A stretch of DNA of 64,000 bases from Polytrichum commune (Eukaryota > Streptophyta > Polytrichopsida > Polytrichales > Polytrichaceae). Shown here piece after piece: positions 1-64,000 of the stretch; positions within the stretch are counted from its first letter, which is position 1; every line of letters begins with the position of its first letter. The stretch lies in assembly GCA_950295325.1 (NCBI GenBank), contig OX485809.1:5828001-5892000 (forward strand). The letters are read 5' to 3'. Both the position numbers and the translations under genes were made by a program. The notes under the pieces were generated by a model that did no database searches, was not told the DNA's origin, and saw nothing but the letters and a program-made list of their open reading frames with translations.

Positions 1-700
1 CCACATGAGTCATCATCATCAAGATACCATCCCGGTCTCTGTTCATGTGTGTCTTTGAGCTTCCCACTTAATTCCTCCACCTTGCTCCCAACCTCGCAAT
101 CCAATCTCACATACCCAGAAGAGAGCATTTTATGTGCCAATTCACACCCTCTGAGTGGAAGCTGAGGTGAGAGTGACCTTGCCTTTTTTCTTTTTGTCTT
201 ATCTCCTTTCCCTGTCTCTCTCACCTTTCAATACGTTGCAAACTTTGAAGAGTGGGTCATAGAGTCCACATGAGACATCATCAAGGCACCATTGCAGTAT
301 CTGTCCATATGTGTCTGTGAGCTTCCACTCAACTCCTCCACGATTCTCTATTCTAAATTCAATCTCACAAACACAGAAAAGGCATTCCATCTGCCAATTC
401 ACACTCTCCAAGTGAAAGCTGAGGCGAGAGTCTCTTTCTTTTTCTTTCTTTTCTGTCATTGAGCCCAACTTTGCCTTTGTTACATATTTCCTCAGCCATT
501 CAACTTTGAAGGCTGGGTTTCAGTGTCCATACGAGTCATCATGAAGATACCATTGGGGTCTCTGTCCATGTGTGTATTTTGTGGGCATTTACTTGATCTC
601 TCCACGCAATCCAATCTCACGAACCCAGAAAAGGGCATTTTATCTGTCAATTCACACTCTCCAAGTGAAAGCTAAGCTGCGAGCGAGTTCTGTTTTGTTT
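1..700. repeat. Three tandem ~263-bp units upstream of the kinase gene
   Basis: Three diverged copies begin near 1, 266 and 527, spacings of about 265 and 261 bp. Each starts with a CCACATGAGTCATCATC-like segment, passes a 'CTCCAC...CAATCTCAC' block, and ends with a 'CAATTCACACTCTCCAAGTGAAAGCT' type block (written here only as a description of shared words). The array ends about 120 bp before the kinase start codon, so it probably covers the promoter or 5' leader. I see no credible coding sequence in it. Confidence 0.8.
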
Positions 701-823
701 GTGTTTTTGGTGGGTTTAGGCAATGCAATAGAAGAGTTGCTCCGAAGTTGAATGGATCGAAGGAGAGGCTATGGTGATGAGAGTGGAGAAGAAGAGTTGT
801 AAGTGCTGCGTATTACAAACACC

Positions 824-3800
824 ATGAGTGCAAGAAGCTATTCTCTGGGAGGACTGGAGGATGGCGCTCCCCACTACTTTCACAGCATGCGGGCTATGGG
901 GGATTGGAGGAGGGCGGCCAGCACCGGAGGACACTCAAGTCAAAGCGAACAGCATCAACATCAGGAGATAAACATTAGAGATGAGCAAGGGATAAGCATT
1001 GGCAGGCGGAAGCGCAGGAAGAATGGGGGCGAGAAAGGCTCTCATCATGGAGGGGAAGGAGGCAGGCGGATTGTGGTGGGCATGAAGCTCACAGCAGCAT
1101 GTCGGGAGGTTTTGACATGGACCATTGCGAAGCTCGCGCACCCGGGTGACCATGTGGTTGCCCTCCATGTCTCCTCCTTCCCAGGTAGGGGGGGACACAT
1201 GCCCTCCAATTTTGTTTTGTCAATTCACGTTAGAGTGTGGTTTAGTTTTCCAGCTGCAGAGTTTTTTTTTGACAGACTTGGAGTTGAAGAAGACCGCATT
1301 CAAAGTCCCCAAGAAACTAGGCTATGGGTTATGGGCTGTTGGTTGTGTAGTTCGGGAGCATTGTGGGTTAGAAATTTTGAGGCACCGGAGATTATCGTCG
1401 GAGTGGAAGACAAGACTCGAACCATTAAGGAACTGGGCTATGGGTCGTGGAATATGAAATTTGGGGTACCGGGGATTATTGTCGGAGTGAAAGCCAGCAT
1501 TAAAACCCCCAAGAAACTAGGCAGTGGGTTATGGGTATGAAATCTGGGTGGATTATGAACTAGGAGATGTAGGGTACCGGAGATCACTGTCGGAGTGGAG
1601 GACGGCACTCGAATCCCAAGAAACTGGGCTATGGGCTATGGGTTATGCAGTTTGGGTGGATGGTGGGTTAGGAGGTTTGAGGTAGTGGAGAGTACTGTTG
1701 GAGTGGAAGACAGCACTCAAATACCCAAGAAACTAGGCTGTGTTTTATGGGTTAGGAAATTTGTGGTACCTGAGATTACTGTCGGAGTCGAAGGCAGCAC
1801 TTAAATCCTCAAGAAACTGGGCTATGGGTTATGGGATATAAAATCTGGGTCGATTATAGGTTAGGAAATTTGAGGCACTGGAGATTACTGTCGAAGCGAA
1901 AGACAGCACTCAAATTCCCAAGAAACTGGGCTACGGGTTATGAAGTTTGAGTGGATTATGGGTTAGGAAAATTGGGGTACCGGAGATTACTATCGGAGTA
2001 AAAGTCAGCACTCAAATCCCCAAGAAACTATGTGGCAAAATTGGAATATAGGTTAGGAGATGTCGTTTATCGAATATTACTCTCAGCTTCGGATATCGAT
2101 ATGGGAGCTTTGAAATGAAGCGGTAGTCGAGTGCGTAATACGGTTTCAAAATTGATTGACTGCTCCGAAGAGCATTTTGCAAAATATGCTCGAAAGAGTA
2201 CCTACCTCCACTTGTCGATGGCGGGGCTCAAGCAGCAATAAGAATCACTTGGCTGATTGCCTACACTAATTTTCTAACTTGGAGAAATCTTGTGGGACAA
2301 GATTCCACCATATTTGTCATCATAAGTTCGATCAACTGAGTAGTGCTACTTGATGAAGGTTTCTCGCATGGCATTGGATTGATCATATGTCTCTCTGGCT
2401 ACAAAACCTGCAAGAATAGATTGGTCGGCCCTTGTATTAACTTGGTGAACGAATTGGATAACTCCAGGTGCCGGCAGCGGGAATTCGATCGTATACCAAC
2501 AGCAGCTGGCGAGCTCGCTGCGCACAGTGCTGTCCGTATATGAAGGCATTTGCAATCTCAAGCAAGTACGAAACACAAAAACCGATGCCACATGATGTCA
2601 AACGCCTTTGTGCTCAATATACGAATGTGAATGTGAGCTGATGTTATTGATGGAAGCAAGTATATACAAGTAAACCCATGCAGCATGATGTCAAAAGTAA
2701 AGTGTTGTGCTCAACATATATAATGTTACTGAGCTGTTGATGTTGATGGAAGCAAGTATACACAAGGAAACCCATGCAACATGATGTCAGAAGTCTTGTG
2801 CTCAACATATGAATGTGAATGTGAGCTGATGTTGTTGAATATTGGGCTTGCTTGCCTGGTGGGATGGCAGATCAAGCTGCAACTGGAGATTGTAAATGGC
2901 ACCAAAGTGAGAAAAGTTTTGGTGGAAGCTGCCCGTACGTACGAAGCGTACAAGCTGATCCTGGGCACCACCCGGCAGCATGCTGCAGGGTAAGGATCCT
3001 CCACCAAATCCCCACCTCCCAATATGTACAGAATTTATGGGTTCTGATAGTACTGCATACTATACAAATACCAAAATCGAGCATGAAGAGCCAAGGAATC
3101 AAATTCTGGTGCTCCTTCTGGTACAAAACCTATCACCACTGGATTGAGTGCTATGGGCTGATAATTCAAGTGGTCCGGCCTCAGAAGGTTTTTTGGGCCA
3201 GAAGGGTCATGCAGAATGACAGCTTTGCATTCATGCATACATAGCAAAATTGAACTAATGTTGTCAAGAAGTAGGGAGGATTCAAATTTGGCAGTGGCTA
3301 TGTTTGACAGATGGAGTGCATCACTCGGGAAATACTGTCTGAAGCGTCTCCCATCCACATGCACAGTGGTGATTGTCGACCATGGCAAAGTCATATTTGA
3401 CCGAAAAGGCACACAGATTGGCTCACCTGGTGAGAGCTTGTCTCTTCCCTGCAAATGAGATAGAAGCTCTTTTTAGTAAAGAATAAATGCTCTGTTAATT
3501 TGCTGCCATTTCCAATAATAGGTTGGCGGTGTCCTGTTTACCGACTTTCATTGTTGGGGTCCACTGAATCATTTATCTGAACAAATACAGAGGAGGAAGC
3601 TGTATATATACTTAGTTGTTGTGGGAGCAGATTCTGATTGTGTTAACTCTCGTTTGGCCCTCAATTTTTCCAGGGTACTCAGTTATGAAAGTCCTGCGGC
3701 GGAGCGTGAGGAGTTTTGGGCGGAGTAATAAGTCGAAAGTATCAGTGGCCGAGGTGTGCCCGGATGACGATGGCACCATGTCCACGTTTTCGTCACCCAC

Positions 3801-6800
3801 CACGATTGTGGATGACAGCAAGGAAATTGGAGTCACAACGGAATGCATTAACGACCACCGGATTAGCTTTAATGACTTCGACAGTGCATCATCATCAAGC
3901 TCCACTGTGTTGCATGAGGACGCGGCCGGCCCAGGGTCACCCATCAGTGTGCTTCCTTCAATATCAAGCCGGATTGATGGCACTCTGGGTAGCTTCGAAG
4001 CGTTTCGTTTATCGTACTCAAAGCGGCGGATGGAGGGATCCATCTCGAAACGGCGCTCGAGCTCGTTGCGTGTCGAGAAAGAGAACTTGCGTCTTGTTCG
4101 TGGAAGAAGTGGCCACCGAGGAGGGCTGGATGACGAGGACTCGGCCGAGGAGCTTGACCCGTACCCAACTGAGGTGTGCAATTCCGATGACAACGAGTCC
4201 AAGTGCTCGGTATCGCATTATAGTAGAGAGAGTTATGCAATCACCAGTGGTGCAGTAGGGGGGCGGCAGGGGCGGCCATTGCACGACCGGTCTATCCAAA
4301 AGGGCTGGCCCCTCATGCACCGGTCGTTGAGCCGGGATGACCTGAACATGTCGTTTGGTCAAACACTCGATCGGAGCATGTCAGTAGTTAACTGGGCATT
4401 GCAGTTGCCGCACAGACGGTGGGACGAGTCCCAATGCGAGCCCAATGCAGGCAGCTTCACATTGGAGCGTCGCACATGTGTGAGAGGAGGGGAATTATTG
4501 AATTCAGTCAGTACCCACCACCCAGGCAGCAGCAAAGAGTTTTCTTCTCCACAAGTTCGACTTTCCTTCAGCCTACCTCACGTGGCGACACAGTCAACGG
4601 AACGGTGTGATCCTGACATGGTGTCCTCGCTGACGCGTCAAATTAACCGTTTGTGCTGTGACCACCCTGGGGTGTACACATATGAAGAACTTAATGCAGC
4701 CACTTCACGCTTCTCTCCAAGTATGTTGATGTGTCATCTCTCTCTCTATATATAATATATAATATGTAATATTATATAAATCTTGGTCACTTCTGTTTAG
4801 CATATGGTAACTTCACCTATTAACATCTTGTTAAGCATTTTGGCATAGTTTCTACTATTATATTGCGCTTATTTTGTTGTTGGGTCTTGTTTGTAATTGA
4901 AAGATTAATCCAACACATCTTAACATACAGTTTTTGTGCACCATATGAATAAACTATAAGCATTCAGAGTGATGTTGATTATAGGTGTGTCCAAAACTGA
5001 CCCTAGGCTCTCATGTTCAAGCTATGTTCAATATAGGGAAGAACTTAGAGGGGTCACTTTCGGGTAAAGGCCACAATTACGTGTAGTTATCATAGGTTGT
5101 GGGGCTTGACTTTGGAATGAAAACTTCTAGGGGGCAGGAATCAACCTGTTGATGTTTTGGCCACCTAACTTAAATGAAGTTGTTGAACTACTCATATGGT
5201 GGAGCGCACAGTTCAGAAAGAGTAGGGTATTTCCAATTTGACATTTGTTTTTATTATATTTTTGTACTGGTAGGTAATTTGGTGGGGATTGGAGGAGGAA
5301 GTCAAGTTTACCGTGGCAAGCTGGCAGATGGCAGACTTGTAGCAGTGAAACTCTTGAACCAAAATCGACCGCAAGCAGAAGAAGAGCTTCTCACAGACAT
5401 TGAAATTAATAGCTCACTGAAGCACCGCCACATTGTCGCACTTCTTGGCTACTGTGTCGATGCGACACACCTCATCCTCGTCTATGACTTCCTTGCTCAT
5501 GGAAACCTTGATGACCACCTCCACAGTATGTTGCATCTTTCACACCAATTAAAGTTTATCTCATTTGATCAATTAGTGTTAAAACAAAGAAATGTTAAAA
5601 CATTTCAAAAATTAACATCATGGTGCAAGTTTAAGTTCCGTTGTTGTAAATTACCAATCTTGAGTGGCTTTAACCCAAGGCATTAACCCGGATTCCATGG
5701 GAAGTCTGAGACAAAGCTTCTTAAGGCCGGACCAGTGCTCTGGGAGGATTTTGTGCATAAACGGTCAAGATCCTAGTATTTCCAAGTCCAACCGGTTACA
5801 TGTTGACATCTTTTGGTATTTCTTCATTAATTTGAGGTATATTCAATACTTTCCTCTAAAATGTTTGGTAAATTTCCTGAAGTCTTGAACTTCAACCAGA
5901 TATATCTCAAACTCAACCAGTTCATCTGTAACTAGCGGCTGGTTCTCCCTGTTCACTGGGCCAGACTAGTGCTTGGATGGGTGACCTGCCTACCCCTTGA
6001 TTTTGGGTGCACCCTACCACTATGGTCCACCCGATCATAGGGGAAGTATCTGGGCGAACTGGATATTTTCAAGCAACCATCTGGGAACCTAGGGGCTTGC
6101 CCTTGAGGGGATCAGGTGTGGGCTGGCTTGATGTTCAATGTTCACCTTTGAAAGTAGGCAGCAGTCTCCTATGTCCCTCTTAGCTCTCATGATGTCCATT
6201 TAGGAATTACAAAGAAGATTAGATTTACTACAAGGTTAAGCAACTCCATAAATCACACTGGTGGCAATATTGGAGTCAACTCTATTTTTTTTCTTTCCAA
6301 TCTTGAATTTGTCCTGAATTTGTTGTAGGTGGGAAAGAGGCTGCTGTAGTTGAGTGGGAGGTGCGGCACAAAGTTGCTGTGGGGACTGCACGGGCCTTGG
6401 ACTACCTCCATGATGGGTGTCCCCGACCAGTTGTCCATAGAGATGTGAAGGCATCCAACATCCTGCTGTCTGAGACATTTGAACCCCAGGTATGTTCTCT
6501 TTCCTGAACTTGTTAGGGACGCTTTATCGTAGAGCTTGAGGGCCAGTGACCATTGAAATCCAAAATTTCCCATTGATGGAAAATGCTGAGACTGCCCCAC
6601 TTCACTTTACACTAGAAGTTGAGGGCCTAGAGGACCAGAAAAGTTTGAATGAAGGAACAAATCTATATGGAGTCCTATATGGCATGCAATGGATGCAACG
6701 GATAATGTTGTTTCATTGTCTACTGAATTTTTGGTCAAACTCACCTCAAGGAGGGCGGTCCAACACAAAACCAGGAGACCATGACACTTCAAAATCTCAC

Positions 6801-9800
6801 AACCCTTTATAACTTACCGGGTAGAAGGGCCCACATGAGTAGGATGGTAATGAAATAGCATTCAGTTAGAAAAGCATGGTCATACATGTCTTAACAGTGC
6901 ACCTGAAGGCCCATGACCACATAAATTTCAATCTAAATTTTCCATAGTTTCAAAGGCCCTTACAAATTTATGGTCACAGTCCTTGGCCATAGTGTAAAGT
7001 GGCTTTTTATTGCATTTGTGTTTCATGACTTGGAGATTCCAAGGTTATCACATGTAGAAAGTGAAGGCGTGGATAATACAATGAGTCGAACTTCAAGTTT
7101 GAGAAGAATTAGAAATATATGGTCAATTTTGATTTAACAGCAAGGAAATGTAGACAGAATCTCTATTCTTTAACAATTGGGTTCATGAAAAATGAAGAAT
7201 GCTCTTTGTCTCAAAGGGGGGGGGGGGTAGAAGAGAATTTTGAACAGATGAGACATCCAGATTGAAGACTTTGTTACTTTGTTTGTTGTCATTAGGTCAT
7301 CGTACATAACACTTTTAAGATTATGTGGCTTTCACTAACTCATGCACTGGGGTTTTGCAGTTGTCTGACTTTGGACTTGCAAAATGGGCCCCAATAAATG
7401 CTCCCTGCATCAAGTGTAACGATGTGGTTGGGACATTCGGGTGAAGTTCCTCCCCAACTTTAATTACTCAACTTTGAGACCAAGGTCTAAGTATCCGAGA
7501 CTGGATTAATTTTTACGATTATGATAGAAGGATGGATAGTGCTAAATCCTTATTGATTTGTAATTAACCAAAAAAAGGAAAAAAAAAGTGAATGGCAACT
7601 CTGCATCATGACTACAGACAATGCTAACTTGTTTTTATGATCATAGGTACTTGGCACCAGAATATTTCATGTATGGAAGGGTTAATGAAAAAGCCGATGT
7701 GTACTCGTTTGGGGTGGTACTGCTGGAGCTCCTTACTGGCCGACAACCAATTGATACCACACGGCCTAAAGGCCAAGAAAACCTTGTCCTCTGGGTATGT
7801 AACTTATGGTGTTGCAGCTTTACAATTGCCTCAGAATATGATTAAACCTTCTTATGAAAGCATCATTAAATGTCATCCTGTTGATCCAAGAGATATTAAT
7901 TGTTTCATTTAATGTCATCATGTTGCAACAGTGAAACTCTGGACCCTCAAAGGATTAAGGGGCTCAATGTACAGCCATATGCACAATTTCTAGGAGCTTC
8001 ACCCAGTCTGAGAAGTCATATTTTATTATACTGTTGAGTTTTGCTCTTTATTTTGTACATATGTTAATCTTATGTCAAGGAGAAAATAAAATATACTCAC
8101 ATGTGACATTGATGGTCAAAATTTTAAGCATGTAGTTGCATCCAAGGGCACTCAGGTTGTGTATTCCAGCCCAAATCGTCAGTTACATTAAGGTATACAT
8201 CTTATTTGAAAAGTGTACTAAAAGAATGGGTTAATTTAGATAGGGTCATCTTTGATACAATTGGCTTAAAGTGAAAGCGTGTAGCTCAAACACACGTTTT
8301 TGTGGATGGAGAGACCCAAATTGGGCATCTTGGATACTTAGGGGTTAGCTACTGTCAAGAATGGCAAATGGTATAATAAATTTGAGTTGAGAATGTATCC
8401 TATGTTGAAAGTCTAACACAAAAATTGTAGGTAACCTATTCTGAGCACGAGCAAGTGTTTTTACACACCACTGCAAATGCTTACTTACTTTGTATACAAC
8501 TCAAGCCTCTTTTGTTGGTTTTACTGCATTTATCACTCTGATTGTCTTGTTTGTCTGAGATTATTGACCTTGAGATAATTTGATCACAGGCACGACCCCT
8601 TCTGGAGGAAAGAAATATTGAGACTTTAATCGACCCCCGCCTTGAGGGCAAATATGATGTGAATGAACTCAAGAGTATGATGCTGGCAGCTGCCCTATGC
8701 ATCCGCCATTCTGCCCATCGCAGACCACACATGAGTCGGGTACATTTTTCAACTTTATAAATAGATAAACTCTCGAACTATGAGATAAATTGCCCACTTT
8801 TCTGGATGTTGTAGATACTGTCAAAGTTTGAAAGATGGTATTAGAGTTATTAATAGTCTCCAGGTAAAAATCTAAGTGAGTTGGCATAAAGCTTGAATTT
8901 GAGAGCTTATGTACAAAGTGACCCAACTTCCAAGTTTTATTAAGGCTTATTCTAACATGCTAAAAGAGTGGAGCCAAATTATAAAATAACCAGCTTTCTA
9001 TCTTGTCATACTAGGATCAGTGGGTCAAGCTAGCCGATCTAGGATTTAGGATTTAGGATGGGTAGCTCAGACCTTATTTTAGATCCTAGAGTTTTCTTAA
9101 AGTCTTTTGAATTTGAACTCCGACTAGCTTCACCCATGTTTCAAATTTAGTCCTAGAAGATGCTCTAAGAAGCTTTTAATCTAAATTAGTCCTTCAAAGA
9201 GGCACTACACTAAACATACCAATTAGTAAGGGTGGTATTAATTCAAGTCACACACACAATCTAGCCAAATCTCAAAGTTACCAAGGGCCGAAGTTAATAA
9301 ATTCATGACTATAATAAATTCTATGCTCAACTACTATAGACAAGAAAATAAAATAGTGCGTGGTTGTGCTTAGTGCATGCCACATGCTTATTAATGGATA
9401 ATGCCAAGTGCCGATACGTTTAGTAATTAGTGCCAAGTGTTGGTACTTAAGTGAATACTGCCAAGTGTAGGTACTTTCATGCCAAGTGCCAATACTTTAA
9501 GTGAATAGTGCCAAGTACAGAGATGAACATTGCTTCCTAGTCTTAGATCTAAGATCTTTTGGTGACACTAATTGATAGCGTAAAGGGTTTAATATCACTT
9601 TCACTAATTTCCTATCCTCAATAATTTGCACCCTCAATGATTACCCACTCACTAATTGGTATATTTATCGCAGTGACCAAACTCCTTGTTTGGTCCCTCG
9701 TTGAGAGACTTTACATATAACTCTATTAACAAAAGCTTTTGTTTCTAATGGTGCCTATCCACAGTTTGAGCAACTTATCTAGAAATTTCTGCTAACTGTT

Positions 9801-10164
9801 GGTGAAATCATGACCAAAGCTGCACAGAAAAATATTTATTAGTGTACCCTGGCAGGTCCTCAAAATATTGTCAGGAGAGGGTGAGAACCTCGGGTATTGG
9901 CCACGGCAGGAACTTACCAACAAGTCCATGGACATGGACGAAAATGCCAACAATAACAATGTGGTGGATGGGACTGCCGATTACGGTGACACAGACATTC
10001 AAACACATTTGGCCCTTGCAATGCTTGGAGTGGATGATAATGATGGCGGGGATGATGAATCAAACTTCAATGACCAAAGTGGTGTCCTTGAGGCACACTC
10101 AAACACATACCTTGAGGAGTATCTCGAGGGTCGGATCAGTCGATCCACAAGTTTCAACAGTTGA
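824..10164 (+). CDS. USP-domain protein kinase, receptor-like cytoplasmic kinase class VI (RLCK VI_B type)
   Basis: Exons: 824-1184, 2468-2565, 2871-2989, 3275-3429, 3674-4720, 5274-5525, 6329-6489, 7361-7440, 7647-7794, 8590-8739, 9856-10164; total 2880 nt, 959 aa, all GT-AG with matching phases. Residues about 82-240 form an adenine-nucleotide alpha-hydrolase/universal stress protein domain ([37 protein letters not shown]). Residues 245-575 are a Ser/Arg-rich linker. The kinase domain follows: glycine loop [15 protein letters not shown] Lys619, HRDVKASN with catalytic Asp716, DFG Asp734, LAPEYF. It is an RD kinase and all catalytic residues seen are intact. The tail is acidic and Asn/Asp-rich. 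No signal peptide or membrane segment is visible, so a cytoplasmic Ser/Thr kinase is expected. The family is plant-specific; some members bind Rho-type ROP GTPases, but the partner here is unknown. The start is the first ATG in frame with the USP domain; a further 5' non-coding exon is possible. Confidence 0.93.
1311..2040. repeat. Eight-unit minisatellite in kinase intron 1
   Basis: The word AAGAAACTGGGCTATGGG or a close variant recurs at about 1311, 1427, 1511, 1618, 1727, 1811, 1920 and 2022. Spacings alternate between about 84 and 102-116 bp. Each unit also holds a 'CCGGAGATTACTGTCGGAGT' word. Units are clearly diverged. The array lies wholly within intron 1 (1185-2467), although some frames through it stay open and could be mistaken for coding. 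Confidence 0.85.
2585..2850. repeat. Three tandem ~95-bp units in kinase intron 2
   Basis: The word CATGATGTCA recurs near 2591, 2684 and 2780. Each copy is followed by 'GTGCTCAACATATGAATGTG' or a variant and then 'GAGCTGATGTTG'. The array fills almost all of intron 2 (2566-2870) and stops about 20 bp before the splice acceptor. Confidence 0.8.
5670..6200 (+). repeat. 5S rRNA-like dispersed repeat in kinase intron 6 (candidate Cassandra-type or 5S-derived short element)
   Basis: Two stretches resemble plant 5S rRNA: about 5687-5735 (CCGGATTCCATGGGAAGT onward, like the CCGGATCCCATC region) and about 5960-5995 (AGTGCTTGGATGGGTGACCT, close to the 5S box C AGTACTAGGATGGGTGACCT). The following tail, about 6000-6200, is shared with sequences near 33500-33715 and 53755-53945, so this is a dispersed repeat and not a functional 5S gene. 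Cassandra elements (small non-coding LTR retroelements) are known to carry 5S sequence in their LTRs; a 5S-derived SINE is the alternative. It looks old and broken. I could not define its ends. Confidence 0.5.
8855..9740 (+). repeat. Dispersed repeat family B, copy 1 (split), kinase intron 10
   Basis: The stretch 8855-9205 matches 41755-42045 and 43315-43760, with shared words such as GAGTTGGCATAAA, GAGAGCTTATG, AAGGCTTA, CAACATGCTAAAAGAG, TAGGATCAGTGGGTCAAGCT and TCAGACCTTATT. The family 3' part (CTCCTTGTTTGGTCCCTC...GAGAGACTTT) reappears only at about 9665-9740. The 460 bp between them, including the short tandem array near 9401-9520, therefore looks like later insertion or expansion. No coding potential is seen. 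Confidence 0.7.
9401..9520. repeat. Short tandem array in kinase intron 10
   Basis: A unit of roughly 28-36 bp built on 'AGTGCCAAGTGTTGGTACTT' repeats about four times with spacing differences. It sits in the stretch that interrupts the dispersed family B copy. Confidence 0.65.
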
Positions 10165-12774
10165 TCAAATGCATTGCCACAATATATAAGAGAAAAGCCC
10201 CTGCCTGAAGACTCTCCACTCTTTAAAGCAGATAGTCTACAGGCAGAAGCTTTTCACTTTATGAAATCTGGCAAGGCCTGATTGGTCAAGAAAGGGCTTT
10301 TCACGTGCATTTGTCAAAGGGGGAGTTTAGAAATAGGTAATTACAAAAGTTTGTGTAACATATGCCCTGGTAATTTCATCCAGGAGCAGCAGAAATCTGT
10401 CACATCCGGCCATCCCCATCCAAAAAAGGCCAGGGAAAGAGCTGGAGCTAGCTCAGGTGGGTAAGATTTTGCATATTGGCTACTTGGTAATTTGAATGCA
10501 GCATCTTAAGTCAACAGGAAGAAATAACTGCGCTGTTGTGTTGATACATGAAATCAATCTGGTCCCAAGCTTTACCTGTACACTGAAGCAATTGCTTACA
10601 CATACCTTCTTGCTTCATTATCAATTGATAATACTTCCATCAACATGGCTACAATTGCTAGAAGTGAGGAGAGGAGAGATGGTGCCAATTTTGCCATCAG
10701 TGTGCATTATGGTGTTGCTCCTTTTTTGAGTTGGTCTAAGATTACCTGTAATCTTGAAATGGGCATCACAAGTATTAAAGGGCCTCCAAAGACAATTGCC
10801 TCCTTTCAAAGGCAACCATCTTGAAATGGGCACAGACAAGCCGGTATGCACCTTTCTCTTGCAAGGTAAGCCCCTAAGTTGATTAAAAATATCCAGTTCA
10901 CTCATATTCTCCCACTATGATTGGGTGAACCATAGACAAAAGGGTGCACCAAAGATGAAATGCTAGGAAGTCACCATGTAAACACTATTCGCCTTATGGG
11001 CTGAACCTCATGGTTACCATGGGATCTAGGTTCGAGACTTCGGTTTAAGCTACCCATGAACAAGTGATGTGTGAATTGAACTACAACTTCACTACACTAT
11101 TTATGGTGTTTAGTGTCACATGCATAATGGTGTCACTCACCCTATTTTGAGGCATATGCTAGGTTACATTGATGATTAACAACTTCATCATGAGTGTCAT
11201 CTCATGACACTTGGCATACAATTGCCTTTACAAATATCTTGGCATGAGCATGTTCAATAGTGTTATGAGGTGCATGCCTATGCTACACAATGGTTTACAA
11301 GTTGATTAAAGTGTATATAAATGACACTTGCCACTAGTATGTCCAAGAATAACTTCCTCTTGCATACTAAAATGTAAACACATGACACTTGTCATTAGTA
11401 CTCTCAAAAATATAATCCCCTTGCATACCAAAACACAAGACTATCATCTAACGTATCCCAATGTGCTACTCTAATCGTCATAATGTAGATATTTTTTCCC
11501 TTGAAGAAGTTACTTATGTTGACGAATGGAATCATATTGACAATTAGCGGTCATGACACTTTGAGACCTCTAGGCATCTAGTTTGGGCCCTTCACAAATA
11601 GTGTGTGACACTAAATACCATAAAGGGTGTACACTTATTCTGGTAAATATTATGGGCACATTTATAATGTGACTTACCATGGACGCCCTTGTAGTGTGAC
11701 CCACACAATACATCATCACATTAAAATAATGTGCAACCCTTGTTATGCTTGTCATGCCCTTGTGACATACCCACCTCTTGCCCTCAAGTTGGAAGTCTTT
11801 CAAGTGCACTTCATTTTCAATCCAATAGAAATGACGTAACCTACGACATGGACCTCTAATGTGATATTGTGGGTTGGTAAACAGCAATATCCTCAATGTT
11901 TTTAGAGTGTGAGAGTAATCTCAACAATGTGGCCCACAGTATTTAACGTAATTGGTGTAGTCCTGGTAATGCCCCATGACTGCTAGCACTGGTACTAATG
12001 GGCACAAAGTGGGATAATAATTGTTTACTCAGCTCCTGGCATGCAGATTCATGATTGGTAATATTTGTGCATACCGGGAGAAAGTGATAACCTGCACACC
12101 TATTTGATAACACCAAATAAACACCATGTCAAATTGAAATCTGTATCCTTTCAAGGAGAATATTACAAATATTGCATTGCGCTTATGACATAATTTGTCT
12201 TCAGAGCCCATGATATTCTGGAACTTCAGAGCCAAATAGCACCAGCAAAACTGCACCAACCTCCTGGTTAGACAAAATTTGCCAATCATCAGAACAGCTA
12301 TCTCAATTTTGGAAAACTCGAAATATCCATCTCACAGATATTGCAACTCGATCCAGAATGAACAACCCTTCAAGCAATACTTCAACATGGAAACAAGTTC
12401 AAGATGAAATTACAGAGACTTGAAGAAGCTTGAGAATATGTTAAGTTGTTATGGGGATATAACTTACAGAATTGTTCTGTTACTTCTGGCAGTAAACTTA
12501 AAATGTCATTGCATGAAGTCACCATGTAAAATAAGGTCTAACTAAACTACATCTTCAGCAATCCAACACATCGTTGCCATTACAATATGTCTCAAGAAAA
12601 CAATCTTCAACAACCCACAACAACAATGTTGAGTGTGAGAAAATCCTTCCAAGTAACCTCACAGCCTGACCACAGTCACTGTACAAGAAAACTTCTCGTC
12701 GACGTGTTACAAACAACATCAAGTCTCCAATCCCCATATAAGAATAACTAGATACATTACAGGTAGATGTTTGA
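10165..12774. other. Intergenic region between convergent kinase and DNA glycosylase genes
   Basis: The kinase stop is at 10162-10164 and the glycosylase stop, on the other strand, at 12775-12777, so this 2.6 kb holds two 3' ends. Two short open stretches flanked by splice-like signals (about 10382-10456 and 10790-10866) could not be tied to a gene. A probable inverted-repeat element sits at 11093-11632. No other gene is supported. Confidence 0.6.
11093..11632. mobile_element. Possible miniature inverted-repeat element, ~540 bp
   Basis: The left edge reads TACACTATTTATGGTGTTTA followed by GTGTCACA. The reverse complement of the right edge (about 11604-11632) reads TACACCCTTTATGGTATTTA followed by GTGTCACA. 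This gives inverted ends of about 28 bp with few mismatches. I found no clear target duplication and no transposase, so the class is unknown. Confidence 0.45.
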
Positions 12775-15351
12775 TTAGCTTGTATTCATTTTTAGGGGTA
12801 CTAAAGTAGACCTAGGTGCACTAATCCAAGGAGTTCCAGCAATGGCAAAACGCCATGGTGCAGCCACATCTTGAGGTGCTGCATACTCAATCCCTACCCT
12901 TGGTCCCGCAAGTATTGCCCCTGGTGGTGGGCCATCCAAAAGTTCCAAACCACCTATCACCATTTAGGGATACAAAGAAGAACTAATTCAGTGAATCAAT
13001 CATTAAGAGAGTGAAATAACAGAAAACCAAGAATAACATTTTATCTATCCAAGAAGATGCTTATTGTGAGCATGCTGTAAGGTTAAGAGAACCTAAAATG
13101 GGCACTTTTAGATCTTCGCCTACTTATCCTAGGATAATAAACACACAATTCGTACAAGATGAATAGCAAATCCAAATAGACGCCATAGCCATTTTCCTTG
13201 TCATTAATATTTGAATGGTTAAGGATTGATCATGTAGTCCAACCCCTTTAAAACAAATGTCTTTTCGATGTCTGTTCAGTACAGATAGGAAGCTCACCAG
13301 GTAGATAAAGTGGATGGCATGACCATTCAGTTGTTAAACCCAAAGCCTGGCCAACCTTCCAAAAAACAAGGAAAATCACCAACCTTTAGAAGGCTCCTGT
13401 GATGCACTGTGCTTGTATTCTAGTTACTAGTGAACATCTATTTAAAACCCAAGTCAAGGAAGTGAGAAAAATAATATTGAGTTTAAAGTGCCAGTTGCTA
13501 TGGTTTACCTTGCCTGGTCCATTGAGAAGCAACGGTTTAACTGCACTCTGTTTCCGACGAAGTTGAATTGTTGCCAAACCTGTGCACATCCCAGGTTTAT
13601 TATTTATTTGCATATTTGAACTACCTCAAAAATAGATTGTAGGAAACAAAAAATACCAGAACAATTGGAGTCTGAAGCCTCACAAAGTATGAAGATCATT
13701 TCATCCTAACTCGACAGCTGTTCCAAATTGTGGATTTAGTCGGACTAGAAACATATAGGTAGTAGTATTCAATATATATATATTACAGATATTTATATAT
13801 TTACCATGCACAGGTGAACAAGCTCGGATGAGTACAGCGGCACCCACACCCGCCTTATCGGCCACCACATTAAGCATGATGTTAATGCCGTAACACAAAT
13901 ACACATACGCATGACCACCTGCTTGAAACTGCACCACTCAAACATTTTCTGTCAACATGGTGAAATTCATGAGCTTATTTTCGAAACAATGAATGACTTT
14001 GAACCATGCCTATGATTGGAACTCAAGAGATGAGATTGTTCAAGAAAGCAACATGTGGAGGAGTCCAACAACGTAAAAACATTGCAAGTATGGATGGAAG
14101 TGCCAAATTTTACACAAAGAGATGTACCATGGCTTCTGTTCGAGCAGTTTGGCCAAATCGCCCATGGCACGCTGTGTCTTCTGGTCTGTACGCCTCCACC
14201 TGGTTACAAAATACATATGACAACACCAGTTGATGTGGTGGTCAGGCCAAGCTATTTTGCTACTGTGTCTATTCTTGATTGGATGAGGAGGCAACATGAC
14301 CACCCGTAATTGATGACCCTACCATGGTCTGACCACTACGGCCGGCAATGAGCACATGTTGCCTGCCAGCTATCAGGGGCTGAAGTAAGCACCCATTAAC
14401 TAGTTCATAATGACGTCGAATGATACTCCTACCAACAAAATTGCACTCAGGAATGAACACTCCCCCCAACTGACAATGTGCTAGTGCAATGTGCTTGCCA
14501 GAACCTGCCCTTAAAGACATATTAGCATACCCTACACCATTGACCAGATGTTGCAACATGGTATTGGAAGAAGACGATATCTGTCCACTGGTCTCAACTA
14601 TTTGAAGAGAAGGTGAGATCACAACCTACCTCTGTGATCTGCAATATGACATCATCTCGTCGCAACAGCTTCCCAAGAAGACGAGGAGCCAAGTCTAGAG
14701 CATCGCACGAGTAGAAGTCTGCACCCAATTGCGTGTACTTCTCTTCGTGTAATGAGTGCGTGACGACAGTCGTCACGTGTTTATCAACATGTTTGATCTT
14801 CTTTGTGCCCTCAGCAGGTTCCTCATCTCCTTCTGAAACTGGTAAAACACTGAAACATAAGCTAAACCACACAACAAAATCCATCATCCAAAAGACCTTT
14901 ACAAAGGAAAATTTAAATACAGACTTCCCTATTGACAAATAAAAAAAGAGGCATGGGTACTCCAGTTTCTGTAATCAGCAAGACTGACATCTTATGTGCT
15001 ACCTATATCACAGGTTTTTGTCTTAGTGTGACAAGTTAATGGCTCCATATGGCACCTACTTGAGACATGAGATGTTTTCGTGGCACCTGAATTACCGACA
15101 CATTTTTGTTCACAGGGAAATTTTATAGATCAAATTACATCTTAAAATAAATGGGGTGATACTCCACCTGCCTTTTTCTTGTATGAAACTGCTACCTTTT
15201 TCTGCACGATCTGCCCTGCCGCAGACTTCCTTGCAAAATAGGGCGAGGTCACTCTCAATGAGGCAGCTTTCTTGGCAGATTTCTCCAGTGCTCGTGAAGA
15301 CCGCCGCCGCGACCCCTGAGGATTTTCAAACTTTCCTTCACTCGACTCCAT
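12775..15351 (-). CDS. MAG: DNA-3-methyladenine glycosylase (alkyladenine DNA glycosylase, AAG/MPG family)
   Basis: Exons in coding order: 15351-15168, 14832-14630, 14199-14128, 13928-13805, 13579-13509, 13355-13298, 12953-12775; 891 nt, 296 aa, all GT-AG with consistent phases. The enzyme cuts alkylated purines such as 3-methyladenine from DNA by N-glycosyl hydrolysis, starting base-excision repair in the nucleus. Residues about 1-75 are basic and Ser/Lys/Arg-rich (GSRRRSSRALEKSAKKAA), suggesting nuclear targeting. The core starts at DFYSCDALDLAPRLLGKLL. The active site ITEVEAYRPEDTACHGRFG gives Glu131 as the water-activating residue, by analogy with human Glu125. The DNA-binding HAYVYLCYGINIMLNVV and the C-terminal GPRVGIEY and WRFAIAGTPWIS motifs are present. 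Length is close to plant homologues and nothing essential is missing. The 72-nt third exon is easily overlooked. Confidence 0.94.
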
Positions 15352-18300
15352 TTGATCTTCGTTGTTGCAACTCTGAAACTGTATGCAAAGGTATTTGAAA
15401 TTTGCAAGTATTTTCTGCTAGTTTAGTCCAATCAGGATGGTTTATGATGACCACTCCTGGATCTCAGCCTCCGTCGAGTTGAATGTGACCTTTATTCTCA
15501 ATTCACAAAACAGAACTGCTTCACAATAGGACTCAACGTGAGAATTTGAAATAAAAAATTTGCTGTGATTCAAATAGCAAACCTCATTCAATTCACCTTT
15601 CAATTTGCCACATTAACCCATAAAAATCAGCATCATCGTGTAAACAACAATCCGACTGACTGGACTCACAAACTGATGAAGCCCCAAAACCCCAAAACCC
15701 TATAAACCAGACAACAAATCTTTCAACACAAGAAACTTTCGGGAAACTTTCAACACAGGAGCAAAACAACAACAACAACAACAAACAATACCTGAGTTAC
15801 TCCACACCCAGTTTTTAGAAAATGTCAACGACACGAACAATACTCTCTTTGTGCAGATCTGTGCATGAAATCAAGTGAATAACACCAGCACATAATTTAC
15901 AAGGTTATCCCTCAACAAACAGATTGCCTCTCTCTTCCTCGGAACTGAAACACTTCAATGCGTCATGCTTTGCTCATCTCACTTCATACAACATCATCAT
16001 CACAAGGTGCAACGAATGTACTTACATTCAAGTAGAAGCTTTGTCAACATGCGTAGCTTAATGAAGACTCAATTGAGTCGCCTGATTCCAGAAGCTAAGT
16101 TGCCAGGAGAATGAATGCCAAACCACAGAGTAAGTTGGCCACTTAATGATGTGATCCTCACTCTCTTCAAGAACAAGTTTAGGGTGGTGAGTGCACCTAT
16201 TGAGGTACTACTGAGGCCTTAAAAGCGACACTTTGAGAAACTTTTGCTATTCAGGCAGTTTAAATAGCCTGGACATTTTTCAAAAAAAAAATCCATAGAT
16301 TAGCAAACCTATAAATAGTATACCAAAAAAGTTCAAAAAGTAATAAATTCATGTGCAACCTATAGAAATTCGCAAATTCGTCTTAAGGAACAAGCCTTTT
16401 ACTCTTCATTAGGGGGGTTTATTGGTGTTGGATTGCTAGGTGAGAATCATCACAAAATCAATCTTATTGCAGATGAAGATCTTCTATTAAATGAAAGTGT
16501 TGTTGCTTTTTGCATTGGTCATTATTATTAGCTCCACTTAACATGTCAAAAGACAAAGGGCCAAGACCTTCGGCCCATCACTTGACAAATCACTCCTAAA
16601 ATGCCCATCACTTGACATATGAAATTTCAAAACACATGTTAACATCTTATCATTAGGAATTGTCAATGTAGTAAGCTTGGAACTCAGTGCATCCACCTTT
16701 GCAACCGCTTTCGAAGGTTATAACTTACCGAGCTCACATTTCAAGTGTCTTTACCCACTATCCAACGATAAATGGGTTAAATTTCCAATCATTGTTGACT
16801 TAATAGCATTTCTCTATATTTGAAGCATAGATAGATTTCGGTGTCAATTTTTAAGAAACACTCAGCAATGAAGGAGTTTTTTCCCTATGCAAGCTCACAA
16901 GTGTATTTTTCCAATTTCCACAAAGTATCGATAATAGAGGTCACTGACAACTACATAATAAAAGTGATTTAATTGCAAATTGTTTCAATTTGTACTATTT
17001 CTCTATGTTGTCATGATTAAAAAAGAAATAGAAATAAGCAAGAGTTTACAAAAGCCTTCAATTTGAAAAATTAGGTGTCAATATACATGTTGAAATTTGA
17101 CCAACCTGTCAAAAAACTGGTCATGTAAAAATCGGCCATCGCATGAAAGGTTGGATCCTTTGTAAGAAATCAACACCTTAGGATAGATCCCCAATTAGCC
17201 ATTGTTAGCACTTCATGAGGCATAGAGAACAACCATTGATGAACTATTATGATCGAGCATTTAGAGGTGTTAGACTATTCAATTTATGTTTGTGGAGGGG
17301 AAATATTTGCAAACAAATAAGTAATAATGAGCTAGAATAAATCGTTTGAGATTGACAATCCCATTTTGAGACAAGTTTGTACGTTGTAAATGTAACTACA
17401 CTTATTTTGGTATGTGACCTTTGTTGAACACCATATATTAGGATATATGGAAACTTAGCATTATGTAACATGGCCTCCAAAACATTGAATCCAAGTGGAG
17501 GCATAGCATGAAAAAATAAGAAAAAATAGATGTTGCTTAGGTGCAACGTGAATGGGGGTTGCATTATAGCATGACCTATATGCAGACATGCCGTAATAAT
17601 TTGTGAGTGTATCTTATTTTAACTTAATTTTATAAAGAGCCTATTTATTTGAGCTCCTTGTTAAGAAGTACACTCCCCTAGCTAATAATTCTCTTTGGCT
17701 ATATAATTGTGTAATTTTTGGGCCTACGGTTCCCTGCAATAGAAAACCTGAAATCCGATGCAAACAATCAGTTGAAGGACAAAGCATGTTAAGTTTGAAT
17801 GACGGGAAAGACGAGATTGCGTATATAAGTAGCTCATTGTGACTAAGACAAACGAGTGGAGGCTCCACATAGGTAGGACCACGCATTTGACAAATTTAAA
17901 CTTCAATAAACTACATAAAAGAACATCATACGCAAGTGTAGCATGTCAATTGTGGTCCCACATTAGATCACAATCACGAGGTTTTAGGCAAGGCCATCAC
18001 ATGCTATTCAAAAAAACACTCTATCTCATGCAAAAGGTAGGCCCTGACCTGGATGGGTAGCACATCAAATTGATGCCCTTGTATAATAATTATAGGATTT
18101 TCTTTATTATTTATAAATTTGATAAATATTTGGGATACGATTTAGATATTTTGAGTCGCATGCTTCTGAATTGGGCCACTTTGAGACACCAATCCAACAA
18201 GATAATTGGCACCTAAATTAGATTAGTGTAAATACCCAAACTCACCAAAGTGTTGGGAATAGGTGTCACTACCTTGAATTAATGTAGATGGGGATGGCTC

Positions 18301-19295
18301 AAAACATAACACCGTAGCTTGATAGCTAGTTCGGCACAGATGTGCCGGATAATCATTTAAAGTGCCAAAAGTTGGTCCAACACTTCAAAATAATAATTTA
18401 CAAAACTTCAACGATTTTCCTATGACACAATAGGCTTAATTAGGTTTAATTACACTTAATTAGCTTGAATGTGTGTAAATACTTGTAGAAATTTACTTGT
18501 AAAAGGAGAAGGCATTAATAAAATATTATAAAACACATTAGCAAAGATTTAAAAATTATTATAATATCAATTTAATATGAAAAGGCCCTTTCAAATGGTA
18601 AATCACAAAATTATCACCTCAATGCTAATGAGGAATTTATGATGTCTTTACCTTCCAAGTAAATTACATACTTTATTGATGGTTTCACTTTGGGTATGAA
18701 ATCCTAATAAATTTTTTATTTACCAAGTGGAAGTGAATGTATATATATTTGATTTTGGGCCTTGAAGTTGAGGTGCACTCAATATGGGTTTTGTGGACTA
18801 GACGTACAACTTTTCTTTTGAAGTTGGGCGGGGTTGGCAACGATTTTTGGTTAGGTTCAAAAAAAAATTTATGGGGCTGCCTGAGGGTTGTGGGTTGCGA
18901 GCTCCCAATGTCGTGTAGAGAGGGGTCCGCTTTAGGAAAGCACTGGGCTTCTGGCTGCAACTGGCTTTGCTTGCCGGACCGTCGAATCTTCAATGTTGTG
19001 TAAATACCAATTGTGTGTCACTGCAGCTCGAGTACCAACCACCACTAACAAACGACACTAAAACATAGCAAGGTCACACATGAACAACACATCTCGACAT
19101 GCCCCCCTTAGCTGACTATGGAGTCCCGCCAAGTAGCTAGGACCAACGCCAATCCGAGGGTATAGATAATGACGGATTGCTCCGCAACCAACTAGCGCAG
19201 CGAACGTCATTCCAAGGAATTATAGCCTGGGTGCAATGTGAGCCCCATCCTTAATCGCCTCTGATCGTTGGCCATCAGATTCCACAAAATTAATT
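15352..19295. other. Gene-poor intergenic region upstream of the glycosylase
   Basis: The first part, from 15352, should hold the glycosylase promoter and 5' leader, including a short (CAA)n run near 15767-15784. The remainder is AT-rich with only short chance reading frames. I see no gene, RNA gene or clear element in it. The Gypsy remnant's downstream edge may begin somewhere near 19000. Confidence 0.55.
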
Positions 19296-22283
19296 TCACT
19301 GCCTCGTGTTGATTGCGTCTCTAAGCCATAACTCCTCATCTTCCATTTGGACAAGTAAAAGATGATGAAAACCACACATGATCATTAAGTACAATTGGTG
19401 GGAGCACCAAGTACCGAAGATCCTCGACAGCGAGGACAACTCCACTGTCCAGATGGTAGAGAAGTCAAGGGTGGCCTCAAGCATGTCATGTGCCAACCAC
19501 GTTGACACTGATCACACAAGAGCATAGTAGCCACTCATTTCTTCTCTCCACACACAAAACATGGAAGACCCTCTGGCACGACAGCTAGTTCATGATGAAT
19601 TGTACCCTCAATGGGTAGATGATATGGGACACAGTTTTTGGAATGTTCGCGACATTCCCTGTCATCCTTGCCTTCCAACAACAACAAACCACTCGGCAAC
19701 ACCCCTTCACCCGAAGGATAGTGCGCCCCGCCCTGATATTCAATGTCGTAGGCGCCTCACGTTGAAGATAAACATAATCCCCTTGCCGAAATCTCCGCAA
19801 CTAAGGTCGGTAAGCACCACTGCGAATGCGTGCATAACGCAATGTGTCACGGTGCTGAGCAATGGACAAATTCTCCATGGCCATAGGCATGGCTCTCTGG
19901 AAGAATTGAGCCCGCTCCTGCAAACACTCTGCCCAAATGTTTGGGTCATCCAAGTCCATAACAAGACCTAACTTTTCCCGAATAGAACTCGGAAGAATAG
20001 GCTCACATCCATACAATAACTGATACGGGCTGTAGGATGCCAAAGAAGCCTGCCTACTAAATCAATAGCCCATAGCAATCCAAGGCAACATAAGATCCCA
20101 ATCCCGGTGGCTTCCCCGAAGTAATCCATACTTCCTCAAACCGCGCTTGGTTGTCTGAACAACCTGTTCAGCCAACCCATCTGCCTCCGGATGATCCCGA
20201 GAGGTGGTACGGTGATCTATGAGCGCCTTAGTGCACAACTCCTCAAAAGCACCAAGGAACTCCCTCCCTTGATCCGTCTACATCTCAGCCGGTGCTCCAA
20301 AACGCGCTAACACACGATCTAAAAAGGCGGCCACGGCCAACTCTGCAAAGTTTTGGGGTAGAGCAACAAGCTCAATCCACTTGCTAAAATGCTCTACCAT
20401 CACCAAAACGTACTTTGCTCCACGTGGTGTAACCACCAACGGTCCTGCAAAGTCCAACGACCAACGGTAGTCTAATCTTATGATAGGTAAGGGCTGTAAC
20501 TGAGGTGATAAGGTGTTAAAGCTAGACCTGACCCGGTCACAAACTTCACACCTCCCGACATAGGCAGCCACCTGCTAATACATGCCAGTCCACTAATATT
20601 GACCACGCAACATCGAATGTGTTCTGCGTATGCCAAAATGGTCAAGTTTCTCGTGCATTTGTCGCACCAAGGAGGCCCTCTGATCCGGCCTAGGAACAAT
20701 ACGCCTTGTCCCATCCGGCCACAATCGAAATAACAAACCGTTCTCCCAACGGAACCTTGTTATTCGATGTCCAATCCTATCCCTTTCCATTGCCGAAATA
20801 GACAAAAGAAAGGTACCATGTTGAAGCTTATGCAATACGGGAAGATCCTCCCATATATCCACAATAGCTTGAGGCCGATCAGTCTCATTATCCGAACCCT
20901 GTATCGGAATCTCAACAGATGCACCAGAAATAAAGTGAGGTAAGCAGCCGCATGCCAACCTGGAACCGCCTCTCGATCACAATCTCCATGCCACCTGGCC
21001 CCGGTCAAGTCCTAATCCGAAGGACTTGGATTGCATGAGAGTCCATCTGCATCCATGTTGGTAATCCCAGCACGGTGTACCACCTCAAAATCATACTCTT
21101 AGAGCAATAAAGCCCACCTGGCAAGCTTGCCAGTAAGCTTATCCGACTCCATGAGTAACCGTAACGGCTGATGGTCAGTCACTAAAGTAAAGTTTTAACC
21201 ATAAAGATACGGCTGAAAATGGGCAATAGCCCATACCGCTGCCAATGTTTCTTCCTCATAGGACGAATAATTAGCCTCCGCCGTGTTATTGCTTCGCGAA
21301 GCATAAGCAACAACATACTTCCGGCCAAAATCATCCTTTTGAGTGAGAACCGCTCCCAAATCCAATGAACTCCAATCCATATGCAACTGGAAGGATTTGG
21401 AGACATCCGGACGTCGAAGCACTAGAGCCGCACCCAGTTTCTGCTTCAACGTCTCAAATGTCTGCTGCTGTTCACGACTCCAAGTCCAAGGTTGGTCCTT
21501 GCTCGTGAGAATGGTGAGAGGCTTGGCGATCAAGCTAAAGTTCTTGACGAATCGACGATAGTAATTCGCCAAGCCCAAGAAAACACGAAGTCTCGGCACA
21601 TCGACCGGTGCCGGGATCTTCTACAAAGCGTCCACCTAAACCAGCTTGTTGCACCCCAAGACCTCTTGGAATAATCATATGACTTAGATATGCTAGTCGG
21701 TCATGGAAAAACTTGCACTTGCAAGCACAATCCCCACCGCCGTAATCACTAAAAAACGGCCTGAAAATGCTTTACATGCTCCTGTGGTCTTTTGCTGAAA
21801 ATGATCACATCATCAATGTAACACCGAGCAAAAGGTAGACAAGAGAGAACTTGGTCCATCACTCTCTGAAACTCAGCATGCGCATTCTTGAGGCCAAATG
21901 GAAGAAACTTCCAATGGTATAGTTGATCCTTCCCATCGTGATCGATCAACATCCCAAAATGCGGTTTTCACCCGATCTCCCGTAAGTAATGGGAGCTGGT
22001 GATATCCGGATCTCAAGTCTAGGGTGCTAAAGACCCGAGAAAATCCAATGGCATCGAACAACTCCTCCGGGATTGGCATGGGATATCGATCCGACTTGGT
22101 CTTCCGATTAACTGGATGGTAATCCCCACACATCCATTTCTCCGTCCAATTGCCAAAGATATCCTTCTTTGATGGCATAACCGTAGCACAAGCATACTCT
22201 CCGTTAGAAAGTTCGATTAACCCTGCTGCCAAGAGCTCTCGACAACGAGCCTGAACGCCAATCCGCGGCCGCCGACGCCGCAT
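19296..22283 (-). mobile_element. Ty3/Gypsy LTR retrotransposon remnant (pol region)
   Basis: Read on the minus strand from 22283 downward, the pol domains appear in Ty3/Gypsy order. Reverse transcriptase lies at about 22280-21750, with FSTLDLRSGYHQ and a CYIDDVIIFS catalytic motif. RNase H lies at about 21600-21195, with LGLANYYRRFVKNFS just before it. The integrase zinc-binding and core parts lie at about 20960-20280, with SLDFAGPL. The integrase C-terminal part and what follows lie at about 20045-19296. It is broken in several places and non-functional. Gag and protease are not recognisable and no LTR pair was found, so both ends appear lost. It is probably old. Confidence 0.85.
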
Positions 22284-23032
22284 ACCGTGATATCAATTGT
22301 CTTCAAAACTTCTTCTTTCTTTCAAATCTTTACAAAAAAAATCTATCGACAAGTGTTACTCCCTCAAAGAATTGTTGCCAACAAAAGACTTGTCCGTCTT
22401 TTTGTGGTCGGTCGAAGTCTCAACCCTTCTATACAAGAGCTAACAGACTTCCCTCCACTCAAACTAGCACAACTTTTATTTTTGCTAACTCTCATTCAAG
22501 CAAGTGTTCACTCTCGAGAAAACATCACCATGAAACGTAACTCCTGTATTTTTTTATTTCAAGATTCTCGTAAAAATCCACTCACACACCATGAGCTTCC
22601 AACAACAACAAAAAAAACTCTTCTCTCTCCAACCTCTTCTCTCCCTCTGAGTCTTCTCTCCAACCACACACGTGAGATAAGGCCTCAAAATCCTCCTCTT
22701 ATCCTCATCACATGATTTCTAATTATCCATTGGTCTAAAGATAAACTAAGGATAAAACTAGAAATAAGGCTAAAAGGGTAATAAGAGTAAACTAAGAGTA
22801 AAAAAGATAGATAAAAATAAAAAAGATAAACTAAAAATCACTAAGAATAACTATGAGTAAACAAAAAGGTAATCTAATTCTACTCCCTTTTACTTTCCTC
22901 CAAATGAAGGAATCACAATGAAACACAAAATACGTACACATGTATATAGTGTACGTATTTACAATACGACACCGGCCCTTATCTTTTAGGGGACCCTTTC
23001 CTTAAAAAACTCATTGGGGGTGTTTTAGCATC

Positions 23033-23275
23033 TGACTTAAAAGAGATTGGACTATGTCTTCAAATACCAATAACTACTCTACACTTAATTGTGAACACAA
23101 TTGGGAGGACCTATGTATCCAGTTAAGAAATCAACAAACATGCACTTCCAATAACCATAACTTAATTAAGGGAGGTCTGATTTTCAATATGGTTTTTGTA
23201 GGTGTTTCATCATAGATTTGCTAATGCAACACAAGTTTCGTTATGTAAATCTAATTGGTAGGAGTTGGAAAATAT
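23033..23275 (+). repeat. Dispersed repeat family D, copy 1
   Basis: This matches 48480-48705 on the same strand, with shared words including AGATTGGACTATGTCTTCAAA, ACACAATTGGGA, AACATGCACTTCCAATAA, GAGGTCT and AATGCAACACAA followed by GTTTCGTT (first word is 21 letters in consensus, given here as a loose description). Identity looks like 75-80 percent by eye. The AGATTGGACTATGT core also occurs in family C, so C and D may share an ancestor. Neither has an open reading frame. Confidence 0.65.
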
Positions 23276-25435
23276 GAAAAAAAAAACTAAATAAACCCAT
23301 ATACCTTACATCTTCAAGCTCTCGTAAATGTACTGTGCATCCCAATTGAGGTTTATGAAAATGAAATGGAATGAAATTGATTTAAAATCCAAGAAATTAA
23401 AAGTTTATGGAGCTAAAAGTAGGCACATCAAGGTGGAGTCAAGAAACCTAAGGGAGGGTTTACATTAGGGTCTGGGTCCATGAAACATGGGGTCCAAAGC
23501 ACCTCTTTGTGCGCTTGTCTTTTGAACTCAAGATTGGACCCAAGCTTGAAAATAATTTTCTCAAACCAAAGAAGAGTATTTACTTGAGTTGGGAATACTG
23601 ACATTTGACGGGAGAGTGATGCCACATTAGCACAAAGTTCATTATTTCATACCTTCGACTTAGAGCTTGTGTGATCACGTTGGGTCTAAAGTTTTGCTCT
23701 TGATCAATAGAATCCCTCAATTTTGGAGTTTCTTTGGTCCTAAACTCCAGTTTTAACCCACCCCTAATTTCTAAAGTAATGGAGTACAATGACCTCAATG
23801 AGATAGATAATGAGATAGATAATGGCAATCTACATAATATTGCATCAACTAGAAAAGAAAGAGTTGAGGCAAAGGGACAGTACATTCTCCATGAGAAACT
23901 ATATGATGACTCAAGTTCAATTTTGGCACACAGTGTTTGGAGTTTGTGAGGACTCGAGTCGTGATAGCTTCTAATGTACACGGTTTGCAGAGGGAAGAGA
24001 AGCATAAATTCCACAAACAATATTGATGTTTCTTTTTAAAAAAAAGATGTACATTAGATCATAGATATAAAGAAGTGGTACAGGTACATATTTTCAATTG
24101 GTGATATTTGGATGTCCATGTCAGGACTATTCGGTGACTCGCTGACCTAAGTACTTACCATGTGTGAAATTCAATTTTCTGTCTGCAGGAAGATATAAAT
24201 GCTGTTGAGTCGCTGTTGAGTTCTCCCAGCAAGGTACACACTGTGCAATTATTGTCACCAACTGTAGGTGGATTTCGTCACCCTTCTTCCCGAGGTCCAA
24301 GTTGCTTCAAGCTGCCAGCTTGTGACAATGTCCTAACTTAGGTATGTAGTGATGCTGTAAGTTAAGTTACTTAAATACTTTGTGACATTAGTCATAATCT
24401 CAAAATAATGGTTACGTCAAGCTGGGCAGAGGAGATTTTCGTTTTGCACACAATTTGAGATGTACTGAAAACGGATGTGCGAGAGCCAGGAGAGTGCCAA
24501 TAATATTCAAGTCTAGCTGCACTTATCACGTGGCCTGGCCATGTCCTCTAGTAGTCACACCGCTCAGCAATGACGGTAATGGCGTAATCGATACTTCAGT
24601 GCTTGAATCATGCAAACCATTGGCTTTTGTCTCCTGGCTGCAAAGTTCGCAAATGATCCGTCACAGTAATACCATTGTAGCAAGAACAGACGATCCATTG
24701 AGGCTCAATCTGTTGAGGCTTGATCCACTTACACTGAGTAACTTGGAAAACCTTATGTCACAGGCATTCCATGGACAATGCATTGATAGGTTTTGCAGCT
24801 TGTAGATCTGCACAAAGTTAGCAGGTTTCAGAATGTAGAAAAGACATGGCACTACTCGAATCTAGTGGATTTAATGTCATGTTCGTTTGTCAACTTTGTG
24901 ACATTCTAAGCTTCCACTAAGAGAAGGTGTCATACTTGTGACATTATTGCGCTTAATAGGTTGACATTAACGCAGTCAAAACGCATTAGTGTCAGTCAAA
25001 CTCAATAAATTAATAAATTAATAAACCCCCTTTGTGCCTAAACTCTTAATTTATTTTTGACGCTAAGTTTTGGAAGTCCAAGGCCTAACTTTTGGCCTTG
25101 TCGATGATTTACTGCATTGAAATAGCCTTTCTCCAGGTGCAAAATTCTTCAATTTCTTTGTCCTCATCTACATCTTATTGCTTTTCTGGTTGTTTCTCCC
25201 AGTGGCAGACAGCTCAGCTATTATGTCAATGGCCATGGTCATATTCATAGAACACTCATTTGAAAACAAGTGGTTTTCTTCGCACGTGCTTTTCTTCTTC
25301 CTCTACGTTTTCCTCTCTTTGATTTAGCTCAATAACTAAGTCAACATACTGTAGGTTGACAGTAGCAGCCCACTCCATCATAGTTTCGTGAAATTAATTG
25401 CTGCAAACGTTTAAGTTAGTGCCACGTGCACAGGC

Positions 25436-25458
25436 TTTGTTTGTTTGTTTGTTTGTTT
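25436..25458. repeat. (TTTG)n microsatellite
   Basis: About five to six uninterrupted TTTG units in intergenic DNA. Confidence 0.9.
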
Positions 25459-25536
25459 TCTTCTAAAGGGACCCACATCTAACGCCTTGTTCATCTTGGG
25501 ATTGAAGCAACCCATGTAAATTCCCATGTGAGGCCA

Positions 25537-25537
25537 C

Positions 25538-25569
<32 letters not shown>
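25537..25569. repeat. (ATC)n microsatellite
   Basis: About eleven uninterrupted ATC/CAT units in intergenic DNA. Confidence 0.9.
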
Positions 25570-25931
25570 GCAGGCTCCGACAAAGAGTTCGTTGTTGATT
25601 GAGAGGAGTACTCGTTTTCAGCATCACCTGTTCTCCACGTATCACTTTCTTTCAGACGTAAACACGCCGTCAGTCATGAGTAGGAGTAGATAGTCCTAGT
25701 CTGAATTATTATTGATAATCGGCTTGAAGCAATGGCTTGAAGTGACATGGTACAGTCATGGTAGTGCTTGTGTTCATAAATCCTCCATGGGCTGATTCAC
25801 AAATCCCTGCTCTTGAGCTTCGATGAGAGAAGTGTGCTAAGGAGTTGATAGGTTGAGACAATTGCAAACCGTGGAACCGTGCCCAGTGTCGTCTACATTC
25901 AAGGTATACTACCACATCTCATCTTTTTATA

Positions 25932-26478
25932 GTACTACTTCTTTCTTATCCACACACTTCTTTATTGTATGATCAAGTATTAATTAATTAACCTTGAACA
26001 TAATGGTAAGTACTTTTCAAGCTATGAAATAGTCAATCGGAGTTCCAAAAAGTGATATTGTATGATTTGGCCAGGTTGTGAGATTCTGGTAATGTACCTG
26101 CTGGAGAGTTTTCTACTCTGTTGTTTTGAATTCTGTATGGGCTCGTAATAATGCATTGACTCAACACAGTGTTGGCCTAATCAATTTCTATATTGCAGAA
26201 GACTGATTGCAAAAGACTTGTGGTTTTACTTCTTGTATATCCACGTACTTCTGTATGGTATGATCAAATGTTAAACCTCGAATTGGTATATGTGTCAAGC
26301 TATGAATTACTAGCAAATTCCGGTTCCAAAGAGTAATGTTGTATTGGCCAGGTCATGATGGCATTCTGAAAACCCACCAGCTGAAGAATTTTGTAAATAT
26401 TGTGTTGATATCTGCATTCGAAGCTTGTAATTTTGTGTTGTGATGGTGTCAGCCTAATCAATTTAAATATTGCATGTT
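25932..26478. repeat. Tandem duplication (~290 bp) upstream of the mannosidase gene
   Basis: The copies run about 25932-26203 and 26223-26478. Shared landmarks in the same order are TACTTCTT...ATCCAC.TACTTCT, TATGATCAA.T.TTAA, CAAGCTATGAA, TTCCAAA.AGT, TTGGCCAGGT, GCCTAATCAATTT and ATATTGCA. The second copy ends about 195 bp before the mannosidase start codon, so the duplicated DNA is likely promoter or 5' leader. Confidence 0.75.
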
Positions 26479-26672
26479 TATTGCTACTAGGTAAATAACA
26501 AAATCTGGAGATGCATGAGGACGTTCTCTGTTGGCTATGTGACGATCATCCTGTGCATTCAATCTTACTGATTTTATTTGATTTTATTTCTTAATACGGG
26601 AAAGCAACTCTCTTTTCTTGTGAACTCTTGGAAACTCCGCATCAAAGTGCAATGATGGTTTGGTGATTGTAG

Positions 26673-29600
26673 ATGATAAATTTGAACCATGGATGGCTGG
26701 CTGCGCGAGCATCAGAGGTTTCGCAAAGCGGGGAGGAGCTCACAACTGCAACACCAGATCCAACTGTGCCCGCAAAACGTCCGTGGATTCAGGGGGTTGT
26801 GCCTGGCACGTAAGCCTTCTTTCCTTATGCAAAGTCAAATTTGTAATTAATTACGCAAATTCTTCCAGCACAAAAAGTAAAACAAACCTGTATGCAGAAG
26901 GTGTTTCCATTGCGAAGATAATAATACTACCATAAATTTCTTCCTGGTTCCTCTCTTAATGGTTCCTCTCTTCAATATCCACGCGGGGTTTGGATGAATC
27001 TCAAGCAATGAAAGACTGCCATGTGGCAGCATTTCAAGAATAGCTCTGTACTAAATGCTGAAGCAGGAAGCACTCTGCAGTGTGCACCGGTAAGCTGATG
27101 ACTGTGAGAACAAGGAATTAAATTCTATAGTGGTCTAGCCCACGAAATCACTGTGTTACTGGACAACAAGCTAGGTAAAGCATAAATTACAATGGACGAA
27201 ATTTCACATGCCTCTATTTAAGTTGATATAGTTCAAAGAATGAGAAGTTTCTAAGCTATGCAATCTGGTGGCAGGATTTTGACAACTTTGCTACAGAATG
27301 GGCTCATCCCTGACCCATTGTACGGGCTCAACAACGAGCAAATTCCAGACATTGGTGACGTGGGCCGGGAGTACTACACGTTCTGGTTCTACAACACCTT
27401 TCAGCTGCCCCATGCGGTAATTCAATCTGTACACATCAACTTTAATCGTTTCCGAGTAACAGTTTGAATCACAGAACTCATAAATGTTTGATCATTACTA
27501 TGATTTCTGGCAGCTGCACGTCACCTGGTGACCAAGAAGCTTAGAATATTCTTGACATCACAGTCCAGTTACATGATTACCCCTTACATCCTTCATCTGG
27601 TCTTTCCTGATTATTTTCACATCAATCAGACATTGATTACTTTAGAAATATCATCTAGACACACATTTGTACCCCTTACTCTTTCAATACTGAGTGTAAT
27701 GGGGGATAGACCTTGAGAAGTAATTATGTACGAGCCTACTGATTACTGATTTATCTCATGAGATCTGCATTTGCGAGATTTTCACAACATGGTTTGTGGG
27801 ATTTTATGCAGCTGCCTGCGAAGGGGAAAGCATGGTTACAATTTCGGGCCATCAACTACCAAGCTGAGATATTTGTAAATGGTCACCAGAAATTGCTTTC
27901 AAAGGGTATGTTTTTGAGGCAAACTATTGACATTACGAGTTGGCTCAGCAAAAGTGGAGTGAACCAGCTCGCCGTTCTTGTTCACCCACCCGACCACCCG
28001 GGCCAAATCCCCATTGTGGGTGGCCAAGGAGGAGATCATGATGTAAGTTTTTGTGCATCAGAAACCTTTAATCTCCATATATCACCAAAATTATTTTCAC
28101 ATAGATTCAGTCACCCTGAACTATAACTTTGAATATATGTCTAACAGTCGTAACAAGGTTGGAAGTTTGATCTTTTCGGTTTCTAATTTTTTCAAGTTGC
28201 AAGACCTACAAGGTTGAATCACATGTTAGATCAATATTGAATGAACAAATAAGGACATGTTGAGTTATCACTTGGTCAAAAGATATTCAGCTGTTGAGGA
28301 TATGTATATACACTGACTCAACAACATTAAATGCTAGTCACTTGCAATTTGAGATGTAATGTATCCATTTTACAAGATTTGCTTGACCAAAGGTTTGGCC
28401 ACACTAGGTGGTAGTTGTTCATCATGTTAGGGGCCTTAACACCAATTGAATATGTCACATTAGCCAAGTTACCATATCATAACAATCCTATGCCCACACT
28501 CAATGGTAGAAGACAACATGGACTTACTCAATCATTTTCCAAGGCCTACAAAGACTCATATTGTTGTGATGTAATTTTGCTGTGGCTTAGATTGGCAAGG
28601 ACGTGGCAGCTCAGTATGTGGAAGGGTGGGATTGGATTGTTGGAATCCGGTACACACACAAACACCTAACCCATTTCCACAGGACATATTTTACCATCCT
28701 CACACCACAAAGCTCTAAATTCATGCATCATCAACATTGATTTCACATCGATAGAAACACATCAAACTCCAACCTTGAATCAATCCCTACCAACCGTAGG
28801 GTTGAAATTCTGGTTGTTTGCTTCTATATGTTATAGTTGCAAGACCTAAGTGATTGATTCATGAGCTGAATCAAAGTTGAATGAATCACTAGCTAAGTGT
28901 TGAGTTAGCATTAAACCCCCAAAGGTTATGTATATACATTGACTCAACACTAAACGCTGAGTCACTTGCATGTTGAGTCGTACTCCTGAATTTCTTTAAC
29001 CTCATTATACTACACTGATTATTCCAATTAGTGATAATGCCTTACTCAGAAGTTCAATTTTATTAACAAAACTTCAGTAGGTTGTTCGGACATTATAGAA
29101 CATAAATGACTTTGCTTGGTGAAATATTACATTCTCATATTATAGTTATAGCACTATGTATCTCCAAATAGTAGCACGCGCTAATTGGGATGAGCAGTGT
29201 AGTGTTCAATTGTGCTGCCTAGCTATAAATCTTTAAAGAGGTGCCCAAATTGATACGTCACAATTGCTTCAATGTGAATTGCAACAGAGACAGAAACACA
29301 GGCATCTGGGACCAGGTCACCGTGTTCACAACCGGGGTTTGCGCCACAACCACTGAACCTATTTATTCAGTCACTCATTTCTCAAGGAAACTTCCCCTTG
29401 ATTCTTCAACCTTCTGTTTTGAATTGTCAGTCCAGCAGTTTATGTTTTTCCCCATATCCGTCAATTTCTGTTTGATCATTTTGGCGAAATTGATGTTGCG
29501 GTGCTGGTTTCACATCGATTCAATCACATTAAACTGCACCGATAAATCAATGCCTACCAAACAAAGGGTTGCAATTACAATCTTTTGTTTCTGCGTACTT

Positions 29601-32600
29601 TATAGTGAGTCAAGCAAGACCTAGAGGGTTAAATTATGAGTTGAAACAATGTTGTATAAATCATTAGCTAATGTTGTGTTAGCAATGAGAAATCATACTT
29701 TAGACCATGAAGGGTATGTATGTATCAACACTGACTTCACATTAAAAGTTGATTACTTGCATTTTGAGATGATGTAGCCTGTCCGTCTGGTGGATCCGCA
29801 CCTTGTTGCCACGTTTCCCACGTCAGCATATACGGAATTAGCTCATCTATGGACCACCATGGAGCTTGTGAACATGGATTCAGCCCCCACAACAGTGACC
29901 ATAACGCTGACTGCAGCTTTGGACAAATCCTCGAACGGTGGAGCAACAATGGATTCGTCTGTGGCCCAGCAATTCTCTGCAACTCAAACAGTTACCGTTG
30001 ATGCCAACGCAACACTTTTGTACTCTCTACCGGCGGTAAGAAACTACACTTAAGCATCCGATTTAGTGTGGCCCACACTAAGGTAGATGTGCCTAAATCA
30101 GTCACTACTCCTAAATCAAACACATTTATTTGAGTTGTTTGTGGTTAGGTGTGGATCCAAGAATGGACACCAAAAGAGCATGTGCCTAAAAGATATTGGA
30201 CTACATGCTCCAAACATGTCAACCATTGTAGGCTTTATAGTCAACATAATTGGTGGGGGGGGGCTACAAATTGGATTACATGCTTCATATGAGCTCCAAA
30301 GGTCATGAGTACAGAGGCTGCGGTCTCGATTTGGATTTGCTAACCATTTCGTATTAATTATGTGTTTCATATCCTAGGAGCCATGTTTAAATAAGATATC
30401 TAGTATAGCGCCATGTCACAGGTGGAGTAAAGGCCTTCGTTTGATGTAAGAATCTGACCTACACGGGTAGATCACTTAGTGCATATTAAAAACGACGTGC
30501 GGCATAATATAGAGAGGATTAAAATCATTTGAAATAAAAATTATAAAGGAATTCCAAATAATGAAGGGGCCATTAAATGTAGACAATCCCATTATAAATA
30601 AGTTAGATGGACATAAAATGTGGGCCATTATTTTTTTGTAAAATTAATATAGGGGCTAAAGATAAGGATCCTAGAAGGTATGTTTAGTATGATATGTAAA
30701 TGGGTTTAGGACTCACGGGGATGGATGATAATTGGGATTTCCGTATGTCCAAAAATGGCTTAAAAGGAATATAGAGTACAAAAAATTGCAGTGACTTGGA
30801 CCATATAAGTAATGAAAGGGTGCAAACAAATGGGCCATTTTTGAAATTTAAGTAATTATAGGGAGGCTTTAATTCAGCCCTTGAAGGTAAATAGCCCCAA
30901 AACAAAAAACCCCTAGCCGCACGTGGTGCACAAAAATGCCTTAGAGTGACCTCCCCGTGCTGACCTAATTTTTTCACTGTATTTTAAGCACCTTGCTAGG
31001 TGTAAGGGTCCTCCAAGATTAGAACACATCTTCCTTATTACTCATAGATATGCCTTTTGGTTTGGTAGAATATCCTCTCATTCAAATTTAGGTTAGGTTT
31101 TTATGTTGAGCCTACATACAAGATCTCGGCCATTATGGGTAGGGTTGTTTTCACATACCATTGGGTACTTGGGTGTTGAAAGAAACCTTGGAATATGATA
31201 TCTTGTGGGCCGTGGTCAAAATATCCATAAAATGTACACGGGCGCATAGATGATAGCATGGAATTTTGCAGTGGTACATGCGCAAATATCAAGGGGGCTC
31301 CAATAATGCACCCTGGTATTGAAGGATGTGATACCATCTGAGTCAGATATGTTTTATACACGTACACAATGTACCCTTATTGATATTGGATCAAACCTAG
31401 ATAACCGCGCAGCACTGGTCTCGACGTTTTTTGTGGAATGGACATGTGGTAGAGGTGTCCACAAATAATTGATTGAATTGTGGAGAATGGAAAGTGTGTT
31501 AAATTGTCAACTCTATCCCGGTCCGTTATATGTCGGATCAACTTCGCATATTTATTCACCTGCCTGCAGAAATGGGCTCAGAAACTTGATTGATTGATTG
31601 ATTGATTGATTGATTTGTTCGTTCAATTGTGTGGCAGATTTCAGTTGCAAAACCCGCATTGTGGTGGCCAAATGGACTTGGGGAGCAGCCCCTGTACAAA
31701 GTTGACATTTCGGTGGGAATCGCTGGCTCCACAAGTCCTTCTGATTCGTGGTCCCACATGTTTGGTTTCCGCCACATCGATTCCCACATCGACTCCAAAG
31801 TGAATGGCCGGTGCGTCCCTCTTCTCATTGCACTACACTAAAACATTGTACTAAGTGTCACCAATTCTGTTTGTCTTGCTTGATACTAATTGTAAACCGC
31901 CTGTGTATTGTCACTAGCAATAAATGTGAACTTAACATCATTTGTCATTCCTTGTTAAAAAAAATAAAAATTGGGCATTTTAGATTTAGAATGGTGCACT
32001 TACTGTCACTTACAAAGTGGTTTTTCATCCAAATTTCAATCATCTGTGACAATATTTCATTACAGAAATGTTAGGATGCAGGATATACCCAACTTCGTAA
32101 GCATTTCATTACAGAACTGTAAGTTGGGATGACAGTCCTTGTAAACTTCTTCATAATTTATCGACATTCCACACAATTTTGAATAGTCATTACTACAGTA
32201 ACAAAATACACAATGTTTTAAACATTCGTTGCTATACTGATGAATAAACAAATTTTGGTGATCTGGTTTGATCCAAGGAGGTAATTAGCATGGGTAAAAG
32301 AGTCAACCACATCATGAGATCGACCTAATTGCACACATCAATGTAGTTGCCACTCAATTATCATCGCACGACAATTAATGTGGGTCGATGAGGATGAATT
32401 TGTGTGCCTTGATTCGTAGAAAGAGGTAGATAACCATCATCATGTGAATGATCGATTGAATCATGACCAGAAAATTTGAGTTACAGGAAAGCCGATCTTC
32501 ATACGAGGGGGAACTACATTGTCTCAGATGCTTTACTCTGTGGGTTGATGATGAATTTGTGTGCCTTTATTCGTAGAAAGAGGTAGATAACCATCATCAT

Positions 32601-33767
32601 GTGAATGATCGATTGAATCATGACCAGAAAATTTGAGTTACAGGAAAGCCGATCTTCATACGAGGGGGGAACTACATTGTCTCAGATGCTTTACCCTGTG
32701 GGTTGATGATGAATTTGTGTGCCTTAATTCGTAGAAAGAGGTAGATAAACATCATCATGTGAATGATCAATTGAATCATGACCAGAAAATTTGAGGTTAA
32801 CGGCGAGCCGATCTTCATACGTGGGGGAAACTACATCGTCTCGGATGCTTTACTCCGCCTCTCCCAAGACCGATACAATACCGAGGTCGGCTTTCATGCC
32901 GACATGAACTTGAATATGATCCGCATCTGGGGAGGGGCGTTGGCTGAGCGCCCTGAGTTCTACGATGCCTGTGACCGACGAGGAATTTTGGTGAGCACAT
33001 CACTGACCTTCAGAATTTTTCTTTATTTGATCACACTGTAATATGTACTCCATTCACACTAGCGTATGCTGGGGTCGAAAGCTCGGCCGGGCTGGTCCAA
33101 GATGACTCTAAACTACCAGATGATAGTGGAGCAGTACCCTAACTGAATGGAGTGGTTGGTGGTTCAATTCCTGTGAAATCTTCTCTCTAATTGATGGAGG
33201 AAACTAGTAAGGTGGCCTTGCACCTCCTTGTTCCCAAAAAGGGGAAAAGAAAAGGAAAGAAACTTGTGAAATCCTCTCTCTAATTGATGGAGAAACTAGT
33301 AAGGTGGACTTGCACCACCTTGTTCCCAAAAAGGGAAAAAGAAAAGGAAAGGAAATTGATAAAAGCTAGGCCGGGGTAGATTAGGTGTCCAATTAAGATA
33401 AGTAACCAAATTAGACATGTCTACCTAAGTGCTAAACACTAAGGATGCTTAAAACCAAGAAATTAACCCGAACGGGCTTTGAAACCAAAATAGTTTTTGT
33501 AAGGGTGACCATCCTAGTGCTTAGATTCCAATGCATCCTACATTATCACTATGGTCCAATCAATATAGTGCACATATTTGGGTCAACCAGATAAACTCAA
33601 CAAACCATGATTTTTGTTTACACATGCTCAAGGTGTTCATTGTTTGAATGAGGCAATGTCTTTGAAGGTCCCTAGCTATAACACTCACGATGTCCATAAT
33701 TCAATATCGGATTGGACTAACTTGAATATGAAGCGGCACAATAATTCAAATTGGTGACAACATTGGA

Positions 33768-33801
<34 letters not shown>

Positions 33802-36800
33802 TCAAATTCCCCATACTAGCTTCACATGATAGAGTTATCCATTAAGTCTCTCAAAGAGGGATGAAACCATGGGTTTGATTTTTACTTTGAGAACCTTCCT
33901 ATTAAGAGGTCGTTAGCTCGTTATGTTTTGGAGCCTATTTTGAAACATATGGGACCTCCTCTTTCCACCTCTCAAACTTTGAGAGAATTTTAAGATTTGT
34001 AATAGGGTATGCGCATAGGACATGCTATCCTAAATCTCAGATTGGCCTATGCAAGGCTCGCTTGGTTCATCCGTCTGAGTAAGACAAGTTAGAATGACAG
34101 TTGTCAATAGCCCGACACCACTCTTTGTGTATAGTAAATCAAGCATGAAGAAACTTGACTGACTTTATAATAATTCTCACAAATCTCGGGGTTTGGAACT
34201 AAACCCATGGTTTCATCTCCTTTTACTTTACAAACAACTTTGATGTATGAATATGTATATATGTATATATGTCTGTGGTGCATTAGGTTTGGCAAGAGTT
34301 TTGGATCACTGGCGATTGCGATGGGCGAGGGCAACCCCCTTCCGACGCAAATTGGCCATTAGACCACGAGCTTTGGCTCACATGTGCTTATGACACCGTG
34401 AAGCTCCTCCGCAACCACGCGAGCTTGACCTTGTGGTGTGGAGGCAACGAGCAACACCCGGCCGATGACCTCAACACCGCCCTCACAAAGGCCCTTGTGA
34501 TCGTCTCTCCGGAATCGGACAATCCTAGCCGCTCGTTGGACGGCACCCGGCTCTACATTGAAGGTAAGTATGTAAGTGCCATTGATGTTGGATTGGTGTA
34601 TACTAGGTGAACGCACGGTACCCATAAGTGAAACCCACCACGAGGCGTACTAACTCTTCTAGGAATATGAAATCCGTGATATTAAAGGGGTGAATTTAGG
34701 GGGGCCATGAAGTATTGCGCATATTCATGGGATGTTTCATCTATTAGATGAATATTCTTGAAATTTTATTTTATCTATTTTCATAACAATTCTCTGGTAT
34801 TCTATATTCATGTTAGTTATTTCTGTAGAGTTTCAATCCTTTGGATATTATTTTATCCTACATTGTTTTGCACGTGGTTCTTACTAACTTACAAAGAGTG
34901 ACCTCCCTGGAGGGAAAACAATTGTAGTTTTGAAGAACCTACATGCTCGATATGAAAATTGCACTACTTGTCAAATATTGACAGTTGGTGGGCATCAAAA
35001 GATGAGAGGATCCTTGTATTGCCAAGTATTTGCTTAGGCCAAGATATTGCTAACCAGGTGTGAAAGTTTATGTATGGTATCATATGTATGTATGTATGTA
35101 TTATCAAATACTTGCATCTTACCACTCAAGTGAGAAAAGTGATTGATCATATAAGGCCCACAAACCTCCTCAACATCATCGGGTTTTGTGGGTATGTGAA
35201 GGCTCGTTGTGGAGTGGGATTGCGGCCGGTGATGGGGGGTTCCATGACGGGCCGTACACGATCCAAATCCCGGAGAAGTTTTTCTACGACGGGTACTACT
35301 CCTACGCCTTCAACCCGGAGGTCGGGAACGTCGGGGTCCCCAAGGCCGACACCATCCGGGCCACCATGCCCCCCGAGGCATGGGGACCCCCACAAAGCTT
35401 GTATGGAGAGCACCCGAATGCAACATGGTTCTACCACAAGTTCATTCAATATGCGGATGGCCAAAACCTCATACCCGGCCAAATTGAGACGTACGGCAAA
35501 TACACCACCCTCGACGATTTTTGTGAGAAGGTAATGTTTGCAAATTAATGGGGGAACTCCCTAAAAGTTTGAAAAGCAATGATATACTTTTCGTGGTCTA
35601 CTTGATAATGATATTTTTTGCTATCTCTAAACAAGTATAATAATTAAAGTTTTTGAAAGGTTGCTATACATATAAAGGTGTGCATGTGAGGTCATCATCC
35701 CATTGTCCTACCCCCCCCCCCCCTCTTTGGTTCCAAAACATTAAAGTGATGTGTCACATACACGAGTCCATACTATATTGTCATAGGCGACAAAAATGAT
35801 AAAATACATGTGGTATGTATTTGAATTTCACAGCATTTTCTTTTACATACATGTGTGTTTTGATTGATAAATGGATAAATAATAGGTGGGTCACGAACTA
35901 AACTCAAACTAGCAACAAGTCACCTATAATACCTCCATACAACATTCTTAAGGCCCAATAGATATGATAAGTCCCTCCCACTTCTCGAAGCCCCTTATCC
36001 CTCGTTGCCCCTTGCTCTCATGGGTCACTGCTATTTCATTTCTAAACATTTCTAGGGCTCCCAAAATAACACACACCCAAACGGAAACAAGGCCCACAAT
36101 ATACACATACCCACCTATATCATTGCAATTTGTTTCGCTTCCACGACAGGCATCTACGCTTCGACTGTGCGTCTTACTTAATTAGTTTGAGGTATGTATA
36201 GTTGTTTGACTGAGGCATGTGTTGAGAAACTCGCACATTATAATACACAAGTAGAAAGTGATTAAGCGACACCCTCCTCAAGTCCTTGTATTGTGCAGGC
36301 CCAGCTCGCGAATTACATACAGTATCGGGCTCTGATTGAAGGCTGGAACACGTGGATGTGGACTCGCTACACGGGGGTGCTCATTTGGAAGACTCAGAAC
36401 CCATGGCCTGGCTTGCGAGGCCAAATGTATGACCACCTCTTGGACCAGACGGGCGCCTTCTTTGGCCTCAAGCACGCTGCTGAGCCTGTGCACGTGCAGC
36501 TCAATCTCTCCACCTACACCGTCCAGGTCTTCGGGTTCCCTTTCCCTACCTCTCTCCTCATCCTGGTTGTGCTTTTGTTTTGTGTTTATTGTCGCTGCTT
36601 TGGGTTTGTGTGTTTCCTTCTCTTGGACATGCACATGACCAGCATGAGAAGTTTCGCAGCAAGGAGTGGCAGCATTTTAAGGTAGAGAGAGAGAGAGAGA
36701 GAGAATTAGCGTCGCATACGAGTGTGCCTCTCTTATCCATCTCCCAACATAAAAACTTGTGACCCCTCCTGTGGGGTTGTGGCTGACTCATCTCAGATGA

Positions 36801-38355
36801 CTTGGACTCAACTGAATTCCGGGTCTTTAGAACTGATTACAGTGTCAGATCAACTAGAAGAGGTACCAGTAGCCTTCAAGTTGCATACTGTGTCGGGATT
36901 TTTTATGTTGGATGAAGGGGAGGTGGTGCGCTTGTGATCGATAATTCCTTCTTTTCCAAAGGTCAATGTGTCTGATGCAGTTGCATGTCTTAATTGGGCA
37001 ATCGTACTTATCACGACGAGTGGATTGTGGTTTGGTGTGGCTCCAAGGCACAGATTCCAAAAAGGTAGCATGTGTTCAAGAGAGATTGGACCATATGCTT
37101 AAAAATATGATAGCCATCTTTGGGCTCAATGATGAACATAATTGGGCGGGAGGACCCTATACGACCATTTAATGAGCATAAGGATCTCCACTTTGGAAAT
37201 GAAAAAGATATCCATATGAGCTCTAAAATTTATGAGGAAGGTGGCTACAGTCTCAATGTGTATTCGGTAACCATCTCGTGCTAATCGAATGTTTCACATC
37301 CTAGGTGAAGTGGGCTAGTTGAAAAAAGTAACCATTTAAGGCCCATCTACCTTACCTTGGCATAAAACTCCAAAGGCCACACCCATGTTACCTTTTTTTA
37401 GACGTGGAATGCAAGCCCCACAATTCCGTTGAGACAAGTAAGCGGATGATTAAAACCAATAGGCCACTATGGGTTGGGTCAGTATTCCTGGGCAAGGATG
37501 CAATTTGCGAAGTTTTAGTAGGGTCTGTGGGAGCTTCTTCTGAAGTTGAATCTATGATGAGAATCATAAGAACAAAAGTAAGTATTAAGAAAAACCAACA
37601 ACCCTGAAAGCAAACTTGATAACCACACATCTAGATTTGTTTTGGGCACAGTTGGCTCCTTACGTCTTGCACTGATTTGAGAGATCTTACCACCTCTCCT
37701 TTTTTAATTTTTTAAAAAATATTTTGAACAGGTTGTGAACACGAAAAAGGCCACACTTTCAAGCACCACGGTTGAGGCCACGGTGTACGATATCACGGGC
37801 GCAATCGCATACTCAACCACGTGGCAGAGCCTTACACTTGAGGCTAAAACCACAACCTCGGTGGGGAGTGTTCCTCTCTTCACAACCATCAACAAGCAAC
37901 CCATGTATTTCCTCCTCCTCAAGCTCCAAGATTCAGCCTGTGCATTGGTGTCTCGCAATTTCTATTGGCTGCACCCAACTCCCGGAAGCTATGGCCAACT
38001 CGCGGGCCATTTCCGGTCGACAAAAATCCCCGTCGCAATCTCGGCTCACGCGACCGTAAGTGGAAACACGTATAAAATACGTGTGCAAGTGGCAAATCGA
38101 AATGGAAATACTGGAAATACAGGTGCCACAGCAGTTGCCTTTGCACTTCAATTTTCGGTGGTGGACAGAAATTCAAGTGGAACAGACACGCGTATCCTCC
38201 CTGTAACTTACTCTGACAACTGGTTCTCTCTCGTTCCGGATGAAACGGCCGTGATCGACATTTCCTTCCAAGTGAAGAAGCGTACAATAAGCCCCAAACT
38301 AATGCTAAGAGGGTGGAATGTGGCCGACACCGAGGTCACTTTCACCATAGGATGA
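26673..38355 (+). CDS. EBM: Mannosylglycoprotein endo-beta-mannosidase (glycoside hydrolase family 2)
   Basis: Exons: 26673-26809, 27275-27416, 27812-28042, 28591-28649, 29288-29336, 29778-30035, 31638-31810, 32786-32990, 34287-34563, 35202-35530, 36299-36526, 37732-38355; 2712 nt, 903 aa, all GT-AG. The plant enzyme cleaves the Man-beta-1,4-GlcNAc bond of high-mannose N-glycans during glycoprotein turnover. It opens with [12 protein letters not shown], then [29 protein letters not shown] and [14 protein letters not shown] (sugar-binding domain). A linker, [10 protein letters not shown] and [12 protein letters not shown] follow. The TIM barrel has [21 protein letters not shown]-like [19 protein letters not shown] and WQEFWITGD. 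The predicted acid/base is Glu473 in WCGGNEQ, and the predicted nucleophile is Glu550 in FNPEVG. An in-frame TAG sits directly before the chosen ATG. No signal peptide is visible, so it is probably a soluble intracellular enzyme. Length is slightly under the roughly 940 aa of Arabidopsis. Confidence 0.95.
28095..28352 (+). repeat. Intronic repeat E, copy 1 (mannosidase intron 3)
   Basis: This is a roughly 260-bp segment with GTTGCAAGACCTA, GTTGAATCA, GTTGAGTTA, TATGTATATACACTGACTCA and GTCACTTGCA. The same words recur in the same order in introns 4 and 5 of the same gene. Confidence 0.7.
28740..28985 (+). repeat. Intronic repeat E, copy 2 (mannosidase intron 4)
   Basis: This shares with copy 1 GTTGCAAGACCTAA, GTTGAGTTAGCA, TATGTATATACATTGACTCA and GTCACTTGCA. 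It shares with copy 3 the additional 5' part CACATCGAT...AATCA.TNCCTACCAA...AGGGTTG.AATT. Confidence 0.7.
29503..29777 (+). repeat. Intronic repeat E, copy 3 (mannosidase intron 5)
   Basis: This has the same word order as copies 1 and 2 (CAAGCAAGACCTA, GTTGTGTTAGCA, GTATGTATCAACACTGACT, TTACTTGCATTTTGAGATGA) and runs up to the exon 6 acceptor at 29777. Copies 1 and 3 share the TTTGAGATG end. Confidence 0.7.
30136..30385 (+). repeat. Dispersed repeat family C, copy 1 (mannosidase intron 6)
   Basis: It begins with GTTAGGTGTGGATCCAAGAA and contains ACACCAAAAGAGCATGTG, GATATTGGACTACATGCTC, ATATGAGCTC, TCTCGATTTGGATTTGCTAA and GTTTCATATCCTAGGAG. Matching sequences lie at 37000-37315, 39885-40020 and 52110-52410 on the plus strand, and at 54885-55045 on the minus strand. 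No open reading frame and no clear termini were found. Confidence 0.7.
31586..31613. repeat. (TTGA)n microsatellite just before mannosidase exon 7
   Basis: Seven TTGA/TGAT units end about 24 bp before the splice acceptor, within the region where a branch point and polypyrimidine tract would be expected. Confidence 0.9.
32393..32856 (+). repeat. Triplicated 157-158-bp unit spanning the intron 7/exon 8 boundary of the mannosidase
   Basis: Units start at 32393, 32550 and 32708 with GATGAATTTGTGTGCCTT. Each contains the acceptor ATGACCAG followed by AAAATTTGAG, and then a copy of the first part of exon 8 (GCCGATCTTCATACG...ACTACAT.GTCTC.GATGCTTTAC). Only the third copy keeps the exon frame; the first two lack a base and diverge after about 75 nt of exon-like sequence. 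The real acceptor is at 32785. Copies 1 and 2 are closer to each other than to copy 3. Confidence 0.9.
33172..33357. repeat. Tandem ~95-bp duplication in mannosidase intron 8
   Basis: Copies at about 33172-33263 and 33268-33357 both run from GTGAAATC.TCTCTCTAATTG through GGAGAAACTAGTAAGGTGG to CTTGTTCCCAAAAAGGG and AAAAGAAAAGGAAAG. High similarity suggests a recent origin. Confidence 0.85.
33500..33715 (+). repeat. 5S-associated dispersed repeat, second copy (mannosidase intron 8)
   Basis: AGGGTGACCATCCTAGTGCTTAG, followed by CACTATGGTCCA, GGTCAACCAGAT and CACTCACGATGTCC, parallels the 5990-6200 segment of the repeat in kinase intron 6. It looks like an old fragment with no defined ends. Confidence 0.5.
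33769..33801. repeat. (CT)n(CA)n compound microsatellite
   Basis: About nine CT units pass directly into about six CA units within intron 8 of the mannosidase. Confidence 0.9.
36683..36704. repeat. (GA)n microsatellite in mannosidase intron 11
   Basis: Eleven GA units about 160 bp after the exon 11 donor. Confidence 0.9.
37000..37315 (+). repeat. Dispersed repeat family C, copy 2 (mannosidase intron 11)
   Basis: This has GTTTGGTGTGGCTCCAAGG, AGAGATTGGACCATATGCT, ACATAATTGGGCGGGAGGAC, CATATGAGCTCTAAAA, GGTAACCATCTCGTGCTAAT and GTTTCACATCCTAGGTGAAG. It is the longest copy and links family C (starts and ends) with family D (AATTGGGAGGAC core). Confidence 0.7.
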
Positions 38356-39443
38356 CAAATACTTGTCACTCTTGCCATGGGGTGAATGCTTTATTTGCGT
38401 CCTGAGATTTTGACTGGAAATAGCTCGAATCCAATGTCGTTGCAATCCCATTGGCCTCATGTTTCATCAATTTATTTCTGTGCTACTTGCCCACAAGCAC
38501 ACACAGAAACTTGCTAGATTGGCAACATGTGCAAATTTGTAATCTATTTATTAATAATATTCATGGGTTACACAACTTTCATATGTTAGGTTGGCATTTG
38601 ATACTTTCTTCACCTTGTCCTGTCTTGTCAGCTGTGAATAAGCTACAAACTTTCCTCTCTTTAGTGTAGGTTTTATTATTCCAAACTTGTCACTAATTTA
38701 GTTGGCTCGATTTCATGTTGTGCATACTATGGAAAATCATATTGCTATAAAAAATAAGAATTTTGCAGAGTGTCCAATATTTCTCAGTTTAACGCGGAAT
38801 TTAACTTACTTTTTAAAAGGTAACCCAATATGCAATGTTCAAGTATAGCATTGGCAGCATGACAAGCAATCATGAGATTTTTAATAATGTTGTTCACATT
38901 AAAAGTGCTGGTAAACAATGGCAACAGAAGTCCACACCTTGACTCATGAGGATCAAAATTACTTTAGGCCACATTAATTTGACCACAAATATTTACATAA
39001 AGTAGGTCACCCAAATTTGATGGCACACTAATTCAAGTACCCACACTAAAGAGAAGACAAGAGTGTAGTGACACAAGTACTCACCAATGACCATAAAAAG
39101 ATATTATTTTTATATCTCCAATCACATAAATAGCCTCAATTTACAACAGTGTTACATATGTTAGGTGTTGAATTACACTTCATCCTGCTTTAAACTTAGT
39201 GAGGTTGTTGACACCTCATAGTTTAGGCGTGAAGATGTAACTGTGCAAAAAAGCGTCGCACCAAACAGGTTGCATTCATTCTCCAATTACCTATTTTGTA
39301 CTTATTTATTTCTTGGCATTTGTACATTACCTTATCAGATCCCTGCAGCCAACCGGCCATGTCGAATAATTGAAATTCGCTTTTATGGGTACATAATGCG
39401 CCTCAACTATATTTCAGGTGACTACAAAACTCTTCTGGCTTGC
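38356..39443. other. Shared 3' intergenic region between mannosidase and GABA transaminase
   Basis: The two genes converge here. It should contain both 3' UTRs. A minus-strand AATAAA lies at 39304-39309. No open frame or repeat of note was found. Confidence 0.65.
39304..39309 (-). terminator. Candidate polyadenylation signal of the GABA transaminase gene
   Basis: AATAAA on the minus strand, about 135 nt after the stop codon at 39444. Plant signals are loose, so this is only a candidate. Confidence 0.4.
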
Positions 39444-42400
39444 CTAAGTTTGGACATGCACGTGGCTTTGTTTTTCAGCAACATACTTCTCTGTTTCCTT
39501 CAAGGCAGCATGAGCAATATCCACCATCTGTGGGAAAAAAACAACACCTAGTGTCATTATGACTGCTAGCAAGAGTCCATTCGCAAACAAAAACCAAAAA
39601 AGGAGATAACTCCAAAGTTGCCAATACCATGTATATTCTTCAAGTTAGTCTAACTCTATGTATTTCCAAAACAGATATCATGAGAGTTAAAGAATTAGAA
39701 GGACCTTAAAGACTACTGCCTCCGTTCACAGGGACCTTGAACAAGCAGACAGGCAGGCATAAAGCCCCTACGTTCACACATTGTTGGTTGAAAATACACA
39801 GTTCACCCGGATAGTCTCACTATGAATGGGTGAACCATAAGGTAGAGTTGCCTGATTCAGTTACTTATCTTTAAAGGACCCCTATTTTTGAGTGGTATGC
39901 GATTAGGTGCGGCTCCAAAAACAGACACCCAAAAGACATGTGTTCAAAATAGATTCGACTACAAGCTCAAAGTATTAAAACCATTCTAGGCTCCCACTAA
40001 ATCACATGTTTAGTGTAGTGATGGTTGAGTGTGTACCTTGTCGACTTCCAATTTGGTGATGATGAGAGGAGGAGACATCATAATGATATCGCCTGACACA
40101 CGCACTAACATACCACGTGCGGCACATTGACTCCCAAAGTGTGTTCCCACAGCTGCAGAAAAAGTCAAGAAGCACCTAATTTAATACCATAATTCATTCA
40201 CTTGAACCAAAGAGCACCACAAGTGACTTCCAATAATCACATTGCATTAAAAGGAACATACCAATGTTGGTCTGGTATGTAGGTGAATGCATGGGTATCA
40301 ATAATCATTATCAATATCGGTATCAACGAACCTACCCATGCATATCGAAATTGTGATACCAGTCAAATCTTTATATGTGGTGGGGATCTCAAGGTCAGCG
40401 AACCTTTGTATACTCAAATTAATATTTGGGCCAATACCATTCTAAACCATATTAATACTATGAAGGTTCTTGCAAAGTATATAGACCCAAATGTTATCAA
40501 AAACAAAAAATACCATCAAGTACCCATATACTCTACTGGTATCAAAAAATGTGAAATGCAAAATGGTATTAAAAGAAAGATGATTCCAGACCAACACTGG
40601 AACATACCAATGTTAAGTACCCTACTGGTATCAAGGAGACACAAAACCCTCATCATATATACCAGTCCAACACTGAAACATACATGAAGGCCCAAATTAC
40701 ACTAATAAGATGATGCTGGTGTAAATACATACCCCACTTGGATGGCCACGCCTCGCAAGTCTCCTTATTAGCCGCAAACTCAATTGCCAGAACTAAACCC
40801 ACGCCTCGCACCTAATCACCACCAGGAATAAGCATACAAAAGTTCAGGCTCTTTTCAAAACCTGCTTCACAATGAACACACTTTGAGGAGATAAAAACTG
40901 TTGACATGTGTAGTAGCTCCGAATCTTGTGATGGGAATCCTTTTCCACATTGAAAGGGTGACTACAAGTTCACAAGATTTTCTTGAAAACCATCAGTAGC
41001 TCAAATTCCAACTACTCTTTTGTGAGATTGAAGCCTATCATCTCCATATATAAAGATTGTGCCCATCCATTTGGTTCGAAAGTACAAAATTCATACCTCG
41101 CCCACGATAGGGCTGTCTCTAAAATCCTTCATGCCTTTCTGAAAGCCAGGTGCAACTTCATTGACGTGCGCAACTATGTTTCTCTCCCTAGAGGTCATTT
41201 GCAGAATGCAAAAAATCAATACTAGAAAACAATAATTTTCTACATCTAGGAAATACAAGGGCAACAAAGGAAGCAACCACTGCGATCTAACGGATTTGTC
41301 TCACAACCCAAACTCTAAAGCCCTGTCATAGGGAATTATCCGATATTTTCATAGCTCAAAACAGAAACACCTTCAATCATCAATGATTTAATAAGAAAGT
41401 CCTAGTAGACCCCTATATAAGAGTACTGGTCATTCAATGAGGCTCCCATAACTAGTACTCTTATATATGCAAAGAAGAAACAGCATTGTGATGTGGCACA
41501 GAATTGAATATAAAATATCATAAAATACCAACCAAAAAGCCATAATCAACAAGGCCACATTAACATACTTGTATATCTTTATAGCCTCCAATGATACAGC
41601 ACATGCCACTGGATGGCCAGAATATGTGAATCCATGTCCAAAAGCACCTGATGGCAGTAAATTCTCCATTAGTCAAAGATAAGAATAAGATATGAACTTC
41701 TTTAATCTCTGCTTGCCATTCACTTAAAAATGCAACAGAGTTTTCTGTAAAGTCTGCGGGTCAAACTCCAGGTGAGTTGGCTAAAAGGTGATTTTTAGAT
41801 CTTATGCATAAAGTGGTCCGTTTTTATCAAGGCTTATGTACACATGCTAAAAGACCGAGTCCATGTTCTCAAAGCTTTTTGGATTGAAAGAGGTCAAAGG
41901 AGTTTCACTCATGTTTCAAAATTGGACTTGGCCTCAAGAAGCTCTAATGAGATCATAATAATAAAGAGACCTTCAAAGAGGCAAGACTCCTTGTTTGGTC
42001 CCTCTTTGAGAGACTTTGTGAATACCTCTACTGCTGTTGGACTTCTTCAGTGCATCTGTTACGTACTTCTTATAGCCTTCAACACTGCTGAAAAATATTT
42101 TGTAAGTACTCATGGCTACCTCAAACTGCGTTTTTTAGACTTGGATCTCCATTAACATTTGTGAAACTTTAGCCCTTGTTAAAAATCAGCTACAGACCAC
42201 CACACCCTATGAGACTATTCAACTTACCATGGTCATCACTATGGGCAGCAATTTCATCGAATATGTGTTGGCTCATAAGAACTGCTCCAATTGGCTGGTA
42301 TGCTGCTGACAAAGCCTGTTACAAAACAAAAAACAAAACAAATTGCCCACAAATGACCCATACAAATTAGAATTACTCATGGTTCTACACGAAGATGCTG

Positions 42401-45400
42401 GATCCTGACAGAGCATACCCTACTTTCAGGTCTGTTTGGGCACGACTCTGCCTAAATTCAATATCCACATCATATTTTTAAAGGTTACAAGGAATCACAT
42501 GATAACAAGTAGCATTTTTTGGGGCACAAATAATAATAGACCTAATCTAACCAGCAAGATTAACAGTGTTATCAAGTAGAGAAATGCAGTCATAATTCAT
42601 CAACAGAGGCAGATCTGAAATAAAAACTTACCTTCGCAATTGAAACCAGATCCGGCTGGATGTGGTAGTAGTCACATCCAAACATAGTACCCAATCGCCC
42701 AAATGCACATACCACCTGAAAAATAGTGACAAGTTTCAAACAGCAATTTCTTAAATAAGTTTATAATCCAATGACCACATTTAATTCCCTTGACTTTTAC
42801 GTTGTCACATACTTCCAATTATCAGTATTGAGGCTCAAAAGAACAGAATAATACAGAAATTAAGACAAGATATGGTACCTCATCAGCAACTAAGAGGATG
42901 TCATACTTCTTCAAAATGGGTTGGATCTGAAAAGTCCAGAAGAAGAGTCATCAGCTAGAGTGACAAAATCAATTTCAATATAAGCAATTGAGATCATTCG
43001 TACACTTTTGCAAGCAGATGTTCACTAAAATCACCACGTTGCCAACTTGACTGCAAAGACTCAGACTAGTAGGTTTGTCCATCAAGTATACTATACTAAG
43101 CCAACCTTGAAAGTATTTGTCAAAATTCAAATTGTAGCAATTACCTTTTCCCAGTAGGTTGCAGGGGGAGGCATGACACCACCAGCGCCCATTACAGGCT
43201 CCGCAATAAATGCTGCAATCTGCAAGATGAATAACATAGTGTTTACCACATTGAGCATGATTTCTTTGTCCACAACTACAACTTCTTTCAATTTTAATAG
43301 AATTATCCATACATCTTCAGGTCAAACTCCAACTGAGTTGGCTAAAAGGCAAATTTGAGAGCTTATGCTAAAAATGACCCAAGATTTATCAAGGCTTAAA
43401 TTAACATCCTAAAGAGTAGGTCCAGGCTATAAAAAACCAGTTTCCTAGCTTGTCATATTAGGATCAATAGGTCAAGCTAGCCTTGCATAGGCGGATCCAA
43501 TATTTGGGGTGGCAGGTTCCATGGGTCAGACCTTATTGTTGATCCTAAAGTTCTCTCGAAATATTTTGGATTGAGCGAGGAGGGTTAAGATTCCAAGGAG
43601 TTCCACCCAGCTTTCAAATTTAAGCTCCAACACAAGATGCTTTAACGATCTCTTGATAGAAACGTCCCTCAACAAGCCACCAAACTCCCATTTTGGTCCC
43701 TCTTTGGGAAACTTTGCAGGTAACTCTATTGTAGCAGAGAACTAGTGACTAGTTCCTTAAATGATAGAGCAGGCAGTCATGAAATTAACGAACAACCCCA
43801 TCCCACATTCTCCTGGACAACTTGTCCACAAAATCATTTACCATAATATTACTATGTAAAATTCTTTCAACCCCAGTATTCAAGTTATGCAGTTTATTAT
43901 TCAGACACAATTTAGAAGAGGTTAATCACAGTAAGGTAACTCCAACTACTAGAGAGTATGTATGCTACTTACAGTTTCAGGGCCTTCCTTCAGAATGAGT
44001 TTCTCAAGGTTCTCTGCCATTCGTGTTGAGAACTCCTCCTCCGTCTCATCTGATAAAAGATTCATCAGGGCATAAGGTTGTCAGTACCTAGTTTTAAAAT
44101 GTCTCTTTAAACAATGATGATTAAAAAAGACTGACTATATTTAAAGACAGTTGCCAACATATTTCATGGCAGCTTCCTCACAAACCAGACACCATATCTT
44201 CCTGTCTAAACAATGACCTCATAGCCGCTTGGAATTTCCAACAATTATCATATTGCTGTTTTCATCCATGATGCCACAACATTGTATACATAAATGGCAA
44301 CAACATACAGTCTTCTCAAATAAAATACTTGAATTTCAAATTGCCTTAAAAGCACGCACTTGGTAGATGGTAACGCCAGTAGTGTGGGCAATCAGTATGG
44401 AGGACAAATGGCACTGGCAAGTCAAACCCATTTTGAAGGGAAGCTAACCTGTCATGAAAAAGAAATCACCTATTAGTCTCACCACAAATTTCCAAAGGGT
44501 GGTGTGTTATGTACTTATTGAGTTAGAATTATACCTAGTGGTGAATACATTAAACTATCCTGCGTTAGATGTGTGATTTTTATGTAACAATTTGATTCAA
44601 AGCAGCAGAATGCGGCACACATTAGAAGAAAATAATAAAATCATGCAATTATAACGCGTTAATGAGGATTTTTTAATGTTATTTCACCATTTTACTATTT
44701 CTACATAAAAAGTTTGCCTCAGAAAGTTTGTGCAGTGCCAACAAGCTGATGATCTGCCAACAAACCAGAAAGCTTGCCCACAAACGAGTCTGCTGAATAA
44801 AAACCATTGGCAATGAAGAAAATACATACCCTGTTAAACTTGCAGATACTAGTGTTGACCCGTGGTACCTGTCCACACAATGAAGTGCAAAAAATTCAGT
44901 TGGCAAATTTGCATATCAGTTCCAGAAAATTTGCAACACACAATACACTCATAAATGCATACACTCATAAATGCATACTTATGCCTACATGCTACCTGCA
45001 AGCATCACAATTTCTCAACAAATAAAGCATGAAATAAATGATATGATGTCTGCATTACGATACTTTGTACAGTAACAGTTGAGCAAAAGGTGGGGTTGGA
45101 AGATTTACGCTTTTTGGCGCGCAATGAACTTTTTCTTATTGGGTCGACCCATTGCATTGTTGTAGTACCAGACTAATTTCACCTACCAAAATAAACGAGC
45201 TTCTCTTTAAACATTGCTGTTCACACTCCTTGCGTATTCACCTGATATGAATTTGGCAACATGAATTAATGAAATAAAAGAATCCTACAAAAAGCAATTT
45301 GTACATGACTTACCTGGCTATCATTGGCCTCTGATCCACTGTTGCAGAAGAAGACCTTGGCCAACTTGGTTGCTGTGAACATGTCAATCAGCTCTGCGGC

Positions 45401-47378
45401 TAGGTCCTGCATTGGAGAAAATGTTTGATTACAGTGGATGATGATGCAGGGATCTCTTATGCTTGACTCACTACAGAAATAACAGTATGGGGAAATCATA
45501 CACCACGAGGGGTCCACGTCATCAAATAACTGCAAGTATGCTTCAGATCGTGGCCATCATGCAGTTAAGGTGCCTGGTCCTTCAGGACTAGTATGTATAG
45601 CAGCCAAAGCTTAGCGATGCTGGGATAAAGCGAGAAAATTATAACCATTGCTAAAAAGTAGGGATGGCAACAAAGACAGGTGGGTGCATTGAAATTTTTT
45701 TTTCAAAAAATTTGAGGCCCCATTAACACTAGAGAGGTTGAGATCTCAAAGATTGAGGCTTGAAGACAGGAACCCTTACGCATGCTTGTCCATTCAAGTC
45801 CACTTTACACTCGAGCTTTCAACTTAAGAGCTTGAACTTTGTGTCGGGCTTACAATATTTTAGATGGCACCTTGATGGATCCCATGTGGAACAACTACGA
45901 CAAGCTCTCAATCAATGTTTACAAGCTCTTGGACAAATTTAAAACATCAAGAGATCGAGCTCTCATTTTGTGGTCCCCAAGCCAATGAACTCTAGAGCAT
46001 TCTTCGGCTTGTCATATATGCTCCTTTGTATAGTATCATTCCCCCCTTGATATCTCACTTTGAGCAAGCCCAAATTACAATTGTTCTAACTATTGCGAGC
46101 TTCAAGATTGGTGAAGCTCTCAAAAGTTTAAACTTCGGATAAAGGTTTGTCAACTCCAAGTATCAAACTCGCAAAAATTGCAAGTATGAGCTCTCAACTC
46201 GAGCTCTAGTGTAAAGGGGACCTAAGCAATGCCAGAGACCAACCTATTCAACAAAAGGTGCCAGAAAGGTTAAAAAAAGCAGACAAACCAGGGTGGGCTG
46301 TGAAGTTCTGTTCCAGAAGGAGTGGTAGAAAGGCAAAGTGCTCAACTGCTTCTCAGCAGCTGCTATGAGGCGCTTCTCACTGAAACCTGTCCACCCAAAA
46401 AAAAATTGTCATTAAGACAACATTTTGCAGAGGCCCCTCAAAAGTGGCAAGTAGCATAACAATAGAGATTCTTGCAGATTGAATAAGAAATGCAAAGATT
46501 TTCCAACTGCTTCACAAACCGCAACAATTCAAAAAGCGTTCTTAAATTTACCTAATGATGCACACCAGAGGCCTGCCAATGCATCAAGGTACTTGTTGCC
46601 TTTATTGTCCCAGACATACACTCCCTGCATAAGACTTATATAATGAGATTTGGATTCCAGCAAAAGATTCCTCAAGCTTCACAACCGTTTTGACCCCAAG
46701 ATTCAAAACCTAGATACTATCTATATATAGAGCTTGAGTGAAGGAGAACACAAGTTTTGTTTTATGTATGACTCCAGGTTGGGTGAGGCGAAGCTTTAGA
46801 TAACTAACCTATTCCGTATTCTTGTCGTATGTTTCAATCCAACAAGTTATGATTGTGAACAGTTTAATGTGCTTTGACAGGAGGTACATTACAATTTATT
46901 CCAATTTTATTAGTCTATGGGTCTATCCCAAAGATTTCTCCATCCAAGGTTTAAAAAACCCTACCTCTCCTTTCTCAATAATCAAAGGAGCACCACCTTT
47001 CATCTGCCATCCAGCTGTGAAGGGAGCCAACATGCTGTGCTCACTATTCCTGTCATCAATAATACCCTCACAGTATTAGCATATCACTTTAAAAACTGGT
47101 CACTGCGCATTGACATCATCAGCAACATATAAAAGCTGAAGGAAAAAGAAGTCTTCCTCACAAAGATGTGGAGCTACAAAATAACGGTAGCGCATAAACT
47201 CAGCGCCTGGATTAAATTGCGAATTTTGAATTTTATAGTACCCGGTATCCACAATATCTTCCTCCACTATGTGGATCGCGTCCTCGTACACTTCCTCATC
47301 CTCTTTGTCAACTTTGTCCGTTGAATTTCCGACTGTCATTGCTTTGAGTCCCTCCACGGCTTCACCAATGGTCGCCAT
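39444..47378 (-). CDS. POP2: Gamma-aminobutyrate transaminase (class-III, PLP-dependent aminotransferase)
   Basis: Exons in coding order: 47378-47242 (tentative), 47049-46965, 46624-46552, 46386-46289, 45406-45314, 45182-45109, 44868-44830, 44448-44360, 44049-43973, 43219-43145, 42926-42879, 42715-42632, 42315-42228, 41647-41569, 41187-41097, 40811-40733, 40152-40037, 39527-39444; 1509 nt, 502 aa, GT-AG with matching phases. Plant GABA-T moves the amino group of GABA to pyruvate or glyoxylate, giving succinic semialdehyde. Seen: [40 protein letters not shown] (PLP phosphate), [24 protein letters not shown] (Asp295, PLP ring), [15 protein letters not shown] with Lys324 as the Schiff-base lysine, and [16 protein letters not shown]. 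The core is intact and close to the 504 aa of Arabidopsis POP2. The first exon is acidic ([20 protein letters not shown]) and lacks a mitochondrial presequence. Either this isoform is extra-mitochondrial or the true first exon lies elsewhere. Confidence 0.92.
39885..40020 (+). repeat. Dispersed repeat family C, copy 3 (partial)
   Basis: GCGATTAGGTGCGGCTCCAA, AACAGACACCCAAAAGACATG and TTCTAGGCTCCCACTA match the 5' half of family C. The 3' half is absent. It sits between exon 18 and exon 17 of the transaminase gene. Confidence 0.6.
40253..40690. mobile_element. Possible miniature inverted-repeat element in transaminase intron 16
   Basis: The left edge, near 40260, has CCAATGTTGGTCTGGTATGT. The reverse complement of the right edge, near 40660-40685, has TCAGTGTTGGACTGGTATAT. 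The interior repeats the words GGTATCA and ACCAACACTGGAACATACCA. No clear target duplication was found. An open frame of 134 codons across it has no recognisable domain and is treated as chance. Confidence 0.4.
41755..42045 (+). repeat. Dispersed repeat family B, copy 2 (transaminase intron 13)
   Basis: It opens with GGTCAAACTCCAGGTGAGTT and ends with CTCCTTGTTTGGTCCCTCTT then GAGAGACTTTGTG. It lacks the middle 'TAGGATCAATAGGTCAAGCT' part seen in copies 1 and 3. It lies antisense to the host gene, between exons 14 and 13. Confidence 0.7.
43315..43760 (+). repeat. Dispersed repeat family B, copy 3 (transaminase intron 9)
   Basis: This is the fullest copy of the family. It runs from GGTCAAACTCCAACTGAGTT through CTAGCTTGTCATATTAGGAT and TCAGACCTTATTGTTGATCC to TTGGTCCCTCTTTGGGAAAC. 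It has no open reading frame and no obvious inverted ends. Confidence 0.75.
45727..46211. mobile_element. CACTA-type miniature transposon, copy 1 (485 bp, transaminase intron 4)
   Basis: The left end reads CACTAGAGAGGTTGAGATCT followed by CA. The right end, reverse-complemented, reads CACTAGAGCTCGAGTTGAGA followed by GCTCA. These align with a short gap over about 23 bp. It is flanked on both sides by TAA (45724-45726 and 46212-46214), the 3-bp target duplication expected of CACTA (En/Spm) elements. There is no transposase, so it is non-autonomous. A second copy lies at about 50476-51050. Confidence 0.75.
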
Positions 47379-47469
47379 CCTTCAAGCCAGAAAGCAAATA
47401 TCTGCACCAATGTCACACCAATTGCAGATATTGGTTCCAAACCTTGGAGAGGATTCTAAAATATTGAAG

Positions 47470-47890
47470 TGATGTGGTGCACTGAGGTTTTTGGGGTATT
47501 TGTCTCTTCAAAATATGACGAAACAACTAGCCAAAACTCCACAAGTCAATGTTACACATTACCAAAACAAGCATACAAATCAGGTTTGGTTATTATTTCT
47601 CCCAGTTATGACAAAGCAACTATCAAAAACTCCACAATTCAATGTTAGGCGTTACCACAACAAACATACACTTCAAGGAACTAGTTTACTCTAGACATAG
47701 TGACGTTTGAATTATGGCGGACCCAGAATCTACAATGTTGAGGTAATATGGTGCACTGACACTTTGATATTGGTGAAAGTTATGACGAAACAACTAGGAA
47801 AAACTCCACAATTAACGTTGAGATTTACCAAAACAACGTAAAGTTCAGGAAACGGGTTTACTCTAACTATCGTGATGTTTGTTGCTACAT
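47470..47890. repeat. Direct repeats upstream of the GABA transaminase
   Basis: The word TATGACGAAACAACTAG or a variant, followed by CAAAACTCCACAA and TTACCAAAACAA, recurs near 47515, 47608 and 47785. A wider match (GATGTGGTGCACTGA at 47472 and AATATGGTGCACTGA at 47744, plus GGTTTACTCTA) shows a roughly 270-bp unit with a partial extra copy. It lies 90-510 bp before the assigned start codon, so probably in the promoter. Confidence 0.75.
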
Positions 47891-48479
47891 TCAAGTATTA
47901 CACGAACACATGCCAGGTGGTGCTTCAGGTGGCATGAATCACCATATGAGCTTCAAACTCAAAAATTGGCACAACATTGACATGTTATAGACAGAACAGG
48001 AACTTTTACAGTATTTGGAAACTCTTAAGTGCCCGTAGATAAGAAGGTATTGTTATCTCGAAGCCGAGTCTTTCGCATCCACCCTCATACTTAGCTCACC
48101 CACAATAACCGAGTGCTACGCGTGACACCCCCAATAATTGTAAGTGAATACTCTACTTGACCAAAACCAAGAACTCAAAACACTCAGATGCGCGGTCTCA
48201 AGGCCTTGCAATTCGTCGACTTCCTAGAGAAAAAAAAATAGGTGATCGCGACACCGAAGAGGCTTTTCTTTCTGTGCATGCTCTTCAAAGGAATAAAAGT
48301 GACTACCAATTCTCGTTCACATGTTGCTCAGATGGAGAATTGGTACAACGAAGCGATCGAAGAGCGGTGTTCAAGAGTAAGGTTTGCGGGTGTAACTCGC
48401 TTACTTTTCTTGATCAGACCCCTACATATGATTGATATGTGGTTCGATGAGGATCAAAGAGCAAACACCATAAAGACGT

Positions 48480-48705
48480 ATGATGTGTAAAAGGGATTGG
48501 ACCACGTCTTCAAATCTCATTACTCATTGTGCACACAATTGGGACGATCCCTATGGATCCCGTTAAGTTAGAGAATCATCAAACATGCACTTCCAATAAT
48601 CATACCTAAATCAAGAGAGGTCTAAATCTCAATTCGGTTTTGGCTGATGTTTGCGAATGCAACACAACGTTTCGTTGGGTAAATCTATTCAATACAAGCT
48701 GGAGA
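48480..48705 (+). repeat. Dispersed repeat family D, copy 2
   Basis: AGGGATTGGACCACGTCTTC, ACACAATTGGGACGATCC, AACATGCACTTCCAATAATC and GCAACACAACGTTTCGTT match copy 1 at 23033-23275 in the same order. Confidence 0.65.
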
Positions 48706-49207
48706 ACATGGAACCGCGAACCGAACAACACCCGTACGCCTTAGCGAGGAAATGCAGATTGGGAAATTGCGACCAAAGGGAAATTGTTACCCGTACGAAC
48801 AAACAAGGCCAGCTGATAACGAATGCAATATCGACTTAGCAGAAGGCTGAAAACTTGAGCAAGAAGAATGATTTTTAGCGGGTGGGTTGTGGTGAAATTT
48901 ACGACGATGATCGGATGATCGGAGAAGCTCGCTCTAATCCGAAGCGAGGAAGCCCTGATGCCGCGATTCCTTTGGATTTGTTTGGAGGAGGCAAGTTCCC
49001 CGGTGCTTGCCTCCGCAGGTACTTATTGAGGTCCTTTCCTTAGGCTAGGATCGCCACGTGGCTGGTCAAAAGATAAGATCCTCCCCGTCACTGCCACGGT
49101 GTCATGCCGAGTCACTCTTGGCACCCGTAATTGTAGGTTGCTCGATATTAGGGGTCGGTGTTCAATATTGAAGTCTTCAACACTTGTCAAATTCTATTTT
49201 GGCTGTC

Positions 49208-49232
49208 AAAAAAAAAAAAAAAAAAAAAAAAA
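49208..49232. repeat. 25-bp uninterrupted A tract
   Basis: A run of 25 A. It could be the tail of a retroposed sequence inserted in plus orientation, but no matching target duplication or recognisable source was found upstream. Confidence 0.85.
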
Positions 49233-50475
49233 TTAGGGACACTTCACAAACAAAAATATGCTCTGCAAAGTTACCCCCCTTCACATTGAAGGCCTCTCCA
49301 AAAATTACCTGTCATAATATACAATGGATGTAATTTGCAAATAGAAACATAGCTAGATTCCAATCTTGGCACTCTAGCAGACACTTCCAAATTTCAATAA
49401 CTCCTGCAATTTCGACTCGGCACCGACTACAACTTCGACAGCACAGTTATATGTGGACGTGGATTTTCCAAACAAATTTGGGTGAAGAGTGATCGCAGAA
49501 GTCGATTACGACTTGAAGCATTAGATGCATTGATGTGAGTGTCATCATGCGGTCTTCCGATAGAGAATCTGGATTGGGCTAGAATTTTTGACACTTGGAA
49601 ATCAACCGAAAACCGGAAGACTTTGCCTTTGGAGTTGGATGATGATTAAGTGCATTATGTAGGGAATCTAAATAATTTTAGTGCATCATTTTATTGCATG
49701 TACTTCTTCAATATAGTGAGACATCATATTATTTTTATATTCAATACAAAACGGCCAATATCAAGTTTTTTTGGGTGAAGTGTTGCAAAAAAGTTTGAAA
49801 GTTTGAGTGAGGTATGATTATTCTGAAGCCCTTCACATTGAAATGAGATCAAGTTTCCCCCATGGATTGGAGGGGAGCTTAACATGAACTTAACTTTCTT
49901 GAAAAATATGTCATGGTAGTCGTTTATAGAATCTTTAGTAAGTTCAGTATGCCTTCTTGTCAACTTTCTTAGTATAATTCAAAAGTATCTTTCACAACAC
50001 CCACATTTTTCTTTTTTGTAGCACGTTCCTAAATTTAAAAGAAAAGAGCCCAGTTAAAATAAATTTACTTAAAAATTTAAAAAAAAAAACATTATTATTA
50101 TTATTATTGTACCTCTCATGGCTTATGTACAATTACAAATTTCAAATGGACCTATGAGAAGGCTTTCGAGCCAATGAGAAGGTTGCTTTCTTCCCCCTTG
50201 GAACCAAAAGATATTTTGGACCATTATGCCCGGTTCACTCCATGGAACTTGACTCTTGATTAGCCAACTCACCCAAAGTTTGATCTTAGGACTTCATTTA
50301 TAATTCTATTAGATCATGATGATAGTAGTAGATAGGAAAGAACGAACACACACACACAATTCCATGTGTCTTCACATGCCAACAAGTGATTTTGACAATA
50401 CCCCAATAACTTTGAAATTGCACGTCAACACAAGAAAGCACACTATTCAAAAATATCACACTAATGAGCATGTTT

Positions 50476-51050
50476 AGTGTAGGCAGGTCGGGAGCTCAAA
50501 GATTGAGGGCTTGAAGAAAAGTGCTTTCTCGTTGGAGGGAAAGCTTTCTCATAGGTCCATTTCTCATTTGGAACTTTATGTAAAGCAATGAGTAATGCAC
50601 ATCGTGTTTGAGTACTATTTTGCTTTAAAAATGTTTGAGGTATGGTTTGGTGGGTTCCAATTGGGTTCCATGAAACCTTTGGGTTCTCAAAAAATATTCA
50701 TTGTTTAGTAACATTCAATCAACACCTTCTTTTTGGAGTGTGGGCCATTGTGCACGGCTCAAGCTATTGATGCCCTGATCACTCCAAACTTTCCGTCCGG
50801 TTCCAATTGCGAGATAGTTGGGGATTATGTTCAGAAATAGATGTTGGCCCACCACTTTTCACACTATTACAGCCGGAGATGCCGACGTATGGTGTCAAAG
50901 TTGGCCGGTGTGATCAGCCCCTGAGAGTTGCAAAGTTGGTCAAGGTGTGGTCAAGCACTAAATCGTTTTAGCTTTGGATGAAAAACTAGTCAAACTTATA
51001 TATCAAACTTTCAAAAATACAAGCTTGAGCTCTCAACTTGAGCTCTAGTG
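50476..51050. mobile_element. CACTA-type miniature transposon, copy 2, with an inserted element
   Basis: The right end, GAGCTCTCAACTTGAGCTCTAGTG (a 24-base end described here by its parts: GAGCTCTCAACT, TGAGCTC, TAGTG), matches copy 1 almost exactly and is followed by TAA. The left end is more diverged (GTGTAGGCAGG, then GGAGCTCAAAGATTGAGGG). Without the 149-bp insert at 50772-50920 the element would be about 426 bp, against 485 for copy 1. Confidence 0.65.
50772..50920. mobile_element. 149-bp miniature element, copy A, nested in the CACTA-type element
   Basis: It starts GCCCTGATCACTCC and ends GGTGTGATCAGCCC, an inverted pair of 14 bp with two mismatches. TGA lies one base outside each end. 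The interior (GTTGGCCCACCACTTTTCAC, ACTATTACAGCCGGA, ATGCCGAC) matches copy B at 52477-52625, which has exactly the same length. Confidence 0.7.
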
Positions 51051-52109
51051 TAAAGGTAACCCCTAAAGGTCTTAACCACACTATGTCCTCAAGGTGTCAT
51101 AAGGAAGTGTATTAGAGTTACTTCTTGTTGGTTTTTATACCAAAGTTCTAAATAAAGTGATTCCCCTCACCACAATCACTTAATCCTAATGCAATCACTT
51201 TGCATCTTCCAATCTTGTACTTATAATAGTATCGAGTTCACCATAGGTATGCAGTTTTGCAAAATGTTTGATGTTGTATACAAATTTATATGTTTTGTTG
51301 ATATTTATTATGTGTTTATATGTATTGGGTGAGTACATGTTGGATGGCCGTGAACACACCAAATTAAATTAGATTTGATTGATTCATTTCAATCACCCAT
51401 TTTGTGTTAGCCCACATGATATAATAGATTTCTAGCCCATCATAAATTAGGGGTTGCAACCACTTTAATTAAATGGCATGAAGGCACATCATAGAATATT
51501 TTGAACTCCAAACCAACTTTCGTAGGTTCATATGATAAACAATGCAATGGCTAATAATGGAGTCTCCTTTCACACATCATGAAATTCAACAACTTTTGGG
51601 TTAACACTTGTAACCATGGAGTCCCCCCGCCCACATATGCAATTGTAATGCCAAACTTGTTTGGCTTGTTTGTAGAAACTAGCCATACCACTGTCCAAAA
51701 TAATGACTCAAACCTAATAGAATCTTAGGGAATTCCTACCCAATCAAGGGATGTTTGTCATCCATAAATGGACTAAAATAAATGTCGGAATTGGGTCACT
51801 AACGGAGTTGGACAATTCTACATTGATATATGTATTTAAATTGCCTTTGCAAACATGTTGCCTCTTTACCCATGCAAACTACCTTGGGTCAAAACCATAT
51901 CACCAAAATATATACCTTTTGTTGATTGATACATATAGAAATTACAGTTTTTTTTAACGATGTTTTGTTATTGTGGTAATCAATATCCAAAATAGTGTGC
52001 AATCTCAATAATTTGATGCGGGGCAACCTAAATATGAATATATACAGTGCACCTTAGGACTTAAGGCAAACGTACCTTATTCCAACATAGCAAGAGTATG
52101 GACACCTAT

Positions 52110-52410
52110 ATTGGAATGTTATGTGATTAGGTGTGGGTCTAAGAACAGACACCAAAAAGACATGTGTTAAAATGATATTGGACTATGTGCTCAAAATATG
52201 TTAACTATTCTAAGTCTAGTAGTCAACAAGACTGAGCCTACATGACCACTCTATGAGCACAAGAATCTTCTCTTTGATAATAAATAAGACATCAATATGA
52301 ACTCTGAAAACTCTGAGACAAATGGCGACAACACGATTTGGATACACTAATCACCTTGCACCAATTGCATGTTTCGCATTCTACGAGAAGTGGGTGCATA
52401 AACGAGAAGA
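52110..52410 (+). repeat. Dispersed repeat family C, copy 4
   Basis: GTGATTAGGTGTGGGTCTAA, GAACAGACACCAAAAAGACA, GATATTGGACTATGTGCTCA, ATGACCACTCTATGAGCAC and GTTTCGCATTCTACGAGAAG give a near-full copy in intergenic DNA. Confidence 0.7.
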
Positions 52411-52476
52411 GCGTTTGGAACGACACATGCATATTGTACATGGCATATCAAAGAGATTCGTATATTTGGGAGTGAT

Positions 52477-52625
52477 GCCCTGATCACACCAAAATTTCCG
52501 CCCGGTTCCAACCGTGAAATTACTAGGGATTATGTTGAGAAATAAATGTTGGCCCACCACTTTTCACACTATTACAGCCGGAAATGCCGACAGATGGTGT
52601 CAGAAGTGGCGGGTGTGATCAGCCC
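52477..52625. mobile_element. 149-bp miniature element, copy B
   Basis: It starts GCCCTGATCACACC and ends GGTGTGATCAGCCC, a 14-bp inverted pair with one mismatch. TGA is again one base outside each end. Identity with copy A is high throughout, so the family was mobile fairly recently. The class is unknown. Confidence 0.7.
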
Positions 52626-53140
52626 ATGAGTCACGCACCCCACCCATCAAAAGATGGTTCCAATGACGATGTCTTGCTAGGCATTATTTGTATTACCCTT
52701 TTTGTCTACCTAGTGAGCGGTCTAGGTTGGCATGCGTATGTTGCTAGTCGTGAAAGATGGCACTTCCTAGTCATGTGTCTTGGGCTTAACACCGGAGCTT
52801 GGAGCCAAGTGGCCACAACAAAGTGCCTTTGAAAGTCAAATTCCGTTTGTTTGAAAGGTTGAGCTTTGTCATGGAGTACATAACGGATCCCGCAATGTTA
52901 ACTCCTAATAGCAACTAAATTGGTTTTGGGTAGTTTAAGGGTAACGGGTTCACATTCACATTGGTGAAAACATCAATGTTTATCAATTGTTCTTTTATTG
53001 GCTTTGTCTGTAGGACAGAGGCTATGCATCAACTTCTTCGTTTCAAGAGCAAATATCCTAACCACTTTGCGTTCACACTTGAACGTTACTTGTTCTTGTT
53101 AATTTTGGTCCACTTTATTTAATGTGGATGTTAACTATAA

Positions 53141-53147
53141 TTATATA

Positions 53148-53187
<40 letters not shown>

Positions 53188-53188
53188 G
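53141..53188. repeat. (TA/TG)n microsatellite
   Basis: A mixed TATG, then about thirteen TG, then TA run in intergenic DNA. Confidence 0.9.
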
Positions 53189-53754
53189 AACTATAATTGT
53201 TCCCTAAAATGCATTGAAAGAAATCTAGTTAAGTATAGTTATTTCGGCAATTCTTGATTATTTATTCTAAAAACTTCGGGTGATATCAAAATCCTTGACC
53301 TGCATTTGAGAAGAAGGTGCACAAAATCCAAGAAAGGTTTGGTATAGTAAATAGCCATGGATTGGCATGAGCAAAGTGGACAACTATAATTGTAGTCTTT
53401 CATAGTAAAGGACAGAGCCTCACGATTCTACCGTTTTCTTGTTGGGTCCGCAACACTGATCATGTATCCTTTATTAACACATGAGTGGCAAAAATTGACG
53501 CCACACCTTCCAACTCGCTCATCACATATCTTGCTCTTGGTAATCATCTTCCATTTTGAACACAAAATTAGCAAAATTTGTCAACATATCTTGGGAAAGA
53601 GATCCTCCCTCAAAAAGCAACTGTGGGATTATAAACATGCATGCACTATAATGGACTTCCCCATGAGTATATGGGAGCCAAGTATGTATAGGAAAATTAA
53701 GAAATTTGACAACGTAAGTTATAAAAAAACAACATTTTTTAATCTCAACATGGC

Positions 53755-53945
53755 AAAATCATGCGGGGGTAATCCGGGTGAACCGGATGTTTTCAACCAA
53801 CCATGTGGAACCTAAGAGCTTGCCCTTGGGGAAAAATAGATTCCAGCAAGCTTATTTGTGCCCGTTCAAGACATTCACATTTGAAAAGAGGCAATAGTTT
53901 GTAGGGCCCCTCTAATTCTTGTAATATCTATTTCAAGATCACATA
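53755..53945 (+). repeat. 5S-associated dispersed repeat, third copy (tail only)
   Basis: GGTGAACCGGATGTTTTCAA, CCAACCATGTGGAACCTAAG, GCTTGCCCTTGGGG and TTCACATTTGAAAAGAGGCA match about 6055-6180. No 5S-like part is visible in this fragment. Confidence 0.5.
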
Positions 53946-54884
53946 TAGACTTAGACCAACTCAAAGACGAAGCAACACCATGATTCACGCCGATGGAAAC
54001 ATAAGAGTCGTCTTCCTTTTTCTTTTTTTCTTCTTACCTTTCCATGGCCAAGTAATGGCATTGTGGAGCGGCTCATGGTAGCATGGAGATGCTCTGAGGA
54101 ACTGCATGCCCAATCATGACATCTCCACACACAAAAACTCGTACTATGAGCACATACTTCCATTGTATGCTAATTGTGTCAAAATGATTTCATTCTTCAC
54201 AGGCAATTTTAAATCAATTGCCCAACCTTACTGTTATTGGAAAATTGGTTCAAGTACACAACTAAGGGGCCCTTAGAGAATGCATGCATAGTATTTCGAT
54301 CATCAATGTCACACATACATTATACATTACAGTTTTCTCCTTGACATAAGATGAAATTATGAAACAAAGTTCCACACCCATAAATCAATAAGTAAAAGAT
54401 TTAGGGGATTACTATTTCCACACCTTTTTTGGCTAGATTCACACCTTTTTGCCGGTTCAGTTGCCGTGTCACTGAGGCGCTATATATGAGATTCTTCATG
54501 GTGCATCCGGACCGTTGATCCACCAAGGCCCATCCAAGGGCCTCAATGATCCTAGGTGGCGGCGGGGTGGGGCCGTGGGCCTCATGTCTTTTTTGGGGAG
54601 GCCGGATTTAGGGTGGTGTCGGGCCTAGTGGCTAGGCTGGCCCAATGGCTAGGCCTACTTATTATATAACTAGTTGGTTAGCCTTACTCTACTTACTAAG
54701 GTGAATCTAGTTTGTAGTGTGAATCTAGTTGGTAGAAGTTGGGGACATGAAAAATGAACCAAATTAACAACCACATACCTTAGAGTCTAGCCCTCTCCAA
54801 TACTTTATCGCATCAAAACCTTGTCCCGGAATTGATGGGAACTTGTACCCGTTAATGTAGATGTGTCTTAAATGGTTAATTTTC

Positions 54885-55045
54885 AAACTAGCCTACTTAT
54901 GGCGTGATATGAAACAAGTAGGTTAGTACGAGATGGTTAGCAAATCCAAATCAAAATTTAGGAGCTCATATGAATATCTTAGTCATTATCAAAGTGAAGA
55001 TTATGGTGTCAATAATGATCATATAGGTGTCCATACCTAACTTCA
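54885..55045 (-). repeat. Dispersed repeat family C, copy 5 (inverted, inside the outer element's left arm)
   Basis: Read on the minus strand it contains CATATGAGCTCCTAAATTTT, GATTTGGATTTGCTAACCAT and GTTTCATATCACGCC. It is part of the DNA between the outer left TIR and the Harbinger insertion point. Confidence 0.65.
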
Positions 55046-56452
55046 AGACTTGCACATATACCACTCAAATATACATGTCCAATTAAGAAGAGTGACCAAT
55101 TAGTAAGTAGAGTAATGCCCCTTCCTCACCTGGCTCTAGCTAAGACCGAGTCTTAGCGCTAAGACCCGCCTTTAGTTCTACTAGGCTGCACTGTGAGGCC
55201 CGGTAAGCCCGGACAGTCCGGACCCTAATACCCGGACCGGTCTTAGGGGTTGCTATTACCCTCCTTCTTCACCAGACGCTAAAAGTGAGCCCGTTAATCT
55301 GTGTTTTTTGTCGTCGCCTCCTGTAACGGCCATCCAACTGCCATTCACGCGAACGGCAGTATCAACGCCAACGGGCGTCTCAATTGATGCTGCAGGAGGA
55401 GGTAAATGCTGAGCACAGAACCGAAATTGGGATCGCACAACAGGGTTTCGGCAGACTGTGTGTTTTCTGTTGCGTTTGTTGTAGGATCGCTGTCTACTCT
55501 GCACAGATCTCCGAAAACCGCTGCTTGCAGGAAGAGCTGCGAGGTTGTGAGCTCTGTTGAGTGCTTACGGTGATACACCGAACTCTGAACAAACACCGAA
55601 CTTTGAATGATAGTCCGAACTCTGTAGATACTTGAACTCCCACAATAGCTCACTGCAGGCTCACCTGCTCTCCCCGCACAACACAAATCCTCTCAAATCC
55701 TCTCAAATCCTCCTGCTGCCACAGAAGTTGTCACTGTTCCTCACCAATCCTTAGAGGTAGCCAGGTGAAGAGTGCCTGCCACTCTCTCCCCAGCGCAATC
55801 CGTAGAGGTAGCCAGGTCGCACTCTCTCCCCAGCGCACAAGGAAGGCACACTGCACCGTCACTCTCTGCAGCCGCGAGGTCAGATTCGGCGACCCTCTGC
55901 ACCGACTTGCGAGGTCTGACGGTGCGTTGAAGGCCTGTGGTGACCCCGGTGATCTGTGCGACGCGCTGCCCCCTCCGACCTCTCTGTGCAGATGCCGAGG
56001 TCGTGGGCTGCAACTCCGGTAATCTGTTGAGGTCAGTCACCTCCGACCTTAGAGAACCCTGCCCCTCTTGCTATTCAACAAATCAACCCAGGACAGACTC
56101 AACGACCCTGTGGAACCCTTGGCCTGCTCAGCTGAGCAGCTCCAGCAACAGCCAGGATTGTGAGCCCGAGTTAGCAATCAGGTATATGCATCTCAATTGG
56201 CCTTGCCCATTCACAGTCTTAAATTGGCCATCAAGGTGGACACACAATGGGCTGTGCTTTTTTACTAGAATTTGTGGAAGGAAAGATGATTATGGGGCAT
56301 TCACATTTGTGTTTATTTAGGGTGTATAAAAGTGGTTTCCATGCATGGGTGTGGTCAACATTAGGACATGGAGGAAGGTGATACCTCAATGAAACATTAA
56401 AAAAATTTGTGTCAATTCTCATATTTGTTGTGGTCAATTTGTTGGTACAGGA

Positions 56453-57805
56453 ATGGATGGATTCAATGATCCCACTGATCTCCTTTCCATTGTATCCGCA
56501 TTACTCATGATCCTTCTTAATGCCCACAATGTTCTAGTTGAGGCCTCTATCCCTATAGAAGCTTCTACACAAGAGGAATTGAGTGTGCATATGGAGGAGG
56601 GTGTGAGACACATGGATAACATGTACTCTACTTCAATAGCCGCATTGTACTCCTTTCAACTATGGAACAACCTTCTTCTAGTGGATCATGAACTAGGGTA
56701 TTGGGTGAAGGCACGGTCTACCACATGGTTTTCCCAGTTTGTGATTGACGAGTATGACGATGACCGATGGTCATCTTTGTTTCGCATGACCAAAGCCTCT
56801 GTTTTTGAGCTCTCAAACCAACTCGCACCTTTAATACAAAAACAAAATACTAAATACCGACTTGCAATTCCCGTTGTTGTACGTGTTGCATGTACGTTAC
56901 TAAAGTTAGCACATGCAACTAATACAAGATTGTGTTCCGAATTGTTTGCGATTGGCATGTCAACTGTGTCAAATGTAATACACGATACATGTCGTGCTAT
57001 TAACATTGCATTACGTCATGAAATTACTTGGCCCACTGGAAACCGTCTTCTTCAAGTTCAAAATGATTTTAAGGTATTATGTGGATTGCCCGCCGTAGGT
57101 GGTGCAATAGATGGTACGCATATCCATATTTCAAAACCTAGGGTAGGCCCCGAGGATTACTTTTATTTCAAAACTCATGGTTAGACATTGAATTGTCAAG
57201 CCGTAGTAGATAGTAGGAAGGTTTTTTTAGATTTGTTTTTAGGCATGCCCGGTTCTACCAATGATGCTAGGATGCTCCGACGCTCTAGCCTTTATCAACT
57301 TGCTATGAGAGGGGAACTATTTCCTCCATCCCTAGGTAGAGAAGGTTTTCCACCTTATCTTTTAGGTGACTCGGGCTACCCAAATTTACCTTGGTTAGTG
57401 ACTCCCCACCGTGGTAATAACCTCACAATGTTAGAGGCCCTCTATAATAGGAAACTACGTAGGGGTAGGGGGGTTGTGGAAAATGCCTTTGGCATTTTGA
57501 AAATGACTTGGCGGGAACTCCTAGGAAAATCCGAACTTAATGTTGTTTATATGCCCGATGTTATTACCGCATGTGCTATATTACACAATATCCTAAGAAA
57601 ACAAGCCAATGAAGATTTGGAGGCCTTGGGCGCTATGGTGAATAATGGAGGAGTGGAAGATGCCGATGACGATGCATATTCGGACACCGAAACATATAAT
57701 GTTTGTGATGATGAAGGACCCCAAAGTAGGATTACAAATGATGGAGATGATCTTCGACATTGTTTGGCTTCTTATATAGGATCCCAAAGTGGAGTTCAAC
57801 CATGA
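56453..57805 (+). pseudogene. PIF/Harbinger DDE transposase with one in-frame stop
   Basis: One continuous frame of 450 codons plus stop, broken by a single TAG at 57182-57184 (codon 244). Upstream is a helical, HTH-like region (VVVRVACTLLKLAHATNTR, FAIGMSTVSNVIHDTCRA). The DDE triad is complete: Asp220 in GGAIDGTHIHI, Asp306 in LLGDSGYP and Glu343 in GVVENAFGILK. Other family motifs are LNCQAVVDS, LGMPGSTNDARMLRRS and ACAILHNIL. The amber falls just after FKTHG, where relatives usually have an aromatic residue (FKTGGY-type), so a Tyr-to-amber change is likely. The tail is acidic. The ATG at 56453 follows an AG, so an upstream exon is possible. AATAAA lies at 57869-57874. Without readthrough the product would have only one catalytic Asp. 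Confidence 0.9.
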
Positions 57806-58454
57806 TCTAAGTAAAATTTAGTTAGAATTTAGTATGTGATTTTCAATTATAAATGCTTATGATTTTTCAATAAAACTATATATTTGGTGGGAGTTCGTTG
57901 GCAATCTAGTATTTCATGTTTTCATAATTGTCAATCCACAGAAATCATCACTATGTTTGTTAATCAAAGACATTTTATTGTCTTAAATTAATATATGGAC
58001 CACAACTACATGGTGTTGTTTGGGTCTAAACCCCTAAACCATCTTCATCACAGTGTTTAATTGTGTTCTTCATATGAGCACCCACTTCCAAGTATTAGTA
58101 TTGACAACATTTTCCAATATCTATGTGATTTTATCCATGTGTTATATTTCTAAATGTCTCCAATTGTGAGGGAATCCTAAATTAACAAATATAGTGATAT
58201 TTATTGCATTCTTTTACATCTCGGTGACCTTCTAAATGACTATGGAATTGTTTAGTACATGTGATCTTTATCCTTATTGACACCCTTCATATTTGTCAAC
58301 TTGAATGCATTCAATATGCATTGTTTGGGTCGTAGCCTTTTACTTGCCTTTTTTTACCGGGAGCGGTAACCCTAACCAAATTCGAGGGTTCAACCAATAA
58401 CAAAAATTCTTTTCATTTCCATTTCTGTGTGTCACCAATTATTAATGCGTGCTT

Positions 58455-59215
58455 GAACATAACATTTTGTTTATCGTATTTTACACTGGAGCAAAAATGT
58501 CTTCAATTACCATAGGTCAATCCTCATTCCAAAACTATTGTCCTTTCCATTCATGTGTTGGTCTTTGTTTCATCGGATCCAAGTACACCCAATATATCCC
58601 TCCGGATAAATAATCCATTCATATCCGACACCAATTCATAATATGCTTCACATATTAACACCAAAATGTGGCCCCAATGTCTTCACATTGGGGAACAAAG
58701 TTTTGTATTGGGTGTCTATTATCACTATATCGATTAATTTTGGCCTTTTTATGCATTTTGAGACAAAACCAATATGAAAACTTAGATAAAATCACATACA
58801 GTCCACCCTCTATAAATGTTACACCTATAAGTGTTAATCCTCTCTAAATGTTAACTTTCTTCTACTCCCCACATATAGCACACTATAAATGTTAAACGTG
58901 GTAACATTTAACAAAATGGTACTCCCTTCTTTGTGAATAGAACTCTATAAAAGTTATGAATGAAATACAACCTTATATGGATGAAAAAAACTACACATCC
59001 AGTTACACATATAGTTTTGGACCCAATAGAATGTACATGGAATCACGTTCATGTGATGTGGAGAAGTATGTGGGTTTGTTGGTGCACATTGAGAAGTATT
59101 TCCAAGTTGTGCATGAAAATGAATTTACCAAAGTTCCATTGATTCATACTTCACCCGTGATTTGTAAACTTGATGGGTTTAAGGTAGGGATTGGGTTTTC
59201 AATTTTATGAATGGT
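58455..59215. repeat. Segmental duplication inside the Harbinger, left copy
   Basis: Matches about 59703-60447 at an offset near 1248 bp. Shared words include TTTTGTTTATC, TCTTCACATTGGGG, TTTTGTATTGGGTGTCT, CATCCAGTTACACAT and CATGGAATCACGTTCATGTG. The duplicated segment begins in Harbinger DNA and runs into the pogo-like element. Confidence 0.85.
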
Positions 59216-59373
59216 ATTTTGTCACAAGTACTCTTCATAATTGCTTATATTTATAAATTTTAAGATTTGTAAATTGCTCACAAAAGTAATATCCATTTTG
59301 TAAATTGTTAACACCTCTATAAATGTTAACTTTGATCCACTCCCAAGGGTTAACCTTTATAGGGAGTACACTA
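58799..59373. mobile_element. pogo/Lemi-like Tc1-mariner element, 575 bp, inside the Harbinger
   Basis: The left end is CAGTCCACCCTCTATAAATG; the reverse complement of the right end is TAGTGTACTCCCTATAAAGG, 14 of 20 matching. TA flanks both sides (58797-58798 and 59374-59375). The CAGT...CCTCTATAAAT start resembles plant Emigrant/Lemi pogo-like elements. An 84-codon frame (58956-59210) has no recognisable domain, so I regard the element as non-autonomous. Confidence 0.6.
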
Positions 59374-59702
59374 TAGATATTGGAGAATGTGCTAAGATGC
59401 AAACACTTTAAAGCGGGTGTCCATATGAAGGACCTAACTCATGTCAAAACGGTTATGTAGGTACCCCAATAACATTGGACCATGTTGTTATATCCATACA
59501 TGATATGAAATAAGAGGAAGTCTCAACTTATGGAATATATGATATTGGCAAATTTATTTTCTTAATTTGTTGTTGTGTTGGAATATGCCGGCACCCTTAG
59601 GTACCATATAACTGACAAGTTTATAATGTGAAATGAACAATAATGAAACCCACCATATAGACATTGTCCCATTATGATTATGACAAGTACAATCCATATA
59701 GA

Positions 59703-60447
59703 AGTGAAACCTTTTGTTTATCATGTTTTATCCGGAGCAGAAATGTCTGCAATTACCAAAGTTTAATTCTCATTCCAAAACTTTTTTCCTTTCCATTCAT
59801 CTGTATAGGTCTTTGAACGCATGACACCCAAGTACCAACCAAGTACACCCAATCTATCCCCTTTATAAATAATCCATTCGTATCCGAGACCTATTCATAA
59901 TATGCTTCACATATTAACACCAAAATGGGGCCCCAATGTCTTCACATTGGGGTACAAAGTTTTGTATTGGGTGTCTTTTATCACTATATCGCGTTAATTT
60001 GGGGTTGGGTTATGCATTTTGAGACAAAACAAATATGAGAACATAGATAAAATCACATACTGTCCCCCCTCTATAAATGTTACACCTAAATGTTAATCCT
60101 CTCTAAATGATAATTTTCGGGTACTCCCCACATATTGCATGCACACTATAAATGTTAAACCTGGTAATTGTTAACAAAATAGTACTCCCTTCTTTGTGAA
60201 TAGAACTCTATAAAAGGTAACGAATGAATTACAACCATAACATGGATGAAAAAACTACACATCCAGTTACACATGTAGTTTTGGACCCATTAGAAGGTAC
60301 ATGGAATCACGTTCATGTGATGTGCAAAAGTATGTGGGTTTGTTGGTGCACATTGAAAAATATTTGGAAGTTGTGCATCACAATGAATCTCGCCAAAGAA
60401 CCATTCATTCACAATTCACCCGTGATTTATAAACTTGATATTCAATA
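59703..60447. repeat. Segmental duplication inside the Harbinger, right copy
   Basis: Second copy of 58455-59215. It includes the pogo-like left end at about 60060 (CTGTCCCCCCTCTATAAATG) but stops before a right end, so the pogo-like sequence here arose by duplication, not a second insertion. Confidence 0.85.
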
Positions 60448-60540
60448 AAGTAGGAATACATGATATTTGCAAAAAAAAATTTAATATTCATAATGTGCTT
60501 GAACAAAAACTAATGAGGCCACCCTATAGGAACACAAAAT

Positions 60541-61932
60541 CTAAGATTTCTCATTAGTAGGTTCCGGAGTAGATTCCTTCCGGGGAGGATCTACGTGGCC
60601 CCTCAAACCTAATGATAATACACTAGAAATATTTGCTAGTGCTAAAACTATTTCTCCTTGCTTTAGAATTGCAAGTCGGGCATTTTCCGCCGCAAGTAAG
60701 CTTTGTTCGTATACACGCATGTCGCGTTCGCGTTGGTAAGTCATTTGCTCCGAAAATAACTTAAGTTGTACCTCTAACTTGTTAGATTCCGCTTCTTTAG
60801 TCATTGATGCCATTCCCTTCATTTGACTCGCAATCGCCTCCCCGGAAGCTTTAGCAACCTCCACCAATGCCAATATCCCTCCGGAAGATTTTCTTCTAAT
60901 CGCGGTATTGGCGATTTTCCTTTTGGCAATGGAATGGCTAGAGTCGGATAAAAGAACGGTACTCCCTCTTAATGGAGGGGTCATCCCGTATAATGGAGTA
61001 CCATTAGGGACACCTATTCCACCTAAAGGGTTGGGCCCTTGACGGGATAATGAGGGGGGATGTACCGTACTAAAGGGGGATCCATCCAACGGGTCACAAT
61101 CCGTTGGATGTGCATGGTTAACATTAGAAGTACAATCCAACCCTTCCACATTTGTCTCGTTAACACTAAGGTCCACTACCTCAACATTATCATCAACATT
61201 ATCAAAACCCCCACGTTGAAATACCTCATCGTGGGGATTTAATAAATCCCGAAGATGAGGGGGTTGGATTTGAGGCCGCCGCCCAAACCAATCATGAAGT
61301 CTAACATAAATGTCCTTAGGAAATGCTCTAGGTAATTTCTCAATAGTTAATTCATTAGGAGTTAGGAGCCAATAGTCTTCGTCGTTAATGCCGGTGTGCG
61401 CATGATAATCCACAACTTTGCGGTAGTCAGGTAAGATAAGATGCCACTTACCCTTACATGCCATACCGTCTCGGAAATGTGTAGAAAAACCCGAGGCCGT
61501 AATTTTTTCCGAGATGCGGGTCCACTTCGTGACCTCGGAATCCATGAGGTCACGCCCATCAATTGCATCGAGCTCTTCTAGAAATTCGTCACGTTTAGCG
61601 TCCACAAGTGCTATCATTTCGTTTAGGCTCCAATTAGGACGCCTATCCCGACGTGCCTTTTGGGATGACTCCCCTTGCGAATCCAAGGTGGATGGCCGCT
61701 TGCCTCGACTACGTCCGGGAGAGGGCACTGGACCATGTTGTAGACGCGCCACACCTACAAAGAAAATGAAACTTTTAATAACCACAAACACTTACCCAAA
61801 GAAAAATTCAAAATGAACAATTGAAAAAATGATTGTATGGCTTTTCTCACCAGGATGGCTTGAACTCCTCAAGGGAGCATTGGGGCTGGAGGGCACTCCG
61901 CCGAAAGTCCACCCAGAGATGGGGGCTGCCAT
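60541..61932 (-). CDS. Harbinger-associated Myb/SANT-like DNA-binding protein (ORF1)
   Basis: Two exons in coding order: 61932-61851 and 61754-60541; 1296 nt, 431 aa, GT-AG, phase 1. The start MAAPISGWTFGGVPSSP joins to VARLQHGPVPSPGRSRGKRP across the intron. A basic stretch (SQKARRDRRPNW) leads into a Myb/SANT-like (trihelix) domain at roughly residues 60-150, with tryptophans in NWSLNEMIALVD, KWTRISEKI and CKGKWHLILPDYRKVVDY. Downstream are a low-complexity middle and a coiled-coil-like, Glu/Lys/Gln-rich C-terminal part (QMTYQRERDMRVYEQSLLAAE). In Harbingers this partner binds DNA and helps the transposase enter the nucleus and recognise ends. The frame is open throughout. Upstream non-coding exons may lie toward 62100. 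Confidence 0.82.
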
Positions 61933-63692
61933 ACTAGTGAGATTGGGGGGGCCGAGTTGAGGAATTCCTCTACCTGAGGCAAAAAAGCAAGGAGTTTGTG
62001 AGGATAAGGTGGAATAATGCAAACATTCAAATTTTAAAAGCGCCTGAAATGTGACAATCTGCCTCCCATGAATGCTTACCTGTGGCAGCAATAGAGACTG
62101 TGAGACTCAAAGGCCGCAAAATTGGGTTGCCGGAATGTGTGCTAAGACTCGGGAGGAGGTTCAGCAGAGAACCACTGAAGCTCCGGAGAGCAAGTATTGA
62201 AGAAGACCATTACCACACCTGTGGCAGGCTGCAGCTTCTGTGTGCCTCAATGGCCATAAAGACCTCCGAAAGAAATGTGGCACCGAGCGCAGGCGGAAGA
62301 GGGTGTGAGCCGAAATGGCCAGAACACATTTCCAGCTGAAATGTGCGAGCTGTGGCAGGCGACCGAGTATGTGTGGAATAATGCCGAAAAAGAATCTCCT
62401 GCAGAAATGTGTGACCTGAAGAAGGCAACCGAGTCTGTGAGCCGAAGTGCCGACCAAGAATTTCCTGCAGACTCTGTGACCTGTTCTGTGGTCTGTGATC
62501 AAATGAGCTAAAAAAATCTAGCAGAAATCTAAGCTGTGCGAGGAGGAGGCTACTGAATTCTGTGCTGAGGAGGAGGCTACTGAAATCTGTGCTGAGGAGG
62601 AGGCGACTGAAATCTGTGCAAGGAGGAGGCGACTGAAATCTGTGCTGTGCGAGGAGGAGGCGACTGAAATCCTAAATGTGACCGAAGATTGCAGGCTCCG
62701 AACTGTGGACTGCGGGGAGGAGCGATTGCGGAGTAGCATTGGGTATAGTTCGAAAATAAGTGAATTATGATTGAAAGATCACTCTTATGAAGGAGGGCAC
62801 AGTTAGCAGCTCTGCCGAAAATTTCCGTTGGGTGGCGACCGTTCATCGCGGGTTCTGTGAGAGAGGGGGATCGGTGGGAGCTTCTTGCGGTGAAGTCGTT
62901 AGTGTTCAAATTATGGGTAGCGGCGAGGTAGGCGCGGCATTCAGCTGGCCTTGAGTGAGCCTGTGGGCATGAAGCCAGGTGAGGATCTAACTGCCGTTAC
63001 AGGCATCCGCAAAGGGCGGTCTAACGGCCCCTCGCACTTCGTCGGGCATTACCGGTAATCTGTACCGCAACTGCGAAATAGTTAAGACTTTGTTGTGGCC
63101 AATCCGCTGGCGTGAACGCTCGAGCTTACTGAAGCTAAAATCCCTCCGGGGTGTTAGCTCCATCCCAAAAACCCGGCAGTAGAACTGGAGCTTCGGCACT
63201 AACTGTGCCCTCCGAACCGGTATGCCAGCTCAGCTGGGGCCTAAAACCTTCGTAGGTGGAGAAGCACGGTTTTAAGTCCCGACTTTTATCCTAAAACCGC
63301 ACCCACTAATGCCAGGTGAGGAAGGGGTATAAGGCTAACCAACTAGTTATTTAGTAAGTAGAGTAAGGGTAACCAACTAGTTATATAATAAGTAGGCCTA
63401 GCCACTGGGCCCGCCTAGCCACTAGGCCCGACACCACCCTAAATCCGGCCTCCCCAAAAAAGACATGAGGCCCACGGCCCCCCCCCCCCGCCTTGGTGGC
63501 AAGCACCACCCCCACCCCCCACCCCGCCGCCACCTAGGATCATTGAGGCCCTTGGATGGACCTTGGTGGATCAACGATCCGGATGCACCATGAAGAATCT
63601 CATATATAGCGCCTCAGTGCACGGCAACCGAACCGGCAAAAAGGTGTGAATCTAACCAAAAAAGGTGTGGAAATAGCAATCCCCAAGATTTA

Positions 63693-64000
63693 AAGACATC
63701 TCAAGTCTCATAGAAACTGTGTATATACTATTAGTCATACATTGAACCCCTCTGTGGCCAAGGAGTTGCTTGTTAGCAGAATTAACCCCAAAATAAACAT
63801 CAAAGACCCAGTATTAGTCTAGTGAGATTAAGTTGCAATGAATCAACTATAAACCTATGAGGGATGAGTTTTTTCCAGGACCCCTATCTATAACTTACAT
63901 GAGTGGTGAGAATGCACATAGGTCAGCATTTGTTTTGATCACAGAATTTTATCTTTAGGTTTCTGATAAAGTCATTCATACCACCGATTTTGATCAGAGC
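63693..64000. other. Flanking DNA right of the nested transposon
   Basis: AT-rich sequence after the outer target duplication. I see no gene or element. Confidence 0.6.

Follow-up and report, generated by a model that had tools for sequence, protein, structure and literature searches.

A probable foldback-type Mutator-like element family with 8 bp target duplications in Polytrichum commune, one copy of which is split by a PIF/Harbinger transposon

The described transposons closest to the element reported here are Mutator-like elements (MULEs), for which the available text of PMC6446971 gives target site duplications (TSDs) of 8–11 bp; in the plant families consulted the duplication is usually 9 or 10 bp (e.g. 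PMC4486113 and PMC9168764, as far as their available text covers it). Among them, the dicot/monocot subgroup of the Jittery group is listed with an N-terminal FAR1 domain, a C-terminal SWIM or CCHC motif, an 8 bp TSD, and terminal inverted repeats (TIRs) of 39–292 bp (PMC6446971, Table 1).

The window is a 64,000 bp stretch of the Polytrichum commune genome (contig OX485809.1, positions 5,828,001 to 5,892,000). Direct reading of the sequence places a long-TIR element at 54404–63684, with AAGATTTA adjoining both of its ends (54396–54403 on the left and 63685–63692 on the right), which bears out the element and the perfect 8 bp duplication claimed in an earlier note on this DNA. The left terminus is GGGGATTACTATTTCCACACC, beginning at 54404, and the right terminus is GGTGTGGAAATAGCAATCCCC, with its last base at 63684. 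The left TIR (54404–54699, + strand) carries one unit of a 34 bp tandem array at its inner end, the right TIR (63351–63684, − strand) is 334 bp long and exceeds the left arm by 38 bp within what is by eye a C-rich stretch, and the two arms share 97.3% identity across 295 aligned bases. The interior of this non-autonomous outer element (54700–55112) is partly common to other copies in the genome, with blocks that recur in alignments with copies L050, L058, L022, L048, L037 and others, and with one 42 bp block present at many family places. The remainder of the interrupted array unit lies at 63333–63350. After removal of the nested transposon and one TAA, the outer element measures 1,064 bp, close to the 1.07 kb proposed earlier.

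The nested element is a PIF/Harbinger transposon of 8,214 bp (55116–63329, + strand) with TIRs of 19 bp that differ by one mismatch, flanked by TAA at 55113–55115 and 63330–63332. Its transposase frame (56393–57805, + strand) contains one in-frame TAG at 57182–57184; DDE_Tnp_4 (PF13359, E = 1.2e-23) covers the second half of the frame, and a Pfam search with the first half gave no match. A 416-residue ORF on the − strand (60541–61791) is Myb/SANT-like (PF13837, E = 7.4e-4, under the curated cut-off). The DDE_Tnp_4 transposase, the sub-threshold Myb/SANT-like partner, and the 3 bp TWA duplication of a PIF/Harbinger element are all present. The first 0.78 kb is common to four other genomic places, all starting at the identical base (query position 26, equivalent to 55115), which independently supports the left edge. 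Other family members align unbroken over the join that its removal leaves, for example across 848 bases in copy L050, and thus represent the empty site. With both duplications and the empty site seen, the nesting suggested in the earlier note, TAA inside the 8 bp duplication, holds.

The outer element belongs to a sizeable family. A genome search with its terminal 29-mer, tolerating up to three mismatches, found 302 sites in 408 Mb, and none with a reversed-pattern control; at about 150 end pairs and the median length, the family makes up roughly 0.1% of the genome or less. Copy size is 0.2–2.4 kb in 26 of 28 paired copies, with a median of 1.1 kb. The arms of 28 copies, searched to a depth of 600 bp, measure between 96 bp and at least 570 bp, and in one copy with long arrays they reach about 1,030 bp. 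The 34 bp unit was counted 0–11 times per arm in 28 copies, and Tandem Repeats Finder gave about 15 units per arm for one copy; such arms with variable numbers of internal tandem repeats characterize foldback-type MULEs. Duplications were tallied for the 35 copies with both flanks readable, 11 further places with a single end being left out: 26 are perfect at 8 bp, eight have one mismatch, and one has two. No exact duplication longer than 8 bp occurs among the 35, and randomly paired flanks (34 copies) match over 8 bp in 0.8%. The duplication thus falls within the 8–11 bp range of MULEs, although 8 bp is less than the 9 or 10 bp usual in the plant families consulted, which speaks somewhat against the MULE reading. 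The ends are long inverted repeats whose outermost base is G, a feature of MULE ends. The perfect duplications are 93% A+T, with T as the first base in 21 of 26 and A as the second in 23, and (TA)4 or longer adjoins only two of 28 copies checked. The earlier note had proposed tabulating the duplications across copies; in these 35 copies they agree with its 8 bp reading and the ends coincide, and neither of the observations it named as refuting, a lack of 8–9 bp duplications or ends at other positions, was made. A full-text literature search with pieces of the terminal sequence returned no title on transposons among the 20 listed of 24 matches; the family may be undescribed, as the earlier note proposed.

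A candidate source of transposase is found in longer family copies, which carry a gene matching the MULE domain (PF10551, E = 8e-23) and a ZSWIM1/3 RNaseH-like domain (4e-8) in Pfam, with a weak FAR1 match (E = 0.001–0.01, below cut-off). By eye, D, D, CxxH and E motifs start at 216, 273, 297 and 388 of a 404-residue frame, and the C-terminal part of the product has a CCHC knuckle; the C-terminal piece is without a Pfam match, and a comparison of the MULE piece with solved structures gave none at E ≤ 0.1. The genome contains four matches to the gene (all 34 candidates scored), three of them at 92% or more, and two of these three close copies sit within elements with family ends and perfect 8 bp TSDs. 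The first (C1:49787497-49790257) is a compact element of 2,761 bp with TSD TATATGAA, the gene between its ends, and no recognised foreign insert. The second (C4:25982832-26005438) spans 22.6 kb, has TSD AAAATGTA, and contains the same gene, which ends some 20 bp before the right arm's inner edge. The gene block common to both ends at its stop codon, 20–60 bp from family sequence, and, by eye, lacks terminal repeats of its own; the gene–arm junctions of the two copies are not alike. All three close copies look damaged, with a 1.5 kb insert in the C4 frame, a loss of about 310 bp from the C-terminal part in C1, and a TGA in the third copy (C2:56927588), in whose 3′ part the match stops at position 227 of 694. 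No exact family end lies near this third copy among the matches listed, nor in 1.3 kb of sequence read next to its 5′ side. The 5′ region of the gene has a 76% relative at C1:30749639, near which there is no family end among the matches listed and no MULE match. The C1 and C4 elements, in which a DDE-domain transposase is encoded between the ends, are larger same-ended relatives of the kind that the earlier note, which spoke of an autonomous one, had suggested looking for, though with damaged genes, and they support its assignment of the family to the Mutator-like class.

The outer element is most probably a non-autonomous, foldback-type MULE that transposed by cut-and-paste. In this reading, a few larger relatives would have provided the enzyme, a MULE transposase that was probably Jittery/FAR1-like; it would have bound the long inverted termini and integrated the element into an AT-rich target, of which 8 bp were duplicated. 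The PIF/Harbinger element later entered the 34 bp subterminal repeat, duplicating TAA. The product of the MULE gene is the presumed agent that moved the family, with the ends and arrays as its putative binding sites, and the weak FAR1 match, the CCHC knuckle, and the 8 bp TSD are in agreement with the Jittery group. Mobilisation in trans, as raised in the earlier note, fits the small size of most copies and the presence of close matches to the MULE gene at just three places; the movement itself we infer. The two PIF/Harbinger and Pong insertions seen both fall in the 34 bp array, and we speculate, with considerable doubt, that the family could be a distinct MULE lineage with a strict 8 bp stagger at TA-led AT-rich sites, whose arrays both bind transposase and serve as favoured insertion sites of PIF/Harbinger and Pong elements that target TAA, helping to turn copies into transposon nests.

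A transposase between the ends of a repeat is often a later arrival, and Pong-like, hAT, CACTA, and unnamed transposase genes were here set aside in favour of the MULE gene. The 5.64 kb copy C5:40097211-40102849 (TSD TTTTTTTA) contains a transposase (PF04827, E = 1.9e-86) that we take to be Pong-like, within a foreign element that has its own ends GAGCATCCGCAGCC, TAA on both sides, and a location inside the 34 bp array; its partner ORF matches PF14303 below cut-off, and its closest relative (C4:56670244, 97%) has an identical left end and a different flank in the 1.6 kb examined. A gene set without Pfam match in the 12.3 kb copy C3:14021629-14033884, whose flanks have one mismatch, is also foreign, its left end AGCGACGCTATCTTGTGAGCGG recurring in three other copies with unrelated flanks. 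The same is true of a CACTA element recognised by its ends (genes by eye) at 5937–16177 of the 22.6 kb stretch (TSD ACC), across whose site the C1 and C2 gene copies run continuously. This 22.6 kb copy has further inserts of about 1.13 kb at 16.3–17.5 kb, flanked by 9 bp repeats CGCGCAACG, of about 1.5 kb at 18.7–20.2 kb, between CAGCA and CAACA, and of about 0.89 kb within the right arm.

Three other explanations deserve consideration. First, the family may be Mutator-like while its MULE gene was captured, or landed, from a different MULE family and the true source is gone or unsequenced; unrelated transposons are nested in other copies, the gene junctions vary, and near the third gene copy there is no family end among the matches listed and in the stretch read. 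We regard this as unlikely, since two of the three close gene copies lie inside elements of a family that covers so little of the genome, the shared block stops at the end of the coding frame and is free of terminal repeats by eye, and the compact C1 element, with its TSD, was moved as one piece. Secondly, hAT elements also make 8 bp duplications, and a hAT transposase could have moved the family: one 2,291 bp copy includes a hAT dimerisation fragment (PF05699, E = 1.2e-7), and the 22.6 kb copy contains frames matching PF25431 (above cut-off) and PF14291 (just under it), which we presume to be hAT-like. However, the fragment is ruled out as a source, being a dispersed repeat with at least 150 matches (150 of 1517 candidates scored), only a handful of which, by eye and among the matches listed, fall within family ends or directly next to them (e.g. 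C1:6463829, C1:29718657, C1:6727264, and C2:57768107). The hAT-like frames do not occur in the compact C1 element; in the 22.6 kb copy they are close to one edge (about position 5572 of that stretch) of a high-copy repeat to which they may belong, and no hAT ends were found there. No hAT transposase native to the element was recognised. Moreover, hAT ends are short and start with C/TA, whereas each end of the family opens with GGGG and extends over hundreds of bases, and we consider a hAT origin improbable. Thirdly, unrelated repeats could have come together with arms and a duplication that agree only by coincidence; we found no support for such a composite, which is negligibly probable given the 302 ends against none in the control and the 26 perfect duplications.

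With the assignment to a foldback-type MULE, a long-TIR repeat that had no class becomes a defined Mutator-type family whose duplications are measured and which has a candidate source of transposase; its short copies can now be annotated and its activity tested. It also provides a clear 8 bp case in the superfamily, where 9 bp is the length often given for plant families.

Comparison with described families, as far as the available text of each source extends, reveals both likenesses and departures. Abermu of barley (PMC9168764) shares the 5′-GGG...CCC-3′ ends and TA-rich targets, but duplicates 9 bp in 267 of 278 cases and 8 bp in 10, and is over 8 kb long with three ORFs. MuTAnT of Medicago truncatula (PMC4486113) likewise consists of small foldback elements with GGGG-starting ends and AT-rich targets (published TIR mask GGGGTTTGCTAGAACA, compared with GGGGATTGCTATTTCC here), and its larger relative AutoMuTAnT encodes a Jittery-like transposase, a possible further likeness. 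However, MuTAnT duplicates 9 nt and targets (TA)n microsatellites, neither of which applies here, where 8 bp is duplicated and few copies adjoin (TA)4 or longer, and 90% of MuTAnT elements are 200–300 bp in length, whereas our copies have a median of 1.1 kb and a 34 bp array in their arms. Muta1, a MULE of Aedes aegypti (PMC5225508), resembles the family in its long TIRs with variable-number subterminal tandem repeats ('type2 Foldback') and in having given rise to more than 300 non-autonomous copies whose interiors are heterogeneous; it differs in host, in its 12 bp repeat and lack of target preference, as against a 34 bp repeat and AT-rich targets, and in duplications of 8 or 9 bp, which never exceed 8 bp here. 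The 8 bp TSD is shared with the Jittery group (PMC6446971), and the weak FAR1 match and the CCHC knuckle seen by eye may be further likenesses; the arms of the present family are longer in copies with long arrays (at least 570 bp, and about 1,030 bp).

The window lies at C7:5828001-5892000 of the genome searched (408 Mb in 64 contigs), whose transposon content suggests a plant host, and the ends of the outer element were read directly within it. The left terminus is GGGGATTACTATTTCCACACC, the right terminus is its inverted counterpart, and both are flanked by the 8-bp duplication AAGATTTA (54396-54403 and 63685-63692); one arm measures 296 bp and the other 334 bp, with 97.3% identity over 295 aligned bases. 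Between the arms is a PIF/Harbinger block of 8,214 bp (55116-63329) with 19-bp terminal inverted repeats containing one mismatch and with TAA at either side, and the two nested duplications described in the earlier note are both present. Other family copies align straight across the Harbinger insertion point without a break; the outer element, which the note had described as split by a Harbinger, is therefore the older, and the Harbinger inserted later.

The Harbinger transposase frame contains one in-frame TAG and matches DDE_Tnp_4 in its second half, with a Myb/SANT-like ORF on the opposite strand. These two genes are separated by a stretch holding a ~0.7-kb direct duplication (58461-59174 and 59708-60439), whose blocks are 87–95% identical and spaced by about 1,250–1,265 bp, and the right part contains a short tandem array of ~27-bp units of the type GAGGAGGAGGCGACTGAAATCTGTGC (62531-62678). 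Four other places in the genome (e.g. C2:849038) match the Harbinger query over its initial 0.78 kb alone (55115-55892), at 93–99% identity, and start at the same base as the Harbinger; they are possibly short non-autonomous relatives.

With up to three mismatches allowed, the genome has 149 sites for the 29-base terminal pattern of the outer family in forward orientation and 153 in reverse, and none for the reversed control; the terminal variants GGGGATTGATATTTCC and GGGGATCNCTATTTCC are found at 38 and 128 genomic sites, respectively. In a first set of genomic stretches, 28 distinct paired copies have a median length of 1,144 bp, the shortest being 219 bp and the longest the 9.3-kb window copy. 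In most arms a 34-bp unit is tandemly repeated a variable number of times (0–11 counted per arm in the 28 copies; Tandem Repeats Finder gave about 15 units in each arm of one copy), an architecture of the foldback type.

Duplications were assessed in 35 copies (the 28 paired copies and seven others); eleven more places, of which the sequence read covers a single end, are not among them. The 8-bp duplication is perfect in 26 of these, has one mismatch in eight and two in one, and none of the 35 has an exact duplication longer than 8 bp; the outcome by which the note would have been refuted, other copies lacking 8–9 bp duplications, was not seen in these 35. The flanks of the C1:44834555 copy differ at 2/8 positions. 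When left and right flanks are paired at random, 0.8% of pairs match. Perfect duplications are 93% A+T compared to 72% in the flanks, with T at the first position in 21/26 and A at the second in 23/26.

When genes were sought in the long copies, most inserts turned out to be foreign. A hAT C-terminal fragment in one copy (L050:2830-3513; C1:6463829-6464512) was rejected as a transposase source, since it belongs to a dispersed repeat that is present dozens of times (92–97% identity). The Pong-like element of the 5.64-kb C5 copy (C5:40097656-40102307; L041 from 1657, continued in L059), encoding a PF04827 transposase and a weak NAM-associated partner, was rejected because it has its own ends and TAA duplications; it is nested within a 34-bp array, as is the window Harbinger, making two TAA-targeting elements seen there. 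A frame in the C1:44834555 copy resembles, by eye, the partner ORF of this element. The transposon in the 12.3-kb C3 copy (L069:564-2792, minus strand, and L070:103-3896, plus strand, within C3:14022100-14033400) was rejected because its left end, AGCGACGCTATCTTGTGAGCGG, is common to three copies elsewhere. It encodes, by eye, a DDE/SWIM-looking protein and, on the opposite strand, frames whose GNHR motif may point to ParB-like folds; seven pieces of it gave no Pfam match at E ≤ 1 and, in NCBIfam, sub-threshold matches only. One piece has at least 106 genomic matches (106 scored of 2656 first-look candidates), and the transposon seems to form a very large family. In the 22.6-kb C4 copy, a CACTA element with the duplication ACC was rejected as secondary because the C1 and C2 copies of the Mutator-type (MULE, PF10551) gene are continuous at its site; hAT-like frames there adjoin a high-copy repeat, and three more inserts are unclassified.

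What remained in the C4 copy once foreign inserts were set aside was this MULE gene, with a MULE domain (E = 8e-23), a weak FAR1 match and, by eye, a C-terminal CCHC knuckle; a gap of ~20 bp separates the end of its last frame from the right arm's inner edge. With all 34 first-look candidates scored, only three close copies occur genome-wide, plus a fourth match at 36% identity. The strongest evidence for this candidate source is the 2,761-bp C1 copy (C1:49787497-49790257), which has the family ends, a perfect duplication, TATATGAA, and the gene between its arms, in support of the Mutator-like class the note had suggested. No foreign insert was recognised in this copy; the genome search with the gene covered its middle 1 kb and matched it over the full length, 348 stop-free codons (1,044 bp). 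The gene block that C1 and C4 have in common extends as far as its stop codon; by eye, it lacks terminal repeats of its own.

Several results count against this candidate source. All three gene copies look damaged, including those inside the two elements with the family ends (C1 and C4). Other sequence occupies the 5′ flank of the C2 gene copy, with no exact family end nearby among the matches listed. The gene-arm junctions of C1 are unlike those of C4, which would be expected of rearranged derivatives, though capture would fit as well. The 5′ region of the gene has a 76% relative at C1:30749639-30749986, where the genome search with the gene (34 candidates scored) found no MULE gene.

We infer that a MULE-class transposase, probably Jittery-type and supplied by larger copies, bound the family ends, perhaps via the 34-bp arrays, excised the element and reinserted it at AT-rich sites with an 8-bp stagger, and that short gene-less copies were mobilised in trans. 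The putative source copies look inactivated, partly by nested transposons.

MULE duplications are 8–11 bp (PMC6446971), and on the features tested the family belongs to the MULEs. The dicot/monocot Jittery subgroup is listed with an 8-bp duplication, N-terminal FAR1 and C-terminal SWIM or CCHC (PMC6446971), which is compatible with the family, where FAR1 is a weak match below the cut-off and CCHC was seen by eye; a place within the Jittery group is probable. The closest terminus found is that of MuTAnT, GGGGTTTGCTAGAACA, whose duplications are 9 nt and whose targets are TA microsatellites (PMC4486113), whereas the family duplicates 8 bp and has (TA)4 or longer within 30 bp of just 2/28 copies, so its targeting is not of that microsatellite type. 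Abermu has GGG...CCC ends and TA-rich targets, but its duplications are mostly 9 bp (PMC9168764). Muta1 is a MULE of the foldback type that carries subterminal tandem repeats and duplicates 8 or 9 bp (PMC5225508); the comparison also took in Tm1 (PMC3169594), gSaTar (PMC5907723) and insertions nested within MULEs of maize and rice (PMC3903597).
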